Assembly: GCA_005776395.1 (NCBI GenBank)
Contig: SXPJ01000062.1
Location: 1-41,916, forward strand
Direction of reading: 5' to 3'
DNA: 41,916 nt
From: Bdellovibrionales bacterium
GTDB taxonomy: Bacteria > Bdellovibrionota > FAC87 > UBA2466
Under the pieces are notes generated by a model, which searched no databases, was not told the DNA's origin, and was given only the letters and a program-made list of their open reading frames with translations. Shown here in pieces: positions 1 to 41,916 of the stretch. The translations under genes were made by a program, and so were the position numbers. Each line of letters begins with the position of its first letter. The first letter of the stretch is position 1.

Positions 1-140
1 ACTTTATCATTATTATAATTATTCTGTCCTAAGAGAGTTTCACGCATTGAAACCCTATGCATTGTCGAAAAAAAGTCATTGCGACATTGATTTCGTCGTA
101 ACTTTTGTATAAAAGTTGTTACGGAATCAGTTGTCGTGAC

Positions 141-182
141 GACTCCTGTGAATAAAAACTAGAAAGTTTGTTCAAAGGAGTC
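141..182 (+). promoter_or_regulatory. Hairpin upstream of 5S rRNA, possible rRNA processing stem
   Basis: Bases 141-152 pair with 171-182 (11 of 12 positions; arms GACTCCT and AGGAGTC are perfect). An inner stem AAACT/AGTTT lies at 156-160 and 165-169. The hairpin ends about 5 bases before the 5S gene, where precursor-processing stems are often found; the processing role is inferred. The rest of 1-140 shows no gene and no recognisable 23S 3' end, only an AT-rich palindrome around 110-120. Confidence 0.4.
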
Positions 183-186
183 GGTT

Positions 187-303
187 TGGGGTGTCTATAG
201 AGAGCGGGAAGCACCTGTTCCCATTTCGAACACAGAAGTTAAGCCGCTCATCGGCGATGATACTTGGAGGGAAACTTCCTGGGAAAGTAGCACGATGCCC
301 CAT
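187..303 (+). rRNA. rrf: 5S ribosomal RNA
   Basis: The typical 5S core is present: CACCTGTTCCCATTTCGAAC followed by ACAGAAGTTAAGC. The ends GGGGTGTC (188-195) and GATGCCCC (294-301) can form the terminal helix, and the length of about 116 bases fits the family. No 23S end is seen in the 186 bases upstream, so it is either the tail of an rRNA operon with a long spacer or a separately placed 5S gene. Exact ends are good to a few bases. Confidence 0.95.
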
Positions 304-312
304 TTAAAATTT

Positions 313-349
313 ACCCAGATAGCTAGAAAATAGCTATCTGGGTTTTTTT
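313..349 (+). terminator. Rho-independent terminator of the 5S gene
   Basis: A perfect 13-bp stem (ACCCAGATAGCTA at 313-325 and its complement at 331-343) encloses a GAAAA loop and is followed by a T run to 349. It lies 10 bases after the 5S 3' end. Confidence 0.93.
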
Positions 350-368
350 GTTATATTCCTATATTTCA

Positions 369-1118
369 ATGGAAAAACCATCCAATCAATCTCACTCAAC
401 GGATTCAGATAATTTACCTGCCCATCAAGCACAAAAGGACATCTTAAAAGCTATTTTTTATTGTTTGTTGGTTGTTATTGTTACTCGCTCTTTTATTGTT
501 GAGCCTTTTCGAATTCCTTCTAGCAGTATGCTTCCGACTTTAAGAGTCGGAGATCATATTTTTGTTTCAAAATTTTCTTATGGGTTTTCCATCCCATTTA
601 CGAAATTTGAATTACTTTCATTAAATCACCCCAAGAGAGGAGATGTTATTGTATTTCTTTGGCCTCGAGATGAGTCTCTTCACTATGTAAAAAGAGTTGT
701 TGGAATTCCTGGAGACAAAATTCAAATTAAAGGAAAAGATATTTGGATAAATGATAAGTTGATAGCGAAAGAATTAATAACTTCTGAGGCTGCTCGAAAA
801 AAAAATACAGATGAAGAAGTAGATAACAGTCAGTATTTTAATGAAAAATTAGATTCCGTTTCTCATATTATTCGACATTCTTCTATTGCAGTTATGGGGC
901 ATGAGGGTAGAGACTTACTGGAGACCATTCCGCCTAATCAATATTTTGTGATGGGAGATAACCGAGATGATTCTTCCGATAGCAGAAGCTGGGGGTTTGT
1001 GCCTAGCCAGAACATTAAAGGAAAAGCTAAATTAGTTTGGTTATCCTTGGACCAAGCAGGATCCTGGAATAACTTACGGAAAATAAGATGGGCACGATGT
1101 GCTCAAATTATTAAATAA
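369..1118 (+). CDS. lepB: Signal peptidase I
   Basis: Inner-membrane serine protease that removes signal peptides from Sec/Tat-exported proteins. The chosen ATG start gives 249 residues. A TTG start at 348 would lie inside the T run of the 5S terminator and is less likely. A single N-terminal membrane segment (about residues 23-41) precedes the catalytic block IPSSSMLPTL, in which the Ser before Met (about residue 53) is the nucleophile. The Lys of YVKRVVGIPGD (about 108) is the general base, and GDNRDDSSDSRSWG is the conserved C-terminal box. No clear Shine-Dalgarno sequence is visible. The gene converges with the sugar kinase, with six bases between the stops. In this setting it would serve the many exported proteins of the window, including the Glt-like and T2SS parts. 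Confidence 0.96.
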   Translation: MEKPSNQSHSTDSDNLPAHQAQKDILKAIFYCLLVVIVTRSFIVEPFRIPSSSMLPTLRVGDHIFVSKFSYGFSIPFTKFELLSLNHPKRGDVIVFLWPRDESLHYVKRVVGIPGDKIQIKGKDIWINDKLIAKELITSEAARKKNTDEEVDNSQYFNEKLDSVSHIIRHSSIAVMGHEGRDLLETIPPNQYFVMGDNRDDSSDSRSWGFVPSQNIKGKAKLVWLSLDQAGSWNNLRKIRWARCAQIIK

Positions 1119-1124
1119 AGACTG

Positions 1125-2027
1125 TCAGGCTTGCTCTTCTATATTGAGAAGAGCAGCACCTACAGCACCACTATTGTTATCAAAATCGGTAAACTCAATT
1201 TTTAAGTGCTCTGCTATAGCTGGGAATACTCGGTTTTTTACAGCATCTCTGATCTCTTCGATATAAGGTAATAAGCCTTGACTTACCGCTCCACCCAATA
1301 AAATTAAGTCGGGATCGAAAACATTAGCGAGACTCGCCAGGCCTATTTTTAAATGGTGTAAAAATTCAAATACTAGTTTTTTGCATTCTGAATCGGTTTC
1401 CGATTGAGTAAAAATTTCTTTGCATGAAAGATTAGGAAGTTTTGTCTTTAAAGCACTGGCGGAACAGTAGCGCTCAAAACATCCTAGATTTCCGCAGGGG
1501 CATTGAATTCCATTCGAATTAATCGAAAAATGTCCAAGCTCTCCTCCAGTTCCAGTGGAGCCTCGATAAAGTTTCTTCTGTATAATCAGTCCACCACCAA
1601 TACCGGTTCCTAAAGTAAGTAGAACTAAGTTACTCAGCCCCCTTCCCTTTCCCAATGTCCACTCGGCTAAAGTTGCGCAGTTAGCATCATTATCTACTTT
1701 GACTGGAATCTTTATCTTCTCTTCAACCCATTGCTTAAGATTTACTTGAGTCCAGTCTGCAAAATTGGGGGAGTTTCTAACTATTCCCTTCTCTGAATCT
1801 ACTGAACCAGCGCACCCGATACCTATAAAATCTAACTGGTGTCCCTTGTGGAATATCTCTTGAAGCATTTTGAATATAGATTCTCTCACCGCCTCGAGAC
1901 CTAAGTTAGCATTGGATGGGGCTACCCACTCATCTAAAATAGAAAGAGAACTATTCAAAACTACGGCCTTGATTTGCGTTCCACCAATATCAAGCCCACA
2001 TCTTTTTGTGTTTGTTCTAGGTGTCAT
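1125..2027 (-). CDS. ROK-family sugar kinase (glucokinase-like)
   Basis: A 300-residue cytoplasmic kinase of the ROK family, which phosphorylates glucose or N-acetylhexosamines with ATP. The N-terminal phosphate loop GLDIGGTQIKAVVL is clear. The family signature is present: ELGHFSINSNG followed by CPCGNLGCFERY, whose cysteines with the His bind zinc. A second nucleotide-binding stretch reads LLTLGTGIGGGLI. The catalytic Asp lies in VDNDANC. The C-terminal LILLGGAVSQ motif is also typical. It diverges from the ABC transporter gene with 52 bases between starts and converges with lepB. The sugar specificity cannot be read from sequence; glucokinase or N-acetylglucosamine/mannosamine kinase are all possible. 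Confidence 0.9.
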   Translation of the reverse strand: MTPRTNTKRCGLDIGGTQIKAVVLNSSLSILDEWVAPSNANLGLEAVRESIFKMLQEIFHKGHQLDFIGIGCAGSVDSEKGIVRNSPNFADWTQVNLKQWVEEKIKIPVKVDNDANCATLAEWTLGKGRGLSNLVLLTLGTGIGGGLIIQKKLYRGSTGTGGELGHFSINSNGIQCPCGNLGCFERYCSASALKTKLPNLSCKEIFTQSETDSECKKLVFEFLHHLKIGLASLANVFDPDLILLGGAVSQGLLPYIEEIRDAVKNRVFPAIAEHLKIEFTDFDNNSGAVGAALLNIEEQA

Positions 2028-2079
2028 TACAAACTTGATATATCCTTATTCATCTGAAGAAGAAAGAGCTTCAAAAACG

Positions 2080-2805
2080 ATGACAAACAACGATTTTGAA
2101 TCTGTTTTTAAGTTAAAAAATGTCAGTATAGCCTATGGGTTTTCCAAGGCTATCGATTCAGTTTCATTCGAACTGAAGAAAGGCCAGGCCCTAGGTTTAA
2201 TTGGAGCCAATGGAGCTGGTAAAACAACCTCAATTAAGGCCCTATTAGGTATGCTTCGGGTAAAAAGTGGGGAGGTCTCTATTTTAGGGTCATCTAAGTG
2301 TAATCCCCAGGTTTTAAGAAAATTAGGGTTTGCCCCAGAAGAGGCTAGTCCTCCCGAGTACTTGACTGCAAAAGAGTATCTACAGTTTTTAGCCAAGTTT
2401 AAAAAACAAGATACACTCAGTAGCCATCAACAGATCGAAGAATTTCTAAGTTGGTTTGAGCTAGATCCTAACAAACTTATTAGAAAGTATTCAAAGGGAA
2501 TGAGGCGAAGGCTTATTTTAGCTCAGGCCTTTTTAGGAAAACCCGAGCTTATTATTTTAGACGAACCTTTGAATGGTCTGGATCCCTTAATGATTCAAAA
2601 GCTACGAGACAAATTGAAAGCTTACCGTTCTCAAGGAACCAGTATTCTATATAGCTCACATATACTTTCAGAATTAGAAAATACCTGTACCGATGTTGTG
2701 ATGATGCATCGAGGATCAGTAATTATGAGTGATTCGGTGGATAACCTTGTCCGTCAGTTTGGAAGTGTTGAAAAGGCATTTGCTACCAAAGTGGGAGGAA
2801 CTTAG
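2080..2805 (+). CDS. ABC transporter ATP-binding protein
   Basis: A 241-residue ATPase subunit of an ABC-2 type exporter, energising the membrane protein encoded just downstream. Walker A is GANGAGKT (residues 42-49), the signature is the variant YSKGM (137-141), Walker B with the catalytic Glu is LIILDEP (157-163), and the switch His sits in YSSHIL (about 194). The frame is open back to 1870, but that stretch lies inside the divergent kinase gene, so the ATG at 2080 beginning MTNNDFES is preferred. The YSKGM form and overall size resemble CcmA/NatA-type ATPases. The substrate is unknown. Confidence 0.93.
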   Translation: MTNNDFESVFKLKNVSIAYGFSKAIDSVSFELKKGQALGLIGANGAGKTTSIKALLGMLRVKSGEVSILGSSKCNPQVLRKLGFAPEEASPPEYLTAKEYLQFLAKFKKQDTLSSHQQIEEFLSWFELDPNKLIRKYSKGMRRRLILAQAFLGKPELIILDEPLNGLDPLMIQKLRDKLKAYRSQGTSILYSSHILSELENTCTDVVMMHRGSVIMSDSVDNLVRQFGSVEKAFATKVGGT

Positions 2806-2807
2806 TC

Positions 2808-3617
2808 GTGTGGGCCTTATTTCAAGAAAACTGCAGATATGTTTTTCGCTCTCGCATGGTCATTATGATTCTTGTTTTTTCAACGTTGGTTCATTATTCG
2901 GGACTTAAACTCTTAAATCATTTGACCCTTTCTATTCAAAATGTGGTTTCGGTGGTGGGGCCCAATGAGGCGATCTACGCAGCACACTTTCTTCAGCTTT
3001 TTACATCTTTGAGTATTGCAGCTGTTTTTGGTATTTGGATGGCTCCGTATGCTCATCGAGGCGAGCGTAGTTTATTGACCCATGTTCTTCCTCTCTCAAA
3101 AGTAAAGTTTTCCTTTTGCTACGTCCTTTGTTGTGTAGTTCTACTACTTATTAATGAATTGGTTTTGTTGGGAAGTTTTGGAGTAGTGTTTGGTTTCTCA
3201 TCCTTAGCGAAAGGATCTTTTTCCTTGATATTGGCTGTGAAGACATTTGCTTTCCAAACCCTGTGTCTTGAAGTTCTGATGTTAGCCTTAGCTCTAAGTT
3301 CTTTGATTCTTGGACAGGTTACGACTGTCTTTTTAGGTGGAAGCTCACTTTTTATTATGCAGGTATTGGGGACTTTTGCTCGGTTTTTTAAACAGGGGCC
3401 AGAATTTTCTCTCCTATCACCGAAAGGACTTTTGGTCTTTATTTATCACAAGCTTCCTCCTGTAGGAGATTTTATCTTCGATTTTATGGGAGTTATGAAG
3501 AACGGAATAGTTCCTGTTGAACATTTGATTCTTTGGATGTTTTGGTTTATCGCTTTTAATCTACTATTTTGGTTTAAAGTTAGATATCCAATTCAAGCTA
3601 GAAGTACCGAAGCTTAA
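2808..3617 (+). CDS. ABC transporter permease (ABC-2 type, inferred)
   Basis: A 269-residue polytopic membrane protein starting with GTG two bases after the ATPase stop; GGGAGG at about 2793 is a good ribosome binding site. Roughly six hydrophobic segments are visible, around residues 14-34, 57-75, 95-125, 133-160, 165-190 and 240-258. Short polar loops such as YAHRGERSLLTHVLPLS lie between them. This topology and the pairing with a CcmA-like ATPase fit an ABC-2 permease, but no substrate-specific motif is seen. It converges with gspN, leaving a 33-base gap without a clear terminator. Confidence 0.8.
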   Translation: MWALFQENCRYVFRSRMVIMILVFSTLVHYSGLKLLNHLTLSIQNVVSVVGPNEAIYAAHFLQLFTSLSIAAVFGIWMAPYAHRGERSLLTHVLPLSKVKFSFCYVLCCVVLLLINELVLLGSFGVVFGFSSLAKGSFSLILAVKTFAFQTLCLEVLMLALALSSLILGQVTTVFLGGSSLFIMQVLGTFARFFKQGPEFSLLSPKGLLVFIYHKLPPVGDFIFDFMGVMKNGIVPVEHLILWMFWFIAFNLLFWFKVRYPIQARSTEA

Positions 3618-3650
3618 ATATCGTGATAAGCAGGGTTTAAAAAAGCATTA

Positions 3651-4574
3651 CTAGTCCATTTTTTTGCACGGATAAAGCGGAGAATTGATAAAGTCCTGAA
3701 TTGTTCCATTACATTTTAAAGAATATTCCCCTGGGGCTATTTGGAACCCTGTGAGAGCGCTTTTGAAGGTGGCAGCTTCTGGATTGTCTAATATTCTTTG
3801 CGAAAGCTTAAGAGTTAGGCCGATATTAAGGGCTGATAGTTCAATTTTTTTTTCCAGTTTAAAGTCCCCATTTAGGATTCCTTTTAAGTCCGAATTGGGG
3901 TCTTCTCCAAATTTAAATTGAGCAACTTCTAGCACACCATTTTTCATGTTTAGAGTTCCATTTAGCTTACCTATTTTCATGGTTGGAATAATAATAGTTA
4001 ATCCGCCTAGTTCCGGAGGGCTAATAGTTTGTTGGATTAGAAGTAAATCTTTAATGCTAATTTTGAAATAGCCAGAAGATTTAATCACTTCTGTTTCATT
4101 AAAAATAATATCTGAAGAAATATTCAGTAGTCCTTTTAGAGGTGGATTTCCATTTCTTGTACCGATTTGTTCCAGGTTAACCTGGGTTGCATTTAGATGA
4201 AAAGCGATTGAATTCTGACCTTTTCCAATCTTTGTATAAATATCCCCACCCTTTTTTAGTTCGGAAATTTTTACCGATCCACCTGGTAAAGGGGGAAAGA
4301 GTCCTGAGAGGGCTAGCTTAAGCGTAACATTTTGACTCCAAAGATCAATTTCTTGATCTCCAATAGGCAGTGTCACATTTACATTTTCCATTCGAACCCC
4401 TGGCATTCCGAAAAGAGAGAAATGCATTGAATCTGAAACTAAAAGAACTCCACTAGATTTGAAAACCCGATCAAAAATATAACCTCTAAGATTATTAATT
4501 GGAAAAAGTACGAAAAGGGCAACAAGGAAGAGAGCTGTAAATCCTAATATTTTTAATTTAATTCCACTTTTCAT
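3651..4574 (-). CDS. gspN: Type II secretion system protein GspN
   Basis: Last gene of the type II secretion operon, 307 residues. It has an N-terminal membrane anchor (about residues 8-27) followed by a periplasmic beta-rich domain with repeated DLKGILNGDFKLEK-like segments, as in GspN/AsmA-related proteins. GspN is an optional T2SS component found mainly in deltaproteobacteria-like groups and some gammaproteobacteria; its role is poorly defined. It starts three bases after the gspM stop, which supports co-transcription. The assignment rests on position, topology and general resemblance rather than on a diagnostic residue. Confidence 0.82.
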   Translation of the reverse strand: MKSGIKLKILGFTALFLVALFVLFPINNLRGYIFDRVFKSSGVLLVSDSMHFSLFGMPGVRMENVNVTLPIGDQEIDLWSQNVTLKLALSGLFPPLPGGSVKISELKKGGDIYTKIGKGQNSIAFHLNATQVNLEQIGTRNGNPPLKGLLNISSDIIFNETEVIKSSGYFKISIKDLLLIQQTISPPELGGLTIIIPTMKIGKLNGTLNMKNGVLEVAQFKFGEDPNSDLKGILNGDFKLEKKIELSALNIGLTLKLSQRILDNPEAATFKSALTGFQIAPGEYSLKCNGTIQDFINSPLYPCKKMD

Positions 4575-4577
4575 TTC

Positions 4578-5228
4578 CTAGCCCTCATCACCTTCAAACA
4601 AGTAAGCCATTATGGTAAGATCTACATTAAGATAACCACGAAGTTTGTCATCGTTTAAAATTTTAATGGATGAAATTAAAAGATTATAATTCCCATACTC
4701 CACGGCCTTTAAATAGTTGGTTAGTTGAGGCAGGGTAATTCTTTGGATAGTGATATTGCTTTCTTTGATTTTAAACTCTTTCTTTTTAGAGTCAGAGCCC
4801 CCTACTCCAGCCTCACCCCGTTCTTCAACTTGAATCATACGAGGAGAAATTCCGGCACCGGCAGCCGTTTGTAGGAGAACCTGTTTTAGTTGTCCTGGGG
4901 CTGAAAGTTGAGAGTTTCTGGATAACGACATGAGATCTTCGCTTCGGTCTCTTCGATATTTTTGATACTGAAGTATCATGTTGTTCATCGTATAAATGTC
5001 TTGAGTTTGGGTGCTAGTGTTCCAAAGTGACCAGTAGGAGAAAATAAGAAATATCACAATGGTTCCTACTGAGCCGCCCAAAGTCCAGAACACAACTTGT
5101 TTCTGCTTTTTGGGAGGTAGACTTGCGAATCTATCGTAGGTCATCCCTGCATATTTATTTTGATAAATGATAGCTAGTCCTGGAGCCTTATCGTTTATCC
5201 AAGATTTTATTTTGTTTGTTTCTTCCAT
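4578..5228 (-). CDS. gspM: Type II secretion system protein GspM
   Basis: A 216-residue bitopic inner-membrane protein. The cytoplasmic N-terminus contains PGLAIIYQNKYAGMTYDRF, one membrane segment lies at about residues 46-66 (TLGGSVGTIVIFLIFSYW), and a periplasmic ferredoxin-like domain follows. GspM partners GspL and recruits it to the inner-membrane platform of the secretin complex. The gene starts four bases after the gspL stop. Primary sequence conservation in this family is low, so order and topology carry most of the evidence. Confidence 0.85.
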   Translation of the reverse strand: MEETNKIKSWINDKAPGLAIIYQNKYAGMTYDRFASLPPKKQKQVVFWTLGGSVGTIVIFLIFSYWSLWNTSTQTQDIYTMNNMILQYQKYRRDRSEDLMSLSRNSQLSAPGQLKQVLLQTAAGAGISPRMIQVEERGEAGVGGSDSKKKEFKIKESNITIQRITLPQLTNYLKAVEYGNYNLLISSIKILNDDKLRGYLNVDLTIMAYLFEGDEG

Positions 5229-5231
5229 AAG

Positions 5232-6821
5232 TTATCTCCCTAGTACTTTGGCTCTATAAGTGAATCTCTGCCCTTCAAGAGTAACCCCTAGGTCATTTAG
5301 CAAGGGTAACTTTTTGAGATTCTCGGTAACGGAGTTTATATCACCATCATACAGAACTCCTTCGAGAGTTAGATTTCTATCGGTAATCTCAAGTTTATTG
5401 ACATCAACTTTAACTGTTGGAGGAAAACTATTTGTAATTTTTTTAATTGAAGAGATTATTGACTCTCTAGATTTTGAGAGCATTTTTAGTTTCTGATCCA
5501 TTTCCTTGTTCTTTTGTTCGATATATTTTTTTAGCTCATCTGGGTTCGAGGTCAGCGTGTTTTTTAGTGTTTTTGGAGCGTTTCTAAAAGTATCTTGAAA
5601 CACTTTCTTGAGTTCTTCATTGGCCTTTTGGCTTTCTTGATTAGCAAAATAGGAGCTTGCAGTAACATGGATTAATAAAATGATAACGAGGGTTAAAGTA
5701 TATTGGGCAAGTTTAATTACATTGGGATTTTTAATTATCGTAAAAATTTCAGCTAAGGATGTTTGCTTTCCAAAGCTATTTTTTCGAAAATTAAAAAGAA
5801 GCGGTGATTTTCTTGAAAAAACATTTCCTCTTCCCCAGGGTTCGGAAAATCTTTGGGATTCAGGGGTTTTAAGTTCTTCTTTGAGCTCGAAAATCGAAGT
5901 TGGGGAGAAAATCGAACAGGGGACATTTCCAAACTGTTTACCTAGGAATTCAGAAATTCCTTTCATTAGGCTTGATCCGCCCGCAAGCTGAATAGAAGTA
6001 ATTGATTGCTTATTGGTGTTACGGTACGTGATAAGACTGTGATTAATCTCGGTGATTAAGAGTCCTAAGGCCTGATAAGTTGCTCCTATCATTTCGGATT
6101 TAAGGGATGAGGAATTTGGGTTGGTTAGGTCAAGTTGATGTTTTTCCTCTTGTGCTTGCTCCAAAGGGGCTCCGGTTGAGAGAGCAATATTTTTAGTTAT
6201 TGCGAGTCCACCCCAGTTAAAACTTCGAAAGGCCTCGAGTCTTCCTTCATTGATTATAGAAATTGTGGTTTTGGTGTGGCCGAGATCGATTAGAAGAACA
6301 GGCCCTGGAATTTGAGAGTTTTCTTTTGAAATAGATGAACCATAGAGGTTAATAAGGCCCATTCCGTCAAAGGTAAGCCAATCGGGGTTGAGACCGATGG
6401 TTTTTAGATATTCTAAATGGCTAGTAATGAATCGATTGGGTGCAATGGCTGCAAAGACTAGGCTTGAGTCTTTTAACGGATATATTTGATGTTCAATAAC
6501 AGTATCATTTAGCTTGAATGGAAGAGTATCTTCCAATTCGAATTGGTACATCTGTTCCACTTTTTTTCTTTGTTTTACTGGGAGGTTAAGAAATCGCATC
6601 GAAACATTCGGAGCAGGTAATGCGCAGACGATCTTCTCAGGATGGCTAGGAAGTTTGGCTAAAATCTGGGTAATGGCCTCTTTATAGAGCTCTGTGGGAT
6701 CATCAAGCTTTAATGGAAGTCGAGCTTCATGGAAGTCTAAAATATCGAATCTTCGAAATCTAGATTCCATTTCAACGGCTTTTACACTCCAGCTTCCAAG
6801 TTCCATTGCTAATATTCTCAT
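5232..6821 (-). CDS. gspL: Type II secretion system protein GspL (PilM-like actin fold)
   Basis: Inner-membrane platform protein that couples the GspE ATPase to the secretion apparatus. The cytoplasmic part (about residues 1-310) is an actin-like/PilM domain: MRILAMELGSWSVKAVEME at the start, VLLIDLGHTKTTISII in the middle and IQLAGGSSLMKGISEFL near its end. A membrane segment (about 370-390) leads to a periplasmic coiled coil and a ferredoxin-like domain. The ATG at 6821 is chosen because AGAGGA lies just upstream; a TTG at 6848 would overlap gspK and adds nine unconserved residues. Length with this start is 529 residues. It lies 11 bases after gspK and four bases before gspM. Confidence 0.9.
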   Translation of the reverse strand: MRILAMELGSWSVKAVEMESRFRRFDILDFHEARLPLKLDDPTELYKEAITQILAKLPSHPEKIVCALPAPNVSMRFLNLPVKQRKKVEQMYQFELEDTLPFKLNDTVIEHQIYPLKDSSLVFAAIAPNRFITSHLEYLKTIGLNPDWLTFDGMGLINLYGSSISKENSQIPGPVLLIDLGHTKTTISIINEGRLEAFRSFNWGGLAITKNIALSTGAPLEQAQEEKHQLDLTNPNSSSLKSEMIGATYQALGLLITEINHSLITYRNTNKQSITSIQLAGGSSLMKGISEFLGKQFGNVPCSIFSPTSIFELKEELKTPESQRFSEPWGRGNVFSRKSPLLFNFRKNSFGKQTSLAEIFTIIKNPNVIKLAQYTLTLVIILLIHVTASSYFANQESQKANEELKKVFQDTFRNAPKTLKNTLTSNPDELKKYIEQKNKEMDQKLKMLSKSRESIISSIKKITNSFPPTVKVDVNKLEITDRNLTLEGVLYDGDINSVTENLKKLPLLNDLGVTLEGQRFTYRAKVLGR

Positions 6822-6832
6822 GGCTTCCTCTT

Positions 6833-8248
6833 TTAGGTTTCGATCCAATAAAGTATTTTTAAGGCATTGGGTTCTTTAGGCTTTCCGTCTGTTCCTGCAG
6901 TTATAAATCTTTTTGCACCTTCGTACCCCGTGATCTCACATCCAAAAGTTCCATTTTGTTGACCCCATATTCCAGGGACTAGTGTACACGAAGCTTCATC
7001 CACGGGTTTCTCGTTGCATTTGAGGGTATTGAAGTTCCAAAAGTAATTCACATCTTGTTCACATTCTTGTTGAGAAGCTACATTTTTAGTTGCAGCGGGA
7101 CCCCCAGCCGTAGTTAGGGCTACGGCTATTTTTGTTTTTTTCTGAATCACAGATTTACTCTTGGGAATTATCCCGAAAGATTCGATTACGAAGCTGTAGC
7201 TATTAACAGTGAAAGGATAATCTTTCTCTTCTCGATAGAGATCTCTAAATCCATTCCTTCCGAGAGTTTTAGTCACGAAATCCACAAAACTTTTCTCGCT
7301 AGCCCAATTCCCAATTTTATTTTTTTCCTCAGTAATTTTATTGAGATCATCTTGAGTGAATTCTGGATAAATAGCTTTAAGCATGTTTTTGTTTGCGTCA
7401 TTGAGATTAATTTTTCCATCGTAGGAGTATACGGTGATATAAGGTTTTAATTTTTGAAAAAGATTATCCTCAACTGTTCTCACCAGTTTGAGCTCATCTA
7501 ATGTAAAAAAACGCCCCCGCTTAGCCTTATAAGGGGGTTTTTGTTGCTCATAATAGGCATTTTTATTTCGATTTCCAAAAGCAACATTTTCTGGATTCAC
7601 CCAGTCCATGATATCGTAAACAACCTCTTCAGCCCTTATATTCCCGAACTCCTCGACAGGATTGTCTGAATTAGTAATGATTTCATTGATCGCGTTATAA
7701 AGAAGTCTGGCAACATACTCGTATATCCCCCCTTTTGGAGGGTCGATACTAGTAAAATTTATGGCATTAGTCTCTCCTCGTTTATCTTTGGGAACAATTA
7801 GATAGTTAAGGTTTATTTTTGAGGATTCATTGGTAATGATTTGACTAAATTGACCTATGCTTATTTTTGATTCCTCAACTGCTTTTTCAGCGGTGTCTTG
7901 GTCTGCTTTAGCCATTTTTTTTATCGTTGATGTAGCTGGGGGAAACGGGGGTAGTGGAAGACTCCAAATCGCTGAAATTTTCTGTTTTATTAGTTCGTTG
8001 GTCGATAGTTTTTTATTTGCTTTCAAAAAGAGAACAATTCGAAGAAGTCCGAATCTTGCTCCTGACTTAGCAAGATAATGAGCTTGAAGTTGATTGAGTT
8101 CGCTGTAGGCAAGCTTTCTCTCGATTGCTACGCTGTACTGAAATTCGATGGTCAGGAGACTCATAATTAAAATTGACACTAAGACGGTAAGTAGAGCTAC
8201 ACCACTCTTGTTGTGAAGTTTTTTAGGGGTAGATAATCTTTGTTTCAT
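6833..8248 (-). CDS. gspK: Type II secretion minor pseudopilin GspK
   Basis: Minor pseudopilin that caps the pseudopilus tip with GspI and GspJ. The N-terminus has a basic leader and a hydrophobic helix beginning KSGVALLTVLVSILIMSLL, and the globular part has the GspK motifs DIMDWVNPE and KINLNDANKNML. Its 471 residues are long for the family (usually about 320-350). Extra length includes a C-terminal module with four cysteines in two similar C-x(7-8)-W-x(6-8)-C units at about residues 395-445. The ATG overlaps the gspJ stop by four bases, so translation is probably coupled. Confidence 0.92.
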   Translation of the reverse strand: MKQRLSTPKKLHNKSGVALLTVLVSILIMSLLTIEFQYSVAIERKLAYSELNQLQAHYLAKSGARFGLLRIVLFLKANKKLSTNELIKQKISAIWSLPLPPFPPATSTIKKMAKADQDTAEKAVEESKISIGQFSQIITNESSKINLNYLIVPKDKRGETNAINFTSIDPPKGGIYEYVARLLYNAINEIITNSDNPVEEFGNIRAEEVVYDIMDWVNPENVAFGNRNKNAYYEQQKPPYKAKRGRFFTLDELKLVRTVEDNLFQKLKPYITVYSYDGKINLNDANKNMLKAIYPEFTQDDLNKITEEKNKIGNWASEKSFVDFVTKTLGRNGFRDLYREEKDYPFTVNSYSFVIESFGIIPKSKSVIQKKTKIAVALTTAGGPAATKNVASQQECEQDVNYFWNFNTLKCNEKPVDEASCTLVPGIWGQQNGTFGCEITGYEGAKRFITAGTDGKPKEPNALKILYWIET

Positions 8249-8946
8249 GGTAACTTCACCAGGACTTGTTCGTTATTGGGAAAAGAGATTTTAAATTGGG
8301 TTTCGACAGTTAAAGGTTTCCCTTTCTCACTAGCCACTACAACTTTAATTTTAACAGCGCTTGGAAATTTGTCGCGAAATACTCCGGAATCGGAATTCCA
8401 TGTGTCTTGCCACTTTTGAGTTTTGGGATCGAAGTATTGCAGATCTAATGAGATTACATTTTCAAGAAGGGTGTAAATACTGCCTCCTTCATAGGGATTG
8501 TCATCAATTAACTCGGCTTCACGTTTCAGCAATGTGCTATGTTTGTTCTGGCGTGAGCTTTGTAAAAAGTAGGAAATTTCAGTCTGCTCACTTTCTCTCT
8601 TTCCTAAAAAATAATTGCGATGGGACAGAGAGGTGAAGATAAGTTCCGATTTGCGTCCATCAAAAATCGTATGGGCTACTGAACCATTTTTGTTAAGGGT
8701 TTCTTTTGCATCTTCTCCTAGATCATCATAGAGCACATGAAAAGCCTGTCTTAAATCTGTTTCCATTGCGTTTAATGCAGCTCTTGCATTGGAATAGGCA
8801 TCTACATCTTTGAAGGCCGTATCTTTGGTGTTTCTGATAAGAGTGATCTGTTTTATGGTGGTAAGAGCAATGATGGAGAACAAAGCCATGGATAGTAGAA
8901 CCTCGAGAAGTGTGAATCCTTTTTGAAATATCAGTTGATTTCCCAT
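8245..8946 (-). CDS. gspJ: Type II secretion minor pseudopilin GspJ
   Basis: Minor pseudopilin of the tip complex, 233 residues. The prepilin cleavage motif is KGFTLLEVLLSMALFS, with cleavage expected after Gly10 and the usual Glu at mature position 5. The globular domain matches GspJ in size and includes the NYFLGKRESEQTEISYFL region. The gene lies three bases after gspI and overlaps the start of gspK. The prepilin peptidase needed to process it is not in this window. Confidence 0.92.
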   Translation of the reverse strand: MGNQLIFQKGFTLLEVLLSMALFSIIALTTIKQITLIRNTKDTAFKDVDAYSNARAALNAMETDLRQAFHVLYDDLGEDAKETLNKNGSVAHTIFDGRKSELIFTSLSHRNYFLGKRESEQTEISYFLQSSRQNKHSTLLKREAELIDDNPYEGGSIYTLLENVISLDLQYFDPKTQKWQDTWNSDSGVFRDKFPSAVKIKVVVASEKGKPLTVETQFKISFPNNEQVLVKLP

Positions 8947-8949
8947 TTT

Positions 8950-9525
8950 TTAAGGCCCTGGTTGAGGTGCCCCGGACGCACCGAAATTGGGAACATTAAG
9001 TTCCTGATCATAGCGAGCTATGTGAGTCGTAACATCGATCGTGCGTGGGTTCTTTTTTCCCTGTACCCAGTGAATTTCAGCGTGGAGCTCTCGCATTGAC
9101 TTACTAATGTTATCGCTAGCAATGCTTAAAATTATTTTTTGAATCTGATCTTCCGAGGAAGACTTTTCTTCTTTCGTTTCACTCAATTCATTGGCTAATG
9201 CTGCAGCTGTCTGGGAAAGCTTGAAATCGATTTGATTGCAATTTGTAGTCCAGGTGTATTTTTCGTGAGGAGGATCGAATTTACCTTCTTTTTTTTTGTC
9301 GCATGCCTTGTCAAAACCCTCAGCTTCAATTCTTGTCTCTAACTCCGTCATGGTTTTCTTTAAAAGCCAAGTTGCAGTTGTAACCTCTTTTAAATCCTGG
9401 GTAGCTCTTACTGAACCTCGGGTGAGATCAACGGCTACAATGGCAGCGATAACAAAAAGAGTAATCGCAAGAAGAACTTCGATAAATGTGAAACCGTTGT
9501 GCTTGTTTTTAAGATGGTTAAGCAT
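8950..9525 (-). CDS. gspI: Type II secretion minor pseudopilin GspI
   Basis: Minor pseudopilin, 191 residues. The type III leader is NGFTFIEVLLAITLFVIAAI, with cleavage after Gly12. It is somewhat longer than classical GspI (about 125 residues): a polar insert rich in Lys, Glu and Ser lies around residues 95-125, and the tail ends in GASGAPQPGP. It is encoded between gspH and gspJ with gaps of two to three bases. GspI normally starts tip assembly with GspJ and GspK. Confidence 0.9.
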   Translation of the reverse strand: MLNHLKNKHNGFTFIEVLLAITLFVIAAIVAVDLTRGSVRATQDLKEVTTATWLLKKTMTELETRIEAEGFDKACDKKKEGKFDPPHEKYTWTTNCNQIDFKLSQTAAALANELSETKEEKSSSEDQIQKIILSIASDNISKSMRELHAEIHWVQGKKNPRTIDVTTHIARYDQELNVPNFGASGAPQPGP

Positions 9526-9527
9526 TT

Positions 9528-10190
9528 TTAAAACTGATCGATTCTTTGTTTAAAAAAGTCTACTTTTCCAGCTGTGGGATGCACTAGTAACGAATAGCCT
9601 CCCTCAGTTGCAGTTTTTGAATTTAAAATAATAATGGCTTTTTCGTTTAGGCCATTCGGAAAAAAATAGATGTAGGCGGTTCCGTCTTTAACCAGCCCCT
9701 CTTTTTCTTTGAGAACCCCATTAAAAACGACGCCTGTAGGTAATTCCTTAGGCTCTTTAAAATATTTATCTGCTGGGGAAAAAGGGGACGGGGGTTCCTG
9801 AGGTTGCTGATCTTTCTTTTTAGGGTCGACCTTTTTGCTTAGGAGTGCAGATTCGGAGAGAAGATCAGCGTTTTTCTGTACCTCAACAAAATAGGTGTTT
9901 TTATCTAAGTCTAAGCTAAGTCGATAAATTGAATTAAGTAAAATGGCATCGGTTCTTATGCCACGTACCAAAGCAGTGAATTTCCTGGCAGAGGTATTGA
10001 TGTTCTGCCCGGTAATTCTAGAAACAATCGGCATTCCAAATGACAAGACTAAAACAATAATCGCTAATACGAGAAGGATCTCGATTAAAGTAAAGCCCTT
10101 ATTACTTGCTGATAATTGAGTCTCTATTGAAGAATTTTTATTATTCCGACTTAATATCGTCAGCAGTGTCAGGCTTTTGGTCTGGTCCAT
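9528..10190 (-). CDS. gspH: Type II secretion minor pseudopilin GspH
   Basis: Minor pseudopilin linking the tip complex to the GspG shaft. The prepilin motif is NKGFTLIEILLVLAIIVLV, then the GspH pattern LVRGIRTDAILLNSIYRLSLD. The start is uncertain. The frame is open to 10247, all within the 3' end of gspG, and no ATG, GTG or TTG lies between the gspG stop (10141) and the pilin motif. The ATG at 10190 gives a 32-residue leader and a 50-base overlap with gspG; no clear Shine-Dalgarno sequence is visible, so a rare start codon closer to the motif is possible. A polar insert rich in Pro, Lys and Gln lies around residues 118-140. Confidence 0.87.
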   Translation of the reverse strand: MDQTKSLTLLTILSRNNKNSSIETQLSASNKGFTLIEILLVLAIIVLVLSFGMPIVSRITGQNINTSARKFTALVRGIRTDAILLNSIYRLSLDLDKNTYFVEVQKNADLLSESALLSKKVDPKKKDQQPQEPPSPFSPADKYFKEPKELPTGVVFNGVLKEKEGLVKDGTAYIYFFPNGLNEKAIIILNSKTATEGGYSLLVHPTAGKVDFFKQRIDQF

Positions 10191-10569
10191 CTGATGTAAT
10201 GGTATAGTTTTGGCCATCTTCGCATACATAGTGATATTGTCCGCCAAACGGATCTTTGGGTACGGTTTTTTTGCCTAAGTAACCACCCTCTGGATAATTC
10301 TCTGGAATTTTTCCTGTGGTGGGTTTGCTAATTAAAGCTTCGATTCCCTGATTGGAATCTGGGTATGAGTTGTGGCTTAAAAAATAGGCATCAAGTGCCT
10401 GTTTAAAACTTGCTATTTGAACCTTGGTCGCATCAACCTTAGCGCGTTTAAACTGATCAATAAGTTTAACGCCAGCGAAGCTTCCTAGCATTACAACCAA
10501 TGCTAATACGATCATAATCTCAACCAGGGTGAATCCTCTGTTTTTTTTATTTTGTTTCTTTAATTTCAT
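10141..10569 (-). CDS. gspG: Type II secretion major pseudopilin GspG
   Basis: Major subunit of the pseudopilus that acts as a piston in the periplasm. It has 142 residues, the usual size. The leader and helix read NRGFTLVEIMIVLALVVMLG, with cleavage after Gly12 and Glu5 conserved. The GspG-specific region YPDSNQGIEALISKP and the calcium-binding C-terminal loop DPFGGQYHYVCEDG through SDGPDQKPDTADDI are both present. It lies 26 bases after gspF and its 3' end overlaps the proposed gspH start. Confidence 0.97.
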   Translation of the reverse strand: MKLKKQNKKNRGFTLVEIMIVLALVVMLGSFAGVKLIDQFKRAKVDATKVQIASFKQALDAYFLSHNSYPDSNQGIEALISKPTTGKIPENYPEGGYLGKKTVPKDPFGGQYHYVCEDGQNYTITSDGPDQKPDTADDIKSE

Positions 10570-10595
10570 AGCTCAAAGGCTCCTTACAGTTTTTC

Positions 10596-11822
10596 TTAGC
10601 CAGGCGATGCCGCTAAGTTGTTTAACTCTAATAAAGGCATAAAGATGGACAAAGCAACCAAAGCGATGATGCCACCCATGACGGCAATCATAAGCGGCTC
10701 GAGCAATCTTGTCATCGATTGTATTGCAGTATCGACTTGAGAATCATAGGCGTCTGACACTACATTGAGCATCTCCTCAAGTTCACCCGTTCGTTCCCCA
10801 ACCGCGATCATATGCGTCAGAATTGGAGGGAATTCTCCACTAGCTTTAAGCGGTCCTGCAATCGAGTGCCCTTCACTAATACTGTCTCTTGATTGAATAA
10901 GAGCTTTTTTGATAACAGCGTTATCAACGACCTCTTTAACAACATCAATGGCATCTAAAAGCTGAACTCCGCTACCCAACATAGTACTAAGTGTTCTAGC
11001 AAAACGAGATACAGCGATCATTCGAACTAGCTTACCTACTCCTGGGAGTTTTAGTGAAATTGCATCCCATTTGGCTCTCCCCTTCTCAGTGCTTACATAC
11101 CATTTAAAAAAGAAAAAGCTTCCCACAACTAAGGCAATTAAAAAGAACCACTGATTAGAGACAAAATGACTGATAGACAGCATGATTTGCGTAAGTTGTG
11201 GTAGGGCCATGTTAGACCCTGCAAAAACTTCAGTGATCTTAGGAACGGCAAAGGCAAATAGAAAGATGGTGATAGCAGTTCCAGCCACCATCATAAAGAG
11301 GGGATAGGTCATGGCGCCAATGATCTTTTGTCGCATGACTTGATTGGCTTCTGCAAAATTAGCCAGCCTCACAAGAACCAAGTCTAAGTTACCACTTGCC
11401 TCACCAACTTGAATCATGGCTATAAAAATAGGTGTAAAAACTTTCGGAAACATGCGACAGCTATCTGCTAGGGATCTTCCCTCATTTACAGACGCTTTAA
11501 CTTGGGACATCACCGATTTTAATTTGGGATCGTCGGTCTGTTCTACCACTGCTTCTAAAGCCTCATCCAGTGGAATTCGTGCTTTAATCATGGTCGACAA
11601 TTGGCGAATCATGAGCGTTAGGTTTTTTGAATTAACGGTACCCCCGAAGGAAATAACAGATTTCCCCTGCCCTTTCTTTTCTCCAGTTCGTTCTTTGATT
11701 TCGGAGATGAAAACTCCCCGTTGTTTCAATTTAAGTCGAGCTGATTTTGAAGAGTCTGCATCGACAGTGCCTTTGGTAGGTTTTCCGTCGCTTGAGACCC
11801 CTTTGTATTCAAAAATGGCCAT
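10596..11822 (-). CDS. gspF: Type II secretion inner-membrane platform protein GspF
   Basis: Polytopic inner-membrane protein, 408 residues, the usual length. It has two homologous GspF domains (about residues 68-195 and 270-395), each beginning with a FxRxLSTM-like motif: LTLMIRQLSTMIKARIPLDE and RFARTLSTMLGSGVQLLDA. Each is followed by EGRSLADS/EGHSIAGP and by hydrophobic hairpins. The N-terminal MAIFEYKGVSSDGKPTKG is typical. It forms the platform on which GspE drives pseudopilus assembly. It starts five bases after gspE. Confidence 0.97.
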   Translation of the reverse strand: MAIFEYKGVSSDGKPTKGTVDADSSKSARLKLKQRGVFISEIKERTGEKKGQGKSVISFGGTVNSKNLTLMIRQLSTMIKARIPLDEALEAVVEQTDDPKLKSVMSQVKASVNEGRSLADSCRMFPKVFTPIFIAMIQVGEASGNLDLVLVRLANFAEANQVMRQKIIGAMTYPLFMMVAGTAITIFLFAFAVPKITEVFAGSNMALPQLTQIMLSISHFVSNQWFFLIALVVGSFFFFKWYVSTEKGRAKWDAISLKLPGVGKLVRMIAVSRFARTLSTMLGSGVQLLDAIDVVKEVVDNAVIKKALIQSRDSISEGHSIAGPLKASGEFPPILTHMIAVGERTGELEEMLNVVSDAYDSQVDTAIQSMTRLLEPLMIAVMGGIIALVALSIFMPLLELNNLAASPG

Positions 11823-11827
11823 AATAA

Positions 11828-13555
11828 TTACTCTTGTGTAACTGAAACAAGTTCAATGGCTGTTGTAATTCCATTAAGAACCTTTTCGATGCCGTTTTGC
11901 CGTAAATTAATCATTCCTTTTTTCTGAGCAGCTTTTTTAAGAAGCGCTGAATCTGTCCGTTGCATAATGAGTGATTTGAGTTCATCATCCAAAATCATCA
12001 ACTCGTGTACGACCATTCGACCTTTATAACCGGTTCCGTTACATTCATTGCATCCTTTGGTTCGAACAATTTTTTTGCCTCCAAAAACATCTTTATCTAA
12101 ACTTAGATTGTCCAATTCTACAGTGGTTGGAGTGTAAAGTTCTGCACATTTTGTACAGGCCTTTCGCATGAGTCGTTGAGCTAATACGGCTAATAAAGAT
12201 GAGGAGACTAAAAATGGTTCAACACCCATATCGACAAGACGAGTAATTGCACCGGGAGCATCATTGGTGTGAATTGTAGCAAAAACCAAGTGCCCTGTGA
12301 GAGAGGCTTGAATAGCGATCTCGGCGGTTTCTTTATCTCGAATTTCTCCTACCATAATAACATCTGGATCTTGACGTAAAATAGCTCTCAGCCCAGAAGC
12401 GAAAGTAAGGCCTATTTTAGGGTTTGCTTGAATCTGTCCAATACCTTTGAGATCGTATTCGATTGGATCTTCAACAGTAATAATATTTCGATCAATCGAG
12501 TTGATTCTTGAAATAGCGGCGTAAAGAGTTGTTGTTTTTCCTGATCCAGTAGGTCCAGTCACAAGAATAATACCATGTTGTTTATGGATAATCTGATTAA
12601 TAATTTTAATCGACTCAGAATCAAAACCAAGATCTGGAAGGTCCAAACGGACACTGCTTTTGTCTAGAACTCTTAGAACTAATCTTTCCCCGTGTGCCGT
12701 GGGAATAACTGAGAGACGAAGATCAACGTCTTTACCAGCAATTTTAATTTTTATTCTCCCATCCTGCGGAAGTCGTTTTTCAGCAATATCTAATTCCCCC
12801 ATGAGTTTAATTCTAGAGGAAATACCTGCATGTAATCCTTTGGGCGGGCGAGCTACATCGTAGAGAACACCATCGATACGAAGTCTTACGACCATATCTT
12901 TTTCGTAGGGCTCAATGTGAATATCAGAGGCTTTATCTTTAATAGCTCTAAACATTAAATTATTTACAAATTTAATAATTGGAGCGTCGTTTTCAGAGGC
13001 CTCCAGTAGATCTACCGGTTCTTCGAGGTCATATTCAAACTCCTCAGCTTCTGGTTGATCCATGTCCTGCATAATGTCTTGGCGGACTCGCTCATAAATT
13101 CGGTTGATTGTGTCGATAATAATACGGCTTTCACAGAGTACGGGACGAATCTCTTTTTGAAAAATTACTCTTAGATCATCAATGCATTGTAGATTAAACG
13201 GGTCGCTTAGGGCTACTGTGACCGCCGAATCATCAATTGCTATTGGAATAACCTCAAATTGTCTTGCATACATAATGGGTAAATCTTTTACCCAGTCGAC
13301 ATTGATCGCATTGATATCAATATCTTTAATTGCAGGAATTCCTAATTGAAGACTTAAGGCGACTAGGATCTCATGGGGTTGAAGGAATTTCTTTTGAATA
13401 AGAATTTCCCCAATTTTCCCTCCTTTTTCTTTCTGTATCTCTAGAGCCTCTTTGAGTTGGTTTTCTGTTAAGGAGGTTTGAGTTAAAAGAATCTGACCAA
13501 TTTTGGTCTCTTGTCGCAAGGCCTGTTTGGCAATTTGTGATGTATTAGTTGTCAC
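11828..13555 (-). CDS. gspE: Type II secretion ATPase GspE
   Basis: Cytoplasmic hexameric ATPase driving pseudopilus assembly. Order: an N-terminal MshEN/N1E-type domain (GQILLTQTSLTENQLKEAL and KIGEILIQKKFL); the N2E domain with ASDIHIEPYE and RLRIDGVLYD; Walker A GPTGSGKT (about residues 334-341); the Asp box; Walker B with VIMVGEIRD (about 399-407); the His box; and a zinc-binding C-x2-C...C-x2-C motif (CTKC, CNEC) typical of GspE. The GTG at 13555 is preferred over the TTG at 13606 because AAGGA lies six bases upstream, and because gspD, if read across its homopolymer, would extend past the TTG. Length is 575 residues with this start. Confidence 0.95.
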   Translation of the reverse strand: MTTNTSQIAKQALRQETKIGQILLTQTSLTENQLKEALEIQKEKGGKIGEILIQKKFLQPHEILVALSLQLGIPAIKDIDINAINVDWVKDLPIMYARQFEVIPIAIDDSAVTVALSDPFNLQCIDDLRVIFQKEIRPVLCESRIIIDTINRIYERVRQDIMQDMDQPEAEEFEYDLEEPVDLLEASENDAPIIKFVNNLMFRAIKDKASDIHIEPYEKDMVVRLRIDGVLYDVARPPKGLHAGISSRIKLMGELDIAEKRLPQDGRIKIKIAGKDVDLRLSVIPTAHGERLVLRVLDKSSVRLDLPDLGFDSESIKIINQIIHKQHGIILVTGPTGSGKTTTLYAAISRINSIDRNIITVEDPIEYDLKGIGQIQANPKIGLTFASGLRAILRQDPDVIMVGEIRDKETAEIAIQASLTGHLVFATIHTNDAPGAITRLVDMGVEPFLVSSSLLAVLAQRLMRKACTKCAELYTPTTVELDNLSLDKDVFGGKKIVRTKGCNECNGTGYKGRMVVHELMILDDELKSLIMQRTDSALLKKAAQKKGMINLRQNGIEKVLNGITTAIELVSVTQE

Positions 13556-13683
13556 TGTAATTCCTTGTTTACCATAAAACAGAGTGTTAATTAATTTTAT
13601 CTTCAAGAGGCAAGTTTAACGGGCTTGACTCTGGCACCAAAGGGAGAGGCTCTGCCGAAAAAGAATCGACGGAAGATTCAGTA

Positions 13684-16320
13684 TCAGAATTTTCTCTTAA
13701 TTCGGGGTCTGGTTCCTTTGGTACGGGGGGGGGGCGCTGAGGATTTTATCTGCGGGGGATTCAGCTCTTTAGGTTTAGGAACTGGAGCTTTTTTTTCATT
13801 TGATTTTTTGGGGGTTGCTAGAAATTGTTCGTTAGTTTGAGAACTCTCACTGCTCATCTCCTCTTCATTGTTACGATAATCAAATAGAGGTTGATTTGTT
13901 CCTCTTTGATTCTGTTCCTTAAGAGTGTCTTTAAGCTCATTGAGTTCCTTCTCATTGGGATCTTCAGATCCGTAGTGTTTACCTACAAACTCTTCGCGTT
14001 TTTCAAGGCTTTTCTGAATCTGATTGGAGGCCTCCAAACTGGTCCCAATAATTCTGGGGTGCATTAGGATGATAGTATTAGTTTTTATGTTTTTATAAGT
14101 TTTAGATTTAAAGAGCCATCCTAGAACTGGAATGTCTCCTAGTAAAGGCACCTTGGATACACTTTCCTCGTTTTTATCAGACATGAGTCCGCCCATCATG
14201 ATGAAGTCTTGGTCTTTAACCACAATCGAAGTGTTTGTAACTCGTGAGGTTGTTGCAACTTGAAAATTTCTTAAGGCTTCTGGAACCGAGGTGGAAGGTT
14301 TGAAGGTATCGACTTTTTGTTCGATCTCTAGGCGAATGTTTTTGCTGGCGGCATTAATATGGGGGGTGAGTTTAATTGTTATCCCCGTTTTCAATCGCTC
14401 GACGGAACCTGTAGCTCCTCCTACCTGTGCAGTTGCAGCCACAAGAGATGTTTGTACTGGAATCTCATCAAGAACTTGGAATTCTGCCTTTTCATTGTCG
14501 AGAGCTATGATCTGTGGAGTAGAGAGCAATGAGGATTTTGTGGATTTAGTGAGTAGATTGATGAGCCCCATAAAGTTGCTTAGGGTTACACTAGAGGATG
14601 TTCCAGGGACAGAATAATTAAAAGTATTGCCTGCAGCGAATGGAATTGTAGCCCCTTCACTGGGGATGCCGCCTGAGATAGCGGAAAGTAATGAACCCGA
14701 GTCTCCAATGAATCCTCCCGCAAAACCTCTGCCAGGAGAGGCTGCAGCTAAATTGACTCCAATTTTAGTGGAGTCATCAATGGCGACTTCAATAATCGCA
14801 GTTTCTACAAATACCTGGAGTCTAGGAATGTCTAATTTCCTGATAACTTTTTTTAGGGTCTGAAAATCAACAGAGTTGGCTGTAATGACAAGAGCATTAG
14901 TTGCGGCATCGGACGTAACCTTAACTCCCCCTTCCAGTTCCGCAGAAACAGGGCCTGAACTTCCGCCTACAGGACCTCCTCCAAGTCCGCCAGGAGGTGG
15001 AGAGCTTCGTTTGGAAGATTTAGCTCCCGCCCCCCCTGAGAGAGAAGATAAGGTAGAGGCTAAATCTTCAGCTTTTGTATATTCACAATAATAGACATGG
15101 ATTCTTCCTGAATCTGTAGTCTTAACATCTAATTTTCCAACAAGCTGTTTTAGCTGCTCAAATCCTGATACGTTAGCTAATACGACTAAACTGTTAGTTT
15201 GTTCATCGGGAATGATTTTTGAGATGACTCCACCCCCTCGCGTTCTCTCCAAAGCGCTTTTTCTAACAGAACGGGGTTGCCCTGGTGAGCTTTTCCCTTC
15301 GCTGTAAATTTCGCCTAGCATGTCTGCGATAGCTTTAGCGGCTCCGTTTTTGATTCTTAAAACATGAAGAGTTGTTTCATAGTTTTTAACATCTAGAGTT
15401 TCTAATATTTCTTTGATGCGTTGAATATTTGAACCGGTATCGGTAATGATGATTGAATTTGTGGGCTCATATGCGAATAGCTTACCCTGACGAGTTGTTA
15501 AATCTCTAAACTCTCTTTGCACCTCATCTGCATTAATAAATTTAAGTTGGAAGATACGAGTAATAAATTGGTCGTCTTTAGGAGCATAATCTCCTGCATA
15601 TGTTTTTACAGGAGCTCTTCGGGCTTCAGCAGAATCGATCACACGGATATATTTACCAGCTTGAACTGTTGTTAAACCATTGGCTTCGAGGGCTGTTAAA
15701 AAGGCTTGATAAGCTTCTTGAAGAGAGACTGCTGAGGGGCCCATAATCGTGATTCGGCCTCTAACTTTTTGATCAATAATAAAATTTTTGCCAGTCCATT
15801 TAGAAATTAGAGTGACTACGTCTTTAATTTCCTTGTCAGCCAGGTCAAAGTTTTTAACCTCTAAAGACTTAATAGAGGGATCGAGTTCAAGATAGTCCGC
15901 AAGTTTAGGGGCGGTTTTCTTTTTGGCGGTAGAGTTGCTTGCTGTGTTTGTGGCTGGAGGACTTAAAGGGGGCCTTCTTCCGGGGGCTACTGGGGGAGTC
16001 ATGGGTTGGGTCGGTCTTGCGGTTGGAATTTGAGGTGTTGTGTTTAAGTTGGGTTGAGTAGAGGAGGGGCTGGGAGTTGGTTGGGAGGGGGCTGAAGGAA
16101 CTGGAGTGATAGGTTGAAATCCAAAATTATTTCCAGGGTCTAAGAAATTATCATCTTCTTGAAACTCTGATCCGGGAGGCGGGGGCGATGAAGGAGGCTC
16201 TGGAGTCCAACCAAAGGGATTACTGTCAGAATCTACTGGAGGCGATTCTGACCATATTATATTCGAAAAGCTTAGGCAAAAACAGTACAGCGTCATTAGT
16301 ATTATTTGTTTTTGTTTCAT
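13684..16320 (-). CDS. gspD: Type II secretion outer-membrane secretin GspD, apparent 3' frameshift
   Basis: Outer-membrane secretin channel. A signal peptide (about 1-25) is followed by an unusual Pro/Ser/Thr-rich stretch of about 115 residues and then the N0 domain (about 150-225, SLEVKNFDLADKEIKDVVTL). N1-N3 domains follow, with DEQTNSLVVLANVSGF and DAATNALVITANSVDF. The secretin core (about 560-780) includes STPQIIALDNEKAEF and VPLLGDIPVLGWLFK. Read in one frame, the protein has 878 residues and ends in a basic tail RTKGTRPRIKRKF just after ten C residues (13725-13734 on the plus strand). One base fewer there would extend the protein by 46 acidic residues to a stop at 13587, which looks more natural. 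Family length is about 650 residues; the extra lies in the Pro-rich N-terminus and the C-terminal tail. Confidence 0.95.
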   Translation of the reverse strand: MKQKQIILMTLYCFCLSFSNIIWSESPPVDSDSNPFGWTPEPPSSPPPPGSEFQEDDNFLDPGNNFGFQPITPVPSAPSQPTPSPSSTQPNLNTTPQIPTARPTQPMTPPVAPGRRPPLSPPATNTASNSTAKKKTAPKLADYLELDPSIKSLEVKNFDLADKEIKDVVTLISKWTGKNFIIDQKVRGRITIMGPSAVSLQEAYQAFLTALEANGLTTVQAGKYIRVIDSAEARRAPVKTYAGDYAPKDDQFITRIFQLKFINADEVQREFRDLTTRQGKLFAYEPTNSIIITDTGSNIQRIKEILETLDVKNYETTLHVLRIKNGAAKAIADMLGEIYSEGKSSPGQPRSVRKSALERTRGGGVISKIIPDEQTNSLVVLANVSGFEQLKQLVGKLDVKTTDSGRIHVYYCEYTKAEDLASTLSSLSGGAGAKSSKRSSPPPGGLGGGPVGGSSGPVSAELEGGVKVTSDAATNALVITANSVDFQTLKKVIRKLDIPRLQVFVETAIIEVAIDDSTKIGVNLAAASPGRGFAGGFIGDSGSLLSAISGGIPSEGATIPFAAGNTFNYSVPGTSSSVTLSNFMGLINLLTKSTKSSLLSTPQIIALDNEKAEFQVLDEIPVQTSLVAATAQVGGATGSVERLKTGITIKLTPHINAASKNIRLEIEQKVDTFKPSTSVPEALRNFQVATTSRVTNTSIVVKDQDFIMMGGLMSDKNEESVSKVPLLGDIPVLGWLFKSKTYKNIKTNTIILMHPRIIGTSLEASNQIQKSLEKREEFVGKHYGSEDPNEKELNELKDTLKEQNQRGTNQPLFDYRNNEEEMSSESSQTNEQFLATPKKSNEKKAPVPKPKELNPPQIKSSAPPPRTKGTRPRIKRKF
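13725..13734. repeat. Ten-base G/C homopolymer inside gspD
   Basis: Ten consecutive G on the plus strand are ten C in the gspD coding strand. Ten C give stop TGA at 13684; nine C open a frame ending TAA at 13587; eleven C stop after about ten codons. The tract is therefore a possible slippage site or a sequencing error. Confidence 0.9.
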
Positions 16321-16327
16321 AACGGCC

Positions 16328-17326
16328 TCATTTCACCTCATAAGAGAGCGGAATTTCTTGCCCTCCCCTTAAAACCTTTAGATCTATCTTTCTTGCATTT
16401 CTTAGAACTTGGAATGCTTCGACTCCCTTTCCGATGTTATCGAATATGACATCGTTTGCGGAGAGTAGAACGTCTCCTTGAGATAGTCCTAATGAAGCGA
16501 ATGGAGAGTCGGGCTCAATGTTTTGAATCAAGAAGCCCTTCATTTTATTATCAATTGTGAAGGGAACTGCTTTTGCGGTCTGCAGAACGTTGTTGATGTC
16601 TTTTAATTGTTGTTCAAGATAGTTAAGTTTAACAGCGTAATTGAACTCCCCAACTTTATTAATGCTATCTGAGAGACGCCCTTCTTTAAAGGGCATCAGA
16701 CTGTTGCCATCGTCGGGTATTACAATGAATTCCAACTCCTGTGACTGTTTTATCTGAAAACAAAATCGTTTTCGATCAACTTTAAGGGCTTGAAATCTTC
16801 CATCAGAAAATAGTTCATCTTTTTTTACTGCAAATTTATTAGATTTACCTTCTTCCTCAAGAAGCGCCACAGACAGGTCCTCATTTGTCATTACAATGGT
16901 TCCAAGAAGTTTTAAACGTTGCCCCGATGGTTTTGCTTGAGAGAAGCAATCTAAAAGCCCTTGATCAAAAGGTTCTGGAATCTTATTTTCAACGTTAAAA
17001 ATATTTCGATTTTCAATTGCGTTAAAGTCTTCAGGTGGAACTGTGGATTTCTGAAGGGCTATTTTTTTGGGGGGCAAGAGGGTGTAGGCGGGGCGAATAA
17101 AATAGGTGCCAATAATTCTAGAAGCAATTGCACTAGCTAAAAGAACTGCAAGAGCAGTGAGTCCCATTCGAAATAGAAGTGAATGTTGCTGAACTGAATT
17201 TAAGTCGATTTTTTTTGGGATTTTTTGATTGAGTGCATTGAAAATACGGCTGGGTTGCGAGGCTCTTCGTAAACGACTGCCATCGGGTCCATGCTGTTTA
17301 AATATTTTTTTAAAAAACTTTTTCAT
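16328..17326 (-). CDS. gspC: Type II secretion inner-membrane protein GspC
   Basis: First gene of the type II secretion operon, 332 residues. A basic cytoplasmic N-terminus (MKKFFKKIFKQHGPDG) leads to one membrane segment (about residues 52-72). A homology-region domain with NIFNVENKIPEPF and LKLLGTIVMTNEDLSVALL follows at about 105-180. The C-terminus is a PDZ domain (about 245-330, GFLIQNIEPDSPFASLGLSQGDVLLSANDV). GspC connects the inner-membrane platform to the N-domains of the secretin GspD. It is separated from gspD by seven bases and diverges from the DUF309 gene across a 247-base gap where the operon promoter must lie. Confidence 0.95.
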   Translation of the reverse strand: MKKFFKKIFKQHGPDGSRLRRASQPSRIFNALNQKIPKKIDLNSVQQHSLLFRMGLTALAVLLASAIASRIIGTYFIRPAYTLLPPKKIALQKSTVPPEDFNAIENRNIFNVENKIPEPFDQGLLDCFSQAKPSGQRLKLLGTIVMTNEDLSVALLEEEGKSNKFAVKKDELFSDGRFQALKVDRKRFCFQIKQSQELEFIVIPDDGNSLMPFKEGRLSDSINKVGEFNYAVKLNYLEQQLKDINNVLQTAKAVPFTIDNKMKGFLIQNIEPDSPFASLGLSQGDVLLSANDVIFDNIGKGVEAFQVLRNARKIDLKVLRGGQEIPLSYEVK

Positions 17327-17456
17327 TTAGCTTTAAAGCCTATTTTTGACTCGGTGTGATTGGTGAAATAAAAATAACAATTGCATGCAAGTGCAAAGAC
17401 AGGACCAATTATTTAGCTTGAAAAAGGTTAATCATTTTAAGGGAAATATTTTTGTG

Positions 17457-17484
17457 ACGCTAAAAATCATGGATCGGTTGTCAA
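17457..17484 (-). promoter_or_regulatory. Possible promoter of the gsp operon
   Basis: On the minus strand a perfect TTGACA (17479-17484) is followed after 16 bases by TAGCGT (17457-17462), a poor -10 match. It would give a leader of about 120 bases before gspC. The 17327-17573 gap separates divergent genes and is otherwise without a gene. A weak plus-strand pair, TTGGCA at 17519 and TAAATC at 17544, could serve the DUF309 gene but has 19-base spacing. Confidence 0.3.
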
Positions 17485-17573
17485 TTATCAATAAAACTCG
17501 ATTAGAAACCGTGACAATTTGGCAAAGTATTCTTGTGATGACGTAAATCTAAGAAGTCGCTACTCTGAGTCGT

Positions 17574-17927
17574 ATGGAAAAGGATCTATTTGCTAAGGGC
17601 TGTGAGTATTTTGACGAGGGAAATTATTTTGATGCGCATGAAGCTTGGGAAGAGATCTGGAACGAAGCACAAGGGGCCAGAAGATATTTTCTTCAAGGAA
17701 TGATTCAGGCCGCTGTTGCGCTTTATCATGCACATAATCAAAACTGGGTTGGAACTCGAAAACTTTCAGCTGGCGCTTTAGATTATCTTGAAAAGGGACG
17801 AGTTCAGGGAGAAGAGATTGATATCGATCAGATGAAAGACAAAATAATCGATTTCGAAGTTGCGTTACAAAAATTACTCGCTGGCGATAATTTGGAGCTA
17901 CCTTTTTATAAGCTACCTAGGAAATAA
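17574..17927 (+). CDS. DUF309 domain-containing protein
   Basis: A 117-residue all-helical protein. The family signature is clear: YFDEGNYFDAHEAWEEIW, with the conserved His, Glu and Trp, then RRYFLQGMIQAAVALYHAH. These residues line a putative metal or ligand site in DUF309 structures; no reaction is known. No signal peptide is present, so it is cytoplasmic. Its stop is two bases from the start of the CDF transporter, so the two are probably co-transcribed. Confidence 0.88.
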   Translation: MEKDLFAKGCEYFDEGNYFDAHEAWEEIWNEAQGARRYFLQGMIQAAVALYHAHNQNWVGTRKLSAGALDYLEKGRVQGEEIDIDQMKDKIIDFEVALQKLLAGDNLELPFYKLPRK

Positions 17928-17929
17928 CT

Positions 17930-18892
17930 ATGGATGACAATTATCATAATCATCATCACGACCATGATCACGAGAAAGAAAACAGATCTCATTTTTCACT
18001 GAATAAAAAAAGTCGGAATGCAGCCAGAAAATCACTGCTGGGAGTCTTAATTATATCGATCGCTTATATGGTGGCTGAAATCATTGGTGGAATTAAAAGT
18101 GGATCTTTAGCTCTTTTGGCGGATGCTGGTCACATGGCGATCGATGCTGCTGCAATTGCCTTATCTTTATTTGCCGCTTGGATTGCTCAAAGGCCGGCAA
18201 CTCCCGTAAAGACCTATGGGTATTACCGAGCCGAAATTTTAGCTGCCTTAATTAATGGGGCTACTCTTATCGCGGTATCAATTTGGATTTGTTATGAAGC
18301 ATGGGAGAGATTTTATTTATCACAACCAATTCGAGGAAAATTAATGACGGGTATTGCAGCGGGGGGCTTAATTGTGAATTGTTTGGGCCTCATTCTGATT
18401 CATAAACACGAAGCTCATAATCTTAATACCCGAGGGGTTTGGCTCCACCTGCTGACTGATACATTAGGCTCGATCTCTGCGATTTTAGCAGGTTTTTTTG
18501 TTTGGAAATTTGGGTGGGTTTTAGCTGATCCTATAATCTCTATTTTAATTGCTTTATTCATTCTTTATGGCGCCTGGAAACTTCTTATGGAGTGTGTAGA
18601 TGTTTTATTGGAGGCGGTGCCCAAGGGGATCGATGTTGCTGAGATTCGGACATCTATTGAAGGTGTTTCTGGGGTTGAAGAGGCTCATGATCTCCATGTT
18701 TGGACTATGACTAGTGGGGTTTATTTATTAACGGTCCATGTGGTGTTGAAAGAGGCAGAGGACTCGGGAGGGGTCTTGAGAAAGGTTAATGAGCTTTTGT
18801 CTCAAAAATTTAGAATTGAGCACTCAACAGTTCAGATTGAGCCTTATGGGTACGTTGCTTTTGATGAATGTTGTAAAATACCTAAATTATAG
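17930..18892 (+). CDS. Cation diffusion facilitator (zinc/divalent metal exporter)
   Basis: Inner-membrane metal/proton antiporter of the CDF family, 320 residues. The N-terminus is a His/Asp-rich metal-binding tail (HNHHHDHDHEKE). Six membrane helices follow, with the metal-site motif LADAGHMAID in helix 2 (D-x3-x-x-x-D pattern) and HLLTD in helix 5. The C-terminal cytoplasmic domain (about 215-310) contains GVSGVEEAHDLHVWTMTSG, the typical ferredoxin-like metal-sensing fold. This arrangement is close to CzcD/ZitB, which export zinc (and cobalt or cadmium); the actual ion is inferred. It follows the DUF309 gene after two bases. Confidence 0.95.
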   Translation: MDDNYHNHHHDHDHEKENRSHFSLNKKSRNAARKSLLGVLIISIAYMVAEIIGGIKSGSLALLADAGHMAIDAAAIALSLFAAWIAQRPATPVKTYGYYRAEILAALINGATLIAVSIWICYEAWERFYLSQPIRGKLMTGIAAGGLIVNCLGLILIHKHEAHNLNTRGVWLHLLTDTLGSISAILAGFFVWKFGWVLADPIISILIALFILYGAWKLLMECVDVLLEAVPKGIDVAEIRTSIEGVSGVEEAHDLHVWTMTSGVYLLTVHVVLKEAEDSGGVLRKVNELLSQKFRIEHSTVQIEPYGYVAFDECCKIPKL

Positions 18893-18911
18893 AGGTTACT
18901 TATTTTTTACT

Positions 18912-18930
18912 CCCCCTTTTTAAGGGGGCT
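18912..18930 (+). terminator. Possible terminator after the CDF gene
   Basis: The sequence CCCCCTTTTTAAGGGGG can form a 7-bp stem with a TTT loop, 19 bases after the CDF stop. It is followed only by CTTTAG, so termination in the plus direction would be weak; a T run also precedes it, which could serve the minus strand. Confidence 0.5.
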
Positions 18931-18974
18931 TTAGTTGATCTTAATGCAAAATTAAAGTAAGACATTGCTTCACT

Positions 18975-19343
18975 ATGAAATCTTGGTTGTTACTATTGTT
19001 TTCCTTCTTGGTATTAAGTCTTCCGCTTCAGGCGGGTTTTTTTATTGATTCTATTGAAGATGGGCAAAATGTACTTATATGTACTCATTTAGACCAGGAA
19101 GATATTTTGAAGCTTCGAATTGTCGATAGGGACAACCAAAAGTATCTAGTTTTAACTCTAAGAGACGGTGAAATTGAGTTTTTAATGGCTGCCTTGGATA
19201 TCCTGGATAATTTAAATTTTTTATTACCTCCTTGGAAAGGCGATGAGCGACGCTTGAGAAATTTCTTGTCTATATGGACAATATCTACCTGTGGGCCCAA
19301 TAAATGTTACGATACTAAGATTAATTGTAACCGTCCTTTATGA
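18975..19343 (+). CDS. Small exported hypothetical protein
   Basis: A 122-residue protein I do not recognise. It has a clear signal peptide (MKSWLLLLFSFLVLSLPLQA, cleavage likely after LQA) and a mature part of about 100 residues. Four cysteines are seen there: one in LICTHL and three near the end (STCGPNKCYDTKINC), suggesting disulfides in the periplasm. There is no obvious ribosome binding site. Its last six bases overlap the end of the convergent DUF5335-like gene. Confidence 0.6.
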   Translation: MKSWLLLLFSFLVLSLPLQAGFFIDSIEDGQNVLICTHLDQEDILKLRIVDRDNQKYLVLTLRDGEIEFLMAALDILDNLNFLLPPWKGDERRLRNFLSIWTISTCGPNKCYDTKINCNRPL

Positions 19344-19670
19344 GGCTCTCTTAGTGAGATCTTGAAGCTGAAGAATTTGTATATTGTTATCCTGGTCTAG
19401 AATCTCGATCGTAATCCTAGATTCGTCTCGTTCTTCTACGAATATATCTTTGGGGTGGTAGATACTGTGGTTAATGTCCTCAGTAAAAACAACGAGTGAA
19501 TCTGATTTGGAATCAATTGAAAGCCCTTTAAGGGGTTGTAACCTTATCTCTGTTTGATCTCCAATTTCCGAGCTAATGACTTCCAGGGTGACTAATGTTG
19601 TTTTGTGTTCCTTACTGAATTTGTCAAAGAAATTTTTCCATTCATATTGTTCAATTTTTTTCGTGCTCAT
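19338..19670 (-). CDS. DUF5335-like small protein
   Basis: A 110-residue soluble protein. The start KIEQYEWKNFFDKFSKEHKT, with its W-x2-FF-x2-FS-x2-H pattern, and the beta-rich remainder resemble DUF5335 proteins, which have no assigned function. The ribosome binding site AAGGAG lies eight bases before the ATG. It follows the mini-Usp gene after 23 bases and is probably in one transcript with it. The family assignment is from memory of the N-terminal pattern. Confidence 0.7.
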   Translation of the reverse strand: MSTKKIEQYEWKNFFDKFSKEHKTTLVTLEVISSEIGDQTEIRLQPLKGLSIDSKSDSLVVFTEDINHSIYHPKDIFVEERDESRITIEILDQDNNIQILQLQDLTKRAS

Positions 19671-19693
19671 GTTTAGCTCCTTGTGGTTATAAA

Positions 19694-19864
19694 TTAAATT
19701 TTTAGGTTTACCATTTTTGTCTGCGGAGGAAGCGCCAAGACTGAACAGGTAGTGTTTCTTAATACTTGTTGGGTGATGCTTTCTGGCAAAGATAAGGACT
19801 CATCTTCTTGAATAATAGAATCTACTGCCCAAAAAATTCGATTGAAGAATCTTGTCTCATCCAT
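19694..19864 (-). CDS. UspA-like mini-protein (56 residues)
   Basis: The start ATG at 19864 is preceded by AAGGGAG at ideal spacing, and the frame runs 56 codons to a TAA at 19694. The N-terminus (FFNRIFWAVDSIIQEDESL) looks like the first strand of a universal stress protein, and the C-terminus (ITQQVLRNTTCSVLALPP) like its last helix and strand. The middle of the fold, including the G-2x-G-9x-G nucleotide loop, is absent; normal Usp domains have about 140 residues. It could be a reduced functional gene or an internally deleted remnant. It heads a two-gene unit with the DUF5335-like gene and diverges from the CBS gene. Confidence 0.65.
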   Translation of the reverse strand: MDETRFFNRIFWAVDSIIQEDESLSLPESITQQVLRNTTCSVLALPPQTKMVNLKI

Positions 19865-19962
19865 AAGAACTCCCTTAAAAATTAATGAGTCAGCAAAAGA
19901 GATGCCATTAAATTTAATTGGTCCTAATTTTGCTCTTCTCTTATTTAAATAAGAGGTGATTC

Positions 19963-20400
19963 ATGTCTGTTGGTCGTATCTGCACTAGAGAGGTTCATTT
20001 GGCTTTTTCCCAAGAGTTTGTTACAGAAGCTGCCGAGCGAATGGCAGCTAAAAATGTGGGCTGTCTTGTAGTTCTAAGTGAATCCAAAAGACCTATTGGT
20101 ATTATTACTGATAGAGATATTACGCTTAAAGTAACAGCGAAAAAGCTCGATGGGCATACAATCAGGATTTCAGAGGTAATGACTCTCCATCCTCGTGTGA
20201 TTCTTGAAACAACGCCCATTGAAGAGGCTCTTTCATCGATGCGAAAAGGGGCTTTTAGGAGATTGCCTGTGGTTGATGAACAAGGCTATCTTGTGGGGCT
20301 ATTAAGTCTGGATGATGTCATGAATCTATTGTTGGAAGAATTCGCGGATGTCCGAGAGTTATTGAAAACTCAAGCCGCTCCTCTACGCCATCTTTCATGA
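19963..20400 (+). CDS. CBS-domain pair protein
   Basis: A 145-residue cytoplasmic protein with two CBS motifs, about residues 8-65 (AAKNVGCLVVLSESKRPIGI, then ITDRDITLKV) and 75-135 (MRKGAFRRLPVVDEQGYLVG, then LLSLDDVMNLL). CBS pairs bind adenosine nucleotides and sense energy state. AAGAGGTG precedes the ATG. It has no fused enzyme domain, so it is a stand-alone regulator-type protein. Neighbours with Usp-like and HPF-like products suggest a stress or low-energy role, which is inference. Confidence 0.93.
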   Translation: MSVGRICTREVHLAFSQEFVTEAAERMAAKNVGCLVVLSESKRPIGIITDRDITLKVTAKKLDGHTIRISEVMTLHPRVILETTPIEEALSSMRKGAFRRLPVVDEQGYLVGLLSLDDVMNLLLEEFADVRELLKTQAAPLRHLS

Positions 20401-20480
20401 ATCAATAACTTATGAAAGATATAATACGGAATAAATTTGTTAACGATAACTTCAAATATTCACCAGTCCAATATCTTTAA

Positions 20481-20504
20481 GGCAACACATTGCCGCTTTT
20501 TTTT
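20481..20504 (+). terminator. Possible terminator after the CBS gene, with an alternative hairpin
   Basis: GGCAA-CACA-TTGCC (20481-20494) is a short hairpin followed by GC and eight T. An overlapping alternative stem TGCCGC (20491-20496) with GCGGTA (20505-20510) uses the T run as loop, so the two folds exclude each other. It lies 80 bases after the CBS stop. Confidence 0.5.
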
Positions 20505-20517
20505 GCGGTAGATGTTA

Positions 20518-20639
20518 GATTTTGCAACCTCGAGTATGTAGTTTTAAATATTGTAGAGCCATGGTCAGCAGGATTCATAAATTGGAGCCGAGAGATTTTT
20601 GGATCCCAACTTGGTCCATGGCACATAATCTGCAAAATC
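20518..20639 (+). ncRNA. Nested inverted repeats, possible structured leader of the HPF-CSD gene
   Basis: GATTTTGCA at 20518-20526 is the exact complement of TGCAAAATC at 20631-20639. Nested inside, GCCATGG (20558-20564) matches CCATGGC (20616-20622). Together they can close a 122-base structure ending about 10 bases before the ribosome binding region (GTGAGGT) and 24 bases before the ATG at 20664. I recognise no known riboswitch or thermosensor. Regulation of the downstream cold-shock/hibernation gene is an inference. Confidence 0.35.
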
Positions 20640-20663
20640 AGCTGTGAATTAGTGAGGTAATAA

Positions 20664-21224
20664 ATGAAACTTCCTTTGCAGGTGATTTTTCGTAATTGTC
20701 CACAGTCCAGCGCGGTAATTACTCTTGTTGAAAACAAAGCAAAGCAGCTTGAAAAGTATTTCCCAAGAATTATGGGGTGTCGAGTCGTGATAGAGGTGCC
20801 TCACCATCATAGTCATAAAGGAAATCTTTATCGTGTTTTGGTTGATCTCACGTTACCGAGAAACGAGATTGTGGTAGGACGCAGTCCCTCACTCCATGAG
20901 GCGCATCAAGATGTTTTTGTAGCCATTAGAGACTCATTTAAAGCCGCCAGACGTCAACTACAGGATATTATTAGAAGGCGAAGAGATAATAACAGACGAC
21001 AATTAGAGGGGGCTACTCAAGGAAAAGTTGTTCGATTGTTTCCGGAGGGATATGGTTTTATTCTGGGGGGTAATGGAAGGGAAATATATTTTCATCGTAA
21101 TAATGTTTTAAATTTGAAATTTGATCGTTTGGAGCCAGGTGCCAAGGTTCGCTATAGCGAAGAGTTGGGGGAGAAGGGACCTCAAGCAGTCACTGTTTAT
21201 TTTATTGAAGAGGAAGAAAAATAG
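20664..21224 (+). CDS. HPF/RaiA ribosome hibernation factor fused to a cold-shock domain
   Basis: A 186-residue cytoplasmic protein with two domains. Residues about 1-108 form an S30AE/HPF-type beta-alpha domain (PLQVIFRNCPQSSAVITLVE, then GCRVVIEVPHHHSHKGNLYR and HEAHQDVFVAIRDSFKAARR). This domain binds the ribosomal decoding region and silences translation in stress. A basic linker (IIRRRRDNNRRQ) leads to a cold-shock domain (about 118-185): GKVVRLFPEGYGFILGGNGR carries the RNP1-like motif and EIYFHRNNVL the RNP2-like motif. This lacks the HPF-long dimerisation tail; the RNA-binding module takes its place. It has its own long leader. Confidence 0.93.
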   Translation: MKLPLQVIFRNCPQSSAVITLVENKAKQLEKYFPRIMGCRVVIEVPHHHSHKGNLYRVLVDLTLPRNEIVVGRSPSLHEAHQDVFVAIRDSFKAARRQLQDIIRRRRDNNRRQLEGATQGKVVRLFPEGYGFILGGNGREIYFHRNNVLNLKFDRLEPGAKVRYSEELGEKGPQAVTVYFIEEEEK

Positions 21225-21234
21225 GTAGCTAAAA

Positions 21235-21657
21235 TTAATGAAGCCATAATTTTCTGATGTGAGTCGGAAGGTTTTCTCTGACATCTTGAATCTCTCCAAG
21301 GGAGATTTTACTGTCTAGAATTTTAAATACGGCTGCCATCATTTTTTCAATTTCGTCATCAGTTTCCTCTGAAAAATAACGACGAAAGTATTTTAAAAAC
21401 TCTTTCTTGTCTTTTTCTTGAGGTAGCTTCTCTTGGGGATTCCAACCTTCGAAATATAGACCTCGAAGTAACATGGGAAGTTCTGCTCCTAAGTGAATAG
21501 CTTCATTAATTTGTAGGTGATTTCTCAATGAATGAAACACTGTGCGAAGTGCTAAGTAAGCTCTATTGTCATCGGTGGTTTTAAGTTCTTTTTTAATCTC
21601 TTCAATCCAGGCTTTAGAGTTTTGTAGAGTTTTATCGAAAATATGAGCGTTTGTCAT
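21235..21657 (-). CDS. DUF2267 family protein
   Basis: A 140-residue helical protein. The DUF2267 pattern is clear: AYLALRTVFHSLRNHLQINEAIHLGAELP with LLRGLYFEGW in the first repeat, and MMAAVFKILDSKISLGEIQDVRENLPTHIRKLW in the second. The molecular role is unknown; such genes recur in stress or hypoxia islands next to Usp, CBS and HPF genes, matching this neighbourhood. It converges with the HPF-CSD gene with a 10-base gap. Confidence 0.9.
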   Translation of the reverse strand: MTNAHIFDKTLQNSKAWIEEIKKELKTTDDNRAYLALRTVFHSLRNHLQINEAIHLGAELPMLLRGLYFEGWNPQEKLPQEKDKKEFLKYFRRYFSEETDDEIEKMMAAVFKILDSKISLGEIQDVRENLPTHIRKLWLH

Positions 21658-21839
21658 AATTCCACCTCTATTATTTATAGGTGCAACTCACAGACCAAAA
21701 ACAGAGGATAACGTTTATTAAGGATGCGGTTGTCTCGAAATATCTCTAAATTCTTTTAATAAACAGCGGAATATTTGTGAGGGATTTTCAATGATAGTGA
21801 GAGGCTCTCTAAATTCTGCGGTCGCTATTACCATGAGAT

Positions 21840-22376
21840 TTAGTAAGCTTTGATTAGCTGGATCAGTTCTTTGATCTCAGAAGAGATAGCTTTTAGATGC
21901 TGTTTAGAGATCTGATGAGATTCTTTGACCTCTTTTTTTCTTTCATTGAATCTTTTTTTTGCCCCTTTGATACTATACTTTTCAATATGAAGTAGGTGTC
22001 GTATTACATGCAAGGTTTCTACGTCTTTTCTGGAGTAGACTCTGTGACCGCTGCTGGCCTTAGTTGGGCGAACAACTGAGAATTCGCTTTCCCAATATCT
22101 TAAGACGTAAGATTCAACACCAATAAGATGGCTGACCTCTCCAATTCGAAAATATTTTTTCCCATTTTCAAGTTTAAGCTCTTCCATGGGAATTGATTCA
22201 TGAGGCCCCTGTTCTATGTCGATAGGGAGCTCCACTTGAGTTCCGCACTTCTGAGTCGTTTCTGCTAGTTCCCCCTCAGTCTCTGTTTTTTGCTCTTCGT
22301 GGAAAGAGTCCAAAATAAACTTGTGGGAAAGTTTCTCTGTAGGTTTGGGAAGTTCAAAATCTCTGGAATCAGACAT
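21840..22376 (-). CDS. MerR-family transcriptional regulator
   Basis: A 178-residue DNA-binding protein. A polar, acidic N-terminal extension of about 70 residues precedes the MerR winged helix: KKYFRIGEVSHLIGVESYVL, then RYWESEFSVVRPTKASSGHR and VYSRKDVETLHVIRHLLH. A coiled coil follows and the protein ends at SEIKELIQLIKAY; no metal-binding cysteines are seen. GGAGGA precedes the ATG. MerR genes of this type often follow pheT (or ihfA) in related bacteria; no ihfA lies between them here. The target is unknown. Confidence 0.9.
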   Translation of the reverse strand: MSDSRDFELPKPTEKLSHKFILDSFHEEQKTETEGELAETTQKCGTQVELPIDIEQGPHESIPMEELKLENGKKYFRIGEVSHLIGVESYVLRYWESEFSVVRPTKASSGHRVYSRKDVETLHVIRHLLHIEKYSIKGAKKRFNERKKEVKESHQISKQHLKAISSEIKELIQLIKAY

Positions 22377-22442
22377 GCTGTGTCCTCCACGGCTGTGTAA
22401 ACCAAATTTTTAATTGATAAATTAAGCGTTCAATAAAGAAAC

Positions 22443-22461
22443 TCAAGGGACTAACCCTTGA
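22443..22461 (-). terminator. Hairpin between pheT and the MerR gene, weak terminator
   Basis: TCAAGGG (22443-22449) and CCCTTGA (22455-22461) form a perfect 7-bp stem with a 5-base loop. On the minus strand it is followed by GTTTCTTT, so it could end the thrS-pheT transcript. It could equally be an operator in the leader of the MerR gene. Confidence 0.4.
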
Positions 22462-22503
22462 TCGTTATAATTATAGGTGAGAAGTCAAAAAAAACCAAGA
22501 AAG

Positions 22504-22756
22504 GCAAAATTTTATCAGCGATTCTCGGTGAGCCAGAGCGCACAATAAAAAATGGAGTCATTCAAGAGTTTGGATATGAAAATGGGGCTACCAGCTCCAA
22601 GGAAAGTCGCTGTACGCCCAACTTTCATATCCAAACTCTTGAATGAACCATCATAAAATTATCCCAATGGCACACTGAGACTTTGCGAAAAGGTTTTTCT
22701 AGTGCTCCTCAATTAGCCTCAAAATTTATTCACCGAGAACTGCTGAAATTTTATGC
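22504..22756. mobile_element. MITE-like palindromic element next to pheT
   Basis: The ends are imperfect inverted repeats. Left, 22504-22531, reads GCAAAATTTTATCAGCG then ATTCTCGGTGA; right, 22730-22756, has the complement with two substitutions and three small gaps. A perfect 24-bp inverted repeat lies inside. The element encodes no credible protein and occupies most of the 374-base gap between the MerR gene and pheT. The right repeat includes the pheT stop codon. No target-site duplication is obvious. A non-autonomous transposable element is the best reading; a paired bidirectional terminator is the alternative. Confidence 0.5.
22558..22646. repeat. Perfect 24-bp inverted repeat with 41-base spacer
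   Basis: Bases 22558-22581 are the exact reverse complement of 22623-22646. Beyond a small bulge, ATGG and CCAT extend the stem by four more pairs. The spacer (22582-22622) contains GGGGCTACCAGCTCC, able to form its own small hairpin. The palindrome could extrude as a cruciform or act as a strong RNA hairpin on both strands. Confidence 0.92.
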
Positions 22757-25189
22757 TCTTAGCTCAGCACCATGCTTTTCCTTCAAGTTAGTTAAGATTC
22801 GGTTTTTAAGGTCTTGAATCTCATTATCTTGAAGAGTTCGCTTAGAGGATTGAAAAGTTAAGTGAAACGCCATGCTTTTTTTAGTGGGGCCGATCGAATC
22901 CCCTTCATAGGCATCAAAAACAGAAACATCGGTGAGAAGCTCTTCACCAGAGTGTTTCATGCTTTCTAGCACAGTATGACAAGAAATGTTTCTATCCACC
23001 ACAAAAGCTAAATCCAATTCAATAGCAGGAAACTTAGAGGGTGTTTTATAACGGGTGGTTAAACGGTCGTATTTTTTCAATGCGTCCAAATTGAGCTCAA
23101 ATAGTAGAACCGGTTCATCAGTTTCCAAAATATTATCTCTGATAATGGGATGAATTTCACCAAGGCTTCCCACCTCTTTTAAGCCCAATTTAATAGTTGT
23201 GCTTCGATTGGGATGGTAAAGCGTGGTGTTTTTAGGGGCTTCAAAAGCCAGTTTGACTGAAGTTAACTGTCGAATCAAATTTTCGACAAGTCCTTTAACA
23301 TGGTAAAAATCTAATTCAATAGGCTTATCCTTCCAGCCCGATCCAGATAAATTTCCAGAGAGTAGTCCTGCTAAATAAGGAGTTTCTTTAACCTGCGTCT
23401 CTTCTTTAGAGTCCCAAGCAAAGATCTTAGCCACTTCGAATAAACGCTGGTGTTTAACTTTGCGATTGAGATTGTAAGAATAGGTCTGAAGTAATGAGGG
23501 GAGTAAAGAGGTTCTAAGAACCTTCATTTCATCACTCAAGGGATTTTTCAAGGAAACCATTAAGTCGTGAGCAAATCCATAATTTTGAAGCAGTGTTTCT
23601 GAAACAAAACTGTAATGAATGGTTTCTCTTAAACCCATCGAACAGCAAAGAGATTTAGCCTTAAATTCAAATTCAAAGTTAGACTCATCTAAGCGATCGT
23701 AAGTGGCTAGAGATGTAGGCAACTGCTCAGGAATAGAGTCGTAGCCCGCAAGCCTTGCGACCTCTTCAATTAAGTCAACGTTCCCTTTAAGATCTTGTCG
23801 ATGGGTTGGGAGTCGTACACTTAAAATGTTTACCGATTTTTTGTGTGATGGAATATCAATAGAATCCAATAAATCAGCAGCTGTTTCTGATGAAATTTCT
23901 TTTAGCCCTGTAATTTTTCTGACGTCTCTCATGTCAATAGAGATCACAGCCTCTTTTGCCCCGTATTCATTAGTATCGATGGGCGGATGATAAACATTGG
24001 CATTCATGCTGTCTCTTAAAAGAGCAGCGGCTCTTTCACTGGCTGCAGCAATGGTTGCTAAATCAAAACCTTTTTCAAATCGTTTAGAGGATTCAGTATG
24101 AAGCGCTAGTCTTTTGTTTGTTTTTCGAATTTGGCTTGGTAAGAAAGCCGCACTTTCGAGCACAATCGAAGTTGTATCGGGGGCGATTTGAGAGTTTTCT
24201 CCTCCCATAATACCTGCAAGTGCAATAGGACGATCTCCATCCTGAATTAAAATGTCGCCAACCTCCAGACCTACCGAGTCCCCACTGAGAAGTGTGAAAT
24301 CTGTTGGAGCTTTGCAGGTGGCTACTTTAATAGTGCCTGACTGTATTTTTCTTAAGTCAAAAGCGTGAAGAGGTTGTCCATATTCAATCATTACAAAGTT
24401 AGTGACATCAACGATGTTGTTGATGGGGCGAATCCCTACCGCCTCAAGTCTCTGCTTAATCCAATCGGGACTTTCTTGAACTTTTAATCCATCGATCACT
24501 CTTGCGACATAACGAGGACAGATATTGGAATCTTCAACTTCTACCTTAATAATGCTCGAAGTTCGGTGGGGTGTAATTTTAAATTTTGCAGGTTTTTGTT
24601 CTCTAAGTTTTGTTTTTAGAACAGGCGCAATTTCTCTAGCTAATCCCAGAACACTTAAACAATCATTTCGATTGGGTGTGAGTTCAAATTCAAAAATAGT
24701 ATCTTGGCTTCCACCCCCTAAAAGGCTTGTTAGGGGCTGTCCAATTCCGCTGTGTTTTGGGAGCTGTAAAATGCCTTCGGAGTCTTCAGAGATCCCAAGT
24801 TCTTTACCAGAACAGATCATTCCAAAAGATTCCACTCCTCGAATTGTAGAGTGTTTAATGTAAAAATCTCCAGGAAGGATGCTGCCGGGAAGAGCGATAG
24901 GAACAATATCTCCAACTGCAATATTTTTGGCTCCGCAAACGATCTGAATGGGTTCTACATTTTTCCCTGTTTGGGTGATGACCTGAGTCACTTGAAGGCG
25001 ATCGGCATTGGGATGGGTATCTATTTTTTCAATTTTTCCTACAACGACATTTTCCAAAGAAAAGGAGGGGCGTTTAATAGCCGCTACATGGACACCCCGC
25101 ATGGTCAACTTGTCAGCTAAATCTTTGGGATCAATCTTTAAATCTGGCTTAGCTAAGTAATCTCTTAACCAATTAAGCGAAAGTAACAT
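22751..25189 (-). CDS. pheT: Phenylalanine-tRNA ligase beta subunit
   Basis: Beta subunit of the heterotetrameric PheRS, 812 residues, normal length. Domains in order: an N-terminal segment with an EMAP/tRNA-binding domain (about 40-155, VVVGKIEKIDTHPNADRLQV); the B3/B4 editing region (about 210-395, INNIVDVTNFVMIEYGQPLHAFD); B5 (about 405-475); the catalytic-like core with RETIHYSFVS; and the C-terminal ferredoxin-fold anticodon-binding domain (about 715-812, SKFPAIELDLAFVVDRNIS). The gene's first base abuts pheS. Its TAA stop lies in the right terminal repeat of the palindromic element. Confidence 0.98.
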   Translation of the reverse strand: MLLSLNWLRDYLAKPDLKIDPKDLADKLTMRGVHVAAIKRPSFSLENVVVGKIEKIDTHPNADRLQVTQVITQTGKNVEPIQIVCGAKNIAVGDIVPIALPGSILPGDFYIKHSTIRGVESFGMICSGKELGISEDSEGILQLPKHSGIGQPLTSLLGGGSQDTIFEFELTPNRNDCLSVLGLAREIAPVLKTKLREQKPAKFKITPHRTSSIIKVEVEDSNICPRYVARVIDGLKVQESPDWIKQRLEAVGIRPINNIVDVTNFVMIEYGQPLHAFDLRKIQSGTIKVATCKAPTDFTLLSGDSVGLEVGDILIQDGDRPIALAGIMGGENSQIAPDTTSIVLESAAFLPSQIRKTNKRLALHTESSKRFEKGFDLATIAAASERAAALLRDSMNANVYHPPIDTNEYGAKEAVISIDMRDVRKITGLKEISSETAADLLDSIDIPSHKKSVNILSVRLPTHRQDLKGNVDLIEEVARLAGYDSIPEQLPTSLATYDRLDESNFEFEFKAKSLCCSMGLRETIHYSFVSETLLQNYGFAHDLMVSLKNPLSDEMKVLRTSLLPSLLQTYSYNLNRKVKHQRLFEVAKIFAWDSKEETQVKETPYLAGLLSGNLSGSGWKDKPIELDFYHVKGLVENLIRQLTSVKLAFEAPKNTTLYHPNRSTTIKLGLKEVGSLGEIHPIIRDNILETDEPVLLFELNLDALKKYDRLTTRYKTPSKFPAIELDLAFVVDRNISCHTVLESMKHSGEELLTDVSVFDAYEGDSIGPTKKSMAFHLTFQSSKRTLQDNEIQDLKNRILTNLKEKHGAELRA

Positions 25190-26214
25190 TAAAACTGCTC
25201 CAACATTCGTATGTCGTTTTCAAAAAAGGATCGTAAGTCATCGATGCCGTATTTAAGCATCGCAATTCGCTCAAGTCCCATTCCAAAAGCAAAACCACTG
25301 TATTTTTCAGAGTCGTAGCCTACTGATTTAAAAACATTGGGATGAACCATTCCGCATCCACCGATCTCTAACCATCCTGTAAATTTACAGAGACGGCAAT
25401 CCTTACCGTTTCCTTTACATTGAATGCACTGCATGTCGACTTCAGCACTTGGTTCAGTGAATGGGAAAAAGCTGGGACGGAATCTAAGAGCACGGCTTCC
25501 AAAAAGATTTTTAATAAGATAATTCAAGACCCCTTTAAGATCCGCTAATGAAAGATGTTCATCTACCATTAGTCCTTCAATTTGATGGAACATTGGAGTG
25601 TGTGTCAGATCGTAATCTGAACGATAAACCTTTCCAGGTGCAATTACCTGAATCGGTGGTTTCTTATCTTTCATTGTTCGAATTTGAACTGGAGAGGTAT
25701 GCGATCTCAAAAGAACCGGAGGATTAATATAAAAAGTATCCTGCATGTCTCTTGCGGGATGATCCTCAGGTGTGTTGAGAGCCTCAAAGTTGTAGAATTC
25801 AAGCTCAACTTCAGGCCCAGTGACTACGGAAAATCCAATTCTCTTTAAGATTTGAACCACATCATTCATTACGCGAGAGATAGGATGTAGAGATCCCGCA
25901 TTAATGGCATAACTTCCTGGAAGAGTTATATCTAAAGGAGCTGAAGTGGAAATCTCTTTGTCTAGAACAACTCTTTTAAGTTCAGTTTGTCTTTGCTTTA
26001 GATCCTGTTCCAAATGGGTTTTAACCTCATTAAGAACCGCTCCGACCTCTCGCCTTTTTTCAGGTTCGAGCTCTTTCAACTGATGGAGTAACCCCGTTAA
26101 GATTCCTTTTTTCCCGATATAGTGAACCCGAAGGCGGTCTAAGGCCTCAGGATCAGGAGCAGAAAAAATTTGAGAATGGGCTTTCGCCCGTATCTGATTA
26201 ATTTGTTCGATCAT
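25189..26214 (-). CDS. pheS: Phenylalanine-tRNA ligase alpha subunit
   Basis: Catalytic alpha subunit of PheRS, 341 residues. An N-terminal coiled coil (about 1-85, with HYIGKKGILTGLLHQL) precedes the class II core. Motif 1 region is HPISRVMNDVVQILKRIGF; motif 2 contains RSHTSPVQIR and GKVYRSDYDLTHTPMFHQIE; the Phe-pocket loop is RPSFFPFTEPSAEVDM; motif 3 is GFAFGMGLERIAMLKYGI. A CxxC pair set (CIQCKGNGKDCRLC) in the insertion is notable, as it suggests a zinc site in that loop. It starts directly after the rplT stop and abuts pheT. Confidence 0.98.
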   Translation of the reverse strand: MIEQINQIRAKAHSQIFSAPDPEALDRLRVHYIGKKGILTGLLHQLKELEPEKRREVGAVLNEVKTHLEQDLKQRQTELKRVVLDKEISTSAPLDITLPGSYAINAGSLHPISRVMNDVVQILKRIGFSVVTGPEVELEFYNFEALNTPEDHPARDMQDTFYINPPVLLRSHTSPVQIRTMKDKKPPIQVIAPGKVYRSDYDLTHTPMFHQIEGLMVDEHLSLADLKGVLNYLIKNLFGSRALRFRPSFFPFTEPSAEVDMQCIQCKGNGKDCRLCKFTGWLEIGGCGMVHPNVFKSVGYDSEKYSGFAFGMGLERIAMLKYGIDDLRSFFENDIRMLEQF

Positions 26215-26568
26215 TTAAGCTTGAGGCCGAGCAAGCACCACAAGCTGAGTGAAGTGATCTGGGAATCGAACAGCAATGTCCGCAATAATTTTGCGATCCA
26301 ACTCTACATTAGCTAGTTTAAGTCCAGAAACAAACTTTGAATAACTCAGATTGTGAAGTCTGCAAGCGGCATTTATTCGTATTGTCCACAGATAACGCAT
26401 TTCACGCTTCAGAGTTTTTCTGTCTCGGTAAGCATACCGATCAGCTCTATTCGTGTACTCTCGCGCTACCTTAACCGTTTTTCGCGCACTTCCATAAAAC
26501 CCTTCGGCCCTATCAAGAATCTTTTTTCTTTTATTTCTTCCAGCAGGACCACGTTTAACTCTAGGCAT
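26215..26568 (-). CDS. rplT: 50S ribosomal protein L20
   Basis: L20, 117 residues, full length. [20 protein letters not shown] and the helix [20 protein letters not shown] are diagnostic. L20 binds 23S rRNA early in 50S assembly; in other bacteria it also represses translation of the rpmI-rplT message. Whether the 44 bases before this gene or the infC region carry such a site cannot be decided by eye. pheS follows without a gap. Confidence 0.98.
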
Positions 26569-26612
26569 ACCTTAAAACCTTTATACTACAGATTAAAACC
26601 AACTAAACCTAA

Positions 26613-26807
26613 CTACGCCAATAACATTCGCTTAATTTGGCGAAGATCTGAATCGTGCACCATTCCTTTTTTACGGAGGCGACGACCTCTTTTGGCAGAT
26701 TTATGCTCAAGAATATGGTTGTGATAAGCTTTAGCTCTTTTCACTCGACCCGATCCTGTAAGCTTAAAACGCTTTTTAGCTCCTGATACACTTTTCATTT
26801 TAGGCAT
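26613..26807 (-). CDS. rpmI: 50S ribosomal protein L35
   Basis: L35, 64 residues, the usual length. MPKMKSVSGAKKRFKLTGSG at the start, then HNHILEHKSAKRGRRLRK, match the family well. It lies 14 bases after infC and 44 before rplT, the conserved infC-rpmI-rplT order. Confidence 0.98.
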   Translation of the reverse strand: MPKMKSVSGAKKRFKLTGSGRVKRAKAYHNHILEHKSAKRGRRLRKKGMVHDSDLRQIKRMLLA

Positions 26808-26821
26808 AAAACAACCACTTT

Positions 26822-27457
26822 CTAACTACCAGTTTTCACAGTACTTTCAGCCGCTTTTGCTTTCTCTTCAGGAGCTTTTCCCTTGGAGTTTGTGTGAGCG
26901 CTCGGCTTACTTGTCTTCTTAGGCACCTTTCCAGCAGGGCCATACACCAAAGATAAAACTTTTCCTTCCATCTTTGGATTCTGCTCCACAATACCCAAAT
27001 TACCAACCATGTCAATAATCTGCTTGAGGAGATCGTATCCTAAATTTGCGTGGCTAGCCTCTCTTCCACGAAACTTCACTGAAACACGAACTTTATTTCC
27101 CTCTTCAAGGAAACGTTGAATGTGTTTCACTTTAAATTCGATATCGTGCGTATCGATGTTAGGACGAAACTGAATCTCTTTAAGCGTAGTAACCGCCTGA
27201 TTTTTTTTGGCTTTTTGAGACTTTTTCTTAGTTTCGTACTTATGCTTTCCGTAATCTAAGATTTTACAAACAGGAGGGTTAGAATTTGGAGAGATCTCCG
27301 CTAGGTCTAGCCCTTGTTGCATAGCAAGTTCCAAAGCCTTGCGAGTGTCCATTACACCTAACTGACTTCCGTCAGCTCCGATGAGTCGAACTTCTCGTGC
27401 TCTGATTCTATGGTTAACTCTAATTGAATCTCCTACTGATTGTTGACGTGGATTAAT
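26822..27457 (-). CDS. infC: Translation initiation factor IF-3, AUU start
   Basis: IF-3 binds the 30S subunit and checks start-codon pairing. From the first ATG (27352) the protein would lack the conserved N-terminal strand. The frame is open upstream and encodes it: IRVNHRIRAREVRLIGADGS. No ATG, GTG or TTG lies there, but ATT at 27455-27457 is preceded by GGAGG at eight-base spacing. AUU (or AUA/AUC) is the known start of infC in Escherichia coli and many bacteria, allowing IF-3 to limit its own translation. The start overlaps the thrS stop. Length is 211 residues: N-domain (about 10-80), helix linker, C-domain (about 85-175) and an unusual Lys/Ala/Pro-rich tail of about 35 residues. Confidence 0.95.
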   Translation of the reverse strand: MNPRQQSVGDSIRVNHRIRAREVRLIGADGSQLGVMDTRKALELAMQQGLDLAEISPNSNPPVCKILDYGKHKYETKKKSQKAKKNQAVTTLKEIQFRPNIDTHDIEFKVKHIQRFLEEGNKVRVSVKFRGREASHANLGYDLLKQIIDMVGNLGIVEQNPKMEGKVLSLVYGPAGKVPKKTSKPSAHTNSKGKAPEEKAKAAESTVKTGS

Positions 27458-29378
27458 GGTTTGTCCCTCCAGGTTTTAGCCAAGGCCCTAGAAACTCTCT
27501 AAAGCCATCTAGTGATAAATCGTTAGTGGTCTCTCCATTAGATTTACGTACGGAGAGAGTTTGAGCTGTTTTTTCTTTTTCTCCTAAGACTAACATTAAA
27601 GGAATTTTCTTAACCTGGGCTTCTCTGATTTTGTATCCCAGTTTTTCGTTGCGAGAATCGAGTTTAGCTCTAATGCCCCAGCCTTTTAAAGTCTCTAAAA
27701 TTTGTTGAGCATATTCGAGCTGGCCATCTGTCACATTAATAAGAACAGCTTGTACAGGAGCCATCCAGATAGGTAAGTGGCCCGCATGGTGCTCAATTAA
27801 AATTCCCATAAATCTTTCCACACTGCCCAAAATAGCCCGGTGAATCATGACTGGATTTTTAGGTTGATTGTGACTGTCAGTATATTCAAGTTCAAAGCGT
27901 TTCGGCAAAGAGAAGTCTAACTGAATCGTTCCACACTGCCATGATCTTCCAATGGCATCTTTAATGTGAAATTCAATTTTGGGTCCGTAAAACGCCCCCT
28001 CTTTGGGTACAATTTCAAATGTTTTTCCTGCAGCTTTTAGACTGTCAGCCAGTGCCTTTTCAGCTTTATCCCAAAGCTCAGGTGATCCTAGAAACTGATC
28101 GGGACGAGTGGCTAATTTAACCTCAACATGATTAAAACCAAAGGCTGAGTAAATACTGAATGTATGCTCAATGCCTTTTGTAGCTTCATCCTGAATTTGT
28201 TCTTCAGTACAGAAAATATGACCGTCATCTTGAGAGAAGGCCCGGGTTCTCATGATTCCATGAGTCACGCCTCCGCGTTCATTGCGATGAAGTTTGGTGT
28301 ACTCAGAAAATCGAATGGGAAGTTCTCGGTAGCTTCTCTTGCTAGTTTTAAAAAGAGAGGCGTGGCCCGGGCAATTCATGGGTTTAAGACCCATAGCTTG
28401 CCCCTCCTCCTCTTCAAACAAAAACATGTTTTGTCGATAGTGCTCCATGTGACCACTAGTGACCCAAAGATCTGTGGACATCATTTGAGGGCAAATGACC
28501 TCTTCAAAGCCCATTGACTTGGTCTCTTCTCGCATGAAATCAACGAGCTTATTAAAAAGCCAAGCGCCCTTAGGAAGATAAAAAGGCATTGCAGGAGCAA
28601 TAGGTAAAAATGTGAAGAGCTCTAATTCTGGTCCGAGTTTTCTGTGGTCACGTCGTTTGGCCTCTTCCAAACGATGCAGGTACTCGTCTAACTCCTTTTG
28701 GGATGCAAAGGCTGTCCCATAAATACGTTGGAGCATTTTATTTTTTTCATCTCCGCGCCAATAAGCTCCGGCAATCGAGAGAAGTTTAAATTTTCCTAAA
28801 CGAGATGTATTGGAAACATGAGGCCCTCGGCATAGATCGATAAACTCCCCTTGTTTATAGGCACTGACCACCTCTCCAGAAGGGAGCCCTTCGATGATTT
28901 CTGCTTTATAGTGCTCGTTCATGCCTTGAAAAAGTTTTACCGCATCATTGCGATCGATCTCTTGTCTTTGAATATCAAGTTTTCGTCCCGCAAGTTCGGT
29001 CATTTTCTTTTCGATGGCAGGTAAATCTTCTGGAGATAATTGTTTAGGACAATCAATATCGTAGTAGAAACCTTCTTCGATTACCGGACCAATGGTGATC
29101 TGAGCTGTGGGATAAAGCTCTTTAATAGCTTGGGCTAAAAGATGGGCTGTGGAATGACGAATAACCTCCAAACCCTCTTTGGAATCTCGGGTAATGATAG
29201 CCAATGTCGCATCAGAATCGATAGGTTTTGTTAGATCGATCTCTTTGTCATTTAGCTTTGCAGCTACAGCAGCTTCTTCTAAACGACGACCGATACTTGC
29301 GGCGATCTGTTGGGGCGTAATAGGGGCTTCAAAAGTACGTTTTGATCCATCGGGTAACGTAATGGCAAAAGATTTCAT
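27453..29378 (-). CDS. thrS: Threonine-tRNA ligase
   Basis: ThrRS, 641 residues, normal length. Order: N-terminal TGS domain (about 1-62, ITLPDGSKRTFEAPITPQQI); editing domain with the HSTAHLLAQAIKELYP motif; class II catalytic core with zinc ligands in MNCPGHASLF and motif 2 ELPIRFSEYTKLHRNERGG; motif 3 AILGSVERFMGILIEHHAG; and the anticodon-binding domain (about 540-635, APVQAVLINVTDGQLEYA). It heads the operon thrS-infC-rpmI-rplT-pheS-pheT. Its stop overlaps the infC AUU start by a few bases, so the two are likely coupled. Confidence 0.98.
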   Translation of the reverse strand: MKSFAITLPDGSKRTFEAPITPQQIAASIGRRLEEAAVAAKLNDKEIDLTKPIDSDATLAIITRDSKEGLEVIRHSTAHLLAQAIKELYPTAQITIGPVIEEGFYYDIDCPKQLSPEDLPAIEKKMTELAGRKLDIQRQEIDRNDAVKLFQGMNEHYKAEIIEGLPSGEVVSAYKQGEFIDLCRGPHVSNTSRLGKFKLLSIAGAYWRGDEKNKMLQRIYGTAFASQKELDEYLHRLEEAKRRDHRKLGPELELFTFLPIAPAMPFYLPKGAWLFNKLVDFMREETKSMGFEEVICPQMMSTDLWVTSGHMEHYRQNMFLFEEEEGQAMGLKPMNCPGHASLFKTSKRSYRELPIRFSEYTKLHRNERGGVTHGIMRTRAFSQDDGHIFCTEEQIQDEATKGIEHTFSIYSAFGFNHVEVKLATRPDQFLGSPELWDKAEKALADSLKAAGKTFEIVPKEGAFYGPKIEFHIKDAIGRSWQCGTIQLDFSLPKRFELEYTDSHNQPKNPVMIHRAILGSVERFMGILIEHHAGHLPIWMAPVQAVLINVTDGQLEYAQQILETLKGWGIRAKLDSRNEKLGYKIREAQVKKIPLMLVLGEKEKTAQTLSVRKSNGETTNDLSLDGFREFLGPWLKPGGTNH

Positions 29379-29486
29379 GAGTGGAAGAACTTTTGAGCTG
29401 GGGTCATAGAGAAATTAATCCAGATTCGTGGAATCGGAAACCTAAGACGTGAGTAAATAAAAAAACAAATAACATTCAGATTTAAA

Positions 29487-29514
29487 TTTATATCCGAAGA
29501 GGGGCAAAGATCAA
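29487..29514 (-). promoter_or_regulatory. Likely promoter of the thrS-pheT operon
   Basis: On the minus strand TTGATC (29509-29514) is followed after 16 bases by TATAAA (29487-29492), a good sigma-70 type pair in the 149-base gap between ilvE and thrS. It gives a leader of about 100 bases. This leader holds a small hairpin GATTC-CAC-GAATC (around 29419-29438); a thrS-type operator is possible but no tRNA-Thr anticodon mimic is evident. Confidence 0.55.
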
Positions 29515-29527
29515 GAGGAATAGAGGG

Positions 29528-30457
29528 TTAAGCGAAATCTACCCACTTTTTAAATGGCTCGATTTGCCCTAAAGTACACTTGAGGAAGAACTCTTTAATC
29601 TTCTGTGTGATGGGTCCGGGGGATCCCTTTCCAATAGTATGGTGATCTATTTCTCGAATCGGGGTCACTTCAACTGCAGTTCCAGTAAAGAAAACCTCAT
29701 CGGCCACATAAAGCTGATTTCTAGTAATGTTTTCTTGTCTTAAGGAAAGGCCCAGTTCCTTAGCTATTTCGATAATACAATCCCGGGTGATTCCAGGAAG
29801 TAAATAACCTACTGCAGGGGTGATAATCTCATTGTTTTTAACAATAAAGACGTTCTCTCCTGATCCCTCTGCCACGAATCCATGGGGATCTAATAGAATC
29901 GCCTCATCAAAACCCTCTAAAGTAGCTTCTCTTCTGGCTAAGACCGAAGTGACGTAAGCCCCTGAAATTTTTGCGAGAGGCAAAGAGGAAGAAACATCTG
30001 CTCTGCGAAAAGTGGAAATCTTAACTTTGACCCCTTTAAGGTAGCCTTCATCTCCCATGTACTTGCCCCAAGGCCAGACCGCGATAGCTGTATGAACTTT
30101 AGGGGAGGCGGGGAGTTTTAAGCCACGAACTGTATCATCTATGTAAGCAATGGGTCGGACATAACAGGCCTTAAAACCGTTTTTAGCGATGAGTTGGTGG
30201 GCAATTTGGGTTAGCTCCTTTGAAGTATAAGGAATGGAATACCCCATGACCCTGATAGAATCGAGAAATCGATCGAAATGTTCTTGGGGGCGAAACAAGG
30301 CAGCGCCGCGATGCGTTTCGTAAGCTCGAAGCCCCTCAAAGACCGCCCCTCCATAATGAAGGCTGTGCGACAAAATATGAATCGTGGCATTAACGTAGGG
30401 GACTACTTTTCCATCCATCCAAATGAATTGACTGTCTGCATTGGTTGTTTCTGCCAT
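29528..30457 (-). CDS. ilvE: Branched-chain amino acid aminotransferase
   Basis: PLP-dependent class IV aminotransferase, 309 residues, catalysing the last step in Leu, Ile and Val synthesis with glutamate. Diagnostic segments: FIWMDGKVVPYVNATIHILS, HYGGAVFEGLRAYET, the PLP-lysine in PLAKISGAYVTS (Lys about 163), the catalytic Glu loop DPHGFVAEGSGENVFIV, and the phosphate loop EVFFTGTAVEVTPI. GAGGTG precedes the ATG. It lies upstream of thrS on the same strand with its own gap and diverges from the Glt-like cluster. Confidence 0.95.
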   Translation of the reverse strand: MAETTNADSQFIWMDGKVVPYVNATIHILSHSLHYGGAVFEGLRAYETHRGAALFRPQEHFDRFLDSIRVMGYSIPYTSKELTQIAHQLIAKNGFKACYVRPIAYIDDTVRGLKLPASPKVHTAIAVWPWGKYMGDEGYLKGVKVKISTFRRADVSSSLPLAKISGAYVTSVLARREATLEGFDEAILLDPHGFVAEGSGENVFIVKNNEIITPAVGYLLPGITRDCIIEIAKELGLSLRQENITRNQLYVADEVFFTGTAVEVTPIREIDHHTIGKGSPGPITQKIKEFFLKCTLGQIEPFKKWVDFA

Positions 30458-30582
30458 GAGTCACCTCGAGTCTTCGTAGCGAATCTCGCAGAGTTACCAT
30501 ATAATAAGAGAAGAACCACAATAAAATTTACAGCACTCAAACTCTTATCTTTGAGGCTGTTATCACATCTTTTGGAACCATC

Positions 30583-31272
30583 ATGAAAATGCTTCTTCTT
30601 AAGATTCTCAGCTTGGCCATGGTTTCTAATTTAGTTTTAGCGGCAGATGAGAATGTCATTGAAAAACAACTTCAAGAAATAGGAACTATTCCTAATGAGG
30701 AGGTTGTTGTTGTTCAAAGAAAATTTACTCGAAAAAAATGGCGTCATGAATTCTCTCCTGTAGGATTTGGCGGCGTCCCTTTCGGAACCTATCGAAGAAC
30801 TCTTCTGGGTTCTGCTAGCTATACATTGCATGCAAATGATTGGTTGGGACTTGAGCTCTTCAACTTTTCTTACAACAAGAATTTTTTTAGTTCATTTTTA
30901 GATGACATAAATGCGAATGCCTCTGGAGGCCCGGAGATCTATCTGGACTACCAAAAACTTCTCTACTTCATGACTGCTGGATTTCAGCTGACTCCGTTCT
31001 ATGGAAAAGTTTCCACCTTCTCCCGATGGCTCGCCTATGTAGAGCCCTATTTCTCAGCTGGCTTTGGTCTTGCGAAAACTGAAACTAATGCCTATCTCGC
31101 TGCCTATCCCGGAATCGGATTGCGAGCCTTCTTTACCGAGTGGTTTTCTATGAGGCTAGAATTTAGGGATTATATCTATAGCGAGAAAAAGAGAGATGGG
31201 AATTCTGAATTGCGAAATAATTACGCAGTCTCAGTTGCGTTGAGTTTCTGGCTCCCGAAAATGCCTCGATAA
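30583..31272 (+). CDS. Outer-membrane beta-barrel protein (Myxococcus-type OMP family)
   Basis: A 229-residue exported protein and the first gene of the Glt-like cluster. The signal peptide is about residues 1-20 (MLLLKILSLAMVSNLVLAAD). Mature strands alternate polar and hydrophobic residues, e.g. ASYTLHANDWLGLELFNFSY and WLAYVEPYFSAGFGLAKTE, and the last strand YAVSVALSFWLPKM is a typical barrel end. It resembles the beta-barrel proteins (GltA/GltB/GltH type) that accompany the gliding apparatus in Myxococcus. Thirty-four bases separate it from the next gene, which has its own AAGGAT site. Confidence 0.78.
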   Translation: MKMLLLKILSLAMVSNLVLAADENVIEKQLQEIGTIPNEEVVVVQRKFTRKKWRHEFSPVGFGGVPFGTYRRTLLGSASYTLHANDWLGLELFNFSYNKNFFSSFLDDINANASGGPEIYLDYQKLLYFMTAGFQLTPFYGKVSTFSRWLAYVEPYFSAGFGLAKTETNAYLAAYPGIGLRAFFTEWFSMRLEFRDYIYSEKKRDGNSELRNNYAVSVALSFWLPKMPR

Positions 31273-31306
31273 AAATTTAAGCTAATAACCTGTTAAGGAT
31301 ACGACT

Positions 31307-32767
31307 ATGAAACACATCAAGGTTTCCTTCTGGATTCTCCTATCATCCACCCTTCTTTTTGCAGCTTCAGATAGAAGTTCAGCTTTTGAGGTGGGAAAGA
31401 GAGAGTTTGAAAGCGGGAATTATTCGCGAGCAATCGAACTCTTTTCTCAGGCAATCTCAAGCTCTATAGATCCTGCTCAAAGAAATAAGGCCTATTACTT
31501 TCAGGGGCTAGCGATGTTTGAACAGGGGCTCTACTTTTCTAGTTTTATTTCATTTCGAAATGTTCTGTTGTCTGCTGAAGAAAAAAATCGCGAGCTCTAT
31601 GAGAAGGCTATTAAAAACGCGGCTATCATTACAGATCGTTTAGATATGACTGAGAACCTTGGAAAGGTAATTGATAAACTTCCAGCGGGATATATTCCAA
31701 ATTCTGTTGCGGGAATCGCTCACTACACTCAGGGGGTCTATCACTTTTCGACAGGACAAACCTCGTCGGCTTTGAGTCACTTTAAATCTGTGAGTCCTGA
31801 AAGTCAGTTCTATGACAAGGCTTTGATGTATCTAGGCATTCTTTCTACTCAGGCTAAAGACTATAAAGAGGCAAGCTTTTATTTTGGAAAACTAATCAAT
31901 TTATCTCAGGGAAAAAGGGAGCTCTTTGCGCAGCAGGAGTTGGCTCGTTTAAATCTTGCGAGAACTGCTTACTCCATGGGCAATATCGAGAAGTCTATTG
32001 AACTCTATGCGCAGTTCTTAAGCTCTTCCCCTTATTGGTTAACGGTTCTTCAGGAGGCTAGCTGGCCTTTGATGAGAGTTAATGACACCACTGTTTCTTT
32101 AGGTAATTTACATACTGTTTTATCTCCCTTCTATCGGGAGGAGTTGGTAGGCGAATCATACATCTTAAAAGCTACTATTCTTTACTCGCTTTGCAAGTAT
32201 GAGGAGATGAAGAGAACTCTAAGTCAGTTTTTTAACGTTTATGATCCAGTGATCCGAAGCCTGCAACAAGAGACCTCAAGTCTTGCCTCTGGAGATGCTT
32301 TCTACAGAGCCTTTACCAGTGAGAAAGGACTTAATAGAGCGTTTCAAAACTATATTAAAAGAGATCCGGGAATTGTTAGAGATCAGAAGATTTTAAGCAT
32401 TTTGAAAATGGAAAGATTTAATCTGGCTCGTTTTTCAAAGAATAAGCAGATTATGAACATGGGTAACTTAATCGAAGAGGCTCAGAAAAACCTAGAAAAC
32501 CAAATGGGGCGTACTATGCAGAGGGTGCACAGAAATAAACTTTCTGATCTTCTTAGCCAGAGAGAGCAGGCTAACTACTTAAAAGTTGAAATTGTCACAG
32601 GTGAAAAAGAGATGATTGAAGGGCAAAAAGGGTTGCCTCCCAAACGAATTACCGACGTGGAAACATCTGTGGCTGCAGGGTATCACTTCTGGCCTTTTAC
32701 TGGCGAGTATTGGGAAGATGAAATGGGAACCTATATCTATACGACGGAGAGTGCTTGTGTTAACTAA
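31307..32767 (+). CDS. Exported TPR protein, Glt-like cluster
   Basis: A 486-residue periplasmic protein with a signal peptide (about 1-20, cleavage near LFAAS). TPR-like helical repeats run from about residue 25 to 300, e.g. AFEVGKREFESGNYSRAIEL and LNLARTAYSMGNIEKSIELY. The C-terminal third is helical and rich in Lys/Arg/Gln, ending in WPFTGEYWEDEMGTYIYTTE. I infer a structural scaffold by analogy with the Glt TPR proteins; the exact Glt letter cannot be assigned. Its end overlaps the next gene by 11 bases. Confidence 0.8.
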   Translation: MKHIKVSFWILLSSTLLFAASDRSSAFEVGKREFESGNYSRAIELFSQAISSSIDPAQRNKAYYFQGLAMFEQGLYFSSFISFRNVLLSAEEKNRELYEKAIKNAAIITDRLDMTENLGKVIDKLPAGYIPNSVAGIAHYTQGVYHFSTGQTSSALSHFKSVSPESQFYDKALMYLGILSTQAKDYKEASFYFGKLINLSQGKRELFAQQELARLNLARTAYSMGNIEKSIELYAQFLSSSPYWLTVLQEASWPLMRVNDTTVSLGNLHTVLSPFYREELVGESYILKATILYSLCKYEEMKRTLSQFFNVYDPVIRSLQQETSSLASGDAFYRAFTSEKGLNRAFQNYIKRDPGIVRDQKILSILKMERFNLARFSKNKQIMNMGNLIEEAQKNLENQMGRTMQRVHRNKLSDLLSQREQANYLKVEIVTGEKEMIEGQKGLPPKRITDVETSVAAGYHFWPFTGEYWEDEMGTYIYTTESACVN

Positions 32768-35700
32768 TTTCGCAAAAACTCTTTTTCTATGGCCAATAGT
32801 TATTGTGGCAGCTAATCAAGACTATGAAAATTTTGATTTGCCAAACAAACCTGCTATTGCCGCGGTTCCCGAATCCAAACTAGCTTATCAAAGTTCTAGA
32901 GTTAGCTTAAAAGGCACTAAACTCACCGTTAAAGAGCCTAGCCTTAATCATCAAATGTTCGTATTTGCTAAAGAGGCATTTATTACGGAGAAGAGAGATG
33001 AGGCCATCAAACTGCTCAGGCAAGAGATGGACTCTGGATTAAAAGCCAATCGAGATAACATGCTTCTAAGGCTAGGGCAGCTCTATGCTGAAAAATATAT
33101 GGAGATGTCCTATCGAGAAAATGAGTATTTCAGTAAACAGCTTGTGGAATATGAAAAAAATAAAGTTGCAAACTCCAAGTTGGGAGTTCCGCGATTAGAT
33201 AACAGTCGATCTCAAAAGTACCTTAAAGAGGCTCTCCAGGTGTTTTATGGTTTAGAGAAAGAGTTCCCTAAACATCCGAAAATGGATGAAGTGGTCTTTT
33301 TCATCGGCTTCGTGGAGTTAGAGGCAGGAAATGCAAAAAAGGGGCTAATCTATCTCGAGAGAGTTGTTAAAAATTATCCGAGTAGTCGAAAGTGGTCTGA
33401 AGCGGTTCTTTATGCCGGTGATTACTATTTTGATAACCATAAGTTTAAAGATGCGGCTTCAAGATATCAAATGTTGTTTAGTCGGGCCTCTACCTTAAGA
33501 GACTATGCCGAATATAAATTGGCGTGGTGTGAACTTAATACCGGAGAACCTAAAAAAGCTCTTCGAAGTATGAAGAGGTTGATTGAACGTTTAGATAGAA
33601 ATACTGAAGCTGGAAAGTTCAACCTTAGAGATCAATCCCTAAAGGATTTAGTCTCTTTCTATGCTGAAGCTGAGAACGTAGATGATGCGATGGCATTTTT
33701 CACAGAGATGCAGAGCAAAGATAAGGCTCTCTCAAATCTTCGACTTCTTGCTGATCTATTTCGAAATAAAGCCAAAGATGAAGCGGCTATTAGAGCCTAT
33801 TCTAAGCTCATTGAGGAGTTTCCAGACGGGCTTGATACTCCTAATCTCTATTTGGGACTCTATGAGAGTGAATCCCGTATCGGCAAATCGACTGCTGCCA
33901 TAAAAACACTTATGACAACGCTCGAAAAGTTTGGGGAAAATTCTGATTGGGCTAAAAATATTTCTGAAGATAAAGCCAATGAAAAGAAAGCAGTTTTAGA
34001 AACCTTAACTGGCGAAGCCGCAAAAGCCGCCTATTTTCATCATAATGCAGCTCAAAAAAGCGCTAACCGTGGTCATTATGATTACGCTTTAAAAATCTAC
34101 TCAAGCCTTCTAACTAACTTCCTTGCTTTTCCCGATCGAAAAAAGATCGCATTTTTTCAAGCGGAGGCGCTGTTTAATCTTAAAAAGTGGCTAGAGGCTT
34201 CTCAAAGCTACATGATTGCAGCCCAGATTCCACCTAAAGATAAGATAAGCAGTGAATCTGTCTATAATGCGCTATTAGCTTTGGATAAACTGACAGAGGC
34301 AAGCGCTAAACTATATCGCTACGATAAAAACGAACAAAAGAATATAGATCTTACTCCAGAAGAAATTCCAGATGCGGAGAAAAAGTTTATTGAAGTCGGT
34401 GAATACTATATTAAAGAATACCCAAAGGGCGACCGTGAGGTCGATGTCGAGTTTCGTATTGCATCGATCTATTACCGCAGACATCACTTTAATGAGGCTC
34501 AAACAGCATTTAAAAATATCTCCTTAAATCACCCTGAACATCGAAGCGCAACTACAGCGGCCCATATTGTGCTTGATATCGATAATATTAAGAAAGACTA
34601 TTCAGCGCTTACAGCTCATGCTCAAGAGTTTACATCGATTAAAAGGCTTGGAGACGTTGCTTTCCGAAAGGAGTTGGCTGAGATTGTCGGTGAGATTGAT
34701 TTTAAAGGTATTGAAAGCTTTGAAACTAAACAGGAGTGGGCTAAAGCAGCAGCAAGTTATTTAAAATTTTACGAATCAAATCCCAATAGTCCTCTCGCTG
34801 AGAAAGCACTCTATAATGCGTATGTAAGTTGTCAAAAACAGGAAGATGCTCAGAAAACAGCTCAAATGGCAAAACTCTTTATCGTGAAGTTTCCTAAGAG
34901 CAGCTACTCGGGAAAAATCATGTTAAGTCTCGCTCAAGAGTCTGAGAAGCAGAGTGATTTTGAGACAGCTCAGAAACAATATCAGGAATTTTACAAGAGG
35001 TTTCCTGAAGATAAAGAGGCTAAAAAAGCACTTTATAACGCTGCGGTTTATGCTGAGTTGCTGGAGTATAATAGACTGGCATTACAGCTCTACGATACCT
35101 ACCAAAAAGAGGGTAAGCCCAGTGAAAAAGAGCTGAGGGCTATTGAAATTTCAAGAGCCAAGATTTATCGCAAAGAAAAAGAGATGGATAAGTCTGCTGC
35201 TATCTACGTGAAATTGGCTAAGGAAAGTAGAACCCTTAGTGAAAGAATCGATATCTTAGGTGAGCTTGCTAGAAATTTTGAAAAGGCGGGAATGATTTCT
35301 AAGAAAGAGGGGATTGTTTCCGAAATAAAAAAGATAACTGAAGCCAATAAGAGGGTTAAATCCACTGGAAACGCAGCCTATTATTTGGCAGAAAGTTATT
35401 TTAAGGAGATTGAGAAAGAGAGAAAGAAATATGACTCTATTAAGTTGAGATTTCCTGAAGCAGATCTCATTCACTTGATGAAACGAAAACAAAAGGCTCT
35501 CTTGAAATTAACGAAAAGCTATGATGATGAAATCGAGAGAGGAGTTCCTGATTGGGGGGTGGCGGCTCTCTATGAAAAAAGTAACGCCTATGAAAACTAT
35601 GTAATTCAGTTCAGATCTCTCAAGATTCCTGGTCGCTACAAACCTGAAGAGAGACAAGAGGCCGAATCGGCCTTAAAGCAGATCGATGCAAAACAGATTG

Positions 35701-35897
35701 CTCCATTGGAACAGAAAGCTCAGGAAATATTAGCTGTGTGCGCTGAGAGGGCAGCTCAGTTTCATGTGGTGAGTGAATATGCCAAGAAATGTAGAGACAG
35801 GGCTAAAAAGCCTGAAGGACAGTTTGATCCAGGGGGTATTTGGCCACAGCCCTCTTATTGGAGTATTCGAGGCCCCAAAGAAGGGAGTTCTGAATAA
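32757..35897 (+). CDS. Large exported TPR protein, Glt-like cluster
   Basis: A protein of 1046 residues built of helical repeats. The frame is open from 32616, but that part is inside the previous gene. The GTG at 32757 is chosen because GGAG lies seven bases upstream and the product then begins with a signal peptide (MLTNFAKTLFLWPIVIVAAN). TPR-type units are scattered throughout, e.g. AVLYAGDYYFDNHKFKDAAS, YDYALKIYSSLLTNFLAFPD and DVEFRIASIYYRRHHFNEAQ. It is comparable with the large TPR proteins GltD/AgmU or GltI/AgnA of Myxococcus. Its TAA stop overlaps the next ATG by one base, so translation is coupled. Confidence 0.82.
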   Translation: MLTNFAKTLFLWPIVIVAANQDYENFDLPNKPAIAAVPESKLAYQSSRVSLKGTKLTVKEPSLNHQMFVFAKEAFITEKRDEAIKLLRQEMDSGLKANRDNMLLRLGQLYAEKYMEMSYRENEYFSKQLVEYEKNKVANSKLGVPRLDNSRSQKYLKEALQVFYGLEKEFPKHPKMDEVVFFIGFVELEAGNAKKGLIYLERVVKNYPSSRKWSEAVLYAGDYYFDNHKFKDAASRYQMLFSRASTLRDYAEYKLAWCELNTGEPKKALRSMKRLIERLDRNTEAGKFNLRDQSLKDLVSFYAEAENVDDAMAFFTEMQSKDKALSNLRLLADLFRNKAKDEAAIRAYSKLIEEFPDGLDTPNLYLGLYESESRIGKSTAAIKTLMTTLEKFGENSDWAKNISEDKANEKKAVLETLTGEAAKAAYFHHNAAQKSANRGHYDYALKIYSSLLTNFLAFPDRKKIAFFQAEALFNLKKWLEASQSYMIAAQIPPKDKISSESVYNALLALDKLTEASAKLYRYDKNEQKNIDLTPEEIPDAEKKFIEVGEYYIKEYPKGDREVDVEFRIASIYYRRHHFNEAQTAFKNISLNHPEHRSATTAAHIVLDIDNIKKDYSALTAHAQEFTSIKRLGDVAFRKELAEIVGEIDFKGIESFETKQEWAKAAASYLKFYESNPNSPLAEKALYNAYVSCQKQEDAQKTAQMAKLFIVKFPKSSYSGKIMLSLAQESEKQSDFETAQKQYQEFYKRFPEDKEAKKALYNAAVYAELLEYNRLALQLYDTYQKEGKPSEKELRAIEISRAKIYRKEKEMDKSAAIYVKLAKESRTLSERIDILGELARNFEKAGMISKKEGIVSEIKKITEANKRVKSTGNAAYYLAESYFKEIEKERKKYDSIKLRFPEADLIHLMKRKQKALLKLTKSYDDEIERGVPDWGVAALYEKSNAYENYVIQFRSLKIPGRYKPEERQEAESALKQIDAKQIAPLEQKAQEILAVCAERAAQFHVVSEYAKKCRDRAKKPEGQFDPGGIWPQPSYWSIRGPKEGSSE

Positions 35898-36760
35898 TGA
35901 GTCAACTGAGTTTAATGGGATTGTTCGGATTCTTGTTTGTGATGGGTTGTTCAGCGACTCGTAGTAATGAGATCAAAGGAAAGACCTATGAGTATCTGTC
36001 CTGGTTCGATGGTGATTCTTCAGAAGAATTTGATTCCTATCGAAAAATTCTTTCAGAAAAGCTGGAAGGGGTTGAGGAGGATAAAGAGGACCCTACTAAC
36101 GTAGAAAAGCATTTAGATTATTTGGCTTCGCTGGATGCGAGTGGCAAAAAAAATGGGATAGAAAACAAGATCAAGGCTTTTATTGCCAAGAATCCAGAGG
36201 AGAAGCGAGGATTATTTCTTCTTGGAGTTCACTATATGCGAAATAAAAGGCGTGAGTTAGCGAACCATTTTTTTACGCTTTTGGAAAAAGATCCTAATTT
36301 TGTATGGAAGTCTTTGCTCTATAACAACCTTGGAATGTTAAGTTTGCAGGATAAAGAACGTGGGAAGGCTATTGGGTATTTTGAAAAGGCTATTAATACT
36401 GAACCTGCTATAGCAGCTCCACGAGTTAACCTTGGATCTCTTTATATTCAGAGTAAAAGTTACTTGGATGCTTTGCCTTTATTTAAAAGAGCTCTAGAAA
36501 TAGACAGTAATTTTGAAGATGCTGCCCTGGGATTGGGATTGTGTTATGAAGCTCAGGGAAAGTTTAACGAGGCGCATAAAGTATATTCTGAATTCTCAGA
36601 GAGTCATTCCAATTGTTTAACTGTGCTCTATAACGACGCGTTGGTTTTGGGCAGAAATTTAGGAAAGCGTCAAGAGGCGTCTGAGATGATGCTTCGTTAC
36701 ATTCAACGCGGTGGAAAAGAAACAGCAAAAGCTCATGAAATGATTCAGGGATGGCGATAA
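35897..36760 (+). CDS. TPR lipoprotein, GltE/AglT-like
   Basis: A 287-residue lipoprotein. The signal sequence ends in a lipobox FVMGC, with lipidated Cys at about residue 18. After a polar linker come TPRs (about 85-265): YNNLGMLSLQDKERGKAIGY, APRVNLGSLYIQSKSYLDAL and AALGLGLCYEAQGKFNEAHK. In Myxococcus, AglT (GltE) is an outer-membrane-associated TPR protein encoded in the same kind of gene group; similarity in plan supports but does not prove the match. It is coupled to the preceding gene by an overlapping TAATG. Confidence 0.8.
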   Translation: MSQLSLMGLFGFLFVMGCSATRSNEIKGKTYEYLSWFDGDSSEEFDSYRKILSEKLEGVEEDKEDPTNVEKHLDYLASLDASGKKNGIENKIKAFIAKNPEEKRGLFLLGVHYMRNKRRELANHFFTLLEKDPNFVWKSLLYNNLGMLSLQDKERGKAIGYFEKAINTEPAIAAPRVNLGSLYIQSKSYLDALPLFKRALEIDSNFEDAALGLGLCYEAQGKFNEAHKVYSEFSESHSNCLTVLYNDALVLGRNLGKRQEASEMMLRYIQRGGKETAKAHEMIQGWR

Positions 36761-36825
36761 GACAATTGCCATTCTCTAATTTAAGTCTCAAGGTTTTTTT
36801 AGAAAATGGGTTAGAGGGTCTAAAT

Positions 36826-37179
36826 ATGAAAATAGCAATTATTCATCTAATTTTGATTTCTACATTTGTGTATACCGCGGATGCATTTGCTAAGTTAAAA
36901 AATTCTGTTTCTCGTGTGGCCCCGAAAGAGTCTGTGAGTGCTGCTCCAGGAAAGCGAGAAGAGGGGGATTTTATTGTTGAAAAGAAATCGGACGGGACAA
37001 CCGTAAAATATAAAAAGAAAACCACCTACGATTTTGAAGGCGCGAACATTGAGGGTTTATACAATAAGCCTTCGGGGTCTTATATCTCAAATATTAAAGA
37101 TGTGAAGGGTAAAAGTATTATTCGGTTAAGGGAAAATTTCGATGCTGAGGTTTTGGATTCAGCAAGGCTTATTAAATAA
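36826..37179 (+). CDS. Small exported protein of the Glt-like cluster
   Basis: A 117-residue protein I do not recognise. The ATG at 36826 is preferred over one at 36751, because GAGGG lies eight bases upstream and the product begins with a signal peptide (MKIAIIHLILISTFVYTADA). The mature part has a basic, Lys-rich stretch (VKYKKKTTYDFEGANIEG), then GLYNKPSGSYISNIKDVKG, and ends LDSARLIK. Its place between the TPR lipoprotein and the FHA protein suggests a periplasmic accessory, possibly comparable with GltF by position only. Confidence 0.65.
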   Translation: MKIAIIHLILISTFVYTADAFAKLKNSVSRVAPKESVSAAPGKREEGDFIVEKKSDGTTVKYKKKTTYDFEGANIEGLYNKPSGSYISNIKDVKGKSIIRLRENFDAEVLDSARLIK

Positions 37180-37187
37180 GAGGCAAT

Positions 37188-39398
37188 ATGGAAGCTAAAG
37201 AACAAAACTTAGCTGGTTCAGGAATTCGGCTCGACGTTTTAGGGAAAGATGGAAGCGTCATCCATAGCGGAGAGTATGTAAAAGACAAAATCGTGCTAGG
37301 TAGAATTTTATCAGCCGATTTACGGATCGATGATCCTAGAGTCTCCAGGATCCATGCCCTAATTGAAACTAAAAATGAGGGTATTGTACTTACCGACTTA
37401 GCTTCGAGCCACGGGACCTTTATCAATGGTAAAAAGGTTATCGAATCTAAAATTAAATTTGGAGATACGATTCGTCTTGGATTTATTGAGGTGAAAATAG
37501 AAAATGGAACTGGCCAAGCTTCAGCACCTTCAGTAGTGAGTTTTGAAAACACCGAAGTTAAAGATACTGATGTTACTTTAGTTGATATTGATAGAAGCAA
37601 GTTTGAGTCTGATAGACGGGGACCTGACCGAAGAAAAAAGGATGCATTTCCAGAAGAAAAAAGGCTTGAAGATCGTCGGGGTGGAGATAGAAGAGTCGAG
37701 CAGCGCAAAGAGAGTCGTCCAAAAGAAACAGGGGCCGCAACTGATGTTGTGGATGTTGAACTAAAAGTAAAGTCTGATCTCGGACAACCCTTGCCCGTTG
37801 AACGTCGCCAGGAGGAAAGACGTAAGAGTGATAGACGAGTTTTTGATATCACGAGTCTTGAGCGTCGTATTCAAGATCGAAGAGAGAGAAAATCGGATGA
37901 CGATATGTTGCCCGAAGAGTTAGAAAAGGCCTTTGAATTGCCTCAGCATGCGAGAGAGCTCGAAGTGACCGCGTTGTGGGGTGATCAGATCCTTGATATT
38001 TCTAACTATGCTGATGAGTGTGTATTGAGTATCGGAGAGAGCCCTCGTAATGATTATATTATTCCTAGTGTAGGAATCCCCGATGAGTTTCCTTTGCTAA
38101 GTATTCAAGAAGATGGTTCTAGTCAACTGGCGTTTACAGAACAGATGACGGGAACCGTTAGAGCTCGAGATAAAATTTATTCTATCAAAGATCTTACGGG
38201 TGAAAAGTTTGTGCGAAAAGAGGGCGATTATTATGTGTTGCCTTTGAAGCAAGATGACTTTGCTAAAATTTCTGTGGGCACTGTTAGCTTTTTTATTCTT
38301 TATGTGAAGCCAGCTCCAAGAATATTGCCTCCACCTATTTTTGAACAAGACGCTTTATTAATGAGAACGACCATTGGGTCGGTTCTTTTATTCTTGGCAC
38401 TACTTATTGGATTGTCATTTGTTCCAAAGCCCATTCCAGTTACCATTGAACAGATTCCTGAACGGTTTGCTAAAGTTGTGATTAAGAAGCGGCCGGATAT
38501 CTCTAAGATGGGCCTTATTGCTAAAGGTGAAGAGTCTAAACAAGGGGGGTCGGTAGCTGGGGAAGGCGGTCCTGCGATTGGACCCGAAGGTGAAGCGGGA
38601 AGAAAGGATCTTCCAAGAAAAGAAGAGAAGGCACAAACCATTCTTCCTAAGTCCAAACCTAAAGAGAATACAACCCCTTCAGCTCAAACAAGCAAAACAC
38701 TAAATCCTGCAAAGGCAAAGGCTCCTGAGAAGAAATCGGTTAAGAGTGTTGGGTTGTTGAAATCTATTTCTAATGGAGCGATCCAAAAAGAATTTAACAA
38801 TCTAATCAATGCGGGAGAAGGCCCAGAGGGGCCTGGTGGTTTTGATGACTTTGGAAAAGCTGTTCGTGGTGCTCGAGGGAAGAGCATTGAAGAAACAGGC
38901 GGAGCGGGAGGTATGGGGCTTAAGGGTGTGGATGCCGGAGGCGGTGGAAAAACTGTTGGAATCGATGGCCCTTCTACTAAAGGACTCGGTCGAGGTTATC
39001 ATGGCGATGGAATTGGAGAGGGAATTTCCGGGCCGGGAAGATTTGGTCAGAAAGGTGAACACGCTATTAGTATTGTTTCCGAAAATATTCAGGTTCTTTC
39101 AGGTCTCTCTAAAGATTTAATCAATGCTGTCGTTCAAAGGCATAGAGCAGAGATTAGAGCCTGTTATGATTCAGCTCTTCAGCGAAATCCGAAGCTCTCA
39201 GGAAAAGTGGTTATGTCGTTCAGTATTCAACCGAATGGAATCGTTTCCACGGTGGGAGTTAAAGAGAGTACGATTGGAGACACGGGCTTAGAAGGTTGTA
39301 TTGCAAGTCGAATTAAGAGCTGGGTATTTCCTAAACCAGAAGCTCCAGTTGTGACCGAAGTTGCGGCCTATCCGTTCTACTTGAATCCTGCTAATTAA
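37188..39398 (+). CDS. FHA and AgmX/PglI C-terminal domain protein, GltG/PglI-like
   Basis: A 736-residue inner-membrane protein spanning cytoplasm to periplasm. Residues about 12-105 form an FHA phosphothreonine-binding domain (IVLGRILSADLRIDDPRVSR and DLASSHGTFINGK). A linker carries repeated Arg-rich DRR/ERR motifs (about 140-245). A second beta domain with FHA-like features spans about 260-385. One membrane helix is at about 392-412 (TTIGSVLLFLALLIGLSFV). A Pro/Lys- then Gly-rich region (about 430-630) leads to a TonB-like AgmX/PglI C-terminal domain (about 640-736) with HRAEIRACYDSALQRNP and GCIASRIKSWVFPKPE. This plan matches PglI/GltG of Myxococcus. It is the last gene of the cluster. 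Confidence 0.9.
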   Translation: MEAKEQNLAGSGIRLDVLGKDGSVIHSGEYVKDKIVLGRILSADLRIDDPRVSRIHALIETKNEGIVLTDLASSHGTFINGKKVIESKIKFGDTIRLGFIEVKIENGTGQASAPSVVSFENTEVKDTDVTLVDIDRSKFESDRRGPDRRKKDAFPEEKRLEDRRGGDRRVEQRKESRPKETGAATDVVDVELKVKSDLGQPLPVERRQEERRKSDRRVFDITSLERRIQDRRERKSDDDMLPEELEKAFELPQHARELEVTALWGDQILDISNYADECVLSIGESPRNDYIIPSVGIPDEFPLLSIQEDGSSQLAFTEQMTGTVRARDKIYSIKDLTGEKFVRKEGDYYVLPLKQDDFAKISVGTVSFFILYVKPAPRILPPPIFEQDALLMRTTIGSVLLFLALLIGLSFVPKPIPVTIEQIPERFAKVVIKKRPDISKMGLIAKGEESKQGGSVAGEGGPAIGPEGEAGRKDLPRKEEKAQTILPKSKPKENTTPSAQTSKTLNPAKAKAPEKKSVKSVGLLKSISNGAIQKEFNNLINAGEGPEGPGGFDDFGKAVRGARGKSIEETGGAGGMGLKGVDAGGGGKTVGIDGPSTKGLGRGYHGDGIGEGISGPGRFGQKGEHAISIVSENIQVLSGLSKDLINAVVQRHRAEIRACYDSALQRNPKLSGKVVMSFSIQPNGIVSTVGVKESTIGDTGLEGCIASRIKSWVFPKPEAPVVTEVAAYPFYLNPAN

Positions 39399-39403
39399 AA
39401 TCT

Positions 39404-39430
39404 AAACCTCGAAGGTTTTTGATTTTTATT
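39404..39430 (+). terminator. Terminator after the FHA/PglI-like gene
   Basis: AAACCT (39404-39409) pairs with AGGTTT (39413-39418) across a CGA loop, then TTGATTTTTATTT. It sits six bases after the stop and would end the Glt-like operon. The stem is short, so strength is uncertain. Confidence 0.6.
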
Positions 39431-39498
39431 TAAAGGACAAAGATCTGCTTTTGATTAACTGTTTTTGCTGTAAGTGTTATTCGTGCATAACTTTTCAA

Positions 39499-41403
39499 TT
39501 ATTTAATTCTCAACCAAGCTAACATTTTTCCAATAAGATTATTTTGATTGTTATCGGGTCCTTTTTGAGGGGGGGGAATAGTTAGGGTTTTTTTAATTCC
39601 TTTGGATTTATTAGGAGAAGGCTGTTTAATTCTAGGAGCTAAAAGTTCACTGACATCAGAAGGTTTTGTAGATTGATTTACTTGCTCTTCTAAAACTTGA
39701 TTGATTATTATTTCTAATGGGGGGAGCGCTAAGGTTTCAAAACCAGGTCTAACCCCTTCGGAATCTGCAATTTTAAGCTCGGAGGTTTCTGAAGGAGAGG
39801 AGGATAATGAAACTAAGCCTCGTTGGGGATTGTTATCATTTGATAGGCTTGTAATTGGAGAGAAGGTTCCATCATTGTTAAAAGTATAATTGATTGTATT
39901 TGAATTCGAATTAGAGTCGCTCATTTGGTTTATATTGACGGTGCTGGGAGCTATTTCGGCTTTAAGGGGTGAGTTTGTGGGAGTTGTGGCTGAGTTGTTA
40001 GAGTTGGTATTATAAGCAACTGGAGATCTCTTAAGGCTGAGATTCTGAGATCTATAAGCGGGTTCAGAATTAGTTGGCCCCTCTTGTTTAGTGGTTGGGT
40101 TTTGAGGTGGTAAAGAGGATTCGTTCACTATATTGGGTGTCTGTAATTCTAAATAGGGTGAAACTGAATTAGCATTATTATTTAAGTTAGTCTTTGGGCT
40201 GTTTTTGAGTTTAAATATTGAGTCAGGTAACTTTGGATAATTAGAAATTTTTATCGGCGAATTCTCAAATCTAGTTAATGGGAAGGGTTTTTTTGGGAGG
40301 GCACTTGAGTTTGTTAAAATTTCTGGTTCTGAGGAAGTAGATGGGATTCCCTCTGTGCTATTTTGTTGAGATGGGGTTTGAATTAAATTTTCTGGAAGCC
40401 GGAAATCATTTTCCTTACGAAAGGATTCATTTTCTTGTGATGAAGAATTGCCTTCATATATATTGGGAAGCGAAGAGGGTGGGGGGTAAGAAATAGTTGT
40501 GTTGGGCTTGTGAAATGATTCTTTATTGTTGTTTTTTGTATTCTGTTGAGGGAAATGGTTTTCAATATCGGAATCCGTTAGACTATTCTGTGTAGTGCTA
40601 TCTGATAAAAAGTTGTTATTGGTTTGATTAAATTGAGAATTTTTTAAATCTTTTTCTAGTGAGCTTAAAGTATCTAAAGCTTCTTTATAGGCCTCTACTA
40701 AGGTATCTCCAATTTTTTCATTGCTTTCAACATGATTAAGAATGCCCTTTCGAAGTTCAATGATTTCCTTTTGTAGTTCCTTAAGTTCTTCGATGGAGAG
40801 GGTCTTTTCCTTGATTTGAGTTTCCTCTATCTTGTGAATGATAGAGGAAACTTTGTTTTGGAGTTCTGTTTTAACTTCGTGTTGCTCTAAATCTTCTTTG
40901 AGTTCTGCCCTTAGTTTATCAAGGTTAGGCAGGTCTTTAGAATCAATAGAGTCTCGGCCAAGAGCATCTATTTTGGCTAGACTATTTTTGATTTGGTTAA
41001 GCAACTCTTGATGTTCGTTAAGTAATCTTTTTTTTTCATTTGTGAGATCTTTTTTGTTTTGAAAAGATTTTGTATCTTTTATTTTGTCTAGGATGTTTCT
41101 GATTTGTGTGTTCAAATCTTTTAAGTATTTAAAGGTAAGTTCTAAGTTTTCATTAAATAAATTTAGCGAAATTTTATTTGAATTTGAGTTGTTGAATAAC
41201 GGTATATCGAGCGTATTGCCTGAAGAATGTTGAGTAGCTAAAAGTTCAAAGGGAGAGAATAATAGTCCCAAACCCAATGAGCACAGTAATGCTTCTCTGA
41301 AAAATTTACCCCATATTGGAATCATGAGTTTGCCCCCGTTATCTAAAGAGAGCAATGAAGGGGCCAAAGGATTTAAATCCTTAAGATCTGATTTCATCCT
41401 CAT
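39499..41403 (-). CDS. Exported coiled-coil, Asn/Ser/Pro-rich protein
   Basis: A 634-residue protein of unknown function. A hydrophobic segment (about residues 34-56, EALLCSLGLGLLFSPFELLA) is a signal peptide or anchor; with the ATG at 41325 (MIPIWGKFF) it would sit at the very N-terminus, so either start is possible. Residues about 75-260 are strongly coiled-coil (KKRLLNEHQELLNQIKNSL, LSIEELKELQKEIIELRKG). From about 265 to 590 the chain is low-complexity, rich in Asn, Ser, Pro and Thr, with no repeats of fixed length. It ends NLIGKMLAWLRIK. Its composition differs sharply from its neighbours. It is not part of the plus-strand cluster. A surface or secreted stalk-like protein is a guess. Confidence 0.72.
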   Translation of the reverse strand: MRMKSDLKDLNPLAPSLLSLDNGGKLMIPIWGKFFREALLCSLGLGLLFSPFELLATQHSSGNTLDIPLFNNSNSNKISLNLFNENLELTFKYLKDLNTQIRNILDKIKDTKSFQNKKDLTNEKKRLLNEHQELLNQIKNSLAKIDALGRDSIDSKDLPNLDKLRAELKEDLEQHEVKTELQNKVSSIIHKIEETQIKEKTLSIEELKELQKEIIELRKGILNHVESNEKIGDTLVEAYKEALDTLSSLEKDLKNSQFNQTNNNFLSDSTTQNSLTDSDIENHFPQQNTKNNNKESFHKPNTTISYPPPSSLPNIYEGNSSSQENESFRKENDFRLPENLIQTPSQQNSTEGIPSTSSEPEILTNSSALPKKPFPLTRFENSPIKISNYPKLPDSIFKLKNSPKTNLNNNANSVSPYLELQTPNIVNESSLPPQNPTTKQEGPTNSEPAYRSQNLSLKRSPVAYNTNSNNSATTPTNSPLKAEIAPSTVNINQMSDSNSNSNTINYTFNNDGTFSPITSLSNDNNPQRGLVSLSSSPSETSELKIADSEGVRPGFETLALPPLEIIINQVLEEQVNQSTKPSDVSELLAPRIKQPSPNKSKGIKKTLTIPPPQKGPDNNQNNLIGKMLAWLRIK

Positions 41404-41617
41404 AGTATTCCGTAAGAATAAAGAGGGGGGGGCTTGATTTGAGCAGTAAATACTCAGTTCATGGAATGAAAACCTCTAGTTGTTAGACGAATTTTAAAAA
41501 AAATTATACAGGCATAGAAAGTAAATATAACTTATAGAAATAATAAGGTAATTATAACTTAGTCTCTGTATTCGTTCGGTTGTTAGGTTAACTTTTTATC
41601 ATTAGTAGTGGTGCCTC

Positions 41618-41646
41618 TTGCCATTAAGGCTAAAAACCTTTAGGGT
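41618..41646 (+). promoter_or_regulatory. Probable promoter of the tRNA-Gly gene
   Basis: TTGCCA (41618-41623) and TAGGGT (41641-41646) are separated by 17 bases. Transcription would begin about 12 bases before the tRNA, after a GC-rich segment (GAGCGC), as in stringently controlled stable RNA promoters. The -10 match is poor. The rest of 41404-41617 shows no gene. Confidence 0.45.
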
Positions 41647-41665
41647 GAGCGCATCTTTTAAAGAT

Positions 41666-41742
41666 GCGGGACTAGCTCAATTGGCTAGAGCGCCACCTTG
41701 CCAAGGTGGAGGTTGCGGGTTCGAGACCCGTGTCCCGCTCCA
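41666..41742 (+). tRNA. tRNA-Gly (anticodon GCC)
   Basis: A complete cloverleaf. The acceptor stem is GCGGGAC (41666-41672) with GTCCCGC (41732-41738). The D arm is AGCTCAATTGGCTAGAGC. The anticodon stem CCACC/GGTGG encloses loop TTGCCAA, giving anticodon GCC. The T arm is GCGGGTTCGAGACCCGT. CCA is encoded (41740-41742). No gene is seen in the 174 bases after it. Confidence 0.97.
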
Positions 41743-41916
41743 TTTGGTATATTCCGGGCACCTCCTTTACATTTCGGTTCTTAACCTTTCGTAGTGGGTA
41801 AGTAGATCATCGTTCAGTGAAAACAGGCATTTAGTAATCTGAGTCCAAAGTTATTTTGATTTCTATACCCGTAACCCATCTTTTTTAAAAGCTTTGCTTT
41901 ACTATTGAAGCCCTCC

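Follow-up and report, generated by a model that had tools for sequence, protein, structure and literature searches.

The closest known relatives of the gene cluster described here are the trans-envelope machines of Myxococcus xanthus and Bdellovibrio bacteriovorus. The Agl-Glt genes of M. xanthus occupy the loci G1, with gltD-J, G2, with gltK-B-A-C, and M1, with aglRQS (PMC3169522); GltA, GltB and GltC belong to its motility complex, and CglF is GltF (PMC4488436). In B. bacteriovorus there are four expanded core sets, including Bd0828-0838, and the genes gltA/B/C/D/E/F/G and aglRQS are present while gltH, gltI, gltJ and gltK, all needed for gliding in M. xanthus, are absent (PMC3169522). The gliding machinery of the Bdellovibrionota is still called unidentified (PMC13104615).

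We analysed a stretch of 41,916 bp, called the window in what follows, which is the whole of contig C56 in an assembly (G000) of 2.76 Mb, 106 contigs and 98% completeness. On its forward strand, at 30583-39398, six co-directional genes follow one another with overlaps of 1-11 bp or short gaps, in the order barrel-gltC-gltD-gltE-gltF-gltG. An initial annotation, made from the letters alone, had already noticed this arrangement and had likened it to the Myxococcus Glt set, and profile searches now support the likeness: NCBIfam names five of the six proteins, as OMP_myx_plus, GltC, GltE, CglF (that is, GltF) and GltG. The scores of GltC, GltE, GltF and GltG fall under the NCBIfam equivalog cut-offs, yet they are highly significant (2e-40, 1e-14, 5e-14 and 2e-85), as is expected of members from another phylum. 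Since the gene order is shared with relatives, the cluster is not a product of chance. It represents the outer half of a proton-driven surface (gliding-type) machine that is already known, and is a further member of a described family; more precisely, it is very probably the barrel-GltC-D-E-F-G part of an Agl-Glt machine powered by a separate AglRQS operon, found on contig C94.

The first gene (30583..31272), which is also the first in relatives, encodes OMP1, an outer-membrane protein of 229 aa with a signal peptide and a predicted 8-strand barrel of the GltA/GltB type. It scores 82.1 bits against TIGR04565, OMP_myx_plus (E 4e-23; NCBIfam cut-off 60), and its AlphaFold2 model, of moderate quality (mean pLDDT 68.5), is an 8-strand OmpA-like barrel. 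A second OMP_myx_plus barrel, encoded on contig C12, may be its counterpart in a GltA/GltB pair. Just upstream of the motor genes lies another barrel gene, OMP2 (C94 2181-2927), whose AlphaFold2 model is a small barrel of about 8 strands (mean pLDDT 79.3); no NCBIfam model matched it, and profile comparison relates it weakly at most to OMP1 (probability 51%, E 2e-4). The best solved structural matches of both models are OmpA-type and similar small barrels, and the candidates for a GltA/GltB pair are OMP1, the one on C12 and OMP2.

Next comes gltC (31307..32767), an exported TPR protein of 486 aa, nearly the whole of which matches NF033756, gliding_GltC (139 bits, E 2e-40; equivalog cut-off 450); its identity is 54-80% in relatives of the family and order, and 25% (E 1e-34) in genome G018. 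The third gene (32757..35897) has a GTG start, overlaps gltC, and encodes a long exported TPR protein of 1046 aa, AgmU-like. Although no GltD model matched it in the NCBIfam search, it is presumably GltD, judging from its position, its size, its TPRs and its distant homology to the gene that G018 (25%, E 2e-69) and G032 (27%, E 8e-70) have between gltC and gltE. The protein exceeds the curated NCBIfam cut-off of TIGR02795, the tol-pal protein YbgF (103 vs 90 bits), so that automatic annotation is likely to misname it. We reject an identity as the YbgF/CpoB protein of the Tol-Pal system and consider the score a TPR cross-match, because the tol genes are on contig C50 and because gltD is placed between gltC and gltE in all examined relatives with a separate gltE. 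One sister genus has no separate gltE: a single protein of 1275-1294 aa contains the GltD part, then a GltE-like part (L086:8008-11832 in G010, L090:5707-9588 in G013 and L092:5904-9761 in G012), and the GltE portion of this fusion would not exist as a separate lipoprotein.

Between gltD and gltF, the AglT-like gltE (35897..36760) encodes a TPR lipoprotein of 287 aa with lipobox VMGC. It scores 54 bits against NF033758, gliding_GltE (E 1e-14), and slightly higher, 57.8 bits, against one generic TPR model. The small exported protein that follows, GltF, has NF033764, gliding_CglF, as the sole family found in NCBIfam (52 bits, E 5e-14). Its listed reading frame is 142 aa long and begins at 36751, but most frames of relatives span 104-124 aa, and Met26 is where the signal peptide begins; the likely start is therefore Met26, at 36826, which yields 117 aa (36826..37179). 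The GltF of M. xanthus has 89 residues (PMC3169522). Except for this start, the lengths read initially (229, 486, 1046, 287 and 736 aa) agree with ours.

The last gene, gltG (37188..39398), encodes a PglI-like protein of 736 aa that scores 288 bits against NF033760, gliding_GltG (E 2e-85, NCBIfam). It consists of an FHA domain at residues 35-98 (37290..37481; PF00498, 59.6 bits), a single TM segment at about residues 388-420 (38349..38447, from hydropathy), and a periplasmic part that ends in the TonB-like AgmX/PglI domain, residues 640-732 (39105..39383). This tail scores 100.7 bits against NF033768 in NCBIfam, with a cut-off of 40, and 105 bits in the genome search; the sequence search of the PDB gave matches confined to the FHA region. 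The TPRs, FHA and TonB-like domains that had been proposed from the letters are recovered by profiles, and the lipobox is present in GltE. Between FHA domain and TM segment, at about residues 140-255, lies an Arg-rich insert with repeated DRR/ERR motifs, in which a stretch FDITSLERRIxxRRxR is conserved in the window's family and order; in the alignment, the insert is missing from G018 and G032.

A genome search for the AgmX/PglI tail found no gltJ homologue: besides gltG, one protein of 165 aa has this tail, on contig C31. This short protein (L019:498-995) stands alone and adjoins a glutamine synthetase-like gene, and similar short proteins with the tail, of about 174-186 aa, occur in several relatives. 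In the window, the gene behind gltG (39499-41403, reverse strand) encodes an Asn/Ser-rich, exported-looking protein of 634 aa with no convincing family match in profile searches including NCBIfam; a weak relative (28-32%) is found at the same place in two genomes of the genus alone. An ordinary type II secretion operon lies at 5232-17326, on the reverse strand (PDZ/GspC-like, GspD, E, F, pseudopilins, J, K and PilM/GspL-like).

The window has no motor. A profile search of the whole contig gave no MotA_ExbB or ExbD match, as the initial annotation had remarked of AglRQS and MotA/TolQ genes; it had left two readings, a gliding-type engine with its motor elsewhere, or a reduced machine without one. 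The genome search for aglRQS and tolQR homologues that it suggested bears on this choice: five MotA/TolQ/ExbB genes are found in the genome, none of them on C56, and one belongs to an operon OMP2-aglR-aglQ-aglS at C94 2181-4863. In this operon the MotA/TolQ/ExbB gene aglR (C94 2996-3751) is followed by two ExbD/TolR genes, aglQ (C94 3770-4312) and aglS (C94 4312-4863), which is the aglR-Q-S layout of M. xanthus, and both ExbD-type proteins keep the intramembrane Asp aligned with the Asp of TolR. The glt cluster is thus not motorless, and the engine with a motor elsewhere is the reading that holds. The other four genes are a tolQ on C50, with tolR, a tolA-like gene and tolB, an exbBD pair on C30, and one motAB-like pair each on C12 and C9. 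The identity of the C94 AglR is 21-24% to the proteins of C30 and C50 in its own genome, but 40-52% to AglR-like proteins found more widely in the phylum. From such sequence comparisons we infer that the C94 motor pairs with the glt cluster. About 7 kb downstream of the motor are three adjacent FHA proteins and a TadC-like gene (L014:11822-16684, on C94), and a block of this kind is near the motor also in G001, G004, G010, G012 and G014.

The pairing can be examined in relatives. We scanned 80 motor loci of named genomes, none of them from M. xanthus or B. bacteriovorus; the flanks covered 10 kb or, in many cases, less, and 70 of the loci have a Q-like as well as an S-like gene. Elsewhere in the phylum, at least 41 of 67 related motor loci have glt genes no more than 10 kb away, in many cases arranged as a divergent gltG-F-E-D-C-barrel cluster, whereas a glt gene appears in the flanks of none of the 13 closest loci, those of the window's family and order. 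Given the limits of the flanks, the count of 41 is a lower bound, and the absence at the 13 loci covers near surroundings only. The single contig of G018 carries a contiguous series of two barrels-gltC-D-E-F-G-aglR-...-S, and G032 also has a contiguous glt cluster with motor. These counts and the two contiguous clusters indicate that the motor with which glt genes of the phylum are usually paired is of the R-Q-S type, and that the split is a feature of the window's order.

In relatives of the family and order, the glt block and the OMP2-aglRQS block are separate loci, each conserved in order. Identities within the genus are about 65-90% for the glt proteins and 91-93% for AglR; in the sister family, they are 43-72% and 69%. 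Nearly all relatives that have the glt cluster also have the R-Q-S operon. An assembly break could account for the split in the window's genome taken alone, but the motor is unlinked in every genome of the family and order examined: in G010, an assembly of about 20 contigs, it lies about 96 kb inside a contig of 240 kb, and the glt genes are on another contig. Moreover, the aglRQS of M. xanthus also forms a separate cluster, so that it is nothing unusual for a glt block to have no motor next to it. One may ask whether, in the window's order, the motor now stands by itself, together with a conserved barrel of its own, and drives several outer-membrane partners, as AglRQS does with Glt and Nfs, or a separate surface task besides Glt; we find this unlikely.

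The polarity gene mglA was sought in a sample of 39 genomes of the phylum, the query being an approximate M. xanthus MglA sequence. It matched in 34 of the 39 genomes (E down to 1e-105), among them four of the five other genomes of the genus, but neither this query nor the PF00025 profile found MglA in G000; one of the profile searches, having no match in any genome, carries no weight. A loss need not be assumed. In G001-G004 and G010, mglA follows dnaX and recR; in the window's genome, contig C97 (10,768 bp) ends inside dnaX, at residue 129, and recR was not found either, which points to an assembly gap. No MglB-type Roadblock domains were found in the window's family, and B. bacteriovorus likewise has none (PMC3983030). 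The MglA of a sister genome (L203:5764-6342), and that of its relatives, has Gly at position 21 (PGLGGKT), unlike the MglA of B. bacteriovorus, which has Ser there (PMC3983030); even so, no MglB-type gene was found.

Assuming that the motor and the cluster do work together, AglRQS would use the proton motive force to generate movement in the inner membrane, and GltG would take up this movement through its TM and periplasmic part, while the FHA domain would read a cytoplasmic phospho-signal. GltF, GltD, GltE and GltC would then transmit the force through the periplasm to reach OMP1 and the other barrels, which would hold a surface polymer or the substrate. The outcome would be directed transport at the surface, and most likely gliding across surfaces or prey. 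This scheme presumes that the complex assembles and that AglR touches GltG, a contact proposed by analogy with M. xanthus, where two-hybrid experiments detected it (PMC3169522). A transducer of the TonB/Tol type, in which GltG would be energised by the cell's own TolQR or ExbBD, is suggested by the TonB-like tail of GltG and by the presence of tolQR and an exbBD pair in the genome. Those motors, however, are in operons of their own, Tol with a TolA-like protein and TolB; the type linked to glt in the phylum is R-Q-S, not a simple Q-R pair; and in M. xanthus AglR contacted GltG while its homologue MXAN_3003 did not (PMC3858216). Such a transducer is therefore very improbable. We give still less credit to a scaffold that spans the envelope, stays static, works with no Agl motor at all and serves prey contact, polarity or export. 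The lack of a MotA/TolQ gene in the window speaks for it, but an R-Q-S operon exists in the genome and in nearly all cluster-bearing relatives, and related motors adjoin glt genes in the phylum.

What a motor-driven machine delivers at the surface is a different question. By analogy, gliding is its probable output, and the likeliest one, since B. bacteriovorus truly glides with a comparable set that lacks gltH-K (PMC3169522). The mglA genes of the phylum sample also speak for gliding, although gliding itself does not require MglA in B. bacteriovorus (PMC3983030). However, there is also the possibility that the same machine, with the same motor, transports a surface polymer or protein, as does the Agl-Nfs spore-coat machine of M. 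xanthus, which has paralogues of GltA-H, none of GltI, J or K, and the same AglRQS (PMC3858216). The genome has no GltJ-type second long tail protein that our search could find, its C-to-G genes are together, as in nfs, and the core complex defined in 2011 occurs in bacteria not known to glide (PMC3169522); set against a gliding Bdellovibrio, these facts leave polymer transport possible but rather doubtful. Returning to the machine itself, a single-copy Agl-Glt machine for surface transport is the most likely reading.

The results remove a false puzzle, as the motor of the cluster exists in the genome. They add no new kind of machine: the initial annotation had thought that the specific make-up might be undescribed, but the gltCDEG and aglRQS core and the Bdellovibrio set without gltH/I/J/K were published in 2011 (PMC3169522). 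One glt cluster and one aglRQS operon do offer a simpler gene set for the study of function, if a relative can be cultured.

Compared with the Agl-Glt system of M. xanthus, the order barrel-C-D-E-F-G corresponds to the A-C end of G2 followed by D-E-F-G of G1 (PMC3169522), the aglR-Q-S motor is likewise at a separate locus, and GltG has the same FHA domain, TM segment and TonB-like tail. The differences are that the parts of G2 and G1 are joined in one cluster, that no gltJ was found (no second long protein with an AgmX/PglI tail), that a separate barrel gene precedes the motor genes in their operon, and that in the window's order the FHA domain of GltG is followed by an Arg-rich insert. The Agl-Nfs system of M. 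xanthus, a paralogous A-H set in a single cluster, driven by AglRQS and without I, J and K (PMC3858216), is also comparable, but the NCBIfam search matched Glt models and none for Nfs. With B. bacteriovorus, compared through its published description, the GltJ-type tail alone being sought here, the phylum and the glt and aglRQS set are shared; it has four sets, the best candidate with motor and glt genes in one locus, whereas one set was found in the present genome, with its motor unlinked.
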